Source: a virus
DNA: 45,110 nucleotides
Virus record (IMG/VR): IMGVR_UViG_3300032562_000054
Span: 1 to 45,110 of that record
Direction: 5' to 3' (one strand)
In this document: one piece after another, positions 1 through 45,110 of the stretch
How the letters are laid out: each line of letters starts with the position of its first letter
How positions within the stretch are numbered: the first letter of the stretch is position 1
Translations under genes and position numbers: made by a program
The notes under the pieces: model-generated
What the model was told of the DNA's origin: nothing
The model's input: only the letters and a program-made list of their open reading frames with translations
The model's database searches: none

Positions 1-127
1 GCCGACGTGCGAGCGTCGACAACGTAGTGGTGCCACAGGCCGGAAAACCGGTCCCAGCAATCCCGGAAGCGGCCTGAGTTCCTCGTGGGGTTCCCGGCTA
101 CGGCCCAGATGATTTGAGTGTTCGCGT
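1..127. repeat. Terminal direct repeat, left copy (assembly overlap)
   Basis: Bases 1-127 are identical to bases 44984-45110. The repeat lies inside the terminase large subunit gene, and joining the two copies restores one open frame. A length of exactly 127 is a usual k-mer size in short-read assembly, so this is most likely the overlap of a circular contig and not a physical end of the virion DNA. Confidence 0.95.
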
Positions 128-704
128 CTGTGGTCGCGCCGTCGAGGACTTCCCAGATCACATCGGCAATGGCCGAGGCCTCGTCGCAGAGGATCATGAT
201 CCGCTTGCCGTAGTTGTGCAGCCCGGCGAATGCCTCGGGGTTCTCCTCGCTCCAAGGGATGGCGTCAATCCGCCAGGTTTTCTCGTGCGCGGGGTCCGAC
301 GAGAAGATCGCAGTCGCCGAAACCTTGAACATGAACTTGCCGATGAAGAGCTGGTGCCACTTACTCAACTCGCCCCAGAGCACCCGCATGAGCTGCTCCT
401 TCGTGTTGGCCGTGACCCGGCCCCGGGTGTCCTCCAGCGTGGAAATCCCCCACAGGATCAGCCAGGAGAAAAAGGCTGACTTCCCCACTCCGTGACCGGA
501 CCGGACAGCGATACGCCAGGCCTCATCCATATTGATAAGGCCCTCCTGCAAGTCGCTCAGCACAGCGATCTGCCAGGTGTCCGGCCCGGTCATTTCCGCG
601 AGGGCTGTCCCCGGCTCACCCCACGGAAAAGCAGCATAAACGAAGTCCAGCGGCCGGTCTTTCAACTCGGCCATCAGGTCTATGACCTCACTCTCCCAGC
701 TCAT
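1..704 (-). CDS. Terminase large subunit TerL, N-terminal part (continues at the window end)
   Basis: This is the ATPase half of the packaging motor that pumps DNA into the prohead through the portal. The minus-strand frame starts with ATG at 702-704 and runs off the left edge. Continued at 44983-44176 it gives 503 residues. Visible motifs are Walker A GHGVGKS at about residues 73-79, a Walker B-like segment IMILCDEAS, and WAVAGNP as the coupling motif. The start codon lies 17 bases inside the end of the small-subunit gene, as in translationally coupled terminase pairs. The nuclease half is at the other end of the window. The fold and order match the Terminase_6 type. No break is present; the split is caused only by where the circle was opened. 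Confidence 0.95.
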   Translation of the reverse strand, partial: MSWESEVIDLMAELKDRPLDFVYAAFPWGEPGTALAEMTGPDTWQIAVLSDLQEGLINMDEAWRIAVRSGHGVGKSAFFSWLILWGISTLEDTRGRVTANTKEQLMRVLWGELSKWHQLFIGKFMFKVSATAIFSSDPAHEKTWRIDAIPWSEENPEAFAGLHNYGKRIMILCDEASAIADVIWEVLDGATTDANTQIIWAVAGNPTRNSGRFRDCWDRFSGLWHHYVVDARTS

Positions 705-1332
705 CACACGCCCCCTCGATAAAAGAAATATCTTGGGGGGCCAGTCCTGAATCGCCCCCGCCTTCGGCGGGGCTGGGAGTGACGTTCTTGAGCATGGCAA
801 GTCGTTGCCGGGCCGCGATCATCCGGGAGCCCAGCTCGACGTTGACGTTCGTCTGAACGCTTTTTTGCACAGGCGCATGCCCGGTTCGGTCGGCGAAGGT
901 CTTGGCGATCTCAAGCTGCATACTCGCCGGCAGCGGGTTCTCGTCGTCCTCCAGAGCTTCCTGAAGGTTCGCCATAGCCGTTAAGCTAAGGAGTCCGGCG
1001 CGCTCGGTGAACTCGGCCATGAGGCCGTCCTCGACGGAGCGGTAACTCGTGACGAGGTCCTGGAACGTCGGGTCTTGCTTGAGGATCGAGATCCGGCTGA
1101 CGTCGTAGCCTGTGATGATGCTGGCCTCGGTTGGGGTTTTGCCCTGCGCGAGCAACCGCGCCAGCGCGTGGTGCCGGTCCCGTAAGCGCGTCAGGCTTGG
1201 GGCCTTGATGCCCCGGCCGGACTCGAGCAGGGCAATATCGGCCGGGCCTAGCTCGCGGACATACTCAGCCTGCACCGCCTTTCGGGGGCGGCCTCGAGTA
1301 CGCGGCGTGAGGTCCAACGAGGAGATTTCCAT
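688..1332 (-). CDS. Terminase small subunit-like DNA-binding protein
   Basis: A 214-residue protein if started at the ATG at 1330-1332 (MEISSLDLTP). It carries a basic RGRPRK stretch near residue 14, then a helix-turn-helix-like region (LLAQGKTPTEASIITGYDVS, about residues 68-87), and an acidic C-terminus. This matches small terminase subunits that bind the packaging site and load TerL. It sits directly before terL and overlaps it by 17 bases. The frame stays open upstream to 1581, but the extension is low in plausibility because it runs through the control region. The chosen start has only a GGGGG stretch immediately upstream, so the ribosome-binding site is unusual. First gene of the late minus-strand block. 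Confidence 0.75.
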   Translation of the reverse strand: MEISSLDLTPRTRGRPRKAVQAEYVRELGPADIALLESGRGIKAPSLTRLRDRHHALARLLAQGKTPTEASIITGYDVSRISILKQDPTFQDLVTSYRSVEDGLMAEFTERAGLLSLTAMANLQEALEDDENPLPASMQLEIAKTFADRTGHAPVQKSVQTNVNVELGSRMIAARQRLAMLKNVTPSPAEGGGDSGLAPQDISFIEGACDELGE

Positions 1333-1701
1333 ACCCCCAGCCTGCGGTGCTTCGCGGCCCGAGTCAAGCCCGCTGAACAAAAAATTTCCGGCGAGGCCCT
1401 GAGCCATACAACGCGCCCGGAGCAACAACCATACCAGAGAAACCAAGTTAGTGCCTTCGGCACTGTGAGCCATATGAGTCGATTTGGGGATTTGTTTTAA
1501 CTGGCTCTTGCGCGCGCGCGGGCGTGGGCACTCGGCGGGGTACACCCCCCGAAATCGGCAAAACGGCTCGGACCACGGCACCCCGGCGAGGCCGGAAGAA
1601 AAGTGCAGTCCACCGCAAGATTGTTGTTGACACTCGGGATGGGCGGGTTATGGTGGCTCATCCAAAGCGGATTGGCCGCCGCGGATAACGGAGTCAAGAC
1701 A
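1333..1701. promoter_or_regulatory. Divergent control region between late (-) and early (+) blocks
   Basis: About 370 bases without a convincing gene, separating the leftward terminase operon from the rightward early genes. It contains three TATGGCTC-family sites in reverse orientation: GAGCCATA at 1401-1408, CAACCATA at 1426-1433 (25 bases apart) and GAGCCATA at 1467-1474. There is a perfect small hairpin GTGCCTTCGGCAC at 1451-1463, an alternating GC tract near 1508-1520, and a rightward promoter at 1627-1654. A leftward TTGACT lies at 1361-1366 on the minus strand, but it has no good -10 box at normal spacing, so the late promoter is not resolved. Confidence 0.65.
1627..1654 (+). promoter_or_regulatory. 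Promoter for the 1702 gene (TTGACA / TATGGT)
   Basis: A perfect -35 box TTGACA (1627-1632) is followed after 16 bases by TATGGT (1649-1654). The downstream block GGGTTATGGTGG is nearly identical to the promoter before the related gene at 9113 (GGGTTACGGTGG). Sigma-70 type. Confidence 0.75.
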
Positions 1702-2136
1702 ATGCAAGTTACCTTCAACATCGCCGACACCCTGACCGCGAATATCCGCGGGACCATGGTCGAACGGGATCTCACGGCGCTTCCAACCGAAGCCCTGGTG
1801 TATATCTTCCAGTACGGGTTCCAACGGATCAACAATGACTCGGCCGGACAGAACAAGGGCGAGGACGCGGTGGCGAACAGCGACAAGAAATGGAAGGCTC
1901 TGACCGAGGGTAAAATCCGAGCCAGCTCCACGCGCACCACGGACGAGCTGGGCAAGGAATGCCGGCGCGTCGCAGCCGAACGTGTTGACGCAGCGGCCAA
2001 GGCCAAGGGCGTTAAACTCGACGCGGACAATCGCAAGGCGCTTGTGGCGAAGCTGGCCGCGACCGAGGCAATCATTAACGTGGCGAAGGCCAATCTTGCG
2101 ACCATGGCCGAAATCGACATTGACCTCGATTTCTAA
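1702..2136 (+). CDS. Early protein A, related to the 9113-9649 product; function unknown
   Basis: A 144-residue protein. The start at ATG 1702 is chosen because GGAG stands 8 bases upstream; the frame is open to 1603 but that would overlap the promoter. The C-terminal 80 residues align with the product of 9113-9649: both have KAKG followed by V/I-x-L/I, an Ala/Lys-rich helix, and an end reading EIDIDL or ASIDLANL. The last residues are acidic and end in Phe (IDLDF), reminiscent of the tails of phage single-strand DNA-binding proteins such as T7 gp2.5, though no such fold is recognisable. It has its own strong promoter and a terminator directly after it, so it is probably abundant and made early. 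Function not recognised; a DNA-binding or host-takeover role is a guess. Confidence 0.85.
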   Translation: MQVTFNIADTLTANIRGTMVERDLTALPTEALVYIFQYGFQRINNDSAGQNKGEDAVANSDKKWKALTEGKIRASSTRTTDELGKECRRVAAERVDAAAKAKGVKLDADNRKALVAKLAATEAIINVAKANLATMAEIDIDLDF

Positions 2137-2164
2137 TCCCCGCGCCGAACGGCGTTGACTCAAG

Positions 2165-2200
2165 ACCCACCCGAGCTTATGGTTCGCGTGGGTTTTTCTT
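2165..2200 (+). terminator. Rho-independent terminator after the 1702 gene
   Basis: ACCCAC (2165-2170) pairs with GTGGGT (2188-2193), the stem being extended past one mismatch by CGA/TCG, and is followed by TTTTTCTT. It makes the 1702 gene a one-gene transcript. Confidence 0.8.
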
Positions 2201-2219
2201 TGCGCCACGGGAGGCGACC

Positions 2220-2399
2220 ATGTTTCGAGTCATCGCACGGGGGATTGTGATCGCCCAATTTCACACCCGGCATGAGGCGACGCAATTTGCCATCGCCATC
2301 GCCCACACGTCGCGCGTGGCGCCCGAGATCGTGTTCCATGATGGGGAATGCCCCGACGCGCCTCTTGCCCGTGTACGGGCATTCAAGTGTGCAGCCTGA
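2220..2399 (+). CDS. Small hypothetical protein, 59 residues
   Basis: ATG at 2220-2222 is preceded by a very good ribosome-binding site, GGGAGG, ending 5 bases before it. The product begins MFRVIARGIVIAQFHTRHEA and ends AFKCAA before TGA at 2397-2399. It is an alternation of short beta-like and helical stretches, with His22-Glu23 and Cys at positions 43 and 57. No family is recognised. It lies just downstream of the terminator of the 1702 gene and before a long non-coding gap. Real status rests on the ribosome-binding site and on coding-like composition; homologues would confirm it. Confidence 0.65.
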   Translation: MFRVIARGIVIAQFHTRHEATQFAIAIAHTSRVAPEIVFHDGECPDAPLARVRAFKCAA

Positions 2400-2480
2400 T
2401 TCGCCAAGGCATAAGCTAATTCCCCGAACATTCCCCGGATTCCCCTGGTATTGAAAAAACACGGATTTTGCCCCGTTGGG

Positions 2481-2513
2481 TATGGCTCACGCCCCGTGCG
2501 CATTGTATGGCTT
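2481..2513 (+). repeat. TATGGCTC element, direct pair
   Basis: TATGGCTC at 2481-2488 and TATGGCTT at 2506-2513, offset 25 bases. The first 23 bases (2481-2503) match 8960-8982 with two differences, so this is a true repeated element and not a chance octamer. Confidence 0.7.
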
Positions 2514-2546
2514 ACCCCACTGGGGTTTGTTGTTTTATCTTCAGTG

Positions 2547-2569
2547 TTTTTTTTTTTTTTTTTTTTTTT
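2547..2569 (+). repeat. Homopolymer of 23 T
   Basis: An uninterrupted run of 23 T in a GC-rich genome, placed between two TATGGCTC elements in non-coding DNA. Exact length could be affected by sequencing. Confidence 0.9.
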
Positions 2570-2600
2570 CTCTAGTCAGAAAGAAACTCGAGTGGGGTAG

Positions 2601-2631
2601 TATGGCTCTTGCCCCAAATGCGTGAGCCATA
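2601..2631. repeat. TATGGCTC element, 31-base inverted repeat
   Basis: TATGGCTC (2601-2608) and its exact reverse complement GAGCCATA (2624-2631) span 31 bases. The element at 8960-8990 has the same total length and orientation. Likely a binding site for a dimeric regulator or initiator. Confidence 0.7.
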
Positions 2632-2780
2632 CCTAAACCCCGAAAACCCGTCATTTTTCAATACGAGGGGAATCCGCAGAATATCAAGGGAATTAGGGTA
2701 TGCCAGGGACGTGCGTCCGCACGGTCTTGACAACCCGAACGGGTTTACCTGACGCCACGGTCTTGACCTTAAAAATCTTC

Positions 2781-2809
2781 TTGACATTCTTGATTGGACC
2801 ATATAAGAT
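2781..2809 (+). promoter_or_regulatory. Early promoter (TTGACA / TAAGAT)
   Basis: TTGACA at 2781-2786, 17 bases, then TAAGAT at 2804-2809. It points at the operon of small genes starting at 3006. Additional TTGAC-type boxes at 2727, 2764 and 2865 crowd the same region but lack good -10 partners. Confidence 0.65.
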
Positions 2810-2918
2810 TCTCGGACCGACCCGGCGTTCCGCCGCGAGGCAACTCGGAACCAGCCGCCGGTCTTTGACATTGTGAATCCTCGAATCGCATTCCGCCTCG
2901 TGCGGGAATTGCCGATTG

Positions 2919-2955
2919 AACCAGCCGGGCGCAAGAGCGTGTTTACCGGCTGGTT
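2919..2955 (+). promoter_or_regulatory. Leader hairpin, copy 1 (AACCAGCCGG stem)
   Basis: AACCAGCCGG (2919-2928) pairs perfectly with CCGGCTGGTT (2946-2955), followed by ATTTGGG. The same stem sequence, with one bulged C, recurs at 3933-3963. There is no long T tract, so it may be an RNA-processing or attenuation element and not a plain terminator. Confidence 0.6.
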
Positions 2956-3005
2956 ATTTGGGCAATTCCACAGCCGTCGCCCAGCGGCACAAATTGGAGT
3001 TAAAC

Positions 3006-3176
3006 ATGGAACCCGAAGTTTACACCCACGCAGTGCTTATCCTCACCGCGGACGGTGTCCAATGGCTCGGAACGTACCAAGACAAAGAGTCGGCGCAATC
3101 CGCAATGCGAGGCACCGACGTTCAAGGCGAGATGCTGATCCTTGTCCCGATTGAGGACTGGATGCACATTGCCTAG
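3006..3176 (+). CDS. Small hypothetical early protein, 56 residues
   Basis: ATG at 3006 follows TTGGAGT 6-11 bases upstream; the same leader wording (AATTGGAGTyAAAC) precedes the next gene at 3251. The product starts MEPEVYTHAVLILTADGVQW and ends EDWMHIA. It looks like a compact alpha/beta protein with aromatic residues; no family is recognised. The frame is open upstream to 2916, but that would run through the leader hairpin and has no ribosome-binding site. It is followed by a terminator-like hairpin, so it may be a separate short transcript. Confidence 0.75.
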   Translation: MEPEVYTHAVLILTADGVQWLGTYQDKESAQSAMRGTDVQGEMLILVPIEDWMHIA

Positions 3177-3192
3177 GCTTAGAGCCCGTGAG

Positions 3193-3214
3193 CCCCACGT
3201 CCGCGTGGGGTTCT
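3193..3214 (+). terminator. Hairpin after the 3006 gene
   Basis: CCCCACG (3193-3199) pairs with CGTGGGG (3204-3210) around a 4-base loop, followed by TTCT. The T tract is short, so termination may be partial. Confidence 0.6.
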
Positions 3215-3250
3215 AGGGACTTAATCCAAGTCCGAATTGGAGTCAAACCA

Positions 3251-3427
3251 ATGCAAACATACCACAAGCCTAACCGAGCCCGCCTCACCGCGGGTGAGCT
3301 TTCACCAGCCCAGCTTACGCAAGCCGAGTACATCGCAATCGCGCTTCGCATTCCCCGGGCGCGTCCTCAGCCCAAAGCCGCACTCGCCTTGCGGAAGTTT
3401 TCCTGGGAAGGGAGCGCGCGCGCATGA
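3251..3427 (+). CDS. Small hypothetical early protein, 58 residues
   Basis: ATG at 3251 follows TTGGAGT with about 9 bases spacing. The product is basic, begins MQTYHKPNRARLTAG and ends KFSWEGSARA. Its middle (SPAQLTQAEYIAIALRIPRA) could form a short helix-turn-helix-like unit, but this is weak. The stop overlaps the start of the next gene (ATGA at 3424-3427), so the two are translated together. No family recognised. Confidence 0.7.
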   Translation: MQTYHKPNRARLTAGELSPAQLTQAEYIAIALRIPRARPQPKAALALRKFSWEGSARA

Positions 3428-3528
3428 AGCCGCGTCTTGAAGCCATCCTCGTCGTAGTCGCTGTGCCAGCGCTTTGGGTTGTCCTTTGTGCCTGGCTTTG
3501 GATCATCTTGCCCCGAGGAACCCACTAA
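3424..3528 (+). CDS. Tiny single-span membrane protein, 34 residues
   Basis: The frame starts at ATG 3424, overlapping the previous stop as ATGA, and ends with TAA 3526-3528, whose last base is the A of the next ATG. The product begins MKPRLEAILVVVAVPALWVV and ends LPRGTH, so about 24 hydrophobic residues follow a short basic start: one membrane span with the N-terminus probably inside. A GGGAG sequence lies about 8 bases before the start. It is coupled on both sides, which supports it despite its size. It could be an early membrane-acting inhibitor; nothing specific is recognised. Confidence 0.65.
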   Translation: MKPRLEAILVVVAVPALWVVLCAWLWIILPRGTH

Positions 3529-3902
3529 TGAACACCATCGAGCCCAACGCAGTTCCGCTGTTCACGATTGACGGCGAGGCCGTTTCACCACTAATCCTCG
3601 CGCGGTTCATCCTAACCCAGTCTTTCTACGAGTACCGCCCGGAGGAGCTGTACCAGCACGAAAAGTTTGAGGAAACCTATGAAACACGCCTTGAACGTAT
3701 GTTTCTGGAGACCCGTCGCCACTTGGAGATGGATTACATTTCCATGGGCGCCTGTCACAAGATGGGTGACTGGTTTGCAAATCTTTGCGAGCTTTTCTAC
3801 GCTTACCAGTACCCAGAAGCGTTTCGTAGTATTATCGCTGATCGTCGCCAACGAGGTCAGGGGATTGGTGATGACACTTCCAGTGTGGATAGCACTGTTT
3901 AA
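3528..3902 (+). CDS. Hypothetical early protein, 124 residues
   Basis: Starts at ATG 3528 (TAATG overlap with the small membrane protein). The product begins MNTIEPNAVPLFTIDGEAVS. Residues 25-100 are rich in charged and aromatic residues and predicted helical (FYEYRPEELYQHEKFEETYE, then RLERMFLETRRHLEMDY). The last 15 residues are polar and Ser/Asp-rich. No catalytic motif or named family is seen. The C-terminus overlaps a hydrophobic short frame in another phase (ending at 3918) that is probably accidental. Confidence 0.75.
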   Translation: MNTIEPNAVPLFTIDGEAVSPLILARFILTQSFYEYRPEELYQHEKFEETYETRLERMFLETRRHLEMDYISMGACHKMGDWFANLCELFYAYQYPEAFRSIIADRRQRGQGIGDDTSSVDSTV

Positions 3903-3932
3903 ACTCTGGTTTCACTAGCCTTTGATCCATCC

Positions 3933-3963
3933 AACCAGCCCGGACCCAACATCCCGGCTGGTT
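3933..3963 (+). promoter_or_regulatory. Hairpin, copy 2 (AACCAGCC/GGCTGGTT stem)
   Basis: AACCAGCC-C-GG (3933-3943) pairs with CCGGCTGGTT (3954-3963) with one bulged C, repeating the stem at 2919-2955. It lies in the 84-base gap before the 3987 gene. Confidence 0.6.
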
Positions 3964-3986
3964 CAGTGGACCAACGGAGAAAGCCT

Positions 3987-4199
3987 ATGACTAACGTAAA
4001 CCCAGAGATTGCCCGGATCATCGTTATCCGGCAAGCCTTGAAACTCCTAGCCGTCGGCATCAAGCCCAATCGAGCCTACACGCTTTCGCGTTGCCTCCGC
4101 ATCGCCGGCGAGTACACAGGGAAGACCTATCCTCTCTCGCGAGGCAAGGCGCTTGTCGCGGCCCAAGACCTGAAGGAGTTTCTCGATGCGCAACGCTAA
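3987..4199 (+). CDS. Hypothetical early protein, 70 residues
   Basis: ATG at 3987 follows CGGAGA with 8 bases spacing, which is why it is preferred over the in-frame ATG at 3966. The protein is basic and mostly helical (PEIARIIVIRQALKLLAVGI then CLRIAGEYTG) and ends KEFLDAQR. It may be a small nucleic-acid-binding protein, but no motif proves it. The next gene starts 14 bases before its stop. Confidence 0.75.
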   Translation: MTNVNPEIARIIVIRQALKLLAVGIKPNRAYTLSRCLRIAGEYTGKTYPLSRGKALVAAQDLKEFLDAQR

Positions 4200-4578
4200 T
4201 CCGCCAACCGGCCGCGTGGCCTACTGGATTCAGCCCCGGCTTCGCGAGGTGACAACCCTCGTTCGTCCCGAGTGGAACAAGCGCGTCATCGCCGAGCTGC
4301 TCAACGCCGAGGCCCTTATGGAAGACCGCCTCGGCGACGGACTTATAGTCTATACTGACGTTTACGCGGACGAGCGCCGAGGAACGCCAGTGTGGTTCAT
4401 TGGCCGCACTCACTTTTTTGGCGACGCAATCTCGCTTATCGCGCCGCCCGAGCCGCGTTGGACTCGCTGGTGTTCCACGGGAACCTGCAACAGCCTCGGC
4501 CTTCGCACGTTTTACGACTCATCCGCGGACTTCGGCGAGCCGCCCGCGGAACCAATCTTTGGAGACAGCGATGCTTGA
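4186..4578 (+). CDS. Hypothetical early protein, 130 residues
   Basis: Starts at ATG 4186 inside the end of the previous gene, with CTGAAGGAG shortly upstream. It contains hydrophobic strand-like stretches (GLIVYTDVYA, TPVWFIGRTHFFGDAISLIA) and two Cys near residues 95-100, and ends with an acidic GEPPAEPIFGDSDA. No family recognised. Another frame running through its 3' half is a shadow of this gene and of the next one. Confidence 0.7.
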   Translation: MRNANPPTGRVAYWIQPRLREVTTLVRPEWNKRVIAELLNAEALMEDRLGDGLIVYTDVYADERRGTPVWFIGRTHFFGDAISLIAPPEPRWTRWCSTGTCNSLGLRTFYDSSADFGEPPAEPIFGDSDA

Positions 4579-4870
4579 AAACAAACTCCTGATCGAGTTT
4601 ACAGTCGATCCGAAAAACGGCCACTTCAACGCCACGCTGCCTAACGGCGCCCAGTTCCAGTTTACCCTGGACTTCGTCGGCGGCAAGCTCGGAGCCAACC
4701 TCGGCCTGTTCCGTGACGCAGTGCGCGCGCTTGATAAGAACGAGCCCTTTCGCCCCACAGTTCCTGTGGTTCGGCCCGAGCCGCTCTACGACGAGGCAAA
4801 AGTTCGTCGCTTCACGCCTCGTGGCAACCCTGAACTTACCCTCGCTGATCTTGACCTTGGAGACCTTTAA
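4571..4870 (+). CDS. Hypothetical early protein with LADLDLGDL tail, 99 residues
   Basis: ATG at 4571 is preceded by GGAGACAGCG. The product begins MLENKLLIEFTVDPKNGHFN, has an N-terminal beta-rich part (to about residue 45), a helix, a Pro/Arg-rich linker, and ends ELTLADLDLGDL. This Leu/Asp tail resembles the ends of the 8591-8959 and 10159-10368 products. The codons for the final LGDL include TTGGAGACC, which also serves as the ribosome-binding site of the helicase gene starting in the TAATG overlap, so part of the similarity may be imposed by that signal. Confidence 0.75.
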   Translation: MLENKLLIEFTVDPKNGHFNATLPNGAQFQFTLDFVGGKLGANLGLFRDAVRALDKNEPFRPTVPVVRPEPLYDEAKVRRFTPRGNPELTLADLDLGDL

Positions 4871-6375
4871 TGTCCAACCCTGTCCCCACCCCTGAACAAC
4901 TCGCAGTCATCGAGGCGTTCGCCAACACGCAAGACTCACTTGAAGTTCAGGCCGTCGCCGGTTCCGGTAAGACTTCAACTCTTGCCATGGCCTCAGCCCG
5001 GCTCCCAGTCCTCCCAACAATCTGCCTCGCCTTCAACAAAAAGAACGCTGAGGACATGGCCCGGCGTCTTCCCAGCTTCGTAACGTGCTCCACGGTTAAT
5101 GCCCTCGGCCACCGAGTCTGGGGCCAGACCACCGGGAAGAAACTTAAGTTGGAGACTGGAAAGGTCTACGACGCGCTCAGCGAGTACATGAACAAGGTCA
5201 AGGACGCCCAGCTCAAGCGCCAGCTTGGCGAGGACTTCGCCGCCCTCCTCCGTGTGATCCGGCTTGCGAAGGCTCTCGGCTACGTCCCAGCCAAAATGCG
5301 CGAGTTCGGGCGAAGCCTCCTCGAAGTCGAAGACCTTCTCGAGGCGGTTTATTCCCAGGTCGATATCAACATGAGCGACGAATACCTGTTCGTCCTCGAC
5401 CAAATCTTGGAGCAAGGCATTGCAGACTCATATCGAGGTGTCATCGACTTCGACGATCAGGTTTACATGTCCGCACTGTTCGGCGGTGTGTTCCCTAAAT
5501 ACTCGTGCGTCATGGTTGACGAGGCCCAAGACCTTTCTCCTCTCAATCACGAGATACTTGAACGACTTGCGGGCGGTCGAGTCATCGCAGTTGGAGATCC
5601 ATATCAAGCCATCTACGCGTTCCGCGGGGCCAGTCACACAAGCATGGAACAACTTTCCACTCGCTTCGGGATGCGCCGTCTGCCGCTCAGTGTTGCTTTC
5701 CGCTGCCCGCGACTCGTCGCAGATAATGTTAAGTGGCATGTCCCACACATTCAGTCTCCTGACTGGGCCGCGGATGGAGCCGTCGTTCATCTCGACCATT
5801 GGACGCCTGCGATGATTCCAGACGGCGCGGCGATAATCTGCCGAGCCAACGCGCCGCTGTTTTCCATGGCCATGCGGCTTATCCGCGCGAAGCGAGGAAT
5901 CAAAATCCTCGGCAACGATATCGGCGCGGGGCTGATCAAGCTGATGAAAAAGCTCGGCTCCGACACCGATCCGTCCGAGGTGTTCCTCGGCGAGATCAAA
6001 ACCTGGGAGGCCAAGGAGCTTACCAAGGCCGACAAGCGTCGCCACGCAGCCATCCATGACAAGGCAGATTGCCTCCGGGCTTTCGCGCGAGACACCCGAA
6101 CTCGGGGCGAGGCCATTGCCTACGCTGAGATGATCTTCAAGGCCGAGGGCCCGATCCAGCTTATGACCGGGCATAAGTCCAAAGGCGGCGAGTGGGACGT
6201 AGTCTTCTTCCTCGACTCGTTCCTCATCCCGAGCAAGTTCGCTCTTCGCGCCGCCGAGGAAGGCGACAACCGGCAGCTTACGCAAGAGCGCAATCTCAAA
6301 TACGTCATTGAGACCCGAGCTAAGCAAACCCTTTACTACGTCAATTCCGACGAGTTCCGACTGGAGGATTTCTAA
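4870..6375 (+). CDS. UvrD/Rep-family superfamily 1A DNA helicase
   Basis: A 501-residue ATP-dependent helicase for unwinding DNA during phage replication or recombination. Motifs in order: Q-motif region TPEQLAVIEAF (7-17), Walker A AGSGKT (30-35), Walker B VDEAQD (216-221), motif III GDPYQAIYAFRG (242-253), motif IV-like LPLSVAFRCP, motif V TGHKSKGGEWDVVF (about 433-446) and motif VI-like YVIETRAKQTLYYV near the end. At 500 residues it is shorter than cellular UvrD (about 720), lacking most of the 1B/2B insertions, as is common for phage members. It starts in a TAATG overlap and ends RLEDF with a second TAATG overlap to the next gene. Function is firmly inferred from the motifs; its exact step is not. 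Confidence 0.93.
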   Translation: MSNPVPTPEQLAVIEAFANTQDSLEVQAVAGSGKTSTLAMASARLPVLPTICLAFNKKNAEDMARRLPSFVTCSTVNALGHRVWGQTTGKKLKLETGKVYDALSEYMNKVKDAQLKRQLGEDFAALLRVIRLAKALGYVPAKMREFGRSLLEVEDLLEAVYSQVDINMSDEYLFVLDQILEQGIADSYRGVIDFDDQVYMSALFGGVFPKYSCVMVDEAQDLSPLNHEILERLAGGRVIAVGDPYQAIYAFRGASHTSMEQLSTRFGMRRLPLSVAFRCPRLVADNVKWHVPHIQSPDWAADGAVVHLDHWTPAMIPDGAAIICRANAPLFSMAMRLIRAKRGIKILGNDIGAGLIKLMKKLGSDTDPSEVFLGEIKTWEAKELTKADKRRHAAIHDKADCLRAFARDTRTRGEAIAYAEMIFKAEGPIQLMTGHKSKGGEWDVVFFLDSFLIPSKFALRAAEEGDNRQLTQERNLKYVIETRAKQTLYYVNSDEFRLEDF

Positions 6376-6545
6376 TGAGCCGTTCTAGCCAAGAACTTAA
6401 CCGCTATGAAGAGCTTCGCGAGGAGCACCCCGAGGCGACTGATGATTTCATCTGGGAGCTGATCCGTCAGGAACGCCTCGACGCCGCTGCGGATGAGGTC
6501 GACCGCGGACGCCAGCGCGCCAAGGATGAAGGAGGTTTCCGATGA
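6375..6545 (+). CDS. Small charged hypothetical protein, 56 residues
   Basis: ATG at 6375 overlaps the helicase stop (TAATG), and TGGAGG lies 7-12 bases upstream inside the helicase end. The product begins MSRSSQELNRYEELREEHPE and ends RAKDEGGFR; it is highly charged and predicted all-helical. Its stop TGA 6543-6545 overlaps the next ATG at 6542. Coupling on both sides and the ribosome-binding site GGAGG in its own end (for the next gene) support it. No family recognised. Confidence 0.75.
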   Translation: MSRSSQELNRYEELREEHPEATDDFIWELIRQERLDAAADEVDRGRQRAKDEGGFR

Positions 6546-7054
6546 CCCACACAGACCTGAAGCCGTGCCCGTTTTGCGGAGGCAAAGCCGCTTTTCTGAA
6601 TACGTTGTATCCGCCGAGGGTCCTTTGCACGTTCTGTGAAGTTATAGGCCCTGCGGTGTTTCCCCGAAACGTAGTTGACCTGTGGAACACCCGCACCCTC
6701 GACACCGCCCCGAGCAAGCCGTTCTGCGAAACGTGCGGCAAGAATGTGGGCGAGGTGTTGTGCCCGACGTGCGCCAAGTGGTGGGCCAATAATCCGCCGA
6801 CCGCCCCCGGCCAGAGCGCGGACCTGATAGCTGAGGCTGAGCGTTGGTTTGACGACCCGACCGGCGACGAAGATGCGCTCGTATCTGACACCATTGCCTA
6901 CAAGCTCATCACCGCCCTCCGCGCAGCAGAGGCTGAGAACGCGAAGCTGCGGGAGGCGCTGACCAGCATTGCCCGGAGCGCGTGTTGTGACACATGCCAA
7001 GAAGCTGCCCTCGTCGCCCGTGACGCCCTTGGAGGTCCTGATGCCCAGAGGTGA
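6542..7054 (+). CDS. Lar-like restriction alleviation protein with two zinc ribbons
   Basis: A 170-residue protein. The N-terminal 50 residues follow the Lar family pattern: LKPCPFCGGKA (7-17), then VLCTFC, then a conserved W-N-T-R. A second metal site follows with CETCGK and CPTCAKWW (about residues 61-82). A helical linker and a last CCDTC end the protein. Lar proteins of phages and prophages (named for Rac prophage Lar) soften type I restriction by acting on the host system; whether this longer version does so is inferred from the N-terminal motif only. It may instead be a general zinc-finger protein. The start overlaps the preceding stop as ATGA and has GGAGG upstream. Confidence 0.7.
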   Translation: MTHTDLKPCPFCGGKAAFLNTLYPPRVLCTFCEVIGPAVFPRNVVDLWNTRTLDTAPSKPFCETCGKNVGEVLCPTCAKWWANNPPTAPGQSADLIAEAERWFDDPTGDEDALVSDTIAYKLITALRAAEAENAKLREALTSIARSACCDTCQEAALVARDALGGPDAQR

Positions 7055-7274
7055 AGCCACCCCCGCCTGGCGCCTTGACGAGATCATAGATGACCTTTCT
7101 CGTCACGGCGCCTCGACCGCGGAACACATCGCAGCCCGCGTTGGCTGTGACCCTCGCACAGTGCGAAGCGTCCTCGGTCGCCTTCAACGCCGCGGGCTGG
7201 TTGAGTCCCGTCAAGACCCAGCCAGCAAGCGTGCCGCTTTCATCTGGAGGCTGTGCGATGAAACGAACACCTAG
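7041..7274 (+). CDS. Winged-helix DNA-binding protein, 77 residues
   Basis: ATG at 7041 has GGAGGT 4-9 bases upstream. The product contains a helix-turn-helix with wing: LDEIIDDLSRHG, STAEHIAARVGCDPRTVRSV, LGRLQRRGLVESR, the layout of MarR/ArsR-type small regulators. It is a candidate regulator of the phage's own promoters, for example at the TATGGCTC elements, but there is no direct evidence. It overlaps both neighbours slightly (14 and 17 bases). Confidence 0.8.
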   Translation: MPRGEATPAWRLDEIIDDLSRHGASTAEHIAARVGCDPRTVRSVLGRLQRRGLVESRQDPASKRAAFIWRLCDETNT

Positions 7275-7734
7275 CGAATGGCGCAAGCTACTTGAGACCA
7301 TGCGCGACAATAAGGTAAACAACCTCTTTGCCGAACACGCGATTGAGGACACGCTTGCGCTGGACACGAAGAACAAATCCCTTCAGTCCACCAACACGTT
7401 GCTCCGTCGGGAGATTGAGGAACTCCGAGCCCAGATCACCGGGCTCAAAGCCAACCTCGACTCCCAGGCAGAGTACGCCTCTACCTTCGAGACTCTCCGC
7501 GAGAGCTTCTTCGCGGCCAACCAGCAACTTAAAGCCGAACTTAAAGTTCGAAAGGAGACCTACCATGTCCGAGAAGACCAAGCTGAACGGCTCGCCATTG
7601 CCGAAGCACAGTGTGCTCGATACCGAGCCGCCTACGCAACCTGCCGAGCAAGCCTCGAACAGCTCGGAACCGACGTCGCCCGAGCCGCAATCGCCCGCGC
7701 TCGTACCTACATTGCCGATACTGGTCCTGCTTGA
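7258..7734 (+). CDS. Coiled-coil hypothetical protein, 158 residues
   Basis: ATG at 7258 has GGAGG 7 bases upstream. The protein is almost wholly helical, with heptad-like Leu spacing from about residue 35 to 90 (NTLLRREIEELRAQITGLKA), then an Ala/Arg-rich helix to the end. The last 170 bases overlap the next gene in another frame; the coiled-coil character continues through the overlap, so both frames appear used. Function unknown; possibly structural or a partner of DNA-replication proteins. Confidence 0.75.
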   Translation: MKRTPSEWRKLLETMRDNKVNNLFAEHAIEDTLALDTKNKSLQSTNTLLRREIEELRAQITGLKANLDSQAEYASTFETLRESFFAANQQLKAELKVRKETYHVREDQAERLAIAEAQCARYRAAYATCRASLEQLGTDVARAAIARARTYIADTGPA

Positions 7735-8038
7735 GTCCCCGTTCTCCGGCGACCGCGAAGCCAACGTAGCCTACGCGAGGCGAGCTATGCTTCACTCAAT
7801 CGCCAACGGCGAGGCACCGTTCGCCTCGCATCTGCTTTACCCTCAGGTGCTGAACGACTCGCTGGAGTCGGAGCGCGCCCTTGGTATTGTCCTCGGGCTG
7901 GTCTGGGGACTTCGCGCCGCCGCCACAGTAGTCTACGTTGACCGAGGCATCTCCGAAGGTATGCGCCTGGGCATTGCCGCAGCCCGCGAAGCCGGCCGAC
8001 CTGTTGTTTACCGCAGCTTAGATGGAGCCAATCTTTGA
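7565..8038 (+). CDS. DUF7768-like protein (nucleoside deoxyribosyltransferase-like fold)
   Basis: A 157-residue protein from ATG 7565, which has AAGGAGA 6-12 bases upstream. Residues 1-50 are a Pro/Ser/Glu-rich disordered leader overlapping the previous gene. From about residue 51 it shows a common phage domain: LVLLESPFSGDREANVAYAR, GEAPFASHLLYPQ, ERALGIVLGL, VVYVDRGISEGM, GRPVVYRSL. The order of strands and the GISEGM loop recall nucleoside 2-deoxyribosyltransferase-like folds. The reaction is not known; a nucleotide or nucleotide-signal target would be a guess. Confidence 0.8.
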   Translation: MSEKTKLNGSPLPKHSVLDTEPPTQPAEQASNSSEPTSPEPQSPALVPTLPILVLLESPFSGDREANVAYARRAMLHSIANGEAPFASHLLYPQVLNDSLESERALGIVLGLVWGLRAAATVVYVDRGISEGMRLGIAAAREAGRPVVYRSLDGANL

Positions 8039-8280
8039 CCTACCAATGGGACACCGCGATCCTCCGTGAGGACGCTGAAGGCAACGAAGACGAGATCCTC
8101 ATCAGCGTCTTCTACGAGTACACCCCGGGCCGCGTCGGCAGTTACTGGGACCCGCCCGAATGCGCCGAGCTTGAGATCGTCTCCGTCGAGCACAACAAGA
8201 AGGAGTTCGAGCTAACTCCGGACGAGTCTGAACGTCTCGAAGAGAATTGCTACCTCCACCACCTTTCAACCTTAGACTGA
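8035..8280 (+). CDS. Acidic hypothetical protein, 81 residues, TTG start
   Basis: The frame opens with TTG at 8035, overlapping the previous stop (TTGA), and GGAG stands 8 bases upstream. The product begins MTYQWDTAILREDAEGNEDE, is strongly acidic, and has strand-like segments (ILISVFYEYTPG, AELEIVSVEH). It could be a nucleic-acid mimic or a small beta protein; no family recognised. Confidence 0.7.
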   Translation: MTYQWDTAILREDAEGNEDEILISVFYEYTPGRVGSYWDPPECAELEIVSVEHNKKEFELTPDESERLEENCYLHHLSTLD

Positions 8281-8291
8281 GGAGTCCTCCT

Positions 8292-8582
8292 GTGGGCATG
8301 AGTAAATCCCTAGCTTCCTACGACGAAATTCGAGCCGCAATGGACCGGGCGCTTGACTCCGAGAACGGCGTCCGAATCCCTTGCGGCTCACCTCAGGCCG
8401 CGGTGAACCTTCGCCAGCGCTGCTACTACTTCCGGGGCCTGGACCGTGAGCAATCTACCAAAATCTTCGCCGCAGGTGATCCACGCCACGGCACTTCAGC
8501 CTACGACACGCTCGTCGTTCAGGCCACAGACTCGTTCCTTTACATCCGTAAAGGCGCCCCGCTTGTCATCGAAGAACTGTAG
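8292..8582 (+). CDS. Small phage protein, 96 residues
   Basis: GTG at 8292 is 7 bases after AGGAG; the ATG at 8298 (94 residues) is the alternative. The core reads NLRQRCYYFRGLDREQSTKI and later AYDTLVVQATDSFLYIRKG. A similar pattern, L-Q-Q-R-L-Y-x-x-R, then D-x-L, then L-W-I-I-K-K, occurs in the 9761-9976 product, so the two may be distant relatives. Such small proteins are common in phage early regions; function unknown. Confidence 0.7.
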   Translation: MGMSKSLASYDEIRAAMDRALDSENGVRIPCGSPQAAVNLRQRCYYFRGLDREQSTKIFAAGDPRHGTSAYDTLVVQATDSFLYIRKGAPLVIEEL

Positions 8583-8590
8583 GAGCACCC

Positions 8591-8959
8591 ATGTATGACC
8601 CAGCGTCGCCGCCGAACGGTTTCAGCTCCGGTAGCCTATACACTTCTCCTCTTCGCATATATCGCATTGCTCATCCTCACCTGCGCCGCTACTGGGTGTG
8701 GGACGAGGTGGGATTCCTCTGCGCCTGTGACACTTTGGAGGAACTCGACGCTTTGCTCGAGGCCCAAGCTTCCCGTCCACCAGACCCTCAGCGGCGGCAT
8801 TATTGGCCCCGCGCCCGAGACGTCGTTCACCCTGGACACGCCTTATCACTCGAAGCAACCGCGCTCCGGGTCGACGAGGATATAAACCGCCACGTAGCCA
8901 AGACTCGGGCAAGTCGTCCTGCGGTTACGCAGCTCAGCCTTAAGGATTTGGGCCTTTGA
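8591..8959 (+). CDS. Hypothetical protein with LSLKDLGL tail, 122 residues
   Basis: ATG at 8591 follows AGGAGCACCC. The product has an N-terminal segment rich in Ser/Pro/Tyr, a Trp-containing core (RRYWVWDEVGFLCACDTLEE), an Arg/Pro-rich middle and the C-terminus QLSLKDLGL. The tail resembles those of the 4571 and 10159 genes although the rest differs. A second frame starting 4 bases later (ATG 8595) encodes a possible lipoprotein, reported separately as a finding. Last gene before the second control region. Confidence 0.7.
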   Translation: MYDPASPPNGFSSGSLYTSPLRIYRIAHPHLRRYWVWDEVGFLCACDTLEELDALLEAQASRPPDPQRRHYWPRARDVVHPGHALSLEATALRVDEDINRHVAKTRASRPAVTQLSLKDLGL

Positions 8960-8990
8960 TATGGCTCTCGCCCCGCGCGCATCCGCCATA
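8960..8990. repeat. TATGGCTC element, third intergenic site
   Basis: TATGGCTC at 8960-8967 with a degenerate reverse copy ending GCCATA at 8990, 31 bases in all, as at 2601-2631. Its first 23 bases match 2481-2503 with two differences. Confidence 0.7.
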
Positions 8991-9030
8991 CAACGGGCTG
9001 CATAAAGTCCGGCAAGTCCGCGTTTTCTTC

Positions 9031-9059
9031 TTGACACCGCCCCGCCGCCGGGTTACGGT
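9031..9059 (+). promoter_or_regulatory. Promoter for the 9113 gene (TTGACA / TACGGT)
   Basis: TTGACA 9031-9036, 17 bases, TACGGT 9054-9059. The block GGGTTACGGTGG copies the promoter of the related gene at 1702. Confidence 0.75.
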
Positions 9060-9112
9060 GGATTTTCCCCGGGGCGCGTCCCCACAACCTAGCCTAACCG
9101 AAAGAGCATCCA

Positions 9113-9649
9113 ATGCCCGTTATCACTGACACGACCCCGGAAGAGACCTACACCATTGCTGGCGAGTCGTTCCAGATTCCGCAGCCCTACGCTGAAGGCC
9201 ATGTCCTGACCGCCGGCGAAGCCAGCCAGCTGAACCAAGTCTACGCGGAGAACATCCGCAACAACCTCGCCGCCAAGGTCAAGGAACTCAAAGAGGCCGG
9301 CACGTTCGACGCCGAGTCCTTCCAAGAGACCGTGGACGAGTACTGCGCCGCCTACCAAATGGGCGTTCGGACTGGCGGCGGTGGCCGTACCTCTGATCCG
9401 GTTCAGGCTGAGGCGCTGGAGATCGCCCGCACCCTGGTCCGCAACGCGATCAAGGCCAAGGGCATTCAGATCTCGTCCGTTCCGGCGGCGAAGATCACCG
9501 AGCTGGCCAAGGCTGCGATCGCCTCCAACCCGAAGATTCTCGAGACCGCTAAGGCCCGCGTGGCCGAAGCCCAGTCGCTTGCGTCGATCGACCTCGCCAA
9601 CCTCGGGTCGTCAGAGCCCGCGGCCGAGACCCCGAAGGCCAAGAAGTAA
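9113..9649 (+). CDS. Early protein B, related to the 1702-2136 product; function unknown
   Basis: A 178-residue protein beginning MPVITDTTPEETYTIAGESF. Residues 50-160 are helical (AENIRNNLAAKVKELKEAG; ALEIARTLVRNAIKAKGIQI), and the region from KAKG to SIDLANL aligns with the C-terminal part of the 1702 product. It has an extra Lys/Ala/Pro-rich tail (ETPKAKK). It is expressed from its own TTGACA promoter and is followed by a strong hairpin, so like its relative it is a stand-alone, probably abundant early product. Repeated helical, Lys/Ala-rich design could suit DNA or RNA binding; this is inference. The ribosome-binding site is weak (AAAGAG). Confidence 0.88.
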   Translation: MPVITDTTPEETYTIAGESFQIPQPYAEGHVLTAGEASQLNQVYAENIRNNLAAKVKELKEAGTFDAESFQETVDEYCAAYQMGVRTGGGGRTSDPVQAEALEIARTLVRNAIKAKGIQISSVPAAKITELAKAAIASNPKILETAKARVAEAQSLASIDLANLGSSEPAAETPKAKK

Positions 9650-9673
9650 GCGCCTCCCCGCTTGCGAGTTCTT

Positions 9674-9710
9674 CCCCGGCCGCTTGACTCCCGGCCGGGG
9701 GAGTCCTTTA
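9674..9710 (+). terminator. Hairpin terminator after the 9113 gene
   Basis: Two mutually exclusive stems are possible: CCCCGGCC (9674-9681) with GGCCGGGG (9693-9700), and GACTCCC (9686-9692) with GGGAGTC (9699-9705). The second is followed by CTTTA. The alternative pairing could make it regulated, but a simple terminator is more likely. Confidence 0.6.
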
Positions 9711-9760
9711 GCCTCATGGTCCGCCGTGGCGCTTGATGACTCCAGCACGAGTTCCCCCGC

Positions 9761-9976
9761 ATGTCCCTCGAATTTCTTTATCAGGCGCTCTCTGCCGAAC
9801 GCGGTATCTGCGTTCGCTCTGATGACGTGCCCGCGCTGCAACAGCGCCTTTACAAAGTCCGGCGTGAAGCCTGCGACCCAGCACTTGACGTGCTCTCCCT
9901 TGTTCCCTCCCCGACCGACAGCACCGAGCTGTGGATCATAAAGAAAGGTTCCTCCGGTGCCCAAGAAAGAGATTGA
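9761..9976 (+). CDS. Small phage protein, 71 residues
   Basis: Begins MSLEFLYQALSAERGICVRS. The core VPALQQRLYKVRREACDPAL and the end STELWIIKKG form a pattern seen in many small phage proteins, and it resembles part of the 8292-8582 product. There is no clear ribosome-binding site upstream of ATG 9761, so the start is less certain than for its neighbours. Function unknown. Confidence 0.7.
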   Translation: MSLEFLYQALSAERGICVRSDDVPALQQRLYKVRREACDPALDVLSLVPSPTDSTELWIIKKGSSGAQERD

Positions 9977-10166
9977 GCCCATTGTTAAGGTTACTCTTAA
10001 CCTTTACGAGCGAGACTACCTTCGGATGAAAGCCCTCCATCCGACGCTTGGCCCAGCCAAAGCCATCCGCGCGCTGGTCCGCAGCTACGTCGCTCGTATA
10101 GACAACCGCCTTTCCCCGCAGACCACTGATGGTCTCATTGTTGAACTGGAGCTAGAAGATGAGTGA
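9957..10166 (+). CDS. Ribbon-helix-helix-like DNA-binding protein, 69 residues
   Basis: GTG start at 9957 with AAAGG about 9 bases upstream, overlapping the previous gene by 20 bases. The product reads KVTLNLYERDYLRMKALHP as strand plus helix 1, then GPAKAIRALVRSYVARI as helix 2, the ribbon-helix-helix layout, and ends with an acidic tail (LIVELELEDE). RHH proteins bind inverted repeats as dimers, so it is a candidate for the TATGGCTC sites. It could also be a small accessory protein without DNA binding. Confidence 0.7.
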   Translation: MPKKEIEPIVKVTLNLYERDYLRMKALHPTLGPAKAIRALVRSYVARIDNRLSPQTTDGLIVELELEDE

Positions 10167-10368
10167 TGCAATCAGCGAACTCTTCGCCCGCGATCCATTG
10201 GAGCTTACGCGAGAGAACATCGAGTCGATCATTGCGTACTACCGCGAGAACCGAGAGAAGTTCGTCTCCGGGGTTAAAGCCCCAGCTGCGACGAAGACCC
10301 GGGCCGCAAAACCCAAGGCCGACCTCGCGGGCCTGTCCCTCAACGACCTTGGCCTTGGAGACCTCTAA
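10159..10368 (+). CDS. Small protein with LSLNDLGLGDL tail, 69 residues
   Basis: ATG 10159 overlaps the end of the RHH gene; TGGAGC lies upstream. Residues 1-38 are helical (LTRENIESIIAYYRENREKF), followed by a Lys/Ala/Pro linker (residues 40-54) and the terminus GLSLNDLGLGDL. This helical head, flexible basic linker and Leu/Asp tail suggest an adaptor whose tail is recognised by a partner. The tail codons also hold the ribosome-binding site TTGGAGACC for the nuclease gene that starts in the TAATG overlap. Confidence 0.75.
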   Translation: MSDAISELFARDPLELTRENIESIIAYYRENREKFVSGVKAPAATKTRAAKPKADLAGLSLNDLGLGDL

Positions 10369-11381
10369 TGACTCAGCTTCTTCCCCGGACTGAGTCCCTG
10401 AGCCATACCACGGCAATTCCCGACCCACCCAAACCAGGATTTCCGTCCCCGTTCCTCCCCGACAGCCAGATCCAATACGCCTGGGACAGCACGAGCCTCG
10501 GCTTGCTTAAAGCCTGTCCGCGCAAGTACTACCTCACCATGATCGAGGGCTGGCGCAAGCGCGATGAGTCCATGCACCTCACCTTCGGCATCGCCTATCA
10601 CAAAGGACTCGAGCGCTATGATATCTTCCGTACGCAGGGTTCGGATCACCACGAGGCGCTCATCAAGGTGGTCCAGCAGTGTCTCTGCGAGAGTGGGGAT
10701 CGCGTACTGGATGAGCAAGGTGTTGAAGTTTGGCAACCTTGGGAAACCGGCAACACCAAAAAGAACCGCGAGACGCTCGTCCGCAGTATCATCTGGTACC
10801 TCGAGGAGTACAAAAACGATGCGGCGCGAACCCTTGTACTGGCAAATGGCAAGCCGGCTGTGGAGCTTTCTTTCCGTTTTGATACCGGAATACATCTCGG
10901 ACAAGGTAAGAATTATATCCTTTCAGGTCACATGGATCGACTTGTCGAGTTCGGAGGAACACACTATGTCATGGACCGAAAGACAACAGGGTCAACCCTC
11001 TCCGGGTACTACTTCGACGGTTACTCGCCAGATAACCAGATGACCCTCTACACCCTCGCCTCGCGGATCGTCTACGACATGCCAGTCGCCGGGGTTATCA
11101 TCGACGCAGCCCAGGTCGCCGTAGGCTTCACGGCTTTCAGCCGGGGCATCACCATGCGGACAGAGCTTCAACTCGATGAGTGGCTTGAAGGTTTCTCCGA
11201 CTGGATGACCACCGCCGCGTACTACGCTGAGGTCCAGCGCTGGCCTATGAACGAAATGTCCTGTAACAACTACGGCGCTTGTCAGTTCCGTGGTGTGTGC
11301 AACAAAGACCCTCGCGTTCGCCAGTCGTTCCTCGCCAATGACTTTCACAAGGTTCCTTGGAACCCACTTGAAGAAAGGTAG
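10368..11381 (+). CDS. PD-(D/E)XK nuclease of the RecB/Cas4 type with likely Fe-S cluster
   Basis: A 337-residue protein. Nuclease motifs: H78 in AYHKGLE, E166 in VELSFRF, D190 in SGHMDRLVEF, D203-x-K205 in VMDRKTT, and Q224 in NQMTLYTL, the order of RecB-type exonucleases. Cys50 plus Cys299, Cys305 and Cys311 at the C-terminus match the split four-cysteine pattern of AddB/Cas4 iron-sulfur nucleases. It lies next to the Sak4-like ATPase and the SSB candidate, so it probably supplies the DNA-end processing for phage recombination. The coding start contains a TATGGCTC-family site (GAGCCATA at 10400-10407). Start overlaps the previous stop (TAATG). Confidence 0.88.
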   Translation: MTQLLPRTESLSHTTAIPDPPKPGFPSPFLPDSQIQYAWDSTSLGLLKACPRKYYLTMIEGWRKRDESMHLTFGIAYHKGLERYDIFRTQGSDHHEALIKVVQQCLCESGDRVLDEQGVEVWQPWETGNTKKNRETLVRSIIWYLEEYKNDAARTLVLANGKPAVELSFRFDTGIHLGQGKNYILSGHMDRLVEFGGTHYVMDRKTTGSTLSGYYFDGYSPDNQMTLYTLASRIVYDMPVAGVIIDAAQVAVGFTAFSRGITMRTELQLDEWLEGFSDWMTTAAYYAEVQRWPMNEMSCNNYGACQFRGVCNKDPRVRQSFLANDFHKVPWNPLEER

Positions 11382-11385
11382 TCCC

Positions 11386-11625
11386 GTGTCCGACATTGAG
11401 ATCAAAGCCAACGTCTTTCAGATTCCACTTGAATGCACCATGTCCTCCACCACGCTTGACAAGCTACAGTTCCAACACCCCACCGGAGTTCAGCTCGTAG
11501 TCCCTAAGCAAATCTTCCCGTTCATCGAGAAGGGAGACACCGTGTTCGCCACGATCTCCCTCTTCATGGCCAAGCCGGAGGAGGTCGTTTCCTCCCTCAT
11601 CGTTCCAGAAGGCTTCACCCAGTGA
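11386..11625 (+). CDS. Small hypothetical protein in the recombination cluster, 79 residues
   Basis: GTG at 11386 is the preferred start because AAAGG lies about 8 bases upstream and the frame further up lies inside the nuclease gene. It begins MSDIEIKANVFQIPLECTMS, is beta-rich, and has hydrophobic strands (GVQLVVPKQIFPF, DTVFATISLFMA). It sits between the nuclease and the ATPase with a GTGA overlap to the latter, so it is likely co-produced with them. Function unknown. Confidence 0.75.
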   Translation: MSDIEIKANVFQIPLECTMSSTTLDKLQFQHPTGVQLVVPKQIFPFIEKGDTVFATISLFMAKPEEVVSSLIVPEGFTQ

Positions 11626-12461
11626 CCGCACTCTCCCAGCACCAGTCCCTTGAGTTTGTCAAGATGCTCTACATGGGCAACCCAGGTTCCGGCAAGACCG
11701 GCAGCCTCACCGGCCTTGTCGCGGCCGGTTACAAGCTCCGCATCTGGGACTTCGACAACCTGCTCGGTTCCCTCGTTCAGTACGTCAACCACGTCTGCCC
11801 CGAGAAGATCGGCAACGTCTCGTTCCAAACCTTCACAGATAAAATGAAGGGCCTTGACACTCCAGTCGTCTTCGCCGGCAAGTCCGTCAAGGTGATGCCT
11901 TTTGTCGATGGCACTCCCGACGCTTACGTCAAGGCCCTTAAGCAGCTGAACCACTGGAAGTCCGGCGACGAAGACCTCGGCAAGCCCGGCGACTGGGGTC
12001 CAGATACTGTCATTGTCATAGACTCGCTGACCAACGCAGCCGCTGCGGCCTTCCGTTACGCCCAGGCTATGAACCCGGCGGCGATGGATCAGCAGACCTA
12101 CTACAACACCGCGCAGCAACTCGTCATGAACCTCATCACCCTCCTGTTCTCGGAGCAGGTCCGCTGCAACGTAATCGTCCTCGCCCACTTGGACTACCGC
12201 GAGAACGAGTTCGAAGTCATCAAAGGTTTTCCGCGCGCAATCGGCCGAGCCCTGAACAATCAGATCGGCGCCTACTTCAACGTTGTCTGTCTTGCCGAAG
12301 CCAGTGGCTCGGGGCAGAACGTGAAGCGAGTCATCCGTACCAATTCAACTGGTATTGTTGACTTGAAAAATCCAGTGGCTTTTAAGCTGCCGGATTCACT
12401 GCCCTTGGAGAGTGGCCTTGCCACCATCTTCAAGACTATCACCAACCGTACTCCAGAATAG
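11622..12461 (+). CDS. Sak4-like RecA-fold ATPase (recombination)
   Basis: A 279-residue protein, GTG start overlapping the previous stop. Walker A GNPGSGKTG at residues 19-27, an aspartate-rich strand RIWDFDN (40-46), Walker B TVIVIDSL (129-136), and a later VIVLAHLDYRE that resembles the sensor/L1 area of phage AAA_24/Sak4 proteins. Sak4 proteins are single-strand annealing recombinases of phages that work with an SSB; the gene after this one is a good SSB candidate, and the gene two before is a nuclease. The assignment to Sak4 and not to another RecA-fold ATPase is based on length, motifs and context. Confidence 0.8.
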   Translation: MTALSQHQSLEFVKMLYMGNPGSGKTGSLTGLVAAGYKLRIWDFDNLLGSLVQYVNHVCPEKIGNVSFQTFTDKMKGLDTPVVFAGKSVKVMPFVDGTPDAYVKALKQLNHWKSGDEDLGKPGDWGPDTVIVIDSLTNAAAAAFRYAQAMNPAAMDQQTYYNTAQQLVMNLITLLFSEQVRCNVIVLAHLDYRENEFEVIKGFPRAIGRALNNQIGAYFNVVCLAEASGSGQNVKRVIRTNSTGIVDLKNPVAFKLPDSLPLESGLATIFKTITNRTPE

Positions 12462-12474
12462 AAAGCACAGTCCT

Positions 12475-12927
12475 ATGGTCGACTTCACAGATATCCTCTC
12501 CAAGAAAGCAGACTCCGTTGAGAAGCCGAAGCCGAAGCCGGTTGGCACCTACCTCACCACCATCCAGGGTATGCCCGCCATGCGGACTGTCACCTCGAAG
12601 GCCGGCGAGGACATGCCGGTGGTGGACTTCAAGCTGAAGGTCCTGATGCCCCAGGACGACGTGGACCAAGATCAGATCTCCGACGACATTTCGTCGTGGG
12701 CGCCGTTCATCCACTCGATCTTCCTCCACACCGAGGGCGGCCAGTACGCCTTCAAGCAGTTCCTCACCGTCACGCTTGACATTGAGGGCGGGAAGAAAAC
12801 CCTTGGCGAGATGCTGGCCGAGGCCCCGGGCAAGCAGGTGCTCATGAAACTCAAGCACGAGCCTTACGTCACCCGCGAAGGCACGACTGAGATCGGCACC
12901 CGTATCGAATCCTGCGCGAAGCCCTAA
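12475..12927 (+). CDS. Candidate single-stranded DNA-binding protein
   Basis: A 150-residue protein from ATG 12475 (GAAAGCACAG upstream is a weak site). It begins MVDFTDILSKKADSVEKPKP with a Lys/Pro linker, then a beta-rich body (YLTTIQGMPAMR, VVDFKLKVL, FLTVTLDI, GKQVLMKLKHEPYV) consistent with an OB-like fold. It directly follows the Sak4-like ATPase and ends at a strong terminator. In phages carrying Sak4 an SSB is usually the next gene, hence the call; there is no acidic SSB-type tail. Confidence 0.55.
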   Translation: MVDFTDILSKKADSVEKPKPKPVGTYLTTIQGMPAMRTVTSKAGEDMPVVDFKLKVLMPQDDVDQDQISDDISSWAPFIHSIFLHTEGGQYAFKQFLTVTLDIEGGKKTLGEMLAEAPGKQVLMKLKHEPYVTREGTTEIGTRIESCAKP

Positions 12928-12937
12928 GCGCAGATCT

Positions 12938-12974
12938 GGGCCGCACCTTGTTTCCGGGGTGCGGCCCCTTTTTT
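12938..12974 (+). terminator. Strong rho-independent terminator
   Basis: GGGCCGCACC (12938-12947) pairs perfectly with GGTGCGGCCC (12958-12967), then C and six T. It ends the early/recombination transcript before the methyltransferase gene. Confidence 0.92.
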
Positions 12975-12997
12975 AACTCCAGCTTGGAGAGAGCCTT

Positions 12998-14257
12998 GTG
13001 TCCTCAGGACAATTTGAAACCATCGCCCTGGCATCCATCACGATTGCCCGAGCGGAGCGAATCCGAAAAGAACTTGACGGAGCTGCAGTGGCGGCTCTTG
13101 CAGAAAGCATTAGTCGAATCGGCCTCCTGCATCCGCCAGTTGTCACACGTGAACGGGTACTCGTATCGGGTGAAAATCGAGTCGAAGCCTGTCGATCTCT
13201 CGGCTGGACCTCCATACCGATCCAGTATTCAGATACGCTGGACCCCCGAGAGCTTCTAGCCATCGAACTCGAAGAGAACGTCAAACGCTCGGACTTGTCC
13301 TGGCAAGACCAGTGCGACGCACTCCGCCGCTTCCACGAGTTGCAACAAGAAATCCATGAGGAGTGGTCCGTTGACCAAACAGCAGCCGCCGTCGGACTTG
13401 CTCCGCGAACTGTCTACGACCAGCTTAACGTCGCCAAAGCTATCGCTGACGGAGATCAGAGCATTGTTCTCGCCCCAAAGTATTCTGTGGCAAAGAACTT
13501 GGTTGCTCGCAAGACTGAACGTGCTGCGGCAGATGAACTCTCTTCTCTGCTCGGAGACCTCGCCGATCCGGAGCCCACGGAGGCTGCACCCAGTCCTATC
13601 TTCAACTCTGATTTCAACGAGTGGGCAAGCTCTTATACTGGGCGACCCTTCAATCTACTTCACTGCGATTTCCCCTACGGGATTGATGCACAGGAGTTCC
13701 ACCAGACCGCGAACGCAAGCCTAGGAGATTACGATGACTCTTTCGAGGTTTATGTCTCGTTGTTGGACACGCTGGAAGCAAACCGTGATCGCCTCCTTGG
13801 CGAGTCAGCACACATTATCTTCTGGTTTTCCATGCGTCATTACACTTACACTCTACAACGACTCTCAGCCATGTTCCGTGTCGATCCATTCCCCCTCATC
13901 TGGCACAAGTCCGACAACAAAGGTACGCTGCCTGATCCGGCTCGAGGTCCCAGGCGAGTCTACGAAGTGGCGTTCTTTTGCTCTCACGGAGACAGAAAGA
14001 TTATCAGCCCTGTCTCTAATACATTCTCTGGCCCAACGATCCGAACAGTAGGACACATGTCAGAAAAGTCCACTGACATGCTTGCCCACTTCATGAGGAT
14101 GTGCGTCGATGCTAACACGAGGCTTCTTGATCCTACGTGCGGTAGTGCTTCTGCCCTTCGTGCTGCCGATAGTCTTGGGGCTGGTTATGTACTTGGGCTG
14201 GAAAGAAACCCCGAGTTCGCCGCAGATGCGCAAAGAGCTTGGAGGGCTTCTCGATGA
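12998..14257 (+). CDS. ParB-like N-terminal domain fused to DNA methyltransferase
   Basis: A 419-residue fusion, GTG start with TTGGAGAGAG upstream. Residues 5-95 are a ParB/sulfiredoxin-type domain (ELDGAAVAALAESISRIGLL, then VSGENRVEACRSLG). Residues 120-150 resemble a helix-turn-helix (SVDQTAAAVGLAPRTVYDQL). The C-terminal half is an amino-methyltransferase with catalytic motif DFPYG (224-228) in place of DPPY and a SAM-binding-like LLDPTCGSASALRAA near residue 385; catalytic motif before SAM motif is the beta-class order. It probably methylates phage DNA (N6-adenine or N4-cytosine) and may protect against restriction. The specificity cannot be read from the sequence. Confidence 0.85.
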   Translation: MSSGQFETIALASITIARAERIRKELDGAAVAALAESISRIGLLHPPVVTRERVLVSGENRVEACRSLGWTSIPIQYSDTLDPRELLAIELEENVKRSDLSWQDQCDALRRFHELQQEIHEEWSVDQTAAAVGLAPRTVYDQLNVAKAIADGDQSIVLAPKYSVAKNLVARKTERAAADELSSLLGDLADPEPTEAAPSPIFNSDFNEWASSYTGRPFNLLHCDFPYGIDAQEFHQTANASLGDYDDSFEVYVSLLDTLEANRDRLLGESAHIIFWFSMRHYTYTLQRLSAMFRVDPFPLIWHKSDNKGTLPDPARGPRRVYEVAFFCSHGDRKIISPVSNTFSGPTIRTVGHMSEKSTDMLAHFMRMCVDANTRLLDPTCGSASALRAADSLGAGYVLGLERNPEFAADAQRAWRASR

Positions 14258-14460
14258 GTAAGGCTATTGTAGTAGCCCGGTTCACTTACGGTTTTACCAT
14301 CGCGCTGCCCGAAGACAACTGGGCCGAATACCTACGCAAAGAGAGCCGCCGCTTGAACCGCTTCGGCCTGGTTCAGTTGACTTTCTTCGACTGGGTTAAC
14401 GAGCGCCCTGGGTTCTCCCGTGTTCCCATGATTCGGGAGCGCCGATATGTCCGGGTATAA
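14254..14460 (+). CDS. Small hypothetical protein, 68 residues
   Basis: ATG 14254 overlaps the methyltransferase stop (ATGA) with GGAGGG 7-12 bases upstream. It begins MSKAIVVARFTYGFTIALPE, is basic (ERRYVRV at the end) and strand-rich. No family recognised. It overlaps the next gene by 14 bases. Confidence 0.75.
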   Translation: MSKAIVVARFTYGFTIALPEDNWAEYLRKESRRLNRFGLVQLTFFDWVNERPGFSRVPMIRERRYVRV

Positions 14461-15478
14461 AATCGCCCTTGTAGGAGAATGCTATGGCGAAGAAGACGCG
14501 CAGTACAACAAGTCCTTTCTGGGAAAGTCCGGCGCGCAACTTAACGAGTTGCTTGGCGATGCTGGACTTAGCCGAGCCGAGTGCTACCTCACCTCAGTTT
14601 TCAAAGAGCGTCCTAGAGGTGATGATCCAGAGAACTTTTTCTGCAAGCGAACTGAAGGTTCTGTTGATCTATCCAGGAAAGCGCTTCGAAAAGGTCTCTA
14701 TCTTCGATCCGAATACACTTGGCACATTGATGCGTTACTTGATGAGCTTACACAACTCCGACCTAATCTGGTTGTTGTCTTGGGATCAGTATCCGCATGG
14801 GCAATTATGGGCTCCGCCAGTATTTCCAAGATCCGAGGAACCTGCACTACTTCAGATCTACTTCCAGGCCAAAAGCTCCTTGCCACCTTCTCACCTCGCG
14901 AGGTACTGCGACAGTATGATATTCGCTATGTCACCATTCTCGATCTCCAAAAAGCCTTCAGAGAGGCTGCAACCCCAGAGTTGATCCGCCCGCTGCGCGA
15001 GATCTGGATGGACCCTAACCTTGAAGACATGGAGCGTTTCCTTGAAGAGCACCTCGCCCCGAGTCCGCTCATCGGCTTCGACATTGAAACCGCCTTTAAG
15101 CAAATTACTTGCATCGGTTTCGCCAGCTCAGCGTCCCGGGCTATTGTGGTTCCTTTCCTTGACTACCGAAAGCCCGGCGGACATTACTGGAGCACGTTAG
15201 AAGATGAGCTTAAAGCTTGGGACTGGGTGCGCCGGGCACTGGGTACTGCTGGAGAAAAAGTCGGGCAGAATACTTTGTATGATATCCAGTACCTCTGGCG
15301 GCTCTACGGGATGGCGCCTCGAAACTACAAACATGATACTATGTTACTGCACCACAGCCTCCTTCCCGAAGCCCAGAAGTCCCTCGGGTTCCTCGGAAGT
15401 GTCTACACCAACGAGATAGCCTGGAAGCCCAACCGCCCTCGAGGCAAACACCAAGAGAAGCCGGAGGATCAAGAATGA
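14447..15478 (+). CDS. Uracil-DNA-glycosylase-like domain fused to 3'-5' exonuclease (Exo I and II)
   Basis: A 343-residue protein. Residues 1-175 show a uracil-DNA glycosylase superfamily outline: KIALVGECYGEEDAQ, SFLGKSGAQLNELLGDAGL, CYLTSVFKERP, LVVVLGSVSAWAIMG, and ATFSPREVLR. The usual GEAPG is GECYG and the usual HP(S/A) is SP, so glycosylase activity may be lost. Residues 205-300 are a DnaQ/PolA-type proofreading exonuclease: Exo I GFDIET (D212, E214) and Exo II VGQNTLYDIQYLW (D279). Exo III is missing here and appears at the start of the next gene. UDG-like domains fused to family A polymerases are known in some phages such as SPO1. The stop overlaps the polymerase start (ATGA). Confidence 0.85.
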   Translation: MSGYKIALVGECYGEEDAQYNKSFLGKSGAQLNELLGDAGLSRAECYLTSVFKERPRGDDPENFFCKRTEGSVDLSRKALRKGLYLRSEYTWHIDALLDELTQLRPNLVVVLGSVSAWAIMGSASISKIRGTCTTSDLLPGQKLLATFSPREVLRQYDIRYVTILDLQKAFREAATPELIRPLREIWMDPNLEDMERFLEEHLAPSPLIGFDIETAFKQITCIGFASSASRAIVVPFLDYRKPGGHYWSTLEDELKAWDWVRRALGTAGEKVGQNTLYDIQYLWRLYGMAPRNYKHDTMLLHHSLLPEAQKSLGFLGSVYTNEIAWKPNRPRGKHQEKPEDQE

Positions 15479-16953
15479 TTATTTGGAGGAGCACGGATGA
15501 CGAGCCAAGTTCGCCCGCTCTTGCAGAGCAGGTCTACAACGGCCTTGATTGCTGCGTCACAGTCGAAGTGCTTGAAGCACTCCTGCCTAAGCTCACTGAG
15601 ATCACCGGCGCCACTTACGACTGGGCTTGCCGGCTTCAAGCGCCTATTCTTGAAATGGAACTCCGCGGCTGCCTCATCGACAAGCAGGCAATACATTCTG
15701 TATCGGCTCTCTACCGAGATCAAGCGGAACGGATACAGATTCAGCTTGATCAAATCCTCTCCGAAGGATTAGGAATAGATCCCATCAACCCTGGCTCATG
15801 GCAGCAGAAGAATGACCTCCTCTACAACCGACTCGGACTTCCCCACGTTCGCAAGCGTGGAAAGATTACTTCAGACCGGAGTGCTCTGGAGAAACTTTCC
15901 CTCTATTACCATGCAGAAACCATCTGCCGCCACATCATACTTCTGCAGGACCTGCGGAAGAAACTTGGGTTTCTTAAAACTCCCATTGGAGAAGACGGGA
16001 GGATGCGGACTAGCTTTAACATCGGCGGAACCGATACAGGGCGTCTGTCCTCTTACGCATCTGCGTTCTATGACGGAACCAACCTCCAAAACATAGCCCC
16101 GGAGATGCGGCGCATCTTCATCGCCGATCCCGGAATGAAGCTTGCCTACATCGACTTGGAACAAGCCGAGTCTCGTGCCGTCGGCGCGATCATCTGGAAC
16201 CTGTTCGGCGACCCAGCGTACTTAGACTTCTGCGAGTCGGGCGACCTCCACACCAACGTAGCCCGAATGACGTTCAAGCACCTGCCTTGGACTGACGATA
16301 TGAAGCGCAATAAGGAGATTGCCAGTGGCCGTTTCTACCGAGACCTTTCTTACCGGGATGCTTGTAAGCGCCTTGGCCATGGCAGTAACTACCACGGTCA
16401 GCCTCCGCAGATGGCAAAAGAAACTCGAATCCCTGTCGGACTGGTTACAGAGTTCCAGCGCGAGTACTTCGCCACGTTTCCTGGTATTCCCCGGTGGCAT
16501 GAGAGCGTCCGAAGACGTCTGCTCCGCGAGGGATTCATCACCACATTTATGGGTCGTAACCGCTGGTTCTTTGGGCGCCGCTGGGATAATCAAACTCTTA
16601 ATGCAGCGATCGCTTACGAGCCCCAATCCGCAATCGGAGACTACCTTAACCGCGGTATGTTCAGTGTGTGGGAGAGAGGCATCTGTCAGCTTCTCGTGCA
16701 AATCCACGACGCTATCTTAATCCAGTACCCGGAGGAACTTGAGGACGAAATCGTCCCGGCAGTGTGCAAGCTGCTCGAACACGAGGTTCCGCTGATGAAC
16801 GGGCGCAAGCTCGTTATTCCGACTGAGGCAGCCACTGGCTGGAATTGGGCATATAAGAGCGAGAAGAACCCAGATGGCATCGCCAAGTATAAAGGGACCG
16901 ACCAGCGCAAGCGAACCCCGCCGGTTGACTTCCTGGATCAACTCTTTTCTTGA
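15475..16953 (+). CDS. Family A DNA polymerase, catalytic chain carrying Exo III
   Basis: A 492-residue replicative polymerase. Residues 18-35 (QVYNGLDCCVTVEV, Y21 and D25) look like the Exo III motif missing from the previous protein. Polymerase motifs: motif A YIDLEQAESR (D227), motif B RDACKRLGHGSNY with His where E. coli Pol I has Phe762, and motif C VQIHDAIL with D412 followed by Ala413 in place of the usual Glu. ATG 15475 has GGAGG 7 bases upstream within the previous gene, so it is initiated independently, not made by frameshifting. The catalytic aspartates are intact, so it should be active; the missing glutamate of HDE is notable. Confidence 0.93.
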   Translation: MIIWRSTDDEPSSPALAEQVYNGLDCCVTVEVLEALLPKLTEITGATYDWACRLQAPILEMELRGCLIDKQAIHSVSALYRDQAERIQIQLDQILSEGLGIDPINPGSWQQKNDLLYNRLGLPHVRKRGKITSDRSALEKLSLYYHAETICRHIILLQDLRKKLGFLKTPIGEDGRMRTSFNIGGTDTGRLSSYASAFYDGTNLQNIAPEMRRIFIADPGMKLAYIDLEQAESRAVGAIIWNLFGDPAYLDFCESGDLHTNVARMTFKHLPWTDDMKRNKEIASGRFYRDLSYRDACKRLGHGSNYHGQPPQMAKETRIPVGLVTEFQREYFATFPGIPRWHESVRRRLLREGFITTFMGRNRWFFGRRWDNQTLNAAIAYEPQSAIGDYLNRGMFSVWERGICQLLVQIHDAILIQYPEELEDEIVPAVCKLLEHEVPLMNGRKLVIPTEAATGWNWAYKSEKNPDGIAKYKGTDQRKRTPPVDFLDQLFS

Positions 16954-18112
16954 GTACACTTCCGGGACTCAGTCCCCTGAAATCTTCCGCCGGTGGGCTG
17001 CTGCGAGCACCATCGCGGGAGCGCTTGAGCGCAAGGTGTGGCTGGTGGTGGGCAAACGCCAGCTCTTTCCTAATCTTTACGTCCTCGTAGCCGGAGGTCC
17101 GGGCATTGGCAAAACTGACAGTCTTCGTGAAGTCGTTAAATTCTGGAACCACTTGCCAGATTTGCACGTGGCTCCCAGCAGTGTATCACGCGCCTCACTT
17201 ACCGATTCCCTACACGAAGCTGTGCGCTCTGTGCTTCGGCCATCTGAGGGAACTTTCGCCAAATTCAATAGTCTACAAGTCTGCGCTGAAGAGTTCGGAA
17301 CATTTCTCTCAGCCTACGAAACCGAGTTCATGTCGACGCTCAATCACCTCTATGACTGCGTGGGCTACAAGGAGAAAAAGCGAAGCATGAAAGAAGCCAT
17401 TGTCATGCCCGAGCCTCAGCTCAACATGATCGCGGCCACAACCCCAGCCTGGCTTAGCACCACGCTTCCCGAGCATGCTTGGTCCGAGGGCTTTTCCTCG
17501 CGGCTGGTAATCATCCACTCAGCGGAAAGGATCAAGATTGACCTCTTCAAAGTTAAGCCAACTGATCAGCTTTTGGAGGATAACCTCATACACGATCTCC
17601 AGTCGATCCACCAGCTATGGGGTGCGTTTTCATTTTCGCCGGACGTTGTGGAGGCGTTCCAAGAGTGGTACTTTGCTGACTGTCCACCGATCCCTGAACA
17701 TCCTAAACTGGAGCATTACCTTCCGCGTCGTCACATACACTTCCTTAAGCTCTGCATCGTCCTCTCTGCTTCCAGGTCCGGAGACATGGTTATACGCATG
17801 GTTGATTATCAAGAGGCGATGAACATGCTGCTTGAGGCCGAGGCTCACATGCCGGATATCTTCAAGGCGATGAAGGGAACCTCAGACTCCAACATCATTG
17901 ACGAGACCTACGCATTCGTGTGGCAAGCTTATTCCAAAGATCAAAAGCCAGTTCCAGAGCACCGCATCCTTTACTTCATATCCCAGCGCGCACCCAGCTA
18001 CGGCGTTCAAAAGATCCTCGAAGTCATGACACAGAGTGGAATGCTTATCGTTGCGTCTGTAGGAGAAAGGGGGCGGAACACATTCAAGCCCGCCCCCAAA
18101 GGTTCCTACTGA
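16874..18112 (+). CDS. DUF3987-like ATPase (possible helicase/primase component)
   Basis: Up to 412 residues from ATG 16874; a TTG at 16925 would remove the first 17 residues and start at TSWINSFLEYTSG, where homologous proteins usually begin. Walker A is GGPGIGKT (K80), Walker B-like VCAEEFGTFL near residue 135, and a later GFSSRLVIIH segment resembles an arginine-finger/sensor region. The layout matches DUF3987-type proteins, which often sit with phage or plasmid replication genes and are thought to be primase-helicase related. It follows the polymerase with an 80-base overlap. No separate primase is recognised in this genome, so this protein may take part in priming or helicase loading. 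Confidence 0.75.
   Translation: MASPSIKGPTSASEPRRLTSWINSFLEYTSGTQSPEIFRRWAAASTIAGALERKVWLVVGKRQLFPNLYVLVAGGPGIGKTDSLREVVKFWNHLPDLHVAPSSVSRASLTDSLHEAVRSVLRPSEGTFAKFNSLQVCAEEFGTFLSAYETEFMSTLNHLYDCVGYKEKKRSMKEAIVMPEPQLNMIAATTPAWLSTTLPEHAWSEGFSSRLVIIHSAERIKIDLFKVKPTDQLLEDNLIHDLQSIHQLWGAFSFSPDVVEAFQEWYFADCPPIPEHPKLEHYLPRRHIHFLKLCIVLSASRSGDMVIRMVDYQEAMNMLLEAEAHMPDIFKAMKGTSDSNIIDETYAFVWQAYSKDQKPVPEHRILYFISQRAPSYGVQKILEVMTQSGMLIVASVGERGRNTFKPAPKGSY
18061..18097 (-). terminator. Terminator of the late minus-strand operon
   Basis: GGGGGCGG (18069-18076) pairs with CCGCCCCC (18090-18097). Read on the minus strand, the stem is followed by TTTCT. It lies inside the 3' end of the plus-strand gene, just past the last late gene. 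Confidence 0.6.
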
Positions 18113-18399
18113 GGCGGCGTAACGGGGTTCACCGGAGCGGCCCCGTTCGTCACCACAGTGTTCAGCGCCGTGACCGCGCCCGCAATGGCGGTGAGATCAT
18201 CAGTGTTGTCCGCGGGCATTGCCGCAAACTTGGCTTGCACTGCTTGCGCAATGCTGTTGATCTCAGTCACGATCGCCTGAGCTTGAGCCGAAACCGCCAT
18301 CATAATTCTCCTCTTGAAGTTCGCTTGCAACAGCATAAGCACTATTGCAAGTTGCTGGAGCACCATGCCCAGACCTAATGCAAGGATTGTTTCCCTCAT
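18106..18399 (-). CDS. Membrane protein with two possible starts, last gene of lysis cassette
   Basis: The full form (97 residues, ATG 18399 with AAGGGG upstream, overlapping the holin stop as ATGA) begins MRETILALGLGMVLQQLAIV, a single membrane span ending at basic KRR. An internal ATG-ATG at 18303/18300 has an excellent AGAGGAG site and would give a 65-residue soluble form (AVSAQAQAIVTEINSIAQAV) of helix plus Pro/Ala tail. Position next to holin and endolysin suggests a lysis role: a second holin, an antiholin pair, or a spanin-like protein. No lipobox is present. The stop overlaps the end of the convergent plus-strand gene by 7 bases. Confidence 0.7.
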   Translation of the reverse strand: MRETILALGLGMVLQQLAIVLMLLQANFKRRIMMAVSAQAQAIVTEINSIAQAVQAKFAAMPADNTDDLTAIAGAVTALNTVVTNGAAPVNPVTPPQ

Positions 18400-18812
18400 T
18401 TGGAAACCCCTTGAACCTTCTCATATGTCCTCATGCCGCCGAGACCTAACATGCCAAGCAGCAGCGTAAGGAGTGTACCCATATCCAGCTGCTCCATGCC
18501 CACACCATAAGCGTGCTGAAGCAACGGGCTGGCGATAGGCCGCACAATGAAAGTATAAGCAAGGCCCAGGCCACAAATCCAGCCAATAAAAGGGCGCCAC
18601 CCTGAAACGAAGAAGCTTGGATTAGCCGCCTCAGTTTTGTCAACATCAAGTTGCCCCTGTGCCAGCCCCGTGTCCGCTTGAAGCTGAGCCAGCTGCCCGC
18701 TTTGAGCCAGCTGCAAAAGCTGAAGCTGGGCCGCTTGTTTCGCCGCCGGGTCCGGGATCACCTTCTCAATGATCTGGGTGCCGAGGTTGATAAGTCCAGT
18801 AATCGGATCCAT
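18396..18812 (-). CDS. Holin, 3TM-holin family
   Basis: A 138-residue protein from ATG 18812, chosen for the AAGGAG upstream and the TGATG overlap with the endolysin stop; the frame is open to 18881. It begins MDPITGLINLGTQIIEKVIP, has a Gln/Ala/Leu-rich helix (24-55), then NPSFFVSGWRPFIGWICGLG, two clear membrane spans at about 72-92 and 110-127, and a basic end. The VSGWRPFIGW signature is typical of the phage Holin_3TM family. It should form the inner-membrane lesion that releases the endolysin. Confidence 0.88.
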   Translation of the reverse strand: MDPITGLINLGTQIIEKVIPDPAAKQAAQLQLLQLAQSGQLAQLQADTGLAQGQLDVDKTEAANPSFFVSGWRPFIGWICGLGLAYTFIVRPIASPLLQHAYGVGMEQLDMGTLLTLLLGMLGLGGMRTYEKVQGVSK

Positions 18813-19198
18813 CAGGGATACTCCTTCCACGGGAGCTGAAAGTGCCCCCAGTCCTTGAACGTGGTCCAGTCGCCACCCCACTCAATCGGGATGTTCAGTG
18901 CAGCTGCGGTCTGCTTTACATACTTGGCAAGCAAGCCGTAGACTTCAGCCTCATGCCCAGGCGCCCAATCAATCGCGCCGCTCGGCGTAAGCACTGCAAG
19001 ATCAACCGCGCAAGCCAGTCCATTTGCGTTGGGCAGGTGCCGCGAGTGCATGGTTTGGCTGTGCCCGGTAGCAACCGCGGCCTCTTCTTCAGCCACAGTT
19101 CTAATCCCATACACCACAGTGAATGGAAGTTTTTGCGGCGTGGCCTCAATCACCTTAACCAGGTCCGGGTGAACTTGAGCCAATTTAGCAAACGACAT
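18812..19198 (-). CDS. Endolysin, M15-type peptidoglycan peptidase
   Basis: A 128-residue zinc peptidase expected to cut peptide cross-links of the host wall (VanY / L-Ala-D-Glu peptidase type). Zinc ligands are visible as H54 in HSRHLPNANG, D66 in CAVDLA and H119 in DWGHFQLPW, with E106 near IEWGGDW as the likely catalytic region. No signal peptide or wall-binding domain, so export depends on the holin encoded immediately downstream. Start ATG 19198 has AGGAGA upstream. Size is normal for single-domain phage M15 endolysins. Confidence 0.9.
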   Translation of the reverse strand: MSFAKLAQVHPDLVKVIEATPQKLPFTVVYGIRTVAEEEAAVATGHSQTMHSRHLPNANGLACAVDLAVLTPSGAIDWAPGHEAEVYGLLAKYVKQTAAALNIPIEWGGDWTTFKDWGHFQLPWKEYP

Positions 19199-19207
19199 TT
19201 TAATCTC

Positions 19208-19852
19208 CTATATATTCGCAAGCAGCATCTGGCCATAAGCCGGGGCTGATGCTGCCCACAAGTTAGCTGGGTTAAACGTGCTCGGCTTTGCTGCAACAAA
19301 CGGGGACGCACCGAGGTTGATAGTGTAGTTAGCCCCCGAAGCCGACAGGGTGTACATCGGGCGGATTGAAGAGTTAACAGCTACCAATGCTGATATATCA
19401 TAACCTCCGGTGTTTGTGTCTGGGTTAGCTGAAGTATCATTGTTCCAGTACCCAGCGTTCACAATAGTCCAGAACTTTTTGTTCACAAGATCAAGTGCAA
19501 AGCCAATGCTGTTTGAACTGGGAATTCCCCAGCTTTGCGCGGGACCAGCAAAATTCACGTTGTTGTAGTAGGAGTATCCGGTCTGAATTACTCCCACTGA
19601 GTTCGTGTCATACCCGCAGTACGTTGAGAGGTTCGCGGCCGCGTTGCCGAAGCCGAGCAGCACCGCGGCATTGCTACCTCCAAGCACACCTTCCCAGTAC
19701 CACTTGCCTGTCAGCACATTCGGCTTAAGGATCGTTGTGGCCAAGCCCGACTGTTGCGTCGGCCCTCCCCCGTTAGTTGTTCCGGTCAGGTTCCCATTTG
19801 AAAGCGTGATCGAACTTTGAGTATATGCCGGGTCAAGAGTTGAGATACTCAC
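19208..19852 (-). CDS. SPRY/concanavalin-like virion protein, probable receptor-binding part
   Basis: A 214-residue protein from GTG 19852, which follows the GGAGG that encodes the end of the fibre gene; the frame extends 4 codons further but without a better site. After an N-terminal linker it shows GKWYWEGVLGG (about 50-60), VLLGFGNAA, YCGYDTNSVGVIQ, NSIGFALDLVNKKFW, the strand pattern of SPRY/ConA-like domains. It lies directly after the tail fibre, so it is likely a fibre tip, adhesin or fibre-bound sugar-binding protein. There is no reverse transcriptase to suggest diversification. Confidence 0.7.
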   Translation of the reverse strand: MSISTLDPAYTQSSITLSNGNLTGTTNGGGPTQQSGLATTILKPNVLTGKWYWEGVLGGSNAAVLLGFGNAAANLSTYCGYDTNSVGVIQTGYSYYNNVNFAGPAQSWGIPSSNSIGFALDLVNKKFWTIVNAGYWNNDTSANPDTNTGGYDISALVAVNSSIRPMYTLSASGANYTINLGASPFVAAKPSTFNPANLWAASAPAYGQMLLANI

Positions 19853-19853
19853 A

Positions 19854-21869
19854 TCAGCCTCCAATCGCGCCGAACAGCGTCCAGGTATTTGTACCGGTCT
19901 TAATCAACTGCGCCACCCCGTACTGCCCCACGATGGCTGCGGTAAGCGTCGAAAGATAGTTAATCGTCACGCCACTTCCCGCCGCGATAGTAGTCTTACC
20001 TGCGCCGAGCTGTTGCACTGCTATAGTCGTACCAATCGGAAACGCCACTGAACTATTCGGCGGCACGGTCGCAGTGTTTGCGGCGGCGTTGTTCATCGTG
20101 ACCATAGACTGAGCATCACTCAGCGCAAAGGTATACGATGTGCCAGTTTGGGCGTTAAGCTGAACCGCGCCACCTACATACCCAGTATTACAGACCGCGT
20201 AGATAACCCACATAGCTGCGTTATTGGTGACGGACGCAACTGTAGTAGGGAGAGTAAAGCTACCTTGCGGAGAGCTTTGATAAAACACTTGAGACGGCGT
20301 GTTGTTTGCAGACTGATACGGAGAAAACGTCGTGTTGCTGAACACGCAAATCCAAAAGAAACTATCTGTAGTGAAAGTATAACTAACTGGTGCTTTGTTA
20401 ATACCAACAGCAAAATTAGTCTGCGTCGAAGACTGAGCCAAAAGTGTCCCGGGCTGGTTACTAGAGTTGTTTGAGTAAATCGCTCCAACCCAGCTACAAG
20501 ACACAGCGCCAGCAACAAACACTTCAACTGTGTTAATAACAGTTCCAGCAGGAGCAAAGCCCAAAACAAAGACTGGATAAAGAGCCGTGATCGTACTAAA
20601 ATTCGGTCCGATAGCCGTGTTACCAGTGACTAAAACTCCATTGCCGCCCGAGCCACCACCACCAGTAGCCGTCACTGTTTGGTTCGGCCACGCCCCCGAG
20701 ATGCTGACACCGGCACCGCCAACCAGACTCGGCGTCACACCTCCAAATTTAAAGTTTCCTGCGCCGTCAATGCTCATCACATCAGTCGCGCCATTGTTAG
20801 TGACGAACCTGATCAGGTTATTGCTCTGAGTCCCGATAACCAGATCAGCGCCCTTCGAGTACAGGTACACCGCGCCGGCTGCTTGGAAGCTGCCAACTCC
20901 ACTAAACCCAGAGCTGTTGATCCCGAAGTCACCGTAAGAGTTACTCGCGGTTCCAACGTCATTCGAGACGATGAAGTCCGCGCTGGCTGCCGCTCCGCTG
21001 CTTTTGTTCTGCAGCACCGACTGCACATAGCCGTTCACCGAAGCCGCATACGCCTCAAAAATATCCACATCGGAGTACCCAAGGGTGCCGTAGCTGACCG
21101 CCCCGACGTTGCCCGAGCCTGAGATCGTCGCGGTAAGCGTAACGCTAGTAAAGCTCGGCGTGGCGGTTTCATTAAGCACCCCGGCGTTGTCTACCAGGAC
21201 TTTACCCGAGCCGCTACCTCCAGTGATTGCCGAGCTTCCAATAGCAAGGCCACCGCCGCTTCCACCGCCCGGGATTGTAACCGTCACAGCACTTCCGCTC
21301 GCGGTCGCAGTCACCCCGGCACCAACAAAGTTAAGACTTGTTGCCGCTGCAGTAAGTTGAGTCCCTTCGTCATCAACCGCTACGCTTTGTCCCGGGACGC
21401 CTTGAGGTCCTTGCGGTCCTGTAGCTCCGGTAGGTCCAGCAGGTCCCGTGGGTCCCGTCGGACCGATACTCCCTGAGTAAAGTTGGACCTTCTGCTGCAG
21501 CTGCATTTCCACGCGATCTAGTGCGTTCTCAATGTCCTGCGGGAACAACCCTTGGTTAGGAAAACTCGTCGCTTGCGTATACGCCAGGTTCCGACCGATC
21601 TGCAGCGTCCAGCCCGAAGCCAGCGTAGCATAGCTGCTTCCGCTAATCGGGAACGTCACCACTCCGCCGGCGTCAGTATCAACACCAGTGATAGTAAAAT
21701 CCACTCCGAGCGTAGCTGCGGTCGTCGCCCCAGTGTTGTCTGTGATCAGCACGACTACTGCGGGCGTGACCCCATCGTCCTGATACGGAATCCGAAAGTT
21801 ATAGCTGAAGCTCGTCAGCACTCCATTGCCGTTGTAGGTAACAACAGCTTGAGTATTGCTAATGGTCAT
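19854..21869 (-). CDS. Tail fibre with T7-type N-terminus and collagen-like stalk
   Basis: A 671-residue fibre. Residues 1-130 follow the T7 gp17-type attachment domain (TYNGNGVLTSFSYNFRIPYQ, LQIGRNLAYTQ, FPQDIENALDRVEMQLQQKV). Residues 136-160 are a collagen-like Gly-x-y run (GPTGPTGPAGPTG onward), which would trimerise as a triple helix. The remainder is Gly/Ser/Thr/Ala-rich beta structure, ending in a shaft or tip that resembles phage appendage repeats. It binds the tail through its N-terminus and probably recognises the host surface. ATG 21869 overlaps the end of the large ejection-protein gene by 4 bases. Confidence 0.87.
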   Translation of the reverse strand: MTISNTQAVVTYNGNGVLTSFSYNFRIPYQDDGVTPAVVVLITDNTGATTAATLGVDFTITGVDTDAGGVVTFPISGSSYATLASGWTLQIGRNLAYTQATSFPNQGLFPQDIENALDRVEMQLQQKVQLYSGSIGPTGPTGPAGPTGATGPQGPQGVPGQSVAVDDEGTQLTAAATSLNFVGAGVTATASGSAVTVTIPGGGSGGGLAIGSSAITGGSGSGKVLVDNAGVLNETATPSFTSVTLTATISGSGNVGAVSYGTLGYSDVDIFEAYAASVNGYVQSVLQNKSSGAAASADFIVSNDVGTASNSYGDFGINSSGFSGVGSFQAAGAVYLYSKGADLVIGTQSNNLIRFVTNNGATDVMSIDGAGNFKFGGVTPSLVGGAGVSISGAWPNQTVTATGGGGSGGNGVLVTGNTAIGPNFSTITALYPVFVLGFAPAGTVINTVEVFVAGAVSCSWVGAIYSNNSSNQPGTLLAQSSTQTNFAVGINKAPVSYTFTTDSFFWICVFSNTTFSPYQSANNTPSQVFYQSSPQGSFTLPTTVASVTNNAAMWVIYAVCNTGYVGGAVQLNAQTGTSYTFALSDAQSMVTMNNAAANTATVPPNSSVAFPIGTTIAVQQLGAGKTTIAAGSGVTINYLSTLTAAIVGQYGVAQLIKTGTNTWTLFGAIGG

Positions 21870-24800
21870 CTGATTTTCCTTGTGCCAAAGCTGCGTCCAC
21901 CGATGCTACGGCCCGAGGCCGCTTTAGAACTTCCGTAGTCACCACCATAGATCATGTCGCGTAGTTGTGTCAACATGTCTGCGTTACTTGCTTGAGGGCT
22001 GTGTTCTATATCCCAGATATGCTGAAGCACATGCGCGGCTGGTTTGAAGCTGAACCCGGTCAAATACCCCAGCGTGTTGTTTGCGTGCTCAACCCAGTTC
22101 TTAGGCGCAGCCACGTTATGCGGATCTTGAATATGCTGGAACATTCTGTAGTCAATCGCCAGTTCTTTTGTAAGCTGGTTCAGCCCGCTCGGGTCGTGCT
22201 CTTCGGGCTGAAGCCGCTTCGTTCCTTTCTTGTTATCTCCCAGGGCCTTGGCGATCTGTTCATCAGCCATACCAAACAACAGGTCGATCATCTCGCTGCC
22301 TTCTCCAGTCATCGGCACCAAGCCCCCAACCAGGTTCTTAATCGCGTTCTCTCGAATGGCTTTGAAAATCCCATCCTTGTCCGTACCAGACTTATACACG
22401 AAGGCATCCAGCGCCACGGTAATCATAATCGGCACGATGTTATACGCGATGGTCTGGGTGAAGATCTTCTGCCAGTCGCGCTTGTCCCCGGCCGGCCCTC
22501 GATCGACCCACACACCAGCGCCCTCGTCTTCCGGCGGCGGCTCATCATAGCCCGGGCTTCCAGGCGGCTTACCAAACCCGCCGCCACCCCCGCTTAACAG
22601 CCGCTGGGCGTTCCGCTGGATAACCCAGTTCTTGTTGACAGTGGTGTTTTCAAAACTCGAAAACAGGTAGAACAGTTTGGCCAGTTCGCCTTGCCAGTCA
22701 TCTCCTTGACGATACAGGCCTGGCAGATCGAGTGCACTGCCTCCCCCTTGGGTGTCTCGGATAGTCTTATCGGCGAGGAAGATTGCTCGTTCTTCATCCA
22801 TACTCTCACTGAGTGCTTCGTAGTATTTTCCAAGCCAGAGCACCGTAGCCTCAATCCGCTTCGACGCCCCATACATCGTGTAAGCGTGTTGCTGAACAAA
22901 GTTGATCGGGCCAGTCTTCTGTGCCAGGCTGATCTGACTTTGAATGTCCCGGTCCACATCTTGCATGGCGCTGCGAACTTCGCCAGACATGTTGTTCACA
23001 AACTTCAGCATGTCCTCTTGTTGCGAGGATCCAAAGCTAAGCTCGGCCACAGCCCGCGCAAGGAACTCCGGCTTGACGCTGCCGATGCTGTGACTCAGCG
23101 CGATCATGCTGTGCTTGGTCCAGCTCCGCATGTTGTAGCCCAGCGCCACCCGGCTGAGCCTATACCGCATCCCACGCAGCCAGCGCGCAAGCACAGCGTT
23201 CTGCCCAGGTACGAAGTTCTGCATCCGGGCAGTGTCGGTAAGCCAGCTATCAATCGAGTGGAAATACTCCGGCCCAAGCACTTCGTTGATGGCGTACTTC
23301 ACCGAAGGCTGCGCCAGTACCTTGTCGAAGTTGATAATCGCACCGCGATAGCTGACATCGTGGATCGTTTGCTCCAGATCGGAGAACACCGCGTTCCAGT
23401 CTTTAATCAGCGGTGCACTGAAACCTGTCCGCGCAAGCGTGTACTTGTTCGGGGGCAGCGGCGAGATATGATCGCGGCCAAAACGGCTGTCCGCGGAGTT
23501 AGTCCTTGGGTCTTTGATCTCCTTACCCTGCGCCTCGCCCAGCGCCCGCCAGTCATACCTAATCTTTGAGTACCCTCCGGGAGTCCGAATGGCAATCTGC
23601 TTACCTTCCGGCGTAGTGATGTTCGCAGTGATTTCTCGAGCCAGCTCTTTCTTCGGCGCAAGCCCTTCAGTATGCCGATACGTGTCTCGAATGTGCGGCC
23701 ATAGGCTTTCCCACTGGTCAATCACATGCTGGTTCAGGTCCCAGTACCACTTCTCATTGAGATGCTTTTCCGCCGCAGCTTGAAACACTGCCGGGTCCCA
23801 ACCATAACCCTCAAACAACTTAATCCGCGAGGCGTCTGTACCGAGATACCGCAGCAAGCCAAGGAACTCTCCACGAGTTCCAATCCACTTCGCGGGCGTC
23901 CCGTCCTTGCGGATTGAGTAAGTCAGCTCTGGAACATCAATGTCTTCGTCAAGTTTCTTCTGCCAGTCCTTCGGAAGCGTCTTAATAAACGCTGTGCTTC
24001 TGGCGTTAAGCTCGGCTTTAAGCTGAGCCGCCATAAACTTCCCGTCTTCCATCTGCTTGAACAGCTGCATCAGCGGGCCGTATTGCTCGCGGTCCAACAA
24101 GTAAAGCTGAGTCTCAACACGTACCGCGTTAGCGCCCAGGGTTCGCGCCGCATGGCCGGCCTGGCCTCCGAGTGTGTTCCGCGTAGCATCTAGTTCCCCC
24201 GGCGTGAACCTGCGGCCGATTGCATCCGCGTTGAACTTCACGTTCTTCACAAGGTTGCCAAGGCTTACCAGTTCTCCAGCAAGCCGAACGCCTTCAAGTT
24301 CCTTTCCGATCGTGTTCCAGCTCTTGATCGTATCCCGAAGCTGTTCCCACTGGCCCACGGTAAACTGAGTATAGTCCGTAGGCAGCGTCGGGCCAAGCAC
24401 TGGGTTGTACTGTCCCGGGCCGTTCCGAGTTTGAGTCTGCCACGCTTCGTAAGTCAGGCCCTCCAGCGCGGACTTGGGGCTCTCCCATTTTCCATTGCGG
24501 ACTGCAGGATACCCGACGTCTTCAAGATAGCTCCGAGCCAGGTTGTTTGCGGTCTGATCCACTCCAGGCAGGATCGGGTTCTTCGCAATCTTGTTGAAGA
24601 GCTTCTCGCCCTTCGCGTACTCTTTCGCAAACGCTTGAGCCTTCTCCAGCTTGTACAGCGCGAGCAATTGCTTCTGCTTATACTCAAACGCCTTGATATA
24701 ATCTGGCGTTCCTTTCATAATCGCGGCCTCGCCTTGACGCATCAGCCGCAGCACATCGCTCGTGATTCGGCGCACAGCCCGGGCTGTTGCTCTCGCCGGC

Positions 24801-27800
24801 AGTTGCTCAAAGCTTTGCTGTGCCAGCGCTTCAATGTCTGCTTTGGAGAACGGCGCGCCGGTAAGCTCAGCCAGGGCTTGAAGCTCAGGAATCAGCAGAT
24901 CACGGGCCGTCGGCATGTCAACGCTGTTGCGCGCTTCGTTGTCCCAGTCCGCCTTGTCCTTGGCATAACCCAGCTGTTGCTGGACTTGATTGAACGCCTG
25001 GTCCTTCGCCGTCTGCAGTGCAAAGCTACCAAAGTGCTTCCGACCTTTGGCTTCGTGCAGCGCAGCAATGGCGTTGAACATATCCTCCTTGTTGGCGAAG
25101 CCGTAATTCGCGGCAAGCTCGTTCGCGTCGCCGCCGTCCTTGGCAAAGATATCACTCGGCAACCGATCACGAAGTTCCTTCGGTATGAGCTTACGCTCGG
25201 CGCTGTTGATCTTCGTCACCGAGGAATACTGTTCGCCCGAGTAAACAAACTCAACAAGGTTCCCGTCTTCAATACAGATGTTCGGTTTGGCTTTGCTTTC
25301 AACCGTAAAGTGCTCCACCATCCGGGCGCCGTCCCAGCCGTTTGGCGGCCAAAGCTCTTTGCTCTTTTCCCAGTTAATCCAGCTACCGCGCTTAAACTCG
25401 TCGTAGTAAAAATCATAGCTTTGCTGCCAGCTTGGCGTCCCGCGCTTAGCCCCAGACCTATCGGCCATTGTTTCCGCAGCTTTAGCCGTGTCTTCCGGCT
25501 TGCGGAAGTCCGCGACGTTCTTCGCTTTGAGGTATACAATGTACTGAGTCCGAGCCAGCACTCCCGTAGGATTCCAATCCGTAGGAGTTATTTCCGCGTA
25601 AGAGACTTTCTTCATCACCCAGTCGCTGGCAAACTTCGGATCTTCAGCAAAGCTGATAACCGAATGCGCGCTGTTCGGCGGAACCTTCCACGGGTTCTCT
25701 TTGGTTCCGATTGAAACCACAGTACTTCCGTGGTAGAACTTCGTCGGCTCGGTTTGCCCAGGCGACCGGAAAAACTGACTCATGTCCCGCGGATCAGACC
25801 CACCCGGAGAGTGCTCAGCAAACCTCAAGATGTTATACGCCTTGAACGCTGGGTCCGCCATCACAGCATCCATCTGCTGTGCAAACACAGTTTTCCAAGT
25901 CTTCTGCCACTCTTTTGTGCGCCAGGCGCGCAAGTCTTTAATCGCTTGCTTCACCAGCTTAGTGTAGAGGTCTTTGTGAGCTTGCTCAAGCTTTTGCGAG
26001 TAGTTCTTGAACAGGCTTGGGCTCATCCGCGCAGCTCCCGGGGACTCGAAGAGCTGCTTAAGATAAGCATCCTTCGGAGCCATAATCCGGATTTGCTTTT
26101 GAACTGCGGCCTGGATCGCCGGCGCCTGAGCATTCAGCGCGGCCAATTCCGTCGGATCAAGCGGTGGCTCATCCTCAGGCGCGAGGTCCTTAAAGTACTG
26201 ATCCGCGTCATCAGGCTCCCAGCCTTTATACGGCGAAGCCGAGCCAGAGTTCTCAATCAGATCATACGCATCTTTAACCTGCATCGCGGTGCCATTAGGC
26301 AGCAGCCCCGCGTCTTTCAACTCCTGAATAGTTTCTGGAGGCAGGTAGTTCTTAAGATCAACCGCGTCGGAGACCTCAGACGAATCCAGTACGTTGTAGA
26401 GATGATCCAGTACCGGGCCTTTAATGATCCCGCCGGACTCATCTTCGGCGTGGTTCCAAGTCGGCGCGTCCTTGCTTTGAACCTGAAGGTTCGGCACTTC
26501 ACTCAGCGTCACGCCATCGGGGTCAAACTTAGCAACCTGCTTCAGCACGTCTGCCATTGGATGCCCGGCAGTCGCACCGAGAAACTCTCCGAGAGTCATC
26601 TCGGCTTGGCCGCCAGACATATGTCCGTCGATCAGCTTATCTTTGAACTCATCGGGCAGCGAATTAAAATCCTGTATCGCATAGCCGCCGGGCTCTTCTT
26701 CCAATTTGGCCAGCTCGTTCGTGTCAATGTAAACCTTCGTGTCTGGAAACAGCGTGTCGATCACGCTCGGAGTAACCTCGCTTGCGTGGGTCTGCATTTC
26801 AGTTTTGGCGACTTGATCTTGCAGCTCTCCAAGCACAGCCGCATCAGCCTCAGCTTTAGCCGCGTGAACTCCATCCGCGTAAGGATCAACTCCGGGCTGG
26901 TCCAGTCCCGCTTCAAACTGCTGCGGATCAAACGTTTCCTTCGGCGTCGGTCCAGCCAGCCGCTTCTGCGTCCCATCATTGAACGGCACGTCAGTCACGT
27001 CGATCGGCGCGCTAGGTCCACCTGGGCGCTCACGTCCACCGCCACTGAACACGTCCGCAGACGGCCCGAGCTTGGCTCCACCTCGGCCCGCAATGTCCAA
27101 CAGCAATCCTGCCATGAACAGCTTGTTGTTCCAGTACTCCACAGCTTGCTCACCGGACAACGGCTTACCAGTCAGTTGCGGCTTACCTTGAATAAACTGC
27201 AGCGCTTGGTCAAACGGGTCAGTATCTTCTTTGGTCTTTACGCCAGACGCAACGATACCTCGGGCGGCCTGGTTGAAGCCAACCCCGATCGGAGAGAGCA
27301 ACGCCCCGAAGGCAATGTTCGGAATAGCGTTGGCCTGATCCATTGCGCTCTTCAGCACGCCCCAGACGTCACCACGAACCAGCGCCTTGGAGCCTTCTTG
27401 GCTTGCTTGCACCGCTTGCAGCATCGGGGAGTTAACCTGCGCAGCCACGTCATGACCGAGGGCCTGAACACCGAAGACTTTATCCGGGGCCTTGTTGGCG
27501 TTGGCGCTCAGTTGTCCAATCGTGCTGAAAAACTTGCTGATCTGATCCAGCGCCGGCAGGTCGTTCTGTGTCGCCGCAGCATGAACAGAGCTTTGTCCCA
27601 CAGCCGCCGCAACAGAAGGGTTTTGCTGTAATATGGTTGATGCGCGTTGGGCGTTAGCCATATCAGAGGTCGATTGTGGATCGTACATTCCTGCCACTGG
27701 CGGGATGCCAGAGTCCGGCGCAGAGCGAATCGCCGTCCCAACCGCAGCTGGCTGAACCCCGTAGGCACTAGCCCGAGCACCGGCGGCTGTCGCACTAGGG

Positions 27801-27913
27801 TCTTGGTAGCTATACGGATTGACCGGCCGCGAGATCGGCTGCACATCTTCCTGCATCGCGGGCGCTTGCCCGGGGGTGGCGTAGGAATACGGATTGGTTC
27901 CATCATCAGCCAT
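21866..27913 (-). CDS. Giant internal virion/ejection protein with ADP-ribosyltransferase-like domain
   Basis: A 2015-residue protein at the position of T7 gp16. The N-terminal 700 residues are Pro/Asp/Gln-rich and helical. Residues about 725-900 look like an ADP-ribosyltransferase of the PolyVal type: KFYHGS (H728), VISFAEDPKFASDW (752-765), then LVEFVYSGEQYSSVTKIN (E888, E894, Q895) as the last strand. The rest is long helical regions with amphipathic stretches, suited to forming a trans-envelope channel. It would be injected before or with the DNA, so the ART domain could modify host proteins at once. Catalytic activity is inferred, not shown. The gene overlaps neighbours by single or few bases, so transcription and translation are coupled. 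Confidence 0.8.
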   Translation of the reverse strand: MADDGTNPYSYATPGQAPAMQEDVQPISRPVNPYSYQDPSATAAGARASAYGVQPAAVGTAIRSAPDSGIPPVAGMYDPQSTSDMANAQRASTILQQNPSVAAAVGQSSVHAAATQNDLPALDQISKFFSTIGQLSANANKAPDKVFGVQALGHDVAAQVNSPMLQAVQASQEGSKALVRGDVWGVLKSAMDQANAIPNIAFGALLSPIGVGFNQAARGIVASGVKTKEDTDPFDQALQFIQGKPQLTGKPLSGEQAVEYWNNKLFMAGLLLDIAGRGGAKLGPSADVFSGGGRERPGGPSAPIDVTDVPFNDGTQKRLAGPTPKETFDPQQFEAGLDQPGVDPYADGVHAAKAEADAAVLGELQDQVAKTEMQTHASEVTPSVIDTLFPDTKVYIDTNELAKLEEEPGGYAIQDFNSLPDEFKDKLIDGHMSGGQAEMTLGEFLGATAGHPMADVLKQVAKFDPDGVTLSEVPNLQVQSKDAPTWNHAEDESGGIIKGPVLDHLYNVLDSSEVSDAVDLKNYLPPETIQELKDAGLLPNGTAMQVKDAYDLIENSGSASPYKGWEPDDADQYFKDLAPEDEPPLDPTELAALNAQAPAIQAAVQKQIRIMAPKDAYLKQLFESPGAARMSPSLFKNYSQKLEQAHKDLYTKLVKQAIKDLRAWRTKEWQKTWKTVFAQQMDAVMADPAFKAYNILRFAEHSPGGSDPRDMSQFFRSPGQTEPTKFYHGSTVVSIGTKENPWKVPPNSAHSVISFAEDPKFASDWVMKKVSYAEITPTDWNPTGVLARTQYIVYLKAKNVADFRKPEDTAKAAETMADRSGAKRGTPSWQQSYDFYYDEFKRGSWINWEKSKELWPPNGWDGARMVEHFTVESKAKPNICIEDGNLVEFVYSGEQYSSVTKINSAERKLIPKELRDRLPSDIFAKDGGDANELAANYGFANKEDMFNAIAALHEAKGRKHFGSFALQTAKDQAFNQVQQQLGYAKDKADWDNEARNSVDMPTARDLLIPELQALAELTGAPFSKADIEALAQQSFEQLPARATARAVRRITSDVLRLMRQGEAAIMKGTPDYIKAFEYKQKQLLALYKLEKAQAFAKEYAKGEKLFNKIAKNPILPGVDQTANNLARSYLEDVGYPAVRNGKWESPKSALEGLTYEAWQTQTRNGPGQYNPVLGPTLPTDYTQFTVGQWEQLRDTIKSWNTIGKELEGVRLAGELVSLGNLVKNVKFNADAIGRRFTPGELDATRNTLGGQAGHAARTLGANAVRVETQLYLLDREQYGPLMQLFKQMEDGKFMAAQLKAELNARSTAFIKTLPKDWQKKLDEDIDVPELTYSIRKDGTPAKWIGTRGEFLGLLRYLGTDASRIKLFEGYGWDPAVFQAAAEKHLNEKWYWDLNQHVIDQWESLWPHIRDTYRHTEGLAPKKELAREITANITTPEGKQIAIRTPGGYSKIRYDWRALGEAQGKEIKDPRTNSADSRFGRDHISPLPPNKYTLARTGFSAPLIKDWNAVFSDLEQTIHDVSYRGAIINFDKVLAQPSVKYAINEVLGPEYFHSIDSWLTDTARMQNFVPGQNAVLARWLRGMRYRLSRVALGYNMRSWTKHSMIALSHSIGSVKPEFLARAVAELSFGSSQQEDMLKFVNNMSGEVRSAMQDVDRDIQSQISLAQKTGPINFVQQHAYTMYGASKRIEATVLWLGKYYEALSESMDEERAIFLADKTIRDTQGGGSALDLPGLYRQGDDWQGELAKLFYLFSSFENTTVNKNWVIQRNAQRLLSGGGGGFGKPPGSPGYDEPPPEDEGAGVWVDRGPAGDKRDWQKIFTQTIAYNIVPIMITVALDAFVYKSGTDKDGIFKAIRENAIKNLVGGLVPMTGEGSEMIDLLFGMADEQIAKALGDNKKGTKRLQPEEHDPSGLNQLTKELAIDYRMFQHIQDPHNVAAPKNWVEHANNTLGYLTGFSFKPAAHVLQHIWDIEHSPQASNADMLTQLRDMIYGGDYGSSKAASGRSIGGRSFGTRKIR

Positions 27914-30132
27914 TAGCGGAGTCCCAGCTTGGTTGCTTGGTATTTACGAGCGATCTCTTGTTCGGTGGGATCAACACCGTATTGCTGACGATACGCTTGA
28001 ACAATCAGTTGCCGATCTTGATCCGGCACCAGGTTCACCTTACCCGGATCTTGGTGGCTGCCGCCGAACGGAATGCCTAGGAACGTGTTGTGGTACGGCG
28101 CCGGGATTGAGCTTGTCCTCGAAACCGCTTGCGCAGTGATATCCGCAAGGTCTTTCGGTGTAGGCTTTTTATTCGGGTTCGCGGCAGTCCAAAGCTGAAC
28201 CTGCGCGTTGACACTTCCGAGGATCGTATTGTACTCGGGGGAGTTCGGATCGGTAATCCCCAGCGGACCTAACGCCGTCTTGAACGTGTTGCTGTGGATC
28301 GTCTGATTGAACACGCTCTGCTGAAGTTGCCCTTGGTGCTGTGCGTCGTTGGCCTTTGCCACAGCGGCTTGTTGCTGCCGCACAAGGCTCGTCGCCATGC
28401 TCAGCGGCACGTTGGGGTCGTTAAGAACCTTGGCTGCCCACGCGGGAGTCAACGCCGCAGGGTTTCCTCCATGAATACCCGCTTGCAGTTCCCCGTCGTA
28501 CTGCAAGTATGTCTGCTGCCGTTCGGGCGTAATCATGTTAGCGTTGCCGCGCATCTGCGAATCCACTCGCTTTTGCTGCGCCCCTGTCAGCCCGTTGTAC
28601 GTCGCAGTAAACCCAGGAATATATTTCGCCGCCGTCGCCGCGTCTCGAATATCCGGGTTGTTCGCAAGCATACTCGTCACGCTGTCAAACGCATCAGCCG
28701 TTTGGATGTTCAGCGCCGTATGGTACTTTCCAAACTCTGTCTCCACCCGCGCGACTGCAGCATCAGCAAACGCCTTGTCTCCAGGGAACTGAGCTTCGGC
28801 CCGTTGCTGAACCATGTTCAAAATCGCAGGGAAGTTCTGCGCCATAGCAGTGACCTGCTGGTTCAGCGGCCCACCTTCAGGAACCTGTCCTTTGAGATAC
28901 CCCGAGGGATCAACGGGCTTCCCACCAACCAGCACCCCGACGTGAAGATGCGGCCCAGTGCTGATCCCCTCGTTCCCACTCTTTCCGAGCAGGTCGCCGG
29001 GGTTCACGGTCTGTCCAACCTGCACGTTGACGTTGGACAGGTGCCCGAGCACGATCTCAGTTCCATCTCCCATCTTCAGCTTGACCATGTTGCCAAAGCC
29101 GCTTGCAGGACCCGCGGCCTCAACCACGGCCTGACCCGGAGCCCGCAAGGGCGTTCCAACCGGCATCGGATAGTCAACCCCATTGTGGAACGTACTTGCC
29201 CCCGCCGTCGGCGCTTCCCGCGCCCCAAAGCCAGAGCTAGGCTGCACGTTGGCGTACTGCGGAGGCACAATCCCACTCAGTCCACCAAACGTCCCATGCG
29301 CTGCAGCCCCAGCTTTAAAGCTGTTCAGCACGTTGTCGGCAATGTCCGCCGCGATCTGCGGCTTGGCCTTGTTCGTGAGCAGGCTCAGCGCTTTGGCTTT
29401 CAGCCCCGCATCAACCACCGAGTCATCAGTTTTCTTAAAGAAATCAATGCCTTGCGCGGCCTGTCCCGAGTTGATCAGGTTCTCCGCCACACTCGCAGCG
29501 GCCTTGGTGTACTCCACCTTGTACTGTCGGTCGATCTCCTCCTGCGGAATGTTCGCCGCAGTTGCGTAGTCCGTAAACGCCTGCTTAAAAGCGGCCTGAC
29601 CATCCGGGTTGTAAAACGCGCTCGGGCTGGCCGTAAGCAGGTTCCTGGCGCCTTCTAGCTTTCCTTTGAAGACTTCCTTCGTAGCGTCTTTATACTGTGC
29701 GCTAGCCCAGATTGCAGTCTGGCCTTGAACCTGCCGCATAGCGCTGCGAGTTTCAGCTTCATACCTAATCCGAGCCGCGGTGTTGAGCGAAGCTCCGGTA
29801 TCGTTGTAGATCCCTTCGAGCTTCTGGTAGAAGTCTCCAAGGTTGTTCTTCGCGGCGAGACCTTGGTTGTTATCCCGGTACTCGTTCGCCGCCTGATAGA
29901 TCTGATTGTAAGCATCGCCAGTTGCCTTTGCTGAGTCAATTTGGTTCTGCTGATCTTGGAACGCCAGGGCGTGCTGCTGCAGCATTTTGCTCGCATCGCC
30001 AACAGCGCCGCCGACTTCTTTCAGTGCGTTGCCCAGGACCTCAGCGCCAAAAGCTTCGGGCGGTGCCTGAGTCGGGGCGGAGACGCCTCCAGCCGAGATT
30101 GTCGGCGCGTCTTGAGTTGGTACAGTAGGCAT
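27913..30132 (-). CDS. Internal virion protein with M23 peptidoglycan peptidase domain
   Basis: A 739-residue ejection protein in the T7 gp15-like position. The N-terminal 300 residues are long helices (coiled-coil-like, Gln/Asn/Ala rich). Residues about 300-410 are an M23 zinc endopeptidase: FHNGVDYPMPVGTPL (H316, D320), GHLSNVNVQVGQTVNPGD, and GPHLHVGV (H395, H397). M23 enzymes cut peptide bridges of peptidoglycan; within the virion this would open the wall for DNA entry. The C-terminal half is helical. Start ATG 30132 overlaps the previous stop. Confidence 0.9.
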   Translation of the reverse strand: MPTVPTQDAPTISAGGVSAPTQAPPEAFGAEVLGNALKEVGGAVGDASKMLQQHALAFQDQQNQIDSAKATGDAYNQIYQAANEYRDNNQGLAAKNNLGDFYQKLEGIYNDTGASLNTAARIRYEAETRSAMRQVQGQTAIWASAQYKDATKEVFKGKLEGARNLLTASPSAFYNPDGQAAFKQAFTDYATAANIPQEEIDRQYKVEYTKAAASVAENLINSGQAAQGIDFFKKTDDSVVDAGLKAKALSLLTNKAKPQIAADIADNVLNSFKAGAAAHGTFGGLSGIVPPQYANVQPSSGFGAREAPTAGASTFHNGVDYPMPVGTPLRAPGQAVVEAAGPASGFGNMVKLKMGDGTEIVLGHLSNVNVQVGQTVNPGDLLGKSGNEGISTGPHLHVGVLVGGKPVDPSGYLKGQVPEGGPLNQQVTAMAQNFPAILNMVQQRAEAQFPGDKAFADAAVARVETEFGKYHTALNIQTADAFDSVTSMLANNPDIRDAATAAKYIPGFTATYNGLTGAQQKRVDSQMRGNANMITPERQQTYLQYDGELQAGIHGGNPAALTPAWAAKVLNDPNVPLSMATSLVRQQQAAVAKANDAQHQGQLQQSVFNQTIHSNTFKTALGPLGITDPNSPEYNTILGSVNAQVQLWTAANPNKKPTPKDLADITAQAVSRTSSIPAPYHNTFLGIPFGGSHQDPGKVNLVPDQDRQLIVQAYRQQYGVDPTEQEIARKYQATKLGLR

Positions 30133-30812
30133 TACCAGTTCTCCCCAGTACCAATGCCCGGAAGGCTGCTGTCAATCAGCGGCGGCGCATAAGCCGCACT
30201 GGCGGTCAGGTTGGAGGTCGCAGCGACACTTGGCGTTTCGCCGATCCCCATCTTAGCATTAAGCGTGGCGTTTCCGCGGAGCGCTGTAGCGCCGCTAACC
30301 AGGCTCTTTCCCACGTCTCCAATGGCCCCGAGGAGTTGGTTCTCTTTAGCCGCCTTATAACCCGCGGCCTGAACTTGGTATCCATAGGCTTCCCTCTGCG
30401 CGTTGTAGTGGATCATCGCCGCGTCGAGGGCCCCAAGAGCAGCCGTGCTCGCCCTTTGCCCGCGAAAGGATGACGAGGCGACGTCAAAGCCTGAAGACGC
30501 TTGTTGAGCATTTTGTTCCGAAAGTAATTGCCCGGTTTTGATTTTCTCAGCTTCTTCATTAACGTAGCCTGCGGCCAGAGCCGAGTTTGCGTTAATCTGT
30601 GCAGCGCTCTGAGAGTATCCATAAGACTGCGCCCTTCCGATTCTAGCCGCCACATCGCCAATCGCATCCAGCCCCGTGCTCAGCAAGCTCGATCCCTGAG
30701 CCGCCCGCGCAAGCGTAGCCGGATCGGTCCCGCCGCTTTGCAGACTCAAGTTCCGGCCGAGCCCTGAGGCGAAATCATCGACCGCGTTGAACAGTCCCTC
30801 AAACCCATCCAT
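30132..30812 (-). CDS. Internal virion protein, T7 gp14-like
   Basis: A 226-residue protein with an Ala/Gly/Ser/Gln-rich helical middle (QSAAQINANSALAAGYVNEE, QREAYGYQVQAAGYKAAKEN), the composition typical of T7 gp14-type ejection proteins that insert in the outer membrane. It lies between the gp13-like gene and the peptidase-bearing protein, the T7 gene order. Identity rests on composition, length (T7 gp14 is 196 residues) and context. Confidence 0.75.
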   Translation of the reverse strand: MDGFEGLFNAVDDFASGLGRNLSLQSGGTDPATLARAAQGSSLLSTGLDAIGDVAARIGRAQSYGYSQSAAQINANSALAAGYVNEEAEKIKTGQLLSEQNAQQASSGFDVASSSFRGQRASTAALGALDAAMIHYNAQREAYGYQVQAAGYKAAKENQLLGAIGDVGKSLVSGATALRGNATLNAKMGIGETPSVAATSNLTASAAYAPPLIDSSLPGIGTGENW

Positions 30813-31252
30813 CAGGCGTCTCCAGTTCGCATCAGAGTGAACTCGCCAACTTCACGCCAGGGTCTAAACCCAAGCCACTTAGCCCAGCGCATCGACCTCG
30901 TATAGGGCGTATGCACGGCGATGATCGAGCTTGGATAAACCGCCATCAGCTCCGCAAAGATTTGTTTTGAAACCCTGGCAAAGCTAATTGGGTGCTTGGG
31001 CAGCTCGGTTGTGCTCAGCATCCAAAGCTGGGCTTGGTCTCCCAGAACCGTGGCGGGCGATACACCCCATACGCATAGGAGCATTTCTTCTTCGTTCCAC
31101 ATGCCCCAGCTTGCAAGGCTATGCTCAATGCCAAGCCGCACAGCATCCGTTCCATTAAGCCCTCCCGCCGCACACTCGGCCTCGTCCTCAGTCCTCAGCA
31201 CGAAATCCCCAAGGTCCACTATGTCATGGACTCGCTTAACGACCAGTGTCAC
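30812..31252 (-). CDS. GNAT-like protein, T7 gp13-type
   Basis: A 146-residue protein from GTG 31252, which has GGAGG about 10 bases upstream; the frame is open to 31276. It shows a phage-type acetyltransferase outline: HSLASWGMWNEEEMLLCVWG (strands 2-3), AQLWMLSTTEL, then an Arg/Ser helix and RWAKWLGFRPWREVGEF at the end. T7 gp13, at the same place in the gene order, has this fold and is needed for particle assembly. Enzyme activity is not implied. It overlaps the nozzle gene by 17 bases. Confidence 0.75.
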   Translation of the reverse strand: MTLVVKRVHDIVDLGDFVLRTEDEAECAAGGLNGTDAVRLGIEHSLASWGMWNEEEMLLCVWGVSPATVLGDQAQLWMLSTTELPKHPISFARVSKQIFAELMAVYPSSIIAVHTPYTRSMRWAKWLGFRPWREVGEFTLMRTGDA

Positions 31253-34200
31253 CTTCAACCACCTCCGCAATAACACCGAGCACCGAAGCGGGCAGCGGAT
31301 CGGTTGTTTGGATGTATACCTCAGCGGGCGTGTTCCAGTCCCCCGGAATGATCGTCCGCACGTCTCCAGTAATTAGCGGCGTGGGCGTCTGGATCGGCGC
31401 CATTACGTCCTGAACCGGAACCATGTTGTCGAAGCTGGGCCCCACGTAGAGTCCTCGAGTTTGATCAAGCCGCAGCGTAACTGCCGGAAGGAACTTTCTT
31501 TTTCCCTGAACCGTTCCGGCGCCGCCAGAGATATCAAGGTAGAGAGTTTGAAGTTGGCAGGTATAGGACAGTCCCACCACGATGTTCGTAGCGTACCTAG
31601 GAAGAGTAACACTTCCGCCGGAGACTGTCAAGCCAGAAACAACTTCACCGTCAGCCAAAGCTACAACCTCTTTCCCTTCAAGATGACTCAGCCCCGAAAG
31701 GAAGTTCGTCGGCACTGCAATGTCCCAAGTCCCAGGCTGCTGCGGCAGTGCAACCAGCCCTGAAGGATCGTTCGGGATCAAATCAAGCAACGGCAGCAAC
31801 GGAATACCTTCAATCGTGTTTGAGTCGATGATGTTCGTGATCTGAACCTTACCGCCGGCAATATGAATAATGTTTCCGATGCTCACGCTCTCGAACGGCC
31901 CCGGAAGCGTCGAGGAAGAAGTTTGAAGATAAACCTCAGTGATCTTCGGCGTGGTCCCAATCGGGTTGCGCTCCGGCCCGAACACTGTGGTGTAAACATT
32001 CGTCAACGGAATGTTTACATAGCCCGCCCCGGAGTCAGCTTCAATCGAGTATATCCGCTGGTTTTGTGGAGTAGTGCTGTAGTAATACGGTTGCCAGGTA
32101 CACACCATGGTTACAGTTGAACCAGCCGCAAGGGTAGCTGAGCCCTTGGTTCGACCGCCGTATCCAGTGGTGGTTGCGTCACTCGGCGGCGCAGTTGTGG
32201 CGATAGCACCGCCGGCAGGAACACTGGCATACCCACCGTAGCCAGCATTGTACTTATTATAGTACGGCCCCAACACAGGGCCTGAAAGCATCCCGGACCC
32301 GTTCACAGTGTAAACACCGGATTGAAAATTGCCTGGCGTAGCTTCCAGTGTACCGCCCCCGATGTTATCAGGGTACTGCATACCGCTTACGCCAAACGAG
32401 CCAAACGGCGCGGCGTAGTAACCAGAGTCTTGGCTGGTATTCGGGATGCTGAACACCATGTCAGTTGTCAGCGTAGTGAACTGGTAAAACTGAGCGTTGT
32501 TGAACATCTGCCTGTACGGACCCGAAGGTGGATAGCCTCCATAGCCGTAGGCCCACCAGTCCCTCGTGATCGTCGTTGGATCAGAAATCTCCCGGGTCAT
32601 GAAGAAATCAATCACGCCGCCAGGGCCAGGATCCCAACACAAACTCCCGCTGATCGTAATTTGAGGAATGCCCAGGGCCGATCCACCGTTATACTGAATC
32701 CCGTACATTTCCATGCCGTAGTTCACGGCGCTGTCGTTATTTAAAATCTGGCCGTTGACCTTCACGTTCAGTGTGCCTGTGTAGCTCGGATCGAGCGCCA
32801 CGTCGAACATGAAGAAGTTCTCCACGCCTAGCGTGGACTGCACGAGGTATGTTTCAGTTGGGCCTGTTATCGGAGTGGTGCAGACGTGAACGAGGCTTTT
32901 CGTGTTGTCAGTATAATACGCAAATGCCTCCACATCAGGGAACGTCTTGGGGTAGCTCAGCCCGCAGTCAACAAACCAAGCCTCTTCGACGTCGTTATAC
33001 ATCCGGTCGTCAAGCCGCTCGATGCACTGGTACCACGAGTTGCAAGGCGTCCCGCCGGAGTACCCCTGGAGCAGCCGATTAACAATGAAGTAAACCGCGT
33101 TGATTTCGCCTTCAGGCACCACACAGACAGAAAGAAACTCCCCTTGCGTGTCATGCCGAGCCCAGGCGTAGATCTCTTGGTCCGGGACATACGTTAGGCT
33201 CAGCGCAATGCCGTCGTCGCGGATGCACCAGACGAGCTTAAAGGGAACCTCACTCCACGCCCAGTAGTCAATCGTGTGGTTGAAAAACAGGTGGTTGGCG
33301 AGCATGCTCCGGTCGGAGCCTTGGTAGGACTGAAGGTAGTAGTTGAAGGCCAAGTCCCGGACGATACTGCCTTTGTTCTCCACGTAGAGGATATCGTAGT
33401 TGATGATCAGCGGCGTGACGTTGCTTGCGCCTACGCTGGCTTGGTACTTCGCAGTGATGTTGCTCGCGGTAAGCGCCGCGCCGGTTGCTCCAGCGGAGAT
33501 CAGGAACGAGCCGCCAGTCGTGAACGTAACCAACCCGGTGCTCATCGGCACCATGCTAACCACAGTGTTGACTTCCCGCGCGGACAGGCTTACGTTGATG
33601 GCGTCCGACGCCTGAGCGATCTGGCTCCGGTTGAAGTTGTTGTAGTTTCCGGGTTGGCTAAAGTCCAGGTTTTCTGGAGAATAGGTTCCGCCGCCGAACA
33701 CCCGGCGCTGATCGTAATAGCTCACGCAGACAGGATACTTCGGGTGAATGTCAGACACGGTAGAATTAAACGTGGCGCCTGAGCCGCCCGCGCCAGTTGC
33801 GGTGATGCTCGGCGCCGAACTGTAATTTTTCCCGGGGTTGGTGAGGTACGCCCCGATGCAGGTATTGGTGCCGTTATTGATGATCGCGTAGCCTGCCGCA
33901 CCAGTACCACCACCGCCAGATATCGTAAGCGGAAGATAGCTCAGGCTCGGGTACGTGCCGTAGGTATAGCCGCTGCCGGGGTTGTTCACGCTTATGCTGG
34001 TAAGCTGGCCGCCGGACCAGGGGTCGACGTTCGTCGGGGGAGTCTTGCTGAAGTCCGGCACGATCCCGTTGTCAACGAAGCTCGGGGCCAGCGTGCTTCC
34101 GATAAAGCCCCAGAGGCTCGTGATCGGATCAGACCTATCAATCGGCCCGTACTTGAACACGTTGTAGTACGCGATCGGCTCCCCGGGCCAGCTCCACGTC

Positions 34201-34829
34201 AGGTCAATCACATGGTTGTCGTCGCCGGAGAGCGGGCTGTTGCTCTCAACGATGATCGGAACCGAGCTAAGGCTTTCCTCTTTTCCGTCCAGGCTTACCG
34301 CCGTCACGGCATAGCTGAAATAATTTCCGGGAGTGTACTTACCTGTCGCCGCGGTAAACTGCGGGCTAGGCATCTGAGTCCCAACCGCAATCACGCTGTA
34401 GCTGAAGCTCGTAAGCGAGTTCCGGCTCAGCTCCGCGGGCGGATAGCTCGGATGCGTGATCGTCATTACGTCTGCGCTTTGCGCAAACTTCAGCAGCGCA
34501 ATATCCGCCGCAACATAGGGCGTCGTTACCGTGGCCTCAAGCACACCTTGAAACCAGGCGTTGACGTAGAGGTTGCCAAACTCCAACACGTACCCGGTGG
34601 ATGAGTCCACAATAAACGGGATCAGGCGCTGAGGCGTTGCGTTTTGAGGATCAGCGGTAAAGGAAATAAACCTCGTGCCGGGCCGGTTACTGGCGCCGCC
34701 TCGGAAATCCGCGAAGAAGTTCCGCATCAGGGCCGCGCCCGCAGCGTACTTATCCAGGTCCACTCGGGCGAACAGGTTCGGTGAAAGCTCGCCCGAGGTA
34801 AATGCGGATTGAATATCAGAGTAAGCCAT
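31236..34829 (-). CDS. Tail nozzle protein (T7 gp12-like tail tubular protein B)
   Basis: A 1197-residue protein. The N-terminus (FTSGELSPNLFARVDLDKYA, then GGASNRPGTRFISF) is the signature of phage nozzle/tail-tubular B proteins. Long beta-rich blocks follow, with Gly/Tyr/Pro-rich segments (residues about 270-350 and 850-960) that could be surface loops. It is larger than T7 gp12 (794 residues), so it carries insertions. It should form the distal tail tube that binds fibres. Starts in a TAATG overlap with the adaptor gene. Confidence 0.88.
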   Translation of the reverse strand: MAYSDIQSAFTSGELSPNLFARVDLDKYAAGAALMRNFFADFRGGASNRPGTRFISFTADPQNATPQRLIPFIVDSSTGYVLEFGNLYVNAWFQGVLEATVTTPYVAADIALLKFAQSADVMTITHPSYPPAELSRNSLTSFSYSVIAVGTQMPSPQFTAATGKYTPGNYFSYAVTAVSLDGKEESLSSVPIIVESNSPLSGDDNHVIDLTWSWPGEPIAYYNVFKYGPIDRSDPITSLWGFIGSTLAPSFVDNGIVPDFSKTPPTNVDPWSGGQLTSISVNNPGSGYTYGTYPSLSYLPLTISGGGGTGAAGYAIINNGTNTCIGAYLTNPGKNYSSAPSITATGAGGSGATFNSTVSDIHPKYPVCVSYYDQRRVFGGGTYSPENLDFSQPGNYNNFNRSQIAQASDAINVSLSAREVNTVVSMVPMSTGLVTFTTGGSFLISAGATGAALTASNITAKYQASVGASNVTPLIINYDILYVENKGSIVRDLAFNYYLQSYQGSDRSMLANHLFFNHTIDYWAWSEVPFKLVWCIRDDGIALSLTYVPDQEIYAWARHDTQGEFLSVCVVPEGEINAVYFIVNRLLQGYSGGTPCNSWYQCIERLDDRMYNDVEEAWFVDCGLSYPKTFPDVEAFAYYTDNTKSLVHVCTTPITGPTETYLVQSTLGVENFFMFDVALDPSYTGTLNVKVNGQILNNDSAVNYGMEMYGIQYNGGSALGIPQITISGSLCWDPGPGGVIDFFMTREISDPTTITRDWWAYGYGGYPPSGPYRQMFNNAQFYQFTTLTTDMVFSIPNTSQDSGYYAAPFGSFGVSGMQYPDNIGGGTLEATPGNFQSGVYTVNGSGMLSGPVLGPYYNKYNAGYGGYASVPAGGAIATTAPPSDATTTGYGGRTKGSATLAAGSTVTMVCTWQPYYYSTTPQNQRIYSIEADSGAGYVNIPLTNVYTTVFGPERNPIGTTPKITEVYLQTSSSTLPGPFESVSIGNIIHIAGGKVQITNIIDSNTIEGIPLLPLLDLIPNDPSGLVALPQQPGTWDIAVPTNFLSGLSHLEGKEVVALADGEVVSGLTVSGGSVTLPRYATNIVVGLSYTCQLQTLYLDISGGAGTVQGKRKFLPAVTLRLDQTRGLYVGPSFDNMVPVQDVMAPIQTPTPLITGDVRTIIPGDWNTPAEVYIQTTDPLPASVLGVIAEVVEGDTGR

Positions 34830-35617
34830 TATTCACCCCAGCTCACATTGTCCCAGGAATTGTACCAGGTTCCCAGCGTGGGCACTCCACTATCCCGCTC
34901 GCCGACAAAGCTAGGCCAGCCCCGGGTTTGGATCCAGTCCGGGGTGTGGTCCGTACTTGGCACGCTCTCGTTTCCGTCCGCCACCCGAGCCTGAATCAGC
35001 GCGTCATTTGCGGCCTGGATGTAACTCGTCTTCATCGCAGCGTTGCCCGTCAGCGGAGTGACCAGCTTGCTTGCCAGCGCCGCAATGAAGGCGTTCTCGA
35101 ACAGCGGATCAAACAGGTCCGGGTCGTTCTCATCCCGGGTGTAGACCGCTATGGCGTTTTGGATGTTGGTCAGCACCACTCGCACCCGGCCGGTCGAGCT
35201 TGTGATCCCGCCCGTAGTCGTTGAAACTTGTTGGTTCCCAACTAAAAACCTGTTTGCGCGGCTAGGCATAGCCCAAGAGTTTGTGAACAGGCTGTCGCCA
35301 ACCTGAGGCACTCCCACTCCAGTGTTAACCGGCGGCTGGCACAGCAGGTACCGCAGCTTGATGCAGTCTGCAGGATAGGCATACATATACCGCCAGGGGT
35401 ATTGCGACGTACCCTCAGCCAGGCTTCCGATCTGAGTCAGCGCCAGGGTTTCTCGCGCAAATCCCCAGTGTGCACCGCGAAGCAACATCTGCCGCAGCTT
35501 ATCATACCACAGCTTTACATTCGCGGCTGCGGTGCTGGCCTCATCAAACGAGGCTATAAGAGTCCGGGCTCCGACCTCGGAAAGCGCCCGGTTAGCTACG
35601 TCCACTTGCGAGGTCAT
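34829..35617 (-). CDS. Tail tube adaptor (T7 gp11-like tail tubular protein A)
   Basis: A 262-residue protein beginning MTSQVDVANRALSEVGARTL, with LWYDKLRQMLLRGAHWGFAR and YPWRYMYAYPADCIKLRYLL, a pattern shared by tail tubular protein A of many podoviruses. It joins portal and nozzle. The size is near T7 gp11 (196) plus extra loops. Start ATG 35617 with a GGAGA-type site upstream. Neighbouring nozzle gene confirms the assignment. Confidence 0.87.
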   Translation of the reverse strand: MTSQVDVANRALSEVGARTLIASFDEASTAAANVKLWYDKLRQMLLRGAHWGFARETLALTQIGSLAEGTSQYPWRYMYAYPADCIKLRYLLCQPPVNTGVGVPQVGDSLFTNSWAMPSRANRFLVGNQQVSTTTGGITSSTGRVRVVLTNIQNAIAVYTRDENDPDLFDPLFENAFIAALASKLVTPLTGNAAMKTSYIQAANDALIQARVADGNESVPSTDHTPDWIQTRGWPSFVGERDSGVPTLGTWYNSWDNVSWGE

Positions 35618-35626
35618 CCCGGTCTC

Positions 35627-36010
35627 CTATACGTGCAGCATGATGGTGAAGAGCTGAATCAAGAAATGCTCAGCTGCTGGAAACACCGCAAAGCTAACCT
35701 TAAACAGAAGGATAACCCCTGAAAGTGAGCTTCCCAGCACCACAATGTTACGCCAAGCAAACTGCCAAGTGCTCATCATACCGACTGGCTTTGTAGCATT
35801 CGGCGCCAGCCCAATCGCGTGCTTGATCGTGGCAAGGTCTGAGTTGACACTTTGAAAGTTGCTTTCAGTTATCGTGACGTGATCGTCCAGCTTCTGGACA
35901 ACCTCGCCAAGCTCCTTTTGCAACTCTCGGTTCGTCACGGCCTTGGGCGGAGCCGGCGCTGGTTTTGGCGGCTCCAGGTTAAGGATCTTCTCGTGCGGGC
36001 CTCTAGCCAT
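35627..36010 (-). CDS. Coiled-coil protein with one membrane span, 127 residues
   Basis: ATG 36010 overlaps the end of the staple-like gene; the longer open frame is not used because this start fits the overlap. Begins MARGPHEKILNLEPPKPAPA (Pro-rich), then a helix that can form a coiled coil (NRELQKELGEVVQKLDDHVT, residues about 28-70), then one membrane span near residues 91-110 (NIVVLGSSLSGVILLF) and a second hydrophobic stretch. Could be XhlA-like/holin-associated or an envelope-interacting virion component. Its place between staple-like and tail genes favours the latter weakly. Confidence 0.65.
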   Translation of the reverse strand: MARGPHEKILNLEPPKPAPAPPKAVTNRELQKELGEVVQKLDDHVTITESNFQSVNSDLATIKHAIGLAPNATKPVGMMSTWQFAWRNIVVLGSSLSGVILLFKVSFAVFPAAEHFLIQLFTIMLHV

Positions 36011-36311
36011 TATACGCCCCGTAGAGACGCGAGCCGGGGTTGGGCTTTTCTTTACCACCTTCAGCCTCATCTTCCTCTGGAGATTCCAGTTCTAATGTTT
36101 GAAACCGCAGCCGTATGGTCGGCTCTTCCCCGTACAACGCCATGTGACAAAGCACTGCAATGCCCTCGACGTTGATCTTCTGACCAAGCGTCAAGCCGCG
36201 GTAGTCAACCCCGACTTTTTCCAGCACATCCTGCGAAAGCGTGATCTCGAGTCCCCACGGGTCTTCGACTTGAGTAACATCGAACGGGGGCATTCCAGCT
36301 TCATCAGCCAT
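36003..36311 (-). CDS. Capsid staple-like protein, 102 residues
   Basis: Starts at ATG 36311 with TAGGAG upstream. The core GLEITLSQDVLEKVGVDYRG, followed by GQKINVEGIAVLCHMALY and IRLRFQTLEL, resembles small capsid staple proteins that clamp neighbouring capsomers. The tail is acidic then Gly/Asn-rich. Placement among late head and tail genes agrees. The family link is by pattern and is moderate. Confidence 0.55.
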   Translation of the reverse strand: MADEAGMPPFDVTQVEDPWGLEITLSQDVLEKVGVDYRGLTLGQKINVEGIAVLCHMALYGEEPTIRLRFQTLELESPEEDEAEGGKEKPNPGSRLYGAYNG

Positions 36312-36320
36312 AGCTGTCTC

Positions 36321-38822
36321 CTAGTTAACTGCGTTGACACCGATGTTCGAGATGGTGTAGGCGCCCGATCCGTACACCGCAGCGGTGGTCACCTGAAGCT
36401 TAACCCACTTGTAAGCGGTGTTGGCGAGGCTTACAGCGTAAGCTCCGTTACCAGCCGCGGTCATGGTCGAGCCCGTTGCCTGCACCCAGTTGGTTCCATC
36501 CATCGAACCATAAAGCGTAACCACCGGCTGGGTCGTGACCGTCGGACCACCAGCCAGCACCATGAACGCGGTGATGAGCTTGGTGCCTTCGACATACAGC
36601 GGAGTCGTGGCGGTGCCCAGTGTGCCGAGCACAAAGTTACTTGCAGTCTGAGCCACGCTGTTATACATCGACGCAAGCGGGTTGGTCGCCGCGTAGAAGT
36701 CCCGAGCCTGCCGGATTAGCGGCATTGCCATAGGAGGCAACTCAAGCGAGGTGATCGTGACCGTAACGGTCGTTGAGGTACCGCCGCAGTTGAAGAACCT
36801 CCAGCGGCGACGCCCGGCCACCGGAATCGCTGGCATCGAGATAATGCCAGTGGCTGTGATCGGGTCCGAGGTCCAGATATCGGTGAAGTTGGTACCACCC
36901 CGGGACTCTTGCAGGATCGCAAACACGGCGGTAGCCGTACCGAGGGTTAGCGCCGAGACGTTGATTTCGGAACTGACCCAAGCGCCCGAGCCAGCCGCCG
37001 AAGCAACCACCGTGCCCAGCACCGAACCCGCTCCAGCGAAGGCCGTGGCGTTCTGGTCAACCTGGGAAATCGCCGTTGCAACACTAACGCCAAGTTCCTT
37101 GTTGGTCGAGCCATTGGCGATGTTCATCTGCGGAACGCTGGCCGCGATCTGCGAGAGCGACGTCACTGCGGTTACAGTAGAAACCGTCGTCACGGTAGTC
37201 ACCGTGGGAAGAGTTCCGCCGCCGATGTTGACGTTGGCCGAGCTGCCATAAGACGAGATCGGCGCCGGCTGTCCCGCACGCAGTCCCACGCCCTGAACCG
37301 TAAGTACAGTGCCGGTGGTGGTGCACTGCACTCGGAAGTATTTATACCCTGCAAGCGGGGCGCGGTAGGTACCAGCCGCCGAGATCGTCAGTGCGCCAAG
37401 GGTCTGCGACTTTACTTCCTGAACCGGGATGGTATCCCAGGTCGCTTGGGTAACGTCGTTAGTACCTTGAACCGTCAGCACCGTCGTCGTTACCGCGGAG
37501 ATCTGAAGGTAAACCTCGGCGAAGTTGCTGCAGTCAATCGGGCCAACAAGCGTCTGGCCAGACGTGACCGTGTAGGTCCAAGGCGCCGGAAGTACAGCAC
37601 TTGCTGTCCCGGTCGGAACCAGGCTGGCATAGACCGTGCCTGAGGTATACGCCGTCATGTTGGCACGGATATACATCAGGTTGTTGCCGGTGCCCACCGG
37701 AGCGTTTACCAGCCACAGGCCCGGAGCAGTAGCAGTCTGAGCAACCTGTGCGGTCGGGCTGCTGATCGGAGTGCCGTTGATGTTGGTCCAGGTAGAACCG
37801 TCCGGAGACGACTGGAACGTGACCGTGCCCGAGAACTGGCCAGTGGCCCCGGGGCCGTTGAACAGCGAAAGGAAATGGGTGCAGCCCGGTTCAACTTGCC
37901 ACTGCACCGTCGCGTTCAGCGCAGCCATGGAGTTGGTGCTGGGCTGCGAAAGCAACTGAGCCGTGTTCACGTTGACCGCGATCTCACTGCTTGGCGTCGG
38001 CGAAGTCAGGTCAGTGTGAAGCTGGGCCAGCGCCGTGTTGGCAGTGGTCTGCGCTGCGGCTGTAGCAAGGCCGGAGGTTTGCGTCGCAATAGTCGCAAGA
38101 GAAGTATTTCCGGTGGTCTGCGCCGCCGCGGTTGCCAGTCCCGTAGTGTTCGTGGCAATCGTACTCAGGCTGTTGTTGCCAGTCGTCTGCGCGGCCGACG
38201 TTGCAGCCCCGCTGGGAAGCGGCAGGCTTGCCGCGGATACCGGCACGGTCTGGTCGTTGGCGATGTTAACTGCCAGCGAGTTTGCCGTGGCTTTCGCCCC
38301 GAGCGTGCTTGGCAGCTGCCCGCTGATTTGGCTTTGAAGCGCGCTCGTCGCAGCGCCTGAGGCCAGGGCCGGCGTACCAACCACAGTAACGCTAAGCGTC
38401 CCGGTCAAAGCTGAATAGATACTCGCCAGCGTGCTATTGCCCGTGGCTTGAGCCGTAGCCGTAGCCGCGGCCGCAGTATTCGTCACGATGCTCGCAAGCG
38501 AGGTATTACCTGTGGTCTGGTTCGCGGCTGTTGCAGCCCCGGTCGGCAGAGGCGCCGGCGAGTTGATGCTTACGCTCTGAACCGAGAACGGCTCCCAAGG
38601 CGCAACTGGGCTATATGGAACGTACGCTCCGGCCTGAACCAGATACGCGTTGAGTCCTGTTCCGGTGTCTTGCCAGAAGAACTGGGTGCCCACCGCATCA
38701 ATATAAAGCAAGTCCACGAAGCCACCTCCTCCTCCGCCACCGCCGCCCGATGCGGCCACACTGAGCAAATACGCAATTGTAGAGGCCAGGGTGGCCTGAT
38801 CGGTTTGCGGGTAGCCTGTCAT
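36321..38822 (-). CDS. Large beta-rich virion protein with short tandem repeats, 833 residues
   Basis: Starts at ATG 38822 in a TGATG overlap. After the first 24 residues comes a run of nine Gly, then residues about 95-290 hold five copies of a repeat around GAATSAAQTTGNxSLxxIxT. The rest consists of beta-sandwich-like modules (ATGQFSGTVTFQSSPDGSTW, VVTLYGSMDGTNWVQATG) as in phage fibre, decoration or cell-binding proteins. No enzymatic motif. It probably lies on the capsid or tail outside; being before the tail genes, a head fibre or spike is possible. Confidence 0.75.
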   Translation of the reverse strand: MTGYPQTDQATLASTIAYLLSVAASGGGGGGGGGFVDLLYIDAVGTQFFWQDTGTGLNAYLVQAGAYVPYSPVAPWEPFSVQSVSINSPAPLPTGAATAANQTTGNTSLASIVTNTAAAATATAQATGNSTLASIYSALTGTLSVTVVGTPALASGAATSALQSQISGQLPSTLGAKATANSLAVNIANDQTVPVSAASLPLPSGAATSAAQTTGNNSLSTIATNTTGLATAAAQTTGNTSLATIATQTSGLATAAAQTTANTALAQLHTDLTSPTPSSEIAVNVNTAQLLSQPSTNSMAALNATVQWQVEPGCTHFLSLFNGPGATGQFSGTVTFQSSPDGSTWTNINGTPISSPTAQVAQTATAPGLWLVNAPVGTGNNLMYIRANMTAYTSGTVYASLVPTGTASAVLPAPWTYTVTSGQTLVGPIDCSNFAEVYLQISAVTTTVLTVQGTNDVTQATWDTIPVQEVKSQTLGALTISAAGTYRAPLAGYKYFRVQCTTTGTVLTVQGVGLRAGQPAPISSYGSSANVNIGGGTLPTVTTVTTVSTVTAVTSLSQIAASVPQMNIANGSTNKELGVSVATAISQVDQNATAFAGAGSVLGTVVASAAGSGAWVSSEINVSALTLGTATAVFAILQESRGGTNFTDIWTSDPITATGIISMPAIPVAGRRRWRFFNCGGTSTTVTVTITSLELPPMAMPLIRQARDFYAATNPLASMYNSVAQTASNFVLGTLGTATTPLYVEGTKLITAFMVLAGGPTVTTQPVVTLYGSMDGTNWVQATGSTMTAAGNGAYAVSLANTAYKWVKLQVTTAAVYGSGAYTISNIGVNAVN
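38010..38570 (-). repeat. Five degenerate tandem repeats in the 833-residue virion protein
   Basis: Units of about 22-23 codons, e.g. LATAAAQTTGNTSLATIATQ, visible at roughly 38550, 38480, 38210, 38140 and 38070. They form a stalk-like region. Confidence 0.7.
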
Positions 38823-39073
38823 CAGAGGAGCCCCACAAAGTTAGTCGTGCTGCTAAGCACCGCCGCCAGCGGAAGCACAGTTCCCGCCGTAATGCTCGTC
38901 AGCGTCACGCTCGAGCCGTCAGCCATAGTGATCACGCCACTGCCCCCGGTGACGCAAAGAACGCCCCGGCAAGGAATGGCGAGACTCGTAGCAAGCGAAA
39001 CAACCCCAGTGTACATCTGGGAAGTTTCAACCATGCTAATGTGCTGACGCAGAACACCAGTTAAGTCAGCCAT
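38822..39073 (-). CDS. Spike-base-like small virion protein, 83 residues
   Basis: ATG 39073 is preferred because GGAGGG lies 5-10 bases upstream; the frame opens at 39103. The segment IPCRGVLCVTGGSGVITMAD, then GSSVTLTSITAGTVLPL, follows the pattern of small phage spike-base proteins, a beta barrel that anchors a spike. The next gene is the large repeat protein, which it may hold. The family assignment is by pattern. Confidence 0.6.
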   Translation of the reverse strand: MADLTGVLRQHISMVETSQMYTGVVSLATSLAIPCRGVLCVTGGSGVITMADGSSVTLTSITAGTVLPLAAVLSSTTNFVGLL

Positions 39074-39120
39074 GATACCCTCCAGGTAAAATGAAGGGGG
39101 CACACGGCCCCCTCCGAAGT

Positions 39121-39456
39121 TTAGTTAGTTTTGCGGCTCCGACCTTTCGCCGCGATGGTCTCTTCCGCGTTGGCTGACATATCCGCCACCGAGATCACCG
39201 GAGTGTTGTCGGCCTGCGGCCCATCCACCAGCATCATCTCGCCCGGATCTCCGCCCTGCAGTCGCAGGCCATCAACCGGGTTAAGCGAGGCGTGTGGGTT
39301 GGCACGGTAGTACTCCTCCATCGCCGCCTCAGCCTCATCGTTCATCGGGATCATGTGCGGACCGGGAGTACCGGACCACTCAATAACCGAGTCCCGCTTG
39401 ATGAGGTGCGGAGGGAAGAAAGAGTCCTGAGTCAGTTTGTAACGAGGAAGAGCCAT
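39121..39456 (-). CDS. Hypothetical head protein, 111 residues
   Basis: Begins MALPRYKLTQDSFFPPHLIK, with an acidic helix (NDEAEAAMEEYYR, about 39-51) and a basic end (AKGRSRKTN). Similar short proteins often follow the capsid gene in podoviruses. Start ATG 39456 has a GGACA-type weak site. Lies between cement protein and spike-base-like genes. Function unknown. Confidence 0.75.
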   Translation of the reverse strand: MALPRYKLTQDSFFPPHLIKRDSVIEWSGTPGPHMIPMNDEAEAAMEEYYRANPHASLNPVDGLRLQGGDPGEMMLVDGPQADNTPVISVADMSANAEETIAAKGRSRKTN

Positions 39457-39486
39457 CGGGGAATGTCCTTAGTTAAAGCCAGACGC

Positions 39487-39972
39487 TTACGCGTCGATCG
39501 AGTAGCCACGCTTGTACTGGTAGGACTGCTGAGTATCGCGGTCCATACCAGCAGTGACGTAGGCCATGAGGGCGCCGGCCGTGAACGGGCCAGTGCTGAC
39601 CGTGTACTTCAGGTTGATGTACCGGCCAGGGTGGCCCAGACCAGTGACTTCGTTTTCCTGATACATCGGGAGGATATACCGGAACACTTCCTTGCCAGCG
39701 ACCAGGCTCGCCACCGGAATCACCGGGGAAAGGATCAGGTCATAGTTGCTGGCTGCGGTCGGGTCGTCACCAGACTGCATAGAAATCTGCAGGGTGGCAG
39801 CGCCGCCGGCAGCGAACGTGGTGGTGACTAGAACGTGAAGTTCCAGTGCATCACCCACGCCGGCGTCTCGGTCGATCAGCAGGTCGATCACGTTGCCGCT
39901 CACGCGGGTCGCGGTCAGGGCAGCGCCAACGTTCGGCGCGGTCCCGTCGAGGATAAGGTTAGCATCAATCAT
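39487..39972 (-). CDS. Bbp16-like capsid cement protein
   Basis: A 161-residue protein beginning MIDANLILDGTAPNVGAALT. The strand-rich body (LELHVLVTTTFAAGGAATLQ, NYDLILSPVIPVASLVAGKE) and the end VTAGMDRDTQQSYQYKRGYS match the Bbp16 family, the jellyroll cement proteins that lie on top of the HK97-fold capsid of Bordetella phage BPP-1. It directly follows the capsid gene. Start ATG 39972 with AAGGAA upstream. Confidence 0.85.
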   Translation of the reverse strand: MIDANLILDGTAPNVGAALTATRVSGNVIDLLIDRDAGVGDALELHVLVTTTFAAGGAATLQISMQSGDDPTAASNYDLILSPVIPVASLVAGKEVFRYILPMYQENEVTGLGHPGRYINLKYTVSTGPFTAGALMAYVTAGMDRDTQQSYQYKRGYSIDA

Positions 39973-40005
39973 CGGAAGTTCCTTTCTTTAGGGCTTGGCC
40001 CTGGC

Positions 40006-41049
40006 TTAGACCACGCGGGCTTCAGTGTCGAGGATCGCATCCACGCAGCGGATCGGAATCCCGCGGAACGTGGTCACGGCCTCGCCGTCCCACTCTTCCA
40101 TCTTCAGCAGGACGTTGGTCTTGTTCATCGCCTGCAGATCGAGGTAGGTCTGGATGGTACGATTGACGTAGATGGCGCTGCGAGCCATCATGGTCTTGTC
40201 CATCCGAGTGTCGCTGGTCTGAACCGGCGCCACGCCAACAGGCATCACCGGCGGGCGGTGAACCATCTTGACGAGAGCGTTGATCAGGTTCGGCGCCGAG
40301 CCACCGTTCAGCTGGGTAATGTCGATGTTGCAGGCGCGAACACCGAAACGCCAGTCATGAATAGCCAGGCCGATCTTCCAGGAGATATACGTGCGGTAGG
40401 CCAGGAACTCGTTGGAGTTCGAGTCCAGCGCCCAGTCCAGCCCCATATCCTTGTGGATCAGCCCGGCTTGGGTGCCCTTCGGGAAGATGGTGTGGATCTG
40501 CTTCGGCCCCCAGCCGATCAGCCACATGCTGGTGTTGGTCGAACCAGTGCCGCCCATGTCGATCACGTTGTTGGCGATCGGCGAGGTAGCCGTGTTGACC
40601 GTGTTGTAGATGTTGGCCAGGCCCGTGAACTGAGTGGGGTCCGAGTTGCGGTTCGCGTAGAACATATCGCTGGCGACCAGCTGGCCCAAGGCCTCGATAT
40701 GCAGCGCATCTTCTTGCGCCCGCAGCTCGCTCAGGTTGCCGCCGAGTTCCGCCAGGCTGGCATCGAACTTCGCCCAGTCAGCATACTCGGAGCAAGTCGC
40801 AACCTGCTTCGCCACGCCGGCGAGCGACGCCTTGACGCCTTGGTTGTAGACGCGGCGCGACGGAGTCGGCAGCTTCACAACTTGGGTGAACTCGAATGCG
40901 TTGCCGCTTTGGCACTCAACAGTCAAAGCATCGTCAACGATGCCGTTCTGTTGCGAAAGCAGATCGACCAGGGTAGAAACCTTGCCGGTGGAGTCGTGGC
41001 GAAGGCCCCACTCGGAATAGGTAAACGAACCAGGCGTAAGCGTAGACAT
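40006..41049 (-). CDS. Major capsid protein, BPP-1-like HK97 fold
   Basis: A 347-residue protein that builds the capsid shell. It lies between the scaffold and cement genes, and has hallmarks of the BPP-1-type capsid family: a helix and dense Trp/Gly pattern (LIGWGPKQIHTIFPKG, WKIGLAIHDWRFGVRACNID) and the end TFRGIPIRCVDAILDTEARV. No protease domain is fused. ATG 41049 has AAGGAAA upstream and overlaps the scaffold stop. Confidence 0.92.
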   Translation of the reverse strand: MSTLTPGSFTYSEWGLRHDSTGKVSTLVDLLSQQNGIVDDALTVECQSGNAFEFTQVVKLPTPSRRVYNQGVKASLAGVAKQVATCSEYADWAKFDASLAELGGNLSELRAQEDALHIEALGQLVASDMFYANRNSDPTQFTGLANIYNTVNTATSPIANNVIDMGGTGSTNTSMWLIGWGPKQIHTIFPKGTQAGLIHKDMGLDWALDSNSNEFLAYRTYISWKIGLAIHDWRFGVRACNIDITQLNGGSAPNLINALVKMVHRPPVMPVGVAPVQTSDTRMDKTMMARSAIYVNRTIQTYLDLQAMNKTNVLLKMEEWDGEAVTTFRGIPIRCVDAILDTEARVV

Positions 41050-41735
41050 TAGCTATTTCCTTCTTGATACAGGGCGCCGCCGAGGGTTTGTGGCCTGTTC
41101 GGGGCGGCGCGCGAGTTGTTGGGAGGTACTACCGGACGGCCTTCGACGACGAGCGCTTCAGCCATCTTGTTCAGCATCTTGATGATCGCCGGATGGTTCC
41201 CCGCTCCGGTTTGGTCAAGAGCCGCCTTAACTTCCGGGGAGCCGAACTCCTCGATAGCCTTGGCGCAGTTTGCCAGCACCGTGGGCAACTTGGCTCCGCC
41301 GATCTCAGGATCAGCCTTCACCGCGTTTTGCCACGCGTCCTGGGTAGCATTCCACGCCGAGGCAGCAGCCTCCTGCGCGGCCGTCATCTGAGTCACGTGC
41401 AGCTTCAGCAGCGCTTGAGCCTGCTCCTTCGGAAGGTTGGCATCTGTGGCCACCTTGAGGAACTCGGTCGAGAGCGTCTCGTCTAGCTTGAACGTCTCAG
41501 GAATACCTTCGTAGCGGAGGTCATCCGCGGTTAGAACCACCGGCGCCGGAGCTTCGCTTTCGGGCGGTTTGGCTTCGCTAAGCAGCGTCGGCGTCGGTGC
41601 GGCCGGGGGCTCAGTCGTCCCAGAGGACGGTTCCGCCGGGTCGCTCGTCGCCGCTGGTGTCGTCATCGGCTCCGTCGGCGCGCTCGGGGGCGGAGCCGCG
41701 GCTTCGGTTGCGGGAGGTGCTGTTTCCGTGGTCAT
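41049..41735 (-). CDS. Scaffolding protein
   Basis: A 228-residue protein started at ATG 41735, which has CGGAGC 7-8 bases upstream (the longer frame to 41753 lacks such a site). The first 70 residues are Pro/Ala/Thr/Glu-rich and disordered; the rest is highly charged helices (PKEQAQALLKLHVTQMTAAQ), ending with a Pro/Arg/Asn tail. That composition and the position just before the capsid gene indicate an assembly scaffold, which is released from the mature head. The first 125 bases overlap the previous gene in a different frame. Confidence 0.82.
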   Translation of the reverse strand: MTTETAPPATEAAAPPPSAPTEPMTTPAATSDPAEPSSGTTEPPAAPTPTLLSEAKPPESEAPAPVVLTADDLRYEGIPETFKLDETLSTEFLKVATDANLPKEQAQALLKLHVTQMTAAQEAAASAWNATQDAWQNAVKADPEIGGAKLPTVLANCAKAIEEFGSPEVKAALDQTGAGNHPAIIKMLNKMAEALVVEGRPVVPPNNSRAAPNRPQTLGGALYQEGNS

Positions 41736-42015
41736 TTCGTGCTCCGTTTTCAACTACTGCCAGGCCATACTCGGTGGGACAAAGCCGAGTCATATCGGCC
41801 AAAAGGGCCAGTCCTACGCTACGCTTACCTTCGAGAAACGCGGTTGTTAACGATGCGTTCTCACCAAACTGCTGGGTCGTGGAGAAGACCCGGAGGTCTG
41901 CAACCTTGTCCCAGAGCCAGCGCCGACCTTCAGGCTGTGCCATCAGCATTCGGATCACCAGCTCGTTGTTGACGCGCGAGCGCGCGCCGGAATCTCGCTT
42001 TGGTTCCTGTGTCAT
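41611..42015 (-). CDS. Bbp19-like protein, 134 residues
   Basis: Starts at ATG 42015, overlapping the portal stop. The core ELVIRMLMAQPEGRRWLWDK, then FLEGKRSVGLALLADMTRLC and CPTEYGLAVVENGAR, follows the Bbp19 family found next to portal genes in BPP-1-like phages. The last 45 residues are Ser/Asp/Arg-rich and disordered, and are encoded in the overlap with the scaffold gene. Function in head assembly is unknown. Confidence 0.82.
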   Translation of the reverse strand: MTQEPKRDSGARSRVNNELVIRMLMAQPEGRRWLWDKVADLRVFSTTQQFGENASLTTAFLEGKRSVGLALLADMTRLCPTEYGLAVVENGARNDHGNSTSRNRSRGSAPERADGADDDTSGDERPGGTVLWDD

Positions 42016-43712
42016 TGCATCATCAGCTGGAGGGCGTTTTTCCCTCCTCCCACGTCAGTCTTCGAAAGCGTCTGGGCGCCCTGCGCAGCGGCAAGCGAGT
42101 TCTGCATTTGCATCTGTTGTTGCTGCTGGGCGTTCCGCGCGGCGCGGAGCTTCATGACCTCCTTCGTCGAACGGATCAGCGTCGGCGAGACGTTGAGGAG
42201 ATCCGCGTACTCGTCGATCAGCTCATCAATGTCCAGGTTGTCCATCGCGTCCGGAGCCACGGCGACAATGCCGCCGACCAGCTGGAGCAGCCGTTCAATC
42301 GCCGCAGTCGAGGCGGCGCGCTGGGCTTCGGCCAGCATCGAGACGTAGGTCACGTTCAGCGGCTCGCCTTGGATCTCCGGGGGCGGCGGCGGAAGCAGCT
42401 TGCGCCGAACCATGATTGCGAACACTCGATCAATCAGCGGATCAAGCACTTCGTTTTCAAACCGCTCAATTACCGGCCCAAGCTGGATGAGCTTTTCTTC
42501 GCGCCGAGCGTCGATCTCCGTGGCGGTGCGAACCGTGTCCAGCTGGCTGATCATCATGAACAGGTCAACGAAAAAGACCTCTTTGACCCGGCCCTGGACC
42601 TCTTTAATGTCCATCATCATCTCTTGGATGCGAGGCTCCACCTCGTAGGCGGGCTTGAACCCAGACGAGTTGAGATCCGCGACGTAGTTAATCGCGCCGG
42701 GAAGAATGCTCATCGGCTCATTCTTCATGTTGACGCTGGCGTTCATCGGAGGCCGGACCATCTTGTCAATGGCCTCGCCCTTGCGGCGCTGTTCGATTTG
42801 AAGCTGCCGCGTGGCCGGGAGCGCATCCATGCCGGGGCTCCGACCGTAAGGATCGTTGCTCGTCGTGTCCCAGCGCGCTCCGACAAACGGCTTCTCGTTG
42901 AAGCCTTCAGCCCGCATCAGCTCGCTGCCATTGGCAGTGGTGCACCAGTAAAGCTCGCGGTAGGCGAACTTCGGCGGCACGATCATTGGAAGCTCGTCAG
43001 ATGAGCCGGCGTCATACAGCGGAACGTTGGGCTCGATCACGTGCTGGATCACGACCTCGAACTGCCGCTGGTTCGAGCGGTAGGCTTGGGCCGTGCTCGC
43101 CCCGACGTTCTCGATGCCGAACATCTGCACAGCTTGCTGGGTCGTCAGCGTGAACTCCCGCGCGAGCGTATCCACGTCGAGCCGTGACCCCGCGCCGAAG
43201 AAGAACTCCCCGAGGCACGGATTGTAGCACCGAATGACGTCTTGGTCGTCCTCGTAGATTATCATCGCGGCCGAGCCGAAGACCCCGTTGTCGTGATACA
43301 TCACGCCCAGGGACTGATAGAAGTTGCTCTCGCTTAGCACCCGGAGCAGCCGGCGCTCACACTCGGACAACCAGTCCTTCACCGGACCATAGTCGACCTT
43401 CGACAAGTCGTGAAGCCCCAGCTTAAACCACGGCTTCGTCGGAGACGTTAGCCCTCCCATCATACCCGCGGCCAGTGTCCGAGCGGCGATCACACCGGTT
43501 TCGTCCACAATACTGCCGTTGATCGCGGCGCCCTTGGCGTACTGGTTCGGGGTCACAAACCACTTGTACCGGCGCGGAAGATAAACCTCGGCAAGCTGCG
43601 CCCAGTGCGCCCAGAAGCTGATGCGGTAGCTCCGCATGTCTTCAAGCGCGGCCTGGCTTTGAAGCCGGTATTGCTGGACTACCAGCGGGTCTATCTTCTT
43701 GAGGTCGATCAC
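42012..43712 (-). CDS. Portal protein (head-to-tail connector)
   Basis: A 566-residue portal, GTG start at 43712 with TTGGAGG upstream, overlapping the previous stop (GTGA). It begins MIDLKKIDPLVVQQYRLQSQ and shows the podovirus head-tail connector pattern (AEVYLPRRYKWF, LAAGMMGGLTSPTKPWFKL, YHDNGVFGSAAMIIYEDD). The C-terminus is a Gln-rich helix (NAQQQQQMQMQNS), as in other connectors. It forms the dodecameric ring at the packaging vertex. Confidence 0.93.
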   Translation of the reverse strand: MIDLKKIDPLVVQQYRLQSQAALEDMRSYRISFWAHWAQLAEVYLPRRYKWFVTPNQYAKGAAINGSIVDETGVIAARTLAAGMMGGLTSPTKPWFKLGLHDLSKVDYGPVKDWLSECERRLLRVLSESNFYQSLGVMYHDNGVFGSAAMIIYEDDQDVIRCYNPCLGEFFFGAGSRLDVDTLAREFTLTTQQAVQMFGIENVGASTAQAYRSNQRQFEVVIQHVIEPNVPLYDAGSSDELPMIVPPKFAYRELYWCTTANGSELMRAEGFNEKPFVGARWDTTSNDPYGRSPGMDALPATRQLQIEQRRKGEAIDKMVRPPMNASVNMKNEPMSILPGAINYVADLNSSGFKPAYEVEPRIQEMMMDIKEVQGRVKEVFFVDLFMMISQLDTVRTATEIDARREEKLIQLGPVIERFENEVLDPLIDRVFAIMVRRKLLPPPPPEIQGEPLNVTYVSMLAEAQRAASTAAIERLLQLVGGIVAVAPDAMDNLDIDELIDEYADLLNVSPTLIRSTKEVMKLRAARNAQQQQQMQMQNSLAAAQGAQTLSKTDVGGGKNALQLMMQ

Positions 43713-44176
43713 TTGGTGCCTCCAAGCAGAGTCGCGCCGCGAGTAGCATTACGGCCCAGCACGGCGGTGGGCGCGGCCTGGCCTTGCGTTAGGAACGTGC
43801 CTCCAAGCGGAGGCGGGGGCGCACCCACGTTCGGAGCGAACTTCGGAAGCTGGGGCGGACTCGGCGGCTTGGGCATCTTGGGCTGGTTCATCAGGCCCGC
43901 AATCGTCGCGCCAGTGCCGATGAGGCTTCCAGCCGTGGTGAGGTTTGCGGCCGTAAACAAGCCGCCTCCGGCTGCGGCCGTAGCCGTGGCGGCACCTCCA
44001 GCGGCGGCAGCAGCGCCAGCCCCGGCTCCAGCGGCTACGCCGTCAGCGGCTCCAGCGGCCAAGCCCGTACTTGCGGCGCCGATAAGGGATGAGCCCGCGG
44101 CTCCGGCTCCAGCCGCCGCTCCAGCTCCGCTTAGCGCGCCAATGGCGCTACCAGCCAGGGGGATCAAGAATCCCAT
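43709..44176 (-). CDS. Ala/Gly-rich hydrophobic virion protein, 155 residues
   Basis: Starts at ATG 44176 in a TGATG overlap with the terminase stop and has GGAGA upstream. The first 95 residues are almost all Ala, Gly, Ser and Leu (GAAAGAGAAGSSLIGAAS), followed by a Pro-rich segment (QPKMPKPPSPPQLPKFAP) and a short basic end. Such proteins occur between terminase and portal in some podoviruses and may be membrane-active ejection components. Function unknown; the low complexity means similarity searches will be noisy. Confidence 0.7.
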   Translation of the reverse strand: MGFLIPLAGSAIGALSGAGAAAGAGAAGSSLIGAASTGLAAGAADGVAAGAGAGAAAAAGGAATATAAAGGGLFTAANLTTAGSLIGTGATIAGLMNQPKMPKPPSPPQLPKFAPNVGAPPPPLGGTFLTQGQAAPTAVLGRNATRGATLLGGTK

Positions 44177-45110
44177 CAGTGAAGTCTCCTTTCTGGAACT
44201 TGCCGTCCGGGACTCCGCCCCGCGAAAGCATCCTCGCCAAAGGGATCGTATTCAGCCTCAACCTCGCGGCCGCGCTGGCGCCAGGCTTGCGCCGACACCG
44301 GGTAGGCAAAGGTAAGGGCAAGCGCGTCGGCCCAGTCCGGAGACTTCTTGCCGATGCTGCGCATGTCCTCTTTTGAGACCAGCTGGATTTCTTGCTTCTT
44401 GTTGTAGTGGTACTCGATGGACACGAGGTCTGAATAGAGGTCCTCGTGAGCCGAGATGCGGCCGCCCTCTCGCAGCCAGTCCCGAAGCAGCACGTACATT
44501 TCAGCACGTTTGTTCGCGACCAGGGTTCCTTCGGGCCGAGTGCTCGCCGGAATGCCAAAGTTCACCGCGATGACCTTATGGCCCAGGCTGCGCACGACGT
44601 CCACCACGCCGCCGCCGACGCCGCCCTCGTCAAGGAACACCGCATCCGGGCTGTGGGTTTTGATCATGTCAGCAATTCGAGTTGCCGTCTCAACCACAGA
44701 CAGGCCACGCCAGCGGGCAGGGGGCATAGAGCGAGCGTCTCGACCTCGACGGAATTGCGCCACGCTCTCGTTGTTACCGAAGCGCGCGATATCAACTCCA
44801 AGGATAAGCGGTTCCCAGGGTTGCGATTGCACCTCAAGCATCTGCCCAGCTCGGATTGTCTCGACAGGAATGAGCTGGGTAGTAGCGGCATTTGGAAACT
44901 CACCCCGGACGCGGATACGGAAAAAGTCGGAGTCTTCGCCCCAGGCTTCGGCCCAGGCGGCAATCTGCTTCTTGTTGGAGAACGCCGACGTGCGAGCGTC
45001 GACAACGTAGTGGTGCCACAGGCCGGAAAACCGGTCCCAGCAATCCCGGAAGCGGCCTGAGTTCCTCGTGGGGTTCCCGGCTACGGCCCAGATGATTTGA
45101 GTGTTCGCGT
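44176..45110 (-). CDS. Terminase large subunit TerL, C-terminal part (continues at the window start)
   Basis: Carries the nuclease half that cuts the concatemer. Visible acidic residues of the RNase H-like nuclease: ILGVDIARFG, AVFLDEGGVGGG and DWADALALTF. It runs into the right edge; the last 127 bases duplicate 1-127, and joining 44983 to base 1 gives one 1512-base gene (503 residues). The stop at 44176-44178 overlaps the start of the next gene. Confidence 0.95.
   Translation of the reverse strand, partial: ANTQIIWAVAGNPTRNSGRFRDCWDRFSGLWHHYVVDARTSAFSNKKQIAAWAEAWGEDSDFFRIRVRGEFPNAATTQLIPVETIRAGQMLEVQSQPWEPLILGVDIARFGNNESVAQFRRGRDARSMPPARWRGLSVVETATRIADMIKTHSPDAVFLDEGGVGGGVVDVVRSLGHKVIAVNFGIPASTRPEGTLVANKRAEMYVLLRDWLREGGRISAHEDLYSDLVSIEYHYNKKQEIQLVSKEDMRSIGKKSPDWADALALTFAYPVSAQAWRQRGREVEAEYDPFGEDAFAGRSPGRQVPERRLH
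44984..45110. repeat. Terminal direct repeat, right copy
   Basis: Identical to bases 1-127; remove one copy to close the circle of 44,983 bp. Confidence 0.95.

Follow-up and report, generated by a model that had tools for sequence, protein, structure and literature searches.

The window, a stretch of 45,110 nt that makes up virus record IMGVR_UViG_3300032562_000054, carries on its + strand two small genes whose products, P0001 and P0002, resemble each other. P0001, the upstream paralog (P1 type; 144 aa, C-terminus EIDIDLDF), is encoded at 1702..2136 with an ATG at 1702, and P0002, the downstream paralog (P2 type; 178 aa), at 9113..9649 with an ATG at 9113, directly ahead of replication and recombination genes; a previous, sequence-only reading had placed both genes correctly. 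It had also given each of them TTGACA with GGGTTAyGGTGG and a hairpin terminator, and at either gene the + strand does have a promoter of the form TTGACA-16/17-TAyGGT and a terminator hairpin. The P0001 promoter (1627..1656) consists of a −35 element TTGACA (1627-1632), a spacer of 16 and a −10 element TATGGT (1649-1654), and the P0002 promoter (9031..9061) of TTGACA (9031-9036), a spacer of 17 and TACGGT (9054-9059). Downstream, P0001 is followed by a hairpin terminator at 2162..2196 (−23.8 kcal/mol over 2150-2205, z −3.4) and then UUUUUCUU, and P0002 by a hairpin of 12 pairs at 9671..9703 (−30.0 kcal/mol over 9655-9720, z −2.4) with a weak U tract. The combination of TTGACA with GGGTTAYGGTGG occurs at exactly two sites in the window, 1627 and 9031, with none expected from 100 shuffles; a standard, stricter σ70 scan lists the P0001 promoter and does not list that of P0002.

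Homology and private expression of the two genes

In a two-sequence BLASTP, P0001 and P0002 share 28% identity over 68 residues with an E value of 0.006 for this single comparison, which by itself would be weak evidence between proteins so rich in alanine. Both this bare E value and the alanine content (17% in each protein) would fit a likeness that is a by-product of Ala-rich helical composition, but profile comparisons contradict such an origin. Against a profile of four P0001-type proteins, P0002 reaches 32.5 bits, which none of 500 shuffles does, and it is the second hit in a search of the whole window (E 3.5e-9); hhalign aligns the P0001 and P0002 families over 93 columns (probability 91.5%, E 8.5e-7). 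Tail-less profiles built without the window sequences still find P0002 (38.4 bits, residues 57-149) and P0001 (15.6 bits, residues 71-129), with 0 of 1,000 shuffles reaching either score and no match to the reversed sequences, leaving composition hardly credible as the explanation. Pairwise profile alignment, the check named when the likeness was first noticed, is significant beyond composition and beyond the tail; the C-terminal region said to be shared is indeed homologous, and the profile and hhalign alignments span 90-100 residues or so rather than 80. As judged from these alignments, P0001 and P0002 are old, diverged copies of one protein family.

The private promoter and terminator are kept across relatives of both genes, unlike in most of their neighbors. 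A promoter score of at least 10 is reached by 47 of 68 P0002-type and 8 of 15 P0001-type genes, compared to just 0-7 of 29-66 genes in nine neighboring gene families, and a strong downstream hairpin follows 43 of 67 P0002-type and 10 of 16 P0001-type genes. The layout before the L006 homolog, TTGACT-16-TATGGT, is that of the P0001 promoter. The sequence GGGTTAyGGTGG, proposed earlier as a special element, is conserved in the closest relatives only, and beyond them just the σ70 layout remains. Each gene would form its own transcription unit, with a σ70 promoter, one gene, and a terminator, such that P0001 and P0002 could exceed the surrounding operon genes in amount; that they are highly expressed and early is what we infer from promoter layout and position.

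Family spread and possible functions

Relatives of P0002 occur at 107 or more environmental phage loci. Among the 43 loci with enough upstream DNA, 14 have a P0001-like gene 6.4-9.3 kb upstream of the P0002-type gene; most P0002-type loci have no detected upstream paralog, and the two genes are not always a pair as had been assumed. In a tree of 16 P1 and 56 P2 rows, both kinds split on a single 99/99 branch, and the P0001 type has long branches. The position of P0002 is conserved in its relatives, ahead of the same genes, which encode a PD-(D/E)XK nuclease, a Sak4-like recombinase, a ParB-like/methylase protein, UDG, DNA polymerase A, and a primase/helicase, and its residues E36, A37, N41, E46, N47, N50, N51, and Y81 are present in nearly all 56 rows. 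A clear homolog, with 29% identity (E 5e-9) and a longer acidic extension than P0002, is the hypothetical protein Kuura_050 (WCD44128.1) of Caulobacter phage Kuura, for which neither the record nor the accessible part of PMC9959647 gives a function. No relative of P0001 was found in named phages, even at E 10. One P0002 relative lies on a single contig of an Acidobacteria genome bin, which does not thereby identify the host of the window.

Neither P0001 and P0002 (against Pfam, PHROGs, and NCBIfam) nor 45 family members (against PHROGs and Pfam) gave a convincing match. We read the best Pfam match, Apolipoprotein (5e-5 at best, 3 of 45 members), as helical composition, and the best PHROG match, an Arc-like repressor (4e-4), is confined to 1 of the 45. 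By sequence, no solved structure fell below E 0.2, and none is a convincing PDB relative. Separate AlphaFold runs gave low-confidence models of P0001 and P0002 (mean pLDDT 66 and 65, pTM 0.36 and 0.41) that agree in how their elements follow each other: two strands (10-15 and 18-23) and then helices. A fold search of BFVD with these models gave no match at 0.001, and a second look at the PDB gave Z scores of at most 5.0, which are uninformative for models of such confidence. The family appears to be previously undescribed: an early phage family without an annotated relative, at a hundred or more environmental loci and mostly in private transcription units.

Two functions could be proposed on this basis. 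The pair may be a host-takeover or counter-defense module whose association with replication genes is positional only; it might, for instance, inhibit a nuclease or the host RNA polymerase. The early position, the strong σ70 promoters, the fast divergence of the P0001 type seen in its long branches, and the lack of a match to any known family would all fit, but the P0002 residues are strongly conserved across phages of varied sources, unlike in typical host-specific inhibitors, and we consider such a role unlikely. Alternatively, P0002 (and P0001) may be the main phage single-strand DNA binding protein (SSB) or a nucleoid-like DNA coat, as the strong private expression unit, the place of P0002 ahead of Sak4 and near the polymerase, and the acidic-hydrophobic tails would suggest. 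The other SSB candidate, at 12475-12927, has only a weak PHROG match (E 0.0098), and two relatives of its product have none at 0.01, which leaves room for this role. However, the low-confidence models show a β hairpin and helices instead of an OB fold, no SSB profile is among the matches of the 45 members, and net charge is mostly zero or negative, so that an SSB or coat seems to us quite improbable.

A common C-terminal tag on unrelated early proteins

At least eight unrelated families of early proteins, and the P0001-type proteins as well, end in a common tag with the consensus L-T/S-L-E-D-L-G-L-COOH. The pattern [DE][LI]G[LIF] within 6 residues of the C-terminus is found in 68 of 2,047 nonredundant + strand open reading frames (ORFs) where 2.8 are expected, a test made after the tag had been noticed and in phages chosen for having P0002; on the − strand, it is found in 5 of 2,555 ORFs (5.8 expected), and ten other C-terminal patterns have at most 15 ends each. 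In 57 of the 68 cases the tag stands exactly at the free C-terminus. The bodies of ten tagged families (including P1) show little likeness in hhalign, where a single pair of the 45 (c90-c873) exceeds 20% probability. Five tag bearers lie in the L089 phage stretch (L112), and in some phages an SF1 helicase is among them (L076 and L090). Across all of IMG/VR, TLEDLGL followed by a stop matched 6 contigs, 5 of which have a P0002 relative. Our literature search returned nothing relevant on such a tag; its limited coverage makes this no proof of the tag being unpublished.

Within the window, the tag takes looser forms, all on the + strand. The early protein at 8591..8959 ends in QLSLKDLGL, and a 69-aa protein at 10159..10368 in LSLNDLGLGDL, the tag plus three residues; the latter belongs to the ELFxxDPLxLT family (54 members), the most often tagged of all. 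The early protein at 4571..4870 has a degenerate tail, LTLADLDLGDL, and its relative at L036 2002-2358 ends in VVTLEELGL. P0001 of the window itself has a degenerate form only, ending in EIDIDLDF and not DLGL, and the relaxed motif is found in just 2 of 16 P1 and 8 of 67 P2 tails. No relative of the small tagged protein was found in named phages. In phages with a related nuclease and no clear P0002 (Tiera, Mel-JY34, ctMlz233, and ctKR88), the loose tail pattern was absent from three of four regions, and the remaining one has three unconvincing ORFs with it; four regions are too few to establish a link.

Tails of different families are more alike within a genome (mean 3.0 of 7 identical residues) than between genomes (1.63), with a permutation p of 0.0005, which is the floor of 2,000 permutations (30 pairs), and this likeness stands just ahead of the DLGL core. 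For identical residues, the codons agree in 66 of 200 cases within genomes, compared to 30% between genomes, and the flanking DNA is unlike; the randomized codons and unlike flanks do not support copying of tails by recombination and point to selection on the peptide. P0001-type tails resemble the tag, with no genome-specific likeness detected (11 genomes, p 0.37). P0002-type tails hardly resemble it, nor do they track the form that it takes in the same genome (40 genomes, p 0.35), by which we rejected P0002 as a general tag bearer. Rather than docking its bearers on a phage machine, the tag could mark them for degradation or targeting by a host protease or adaptor, and its position exactly at the free C-terminus is that of C-terminal degrons. 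Yet a general host signal would not be expected to produce within-genome likeness ahead of DLGL, and an acidic core with Gly-Leu is, to our knowledge, not among known degrons, which makes a degradation signal very unlikely. Bacterial β-clamp binding peptides have the form QL[SD]LF or QLxLxL; we rejected this motif for the tag, as Gln is at −9 in just 4 of the 57 exact tails and D/E is at −4 in all 57.

A putative docking system and its counterparts

Our data show that the two proteins are paralogs, that private expression units are conserved, and that P0001-type proteins have their tag in common with eight or more unrelated early families. By analogy with known docking tails, the shared tail suggests a docking address for one partner. 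P0001 and P0002, as anciently diverged paralogs, would be small, abundant early proteins that are probably nonenzymatic and may serve as stoichiometric adaptors or scaffolds of a phage replication-recombination assembly. The tag would bring every protein that carries it to a single partner, much as the clamp is the docking site of gp55, gp33, and the polymerase in T4. We hold this combined reading, of nonenzymatic abundant adaptors or scaffolds in private units with a tag for a single partner, tentatively and at somewhat less than even confidence. A more specific arrangement, in which the hub is the abundant, untagged P0002, several tagged unrelated early proteins per phage dock on it, and the tagged P0001 acts on that hub as either a client or a regulator, strikes us as rather unlikely. 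The tag offers a direct way into uncharacterized phage proteins, as it places at least nine unrelated families in one putative assembly and predicts a common partner of its bearers. Among the 22 window proteins scanned with Pfam, all from outside the structural genes, no sliding clamp was found.

SSB also ends in an acidic and hydrophobic tail, which recruits partners and whose C-terminus is free. The tag shares these chemical features and the free C-terminus, but in SSB one protein with a tail has many binders, whereas in the tag phages many unrelated proteins have the tail. Another counterpart is found in phage T4, where, according to the accessible part of PMC2988020, the otherwise unrelated gp43, gp55, and gp33 have short, much alike hydrophobic/acidic C-termini, which are interchangeable, bind one hub, gp45, and in gp55 are joined through a variable linker. 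Both the T4 tails and the tag are hydrophobic-acidic and near-identical on unrelated proteins of one phage, with the looser forms of the window as an exception; L-T/S-L-E-D-L-G-L, on the other hand, is a different sequence, in other phages, and with more bearers. If the docking reading is right, interchangeable docking tails as in T4 would be a principle that extends to other phages and to another partner.

Relationship and distribution of the two proteins

The products of the genes at 1702-2136 (P0001, 144 residues, the upstream paralog) and 9113-9649 (P0002, 178 residues, the downstream paralog), whose starts the sequence-only reading had placed correctly, align weakly when the two sequences are compared alone (28% over 68 residues, E 0.006), and relatives were therefore gathered for profiles. 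Simple search gave P0002 one close match, L002, and one homolog was identified in a named phage, the Caulobacter phage Kuura protein Kuura_050 (E 5e-9 at 29% identity); with a profile, the environmental phage loci bearing a P0002 relative grew from 3 to 10 to at least 107, of which 80 were kept, and a further relative lies on one contig from a genome bin of Acidobacteria. P0001 had no match among named phages even at E 10, and its relatives were found in phages bearing a P0002 relative (G004/L006, E 5e-11; G008/L010; G002/L004).

In a search of the window with a four-protein P0001-type profile, P0002 ranks second (E 3.5e-9); the profile scores it at 32.5 bits, reached by none of 500 shuffles. 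Ten other P0002-type proteins gave mixed results, some good (e.g., 21.1 bits for L006) and some not above shuffles (e.g., L008, with 78 of 500 as high). Profile-against-profile comparison (hhalign) gave 91.5% over 93 columns. With tails removed and window sequences excluded from the profiles, the scores were 38.4 and 15.6 bits and 0 of 1000 shuffles scored as high, a significant alignment that bears out the relatedness first claimed from the sequence; separately predicted structures agree in strand and helix order, at low confidence. An unrooted tree of 72 rows, in which the tree tool flagged long branches on several upstream-type rows, separates 16 upstream-type from 56 downstream-type rows by a branch with 99/99 support, and we read this split of the sequences as probably one old duplication.

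The joint profile detects the upstream paralog in 14 of the 43 loci with at least 7 kb of sequence upstream of the P0002-type gene. A profile of upstream paralogs only added three more (L065, L068, and L099; E 5.1e-8 or better), and in the L004 phage the gene lies outside the flank and was found in L018. The C-terminal half is missing from some upstream copies (L055, L060, and L107). Possible distant family members lie close to the early-region start in phage ctMlz233 (L110 2682-3443, E 2.5e-5) and in Microcystis phage Mel-JY34 (L109 912-1490, E 0.49 only).

Gene setting, promoters, and terminators

Downstream of P0002 stand, in order, three genes for small proteins (9761, 9957, and 10159) and genes for a PD-(D/E)XK nuclease, an AAA protein matching a Sak4-like PHROG (E 1.8e-19), an SSB-like protein (weak match, E 0.0098; two relatives gave no SSB match), a ParB-domain protein whose end resembles a methylase, a member of the UDG family, DNA polymerase A, and a primase/helicase; orthologs keep this order in the relatives. 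The ParB-domain protein (12998-14257), with an N-terminal ParB domain and a methylase-like C terminus under the Pfam cutoff, is conserved in relatives, and 6542-7054 encodes a Lar-type restriction alleviation domain protein (Pfam, 2.5e-7).

The sequence-only reading gave each paralog gene a private promoter and terminator. We scored 84 family members, identical ends removed beforehand, for the best sigma-70-like site within 200 bases upstream and for folding of the 90 bases downstream (z from mononucleotide shuffles), with nine neighboring gene families on the same contigs as controls. Promoter scores of at least 10 occur in 8/15 P0001-type and 47/68 P0002-type genes, against 1/50 for uvrD, 1/66 for nuclease, 7/66 for sak4, 1/54 for ssb-like, 0/57 for methylase, 1/51 for udg, 3/48 for polA, 0/29 for the 9957 family, and 0/51 for the 10159 family. 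Downstream z values below -2 occur in 10/16 and 43/67, against 16/54, 7/66, 4/63, 41/52, 5/52, 3/48, 2/34, 1/29, and 9/51 in the same control order; the ssb-like count means that a downstream hairpin alone is not unique to the paralogs. Given these counts, the combination of private promoter and private hairpin is a conserved trait of P0001- and P0002-type genes. The proposed GGGTTAyGGTGG element, which in the window is the -10 region plus its surroundings, is not conserved as such beyond the closest relatives: TATGGT is seen again ahead of the P0001 homolog in L006, but the -10 hexamers of other relatives differ. Expression and timing of these genes are predicted only.

An operator-like inverted repeat, TATGGC-N19-GCCATA, occurs at 2601-2631 and 8960-8990 in the window and at 63-93 and 7680-7710 in L006, the copies at 8960 and 7680 directly upstream of the P0002 promoter. 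GAGCCATA has 8 copies in the window versus 0.8 expected. Early-strand runs of 17 to 29 T lie within about 1 kb upstream or downstream of the P0001-type gene in many phages (window 2547-2569; L006 11; L037 413; L041 107; L051 1515; L052 3162; L018 7342; L099 1918; L065 5461), the window run being flanked by an imperfect inverted repeat (2408-2704; 85-nt arms, 78% complementary). Six loci (L006, L036, L047, L063, L100, and L104) begin at a contig end at most 75 bases from a T run, which suggests that the run marks a break in assembly, an origin, or the end of a genome. Judged from reading the sequence, a terminase-like stretch seems to continue across the record ends (1-722 and about 44176-45110), and this record may therefore represent a complete, circularly permuted genome.

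A shared C-terminal tail

Similar C termini occur on several unrelated window proteins (8591, QLSLKDLGL; 10159, LSLNDLGLGDL; 4571, LTLADLDLGDL; P0001, EIDIDLDF), 4 of 393 ORFs versus 0.04 expected. The motif was noticed first and the tests came after. Among 2047 nonredundant early-strand ORFs of relatives, 68 carry [DE][LI]G[LIF] at most 6 residues from the C terminus, against 2.8 expected from the motif's internal frequency, compared with 5 of 2555 on the opposite strand (5.8 expected) and a maximum of 15 for ten alternative patterns (rearrangements and charge swaps), from the related [LI]G[DE][LIF]. In 57 of the 68 the motif directly adjoins the stop codon; all 57 have Leu/Ile at -1 and -3, Gly at -2, and Asp/Glu at -4, and 51 have Leu at -6. 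A Lys/Ala-rich stretch precedes the tag.

Most tagged ORFs (62 of 68) fall outside the paralog family, whose cluster holds six tagged members, five upstream-type and one P0002-type (L105). The bearers form 17 BLASTP clusters and include an SF1 helicase (L076/L090) and an ELFxxDPLxLT family; as ORFs were picked mechanically, the tagged singletons may include ORFs that are not genes. Because only 1 of 45 pairs among ten tagged families (P0001 type included), compared by hhalign without tails, is related, at least nine appear independent at the sensitivity used.

The tail looks functional. Tails of different families share 3.0 of 7 positions within genomes versus 1.63 of 7 between genomes (30 pairs; P 0.0005 by permutation, the lowest value that 2000 permutations allow). 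Recent copying within a genome is argued against by codon use, the codon being the same for 66 of 200 identical residues within genomes versus 30% between genomes, and by a mean identity of 27% in the flanking DNA. An IMG/VR scan with a DNA pattern for TLEDLGL-stop, which did not start from P0002, matched six contigs: four have a P0002-family match within the fetched stretch (L093, L112, L113, and L116), L115 is the contig of L073 and carries a P0002 relative elsewhere, and L114 gave no such match. Since these phages are related, this co-occurrence could be due to shared descent.

A possible docking partner

P0002 could be a docking hub for the tails. It is universal in the set (which was selected on it), has its own promoter, and mostly lacks the tag; its type has a highly conserved helix (E36, A37, L40, N41, Q42, E46, N47, N50, and N51). 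In 40 genomes, however, P0002-type tails do not track the tag found in the same genome (P 0.35). Likeness to the tag is seen in P0001-type tails (3.82 of 9 positions versus 2.85 for shuffled tails), with no genome-specific likeness detectable in 11 genomes (P 0.37). A host protein is also a possible partner of the tails. In the arrangement that we infer, many early proteins, P0001 type included, would use a common tail to dock on a single partner, the same logic by which, in phage T4, the C-terminal tails of gp43, gp55, and gp33 dock on the sliding clamp gp45 (PMC2988020).

Follow-up and report, generated by a model that had tools for sequence, protein, structure and literature searches.

DNA polymerases of family A usually carry an exonuclease and a polymerase on the same polypeptide, although this arrangement is not strictly defining. 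It was not found in the virus described here, nor in the members of its clade that were recovered. The window, meaning the whole stretch of 45,110 nucleotides of viral DNA that was analyzed (IMG/VR record IMGVR_UViG_3300032562_000054), encodes two adjacent proteins, termed chain 1 and chain 2, and a complete DEDDy set of exonuclease motifs (Exo I DxE, Exo II Nx3D, and Exo III Yx3D) is spread over the two (Table 1). The question that this locus raises is whether a proofreading site is assembled from two polypeptides, or whether the separated motifs are to be explained in another way. The answer that emerges, by far the best explanation and very probably the correct one, is a two-subunit family-A replicative polymerase with a composite proofreading site.

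The original prediction had placed Exo I (D212, E214) and Exo II (D279) in the first protein without an Exo III, had recognized Exo III (Y21, D25) at the beginning of the polymerase chain, and had regarded the polymerase gene as a separate chain with its own GGAGG and an ATGA overlap. All of these elements were located. Chain 1 contains no Exo III of its own, and past W326-K327 it continues for only ~15 poorly conserved residues. The opening of chain 2, QVYNGLDCCVTVEV, carries both Exo III residues. The residues of the polymerase itself, namely D227 (motif A), R294 and K298 (motif B), and H411-D412 (motif C), are conserved and all lie in chain 2. Just upstream of the split polymerase, a single ORF at 12998-14257 combines an N-terminal ParB domain with a C-terminal part resembling a DNA methyltransferase. 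A DUF3987/primase-like ORF (16874-18112) comes after the polymerase, and the start listed for it overlaps chain 2 at its 3′ end.

Table 1. Features of the split polymerase locus, in coordinates of the window.
Feature	Position	Strand	Remarks
Chain 1 ORF, 343 aa, ATG, frame 2	14447..15478	+	UDG-like domain, then exonuclease fold through Exo II plus next conserved segment
UDG-like (family-4/UdgX-type) domain, chain-1 residues ~1-178	14447..14980	+	Pfam, profile matches
Exo I codons D212-I-E214 (D-I-E-T motif)	15080..15088	+	Chain 1
Exo II N275xxxD279	15269..15283	+	Chain 1
Chain-1 C-terminal tail past W326-K327, one side of cut	15428..15475	+	
GGAGG, ribosome-binding site for chain 2, 7 nt ahead of ATG	15463..15467	+	
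ATGA start/stop overlap of chain 1 and chain 2	15475..15478	+	
Chain 2 ORF, 492 aa, ATG, frame 1: Exo III helix and family-A polymerase domain	15475..16953	+	
Chain-2 leader, 20 aa ahead of Exo III	15475..15534	+	
Exo III Y21-N-G-L-D25	15535..15549	+	Chain 2; Y21 at 15535, D25 at 15547
Family-A polymerase domain	15742..16848	+	Pfam PF00476, chain-2 residues 90-458

The two chains can be traced to a single protein. Positions 480-788 of phrog_17, which is one DNA polymerase family in PHROG, match chain 1, and positions 809-1241 match chain 2. The chains cover this family in succession and so correspond to adjoining parts of a single ancestral protein. In Pfam, chain 1 matches UDG (2e-12, residues 5-157) and chain 2 matches DNA_pol_A (4e-31). 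When a profile of chain 1 was compared with the PDB, its C-terminal half matched the exonuclease part of Klenow (1d9d, E 2e-4), and family-4/UdgX uracil-DNA glycosylases (UDGs) were also matched (1vk2, 1ui0, and 6ioc). The Pfam and profile matches mean that the UDG-like domain previously proposed for one of the two chains is real as a fold. The chain-2 profile matched Taq, Bst, and Klenow among solved structures, and its match to phage G20c Pol I (7r0k) begins at residue 21, the Exo III tyrosine.

Relatives were gathered from IMG/VR in two sets. A chain-2 query gave 75 loci, and a chain-1 profile gave 549 matching stretches, the best 80 of which formed the second set. Where both parts were in view, the first set held 71 split pairs (window included) and the second 78 more. 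Some loci share a contig; the chain-1 types number 106 at 95% identity and 76 at 70%. No fused gene was found inside the clade among the ~148 further loci (the first set and the best 80 of 549), and in all of them the cut is at the same place. These loci include the cultured Caulobacter phage Kuura, in which the same split was found by tblastn in annotated phages: chain 1 is gp029 (“hypothetical protein”), the polymerase is gp026, and two small genes lie between them. Kuura is a cultured, plaque-forming podophage, and the words “split” and “uracil” are absent from its description (PMC9959647). In none of the clade relatives examined does the first protein have an Exo III. These loci indicate that the two-protein form is an old cut, fixed across a large lineage of environmental phages with small tails. 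A scan of genome contigs also encountered three split relatives (L164, L165, and L166), in MAGs that bear the names Terriglobia, Phycisphaerae, and Acidobacteria; these names need not be those of the hosts.

Across this clade, the exonuclease residues are retained almost without exception. Among chain-1 sequences, D212, E214, and N275 are each present in 146 of 146 and D279 in 145 of 146, the sole exception being a glutamate in L076. Among chain-2 sequences, Y21 and D25 are each present in 145 of 145. Mean column identity in representative alignments of the clade is 44–47%, and the columns of the UDG site are less constant than those of the exonuclease (E11 in 133, N50 in 135, and H149 in 139 of 146 chain-1 sequences). 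Retention of the catalytic residues against this background means that strong selection acts, across two genes, on the exonuclease site. The conservation of the motifs in ~148 other loci excludes chance. Covariation between the exonuclease part of chain 1 and residues 1-60 of chain 2 (23 of the top 200 pairs, compared to 11.3 expected) is enriched about twofold, a weak signal that is partly phylogenetic.

The UDG-like domain has had a different fate. The clade has an Asn in its LTNV motif and a His in its HP motif, which are catalytic residues in UDG families; the window has S50 and S149 at these two positions. By its sequence, the domain in the window is probably not an active glycosylase, and the glycosylase site appears to be under weaker selection than the exonuclease site, with the weakest selection in the window. 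Where GEAPG is usual, the domain carries GEAWG, or GECYG in the case of the window, and it aligns with solved UDGs only from about UDG residue 34 on.

In four relatives (L014-L016 and L059), both genes share a reading frame and only one stop separates them, which allowed a structure to be modeled as one covalently joined chain. The model is of L014, with the stop read as Q, and used an alignment of 91 rows comprising the window and its relatives. It has a mean pLDDT of 91.8 and a pTM of 0.87, and pLDDT falls below 50 only at residues 328-336, which is exactly the cut, and in the last nine residues. The Exo III helix corresponds to residues 353-378. Residues 177-810 of the model superimpose on Klenow (1kfd) with a VIA Z of 30.4 and an rmsd of 3.1, the comparison with the Bst and M. 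smegmatis Pol I structures gives Z of 31-33, and the top Foldseek match is the Pol I structure 8oo6 (2.4e-27). The model thus predicts that both pieces together can make a normal Klenow exonuclease-polymerase fold; because the modeled chain is covalently joined, it is no proof that separate chains associate.

The original prediction had proposed a search of relatives for an unsplit form, and such a form exists as a sister clade, recovered with the polymerase of Microcystis phage Mel-JY34 as the query. One-chain forms with the same domain order include those of Mel-JY34, ctMlz233, vir526, ctfzr933, and a Desulfofustis phage. The same order of UDG-like domain, 3′-5′ exonuclease, and family-A polymerase is known from PaBG-like jumbo phages (PMC7412058). 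The Exo III of the Mel-JY34 and ctMlz233 polymerases (YNGKD/YNCKD) is equivalent to the YNGLD of the window. The PaBG-like, Mel-JY34, and ctMlz233 proteins are single polypeptides, whereas in the clade of the window the cut separates Exo II from Exo III. In every split pair of that clade, chain 1 spans the conserved W-K after Exo II and then runs on for ~15 residues, often ending in TIKR(D/E)(D/E), while chain 2 has ~20 residues ahead of YNGLD, often M(K/R)IIxT..., which form a short strand in the L014 model. One-chain relatives have a shorter stretch, of ~16–25 residues, from W-K to the Exo III tyrosine, so the tail and the leader are additions of the split form.

The interval between the two genes is variable. 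From the chain-1 stop to the chain-2 start, it ranges from -8 to ~1.3 kb across the split loci. Gap genes are unrelated and differ by locus; 3 of the 10 gap ORFs tested encode an HNH_3 endonuclease (L052, L053, and L054), and others encode DUF7768, DUF1937, or a dNMP kinase. One gap ORF (L046 2087-2422), with relatives in L047, L052, and L077, belongs to a family of ~105–111 aa with no assigned function that lies between the polymerase genes in six loci. A third protein acting as a constant partner from the gap was considered and rejected, as each gap ORF family occurs in six loci at most and many loci have no gap.

Since the cut runs through the proofreading domain, one protein would have to lend a helix to complete the catalytic site of the other. 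In the proposed arrangement, chain 1 would supply the UDG-like domain and most of the 3′-5′ exonuclease fold, including Exo I and Exo II, and chain 2 would supply the last part of the exonuclease, namely the Exo III helix with Y21 and D25, followed by the polymerase. The exonuclease fold of chain 1 would be open, and the N-terminal helix of chain 2 would dock into it and complete a two-metal site formed by D212, E214, and D279 of chain 1 and Y21 and D25 of chain 2. The docked helix would also hold one subunit to the other, and the assembly would be a Klenow-like polymerase able to proofread. We infer that the subunits associate physically and that catalysis is composite. The earlier view that the proofreading site must form across two polypeptides, one of them with a UDG-like domain, is supported. 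The two-subunit polymerase is most likely obligate. It is rather unlikely that the split persists on account of its usefulness, with chain 1 serving as a detachable proofreading and UDG-like module and the exonuclease site existing only when both chains meet. If this were true, the amount of chain 1 available for each chain 2 would decide whether the phage runs its polymerase with or without proofreading.

Other readings of the locus give the exonuclease motifs a different role, or none. Chain 1 might be an independent nuclease or repair factor that finds its remaining ligand in itself or in a third protein, leaving the chain-2 Exo III helix with only a structural function. Chain 1 carries a UDG-like domain and could by itself function in repair, but this reading is very unlikely, because the alignment of relatives reveals no strictly conserved acidic residue in chain 1 beyond K327, the tyrosine and aspartate of chain 2 are invariant, and the same motifs occur in the same order in one-chain relatives. 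Alternatively, the split may have destroyed proofreading and left the exonuclease residues behind as leftovers. Splitting a domain is often inactivating, and some family-A polymerases, such as Taq and Bst, have lost their exonuclease residues. A dead relic of this kind is very unlikely indeed, given that all five catalytic positions are retained in practically all sequences, representing 76 chain-1 types at 70% identity, while other sites vary, those of the UDG among them.

It might also be supposed that the halves are joined after all, through programmed frameshifting, readthrough, a spliced intron, or a split intein. The overlap in the window and the lone in-frame stop in L014-L016 and L059 would allow this, and split inteins are known in a phage polymerase B (PMC6892783). 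Yet the three frame relations of chain 1 and chain 2 are equally common across loci (51/50/47), as expected at random, and gaps of up to ~1.3 kb contain genes. A programmed -1 frameshift was rejected for the additional reason that the overlap in the window has no slippery heptamer. Rfam detected no group I or group II introns in 19 gap loci and the window, and a split intein was rejected because the tail of ~15 aa and the leader of 20 aa are too short and, by inspection, have no His-Asn-Cys/Ser end. Taken together, the variable gap, random frames, and unrelated gap genes mean that frameshifting, introns, and inteins do not explain the split, and a joined chain is extremely unlikely. The small overlap of two frames could, finally, point to a sequencing or assembly error in the window, which the original prediction had named as a threat to the split. 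There is next to no chance of this. L010 and L011, the relatives nearest to the window, share its ATGA (-4) overlap at 58–64% protein identity (64% in chain 2), which excludes a sequencing error, and the clade is split throughout, in many independent loci.

The two-subunit polymerase probably originated through insertion of a homing endonuclease into a once single gene. The endonuclease would later have been lost or replaced, and in the window it would be gone, leaving genes that simply overlap. A tree of the polymerase part has one change between split and unsplit forms, on a branch without support and with some long unsplit rows. In the sister clade, L190 (679-3383) and L196 (3495-6166) are interrupted a short way upstream of Exo I, and inspection of the gap shows an HNH-like ORF there, while L192 (3402-6179), L193, and L198 (3486-6864) are interrupted in the palm. 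The HNH genes in some gaps and these other breaks suggest that the polymerase gene has been a repeated target of homing endonucleases, with fixation of one of the cuts, the one separating Exo II from Exo III. This origin is the least certain step, because few gaps contain HNH genes and the branch that implies a single origin has no support. Among distant UDG-exonuclease-polymerase genes, that of Vibrio phage VS-ABTNL-3 (L007 3956-7090) is in two ORFs cut in the polymerase domain, and that of ctLwi270 (L005 1727-4364) is likewise in two ORFs.

Divided phage polymerases have been described before. In the T4-like Aeromonas phages 25 and 44RR, the polymerase is split into 43A and 43B, which a homing-endonuclease gene separates in one case, and the products co-purify and are active; a homing-endonuclease insertion that divides an enzyme without abolishing its function is documented for T4-like phages (PMC2988022). 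The likeness to the window lies in a phage replicative polymerase encoded by two genes, and the difference is that 43A/43B belongs to family B. The OM43 phages MEP401 and MEP402 have a family-A polymerase in two ORFs with a small ORF between, and the split is found in most of their group; unlike in the window, the cut is inside the polymerase domain, and annotation places the exonuclease domain on the first protein (PMC10580990). The PolB of jumbo phage MIJ3 is encoded by two genes with an HNH endonuclease between them, as in some loci of the window's clade, but intein pieces are present on its halves, which are presumably spliced into one protein, whereas the clade of the window has no such pieces (PMC6892783). 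Split phage polymerases are known, but in the open-access literature searched no description was found of a cut at this position, between Exo II and Exo III and through the catalytic site, or of its clade-wide fixation.

The cut passes between the second and third metal-binding motifs throughout a lineage, and is not a single accident. It also means that annotation misses half of the enzyme, as in Kuura, where chain 1 is labeled a hypothetical protein. The locus would represent a proofreading site that is naturally in two pieces, and the polymerase chain should be unable to proofread by itself. Both the value of proofreading to the phage and the reassembly of the split site should be directly testable in the cultured phage Kuura.
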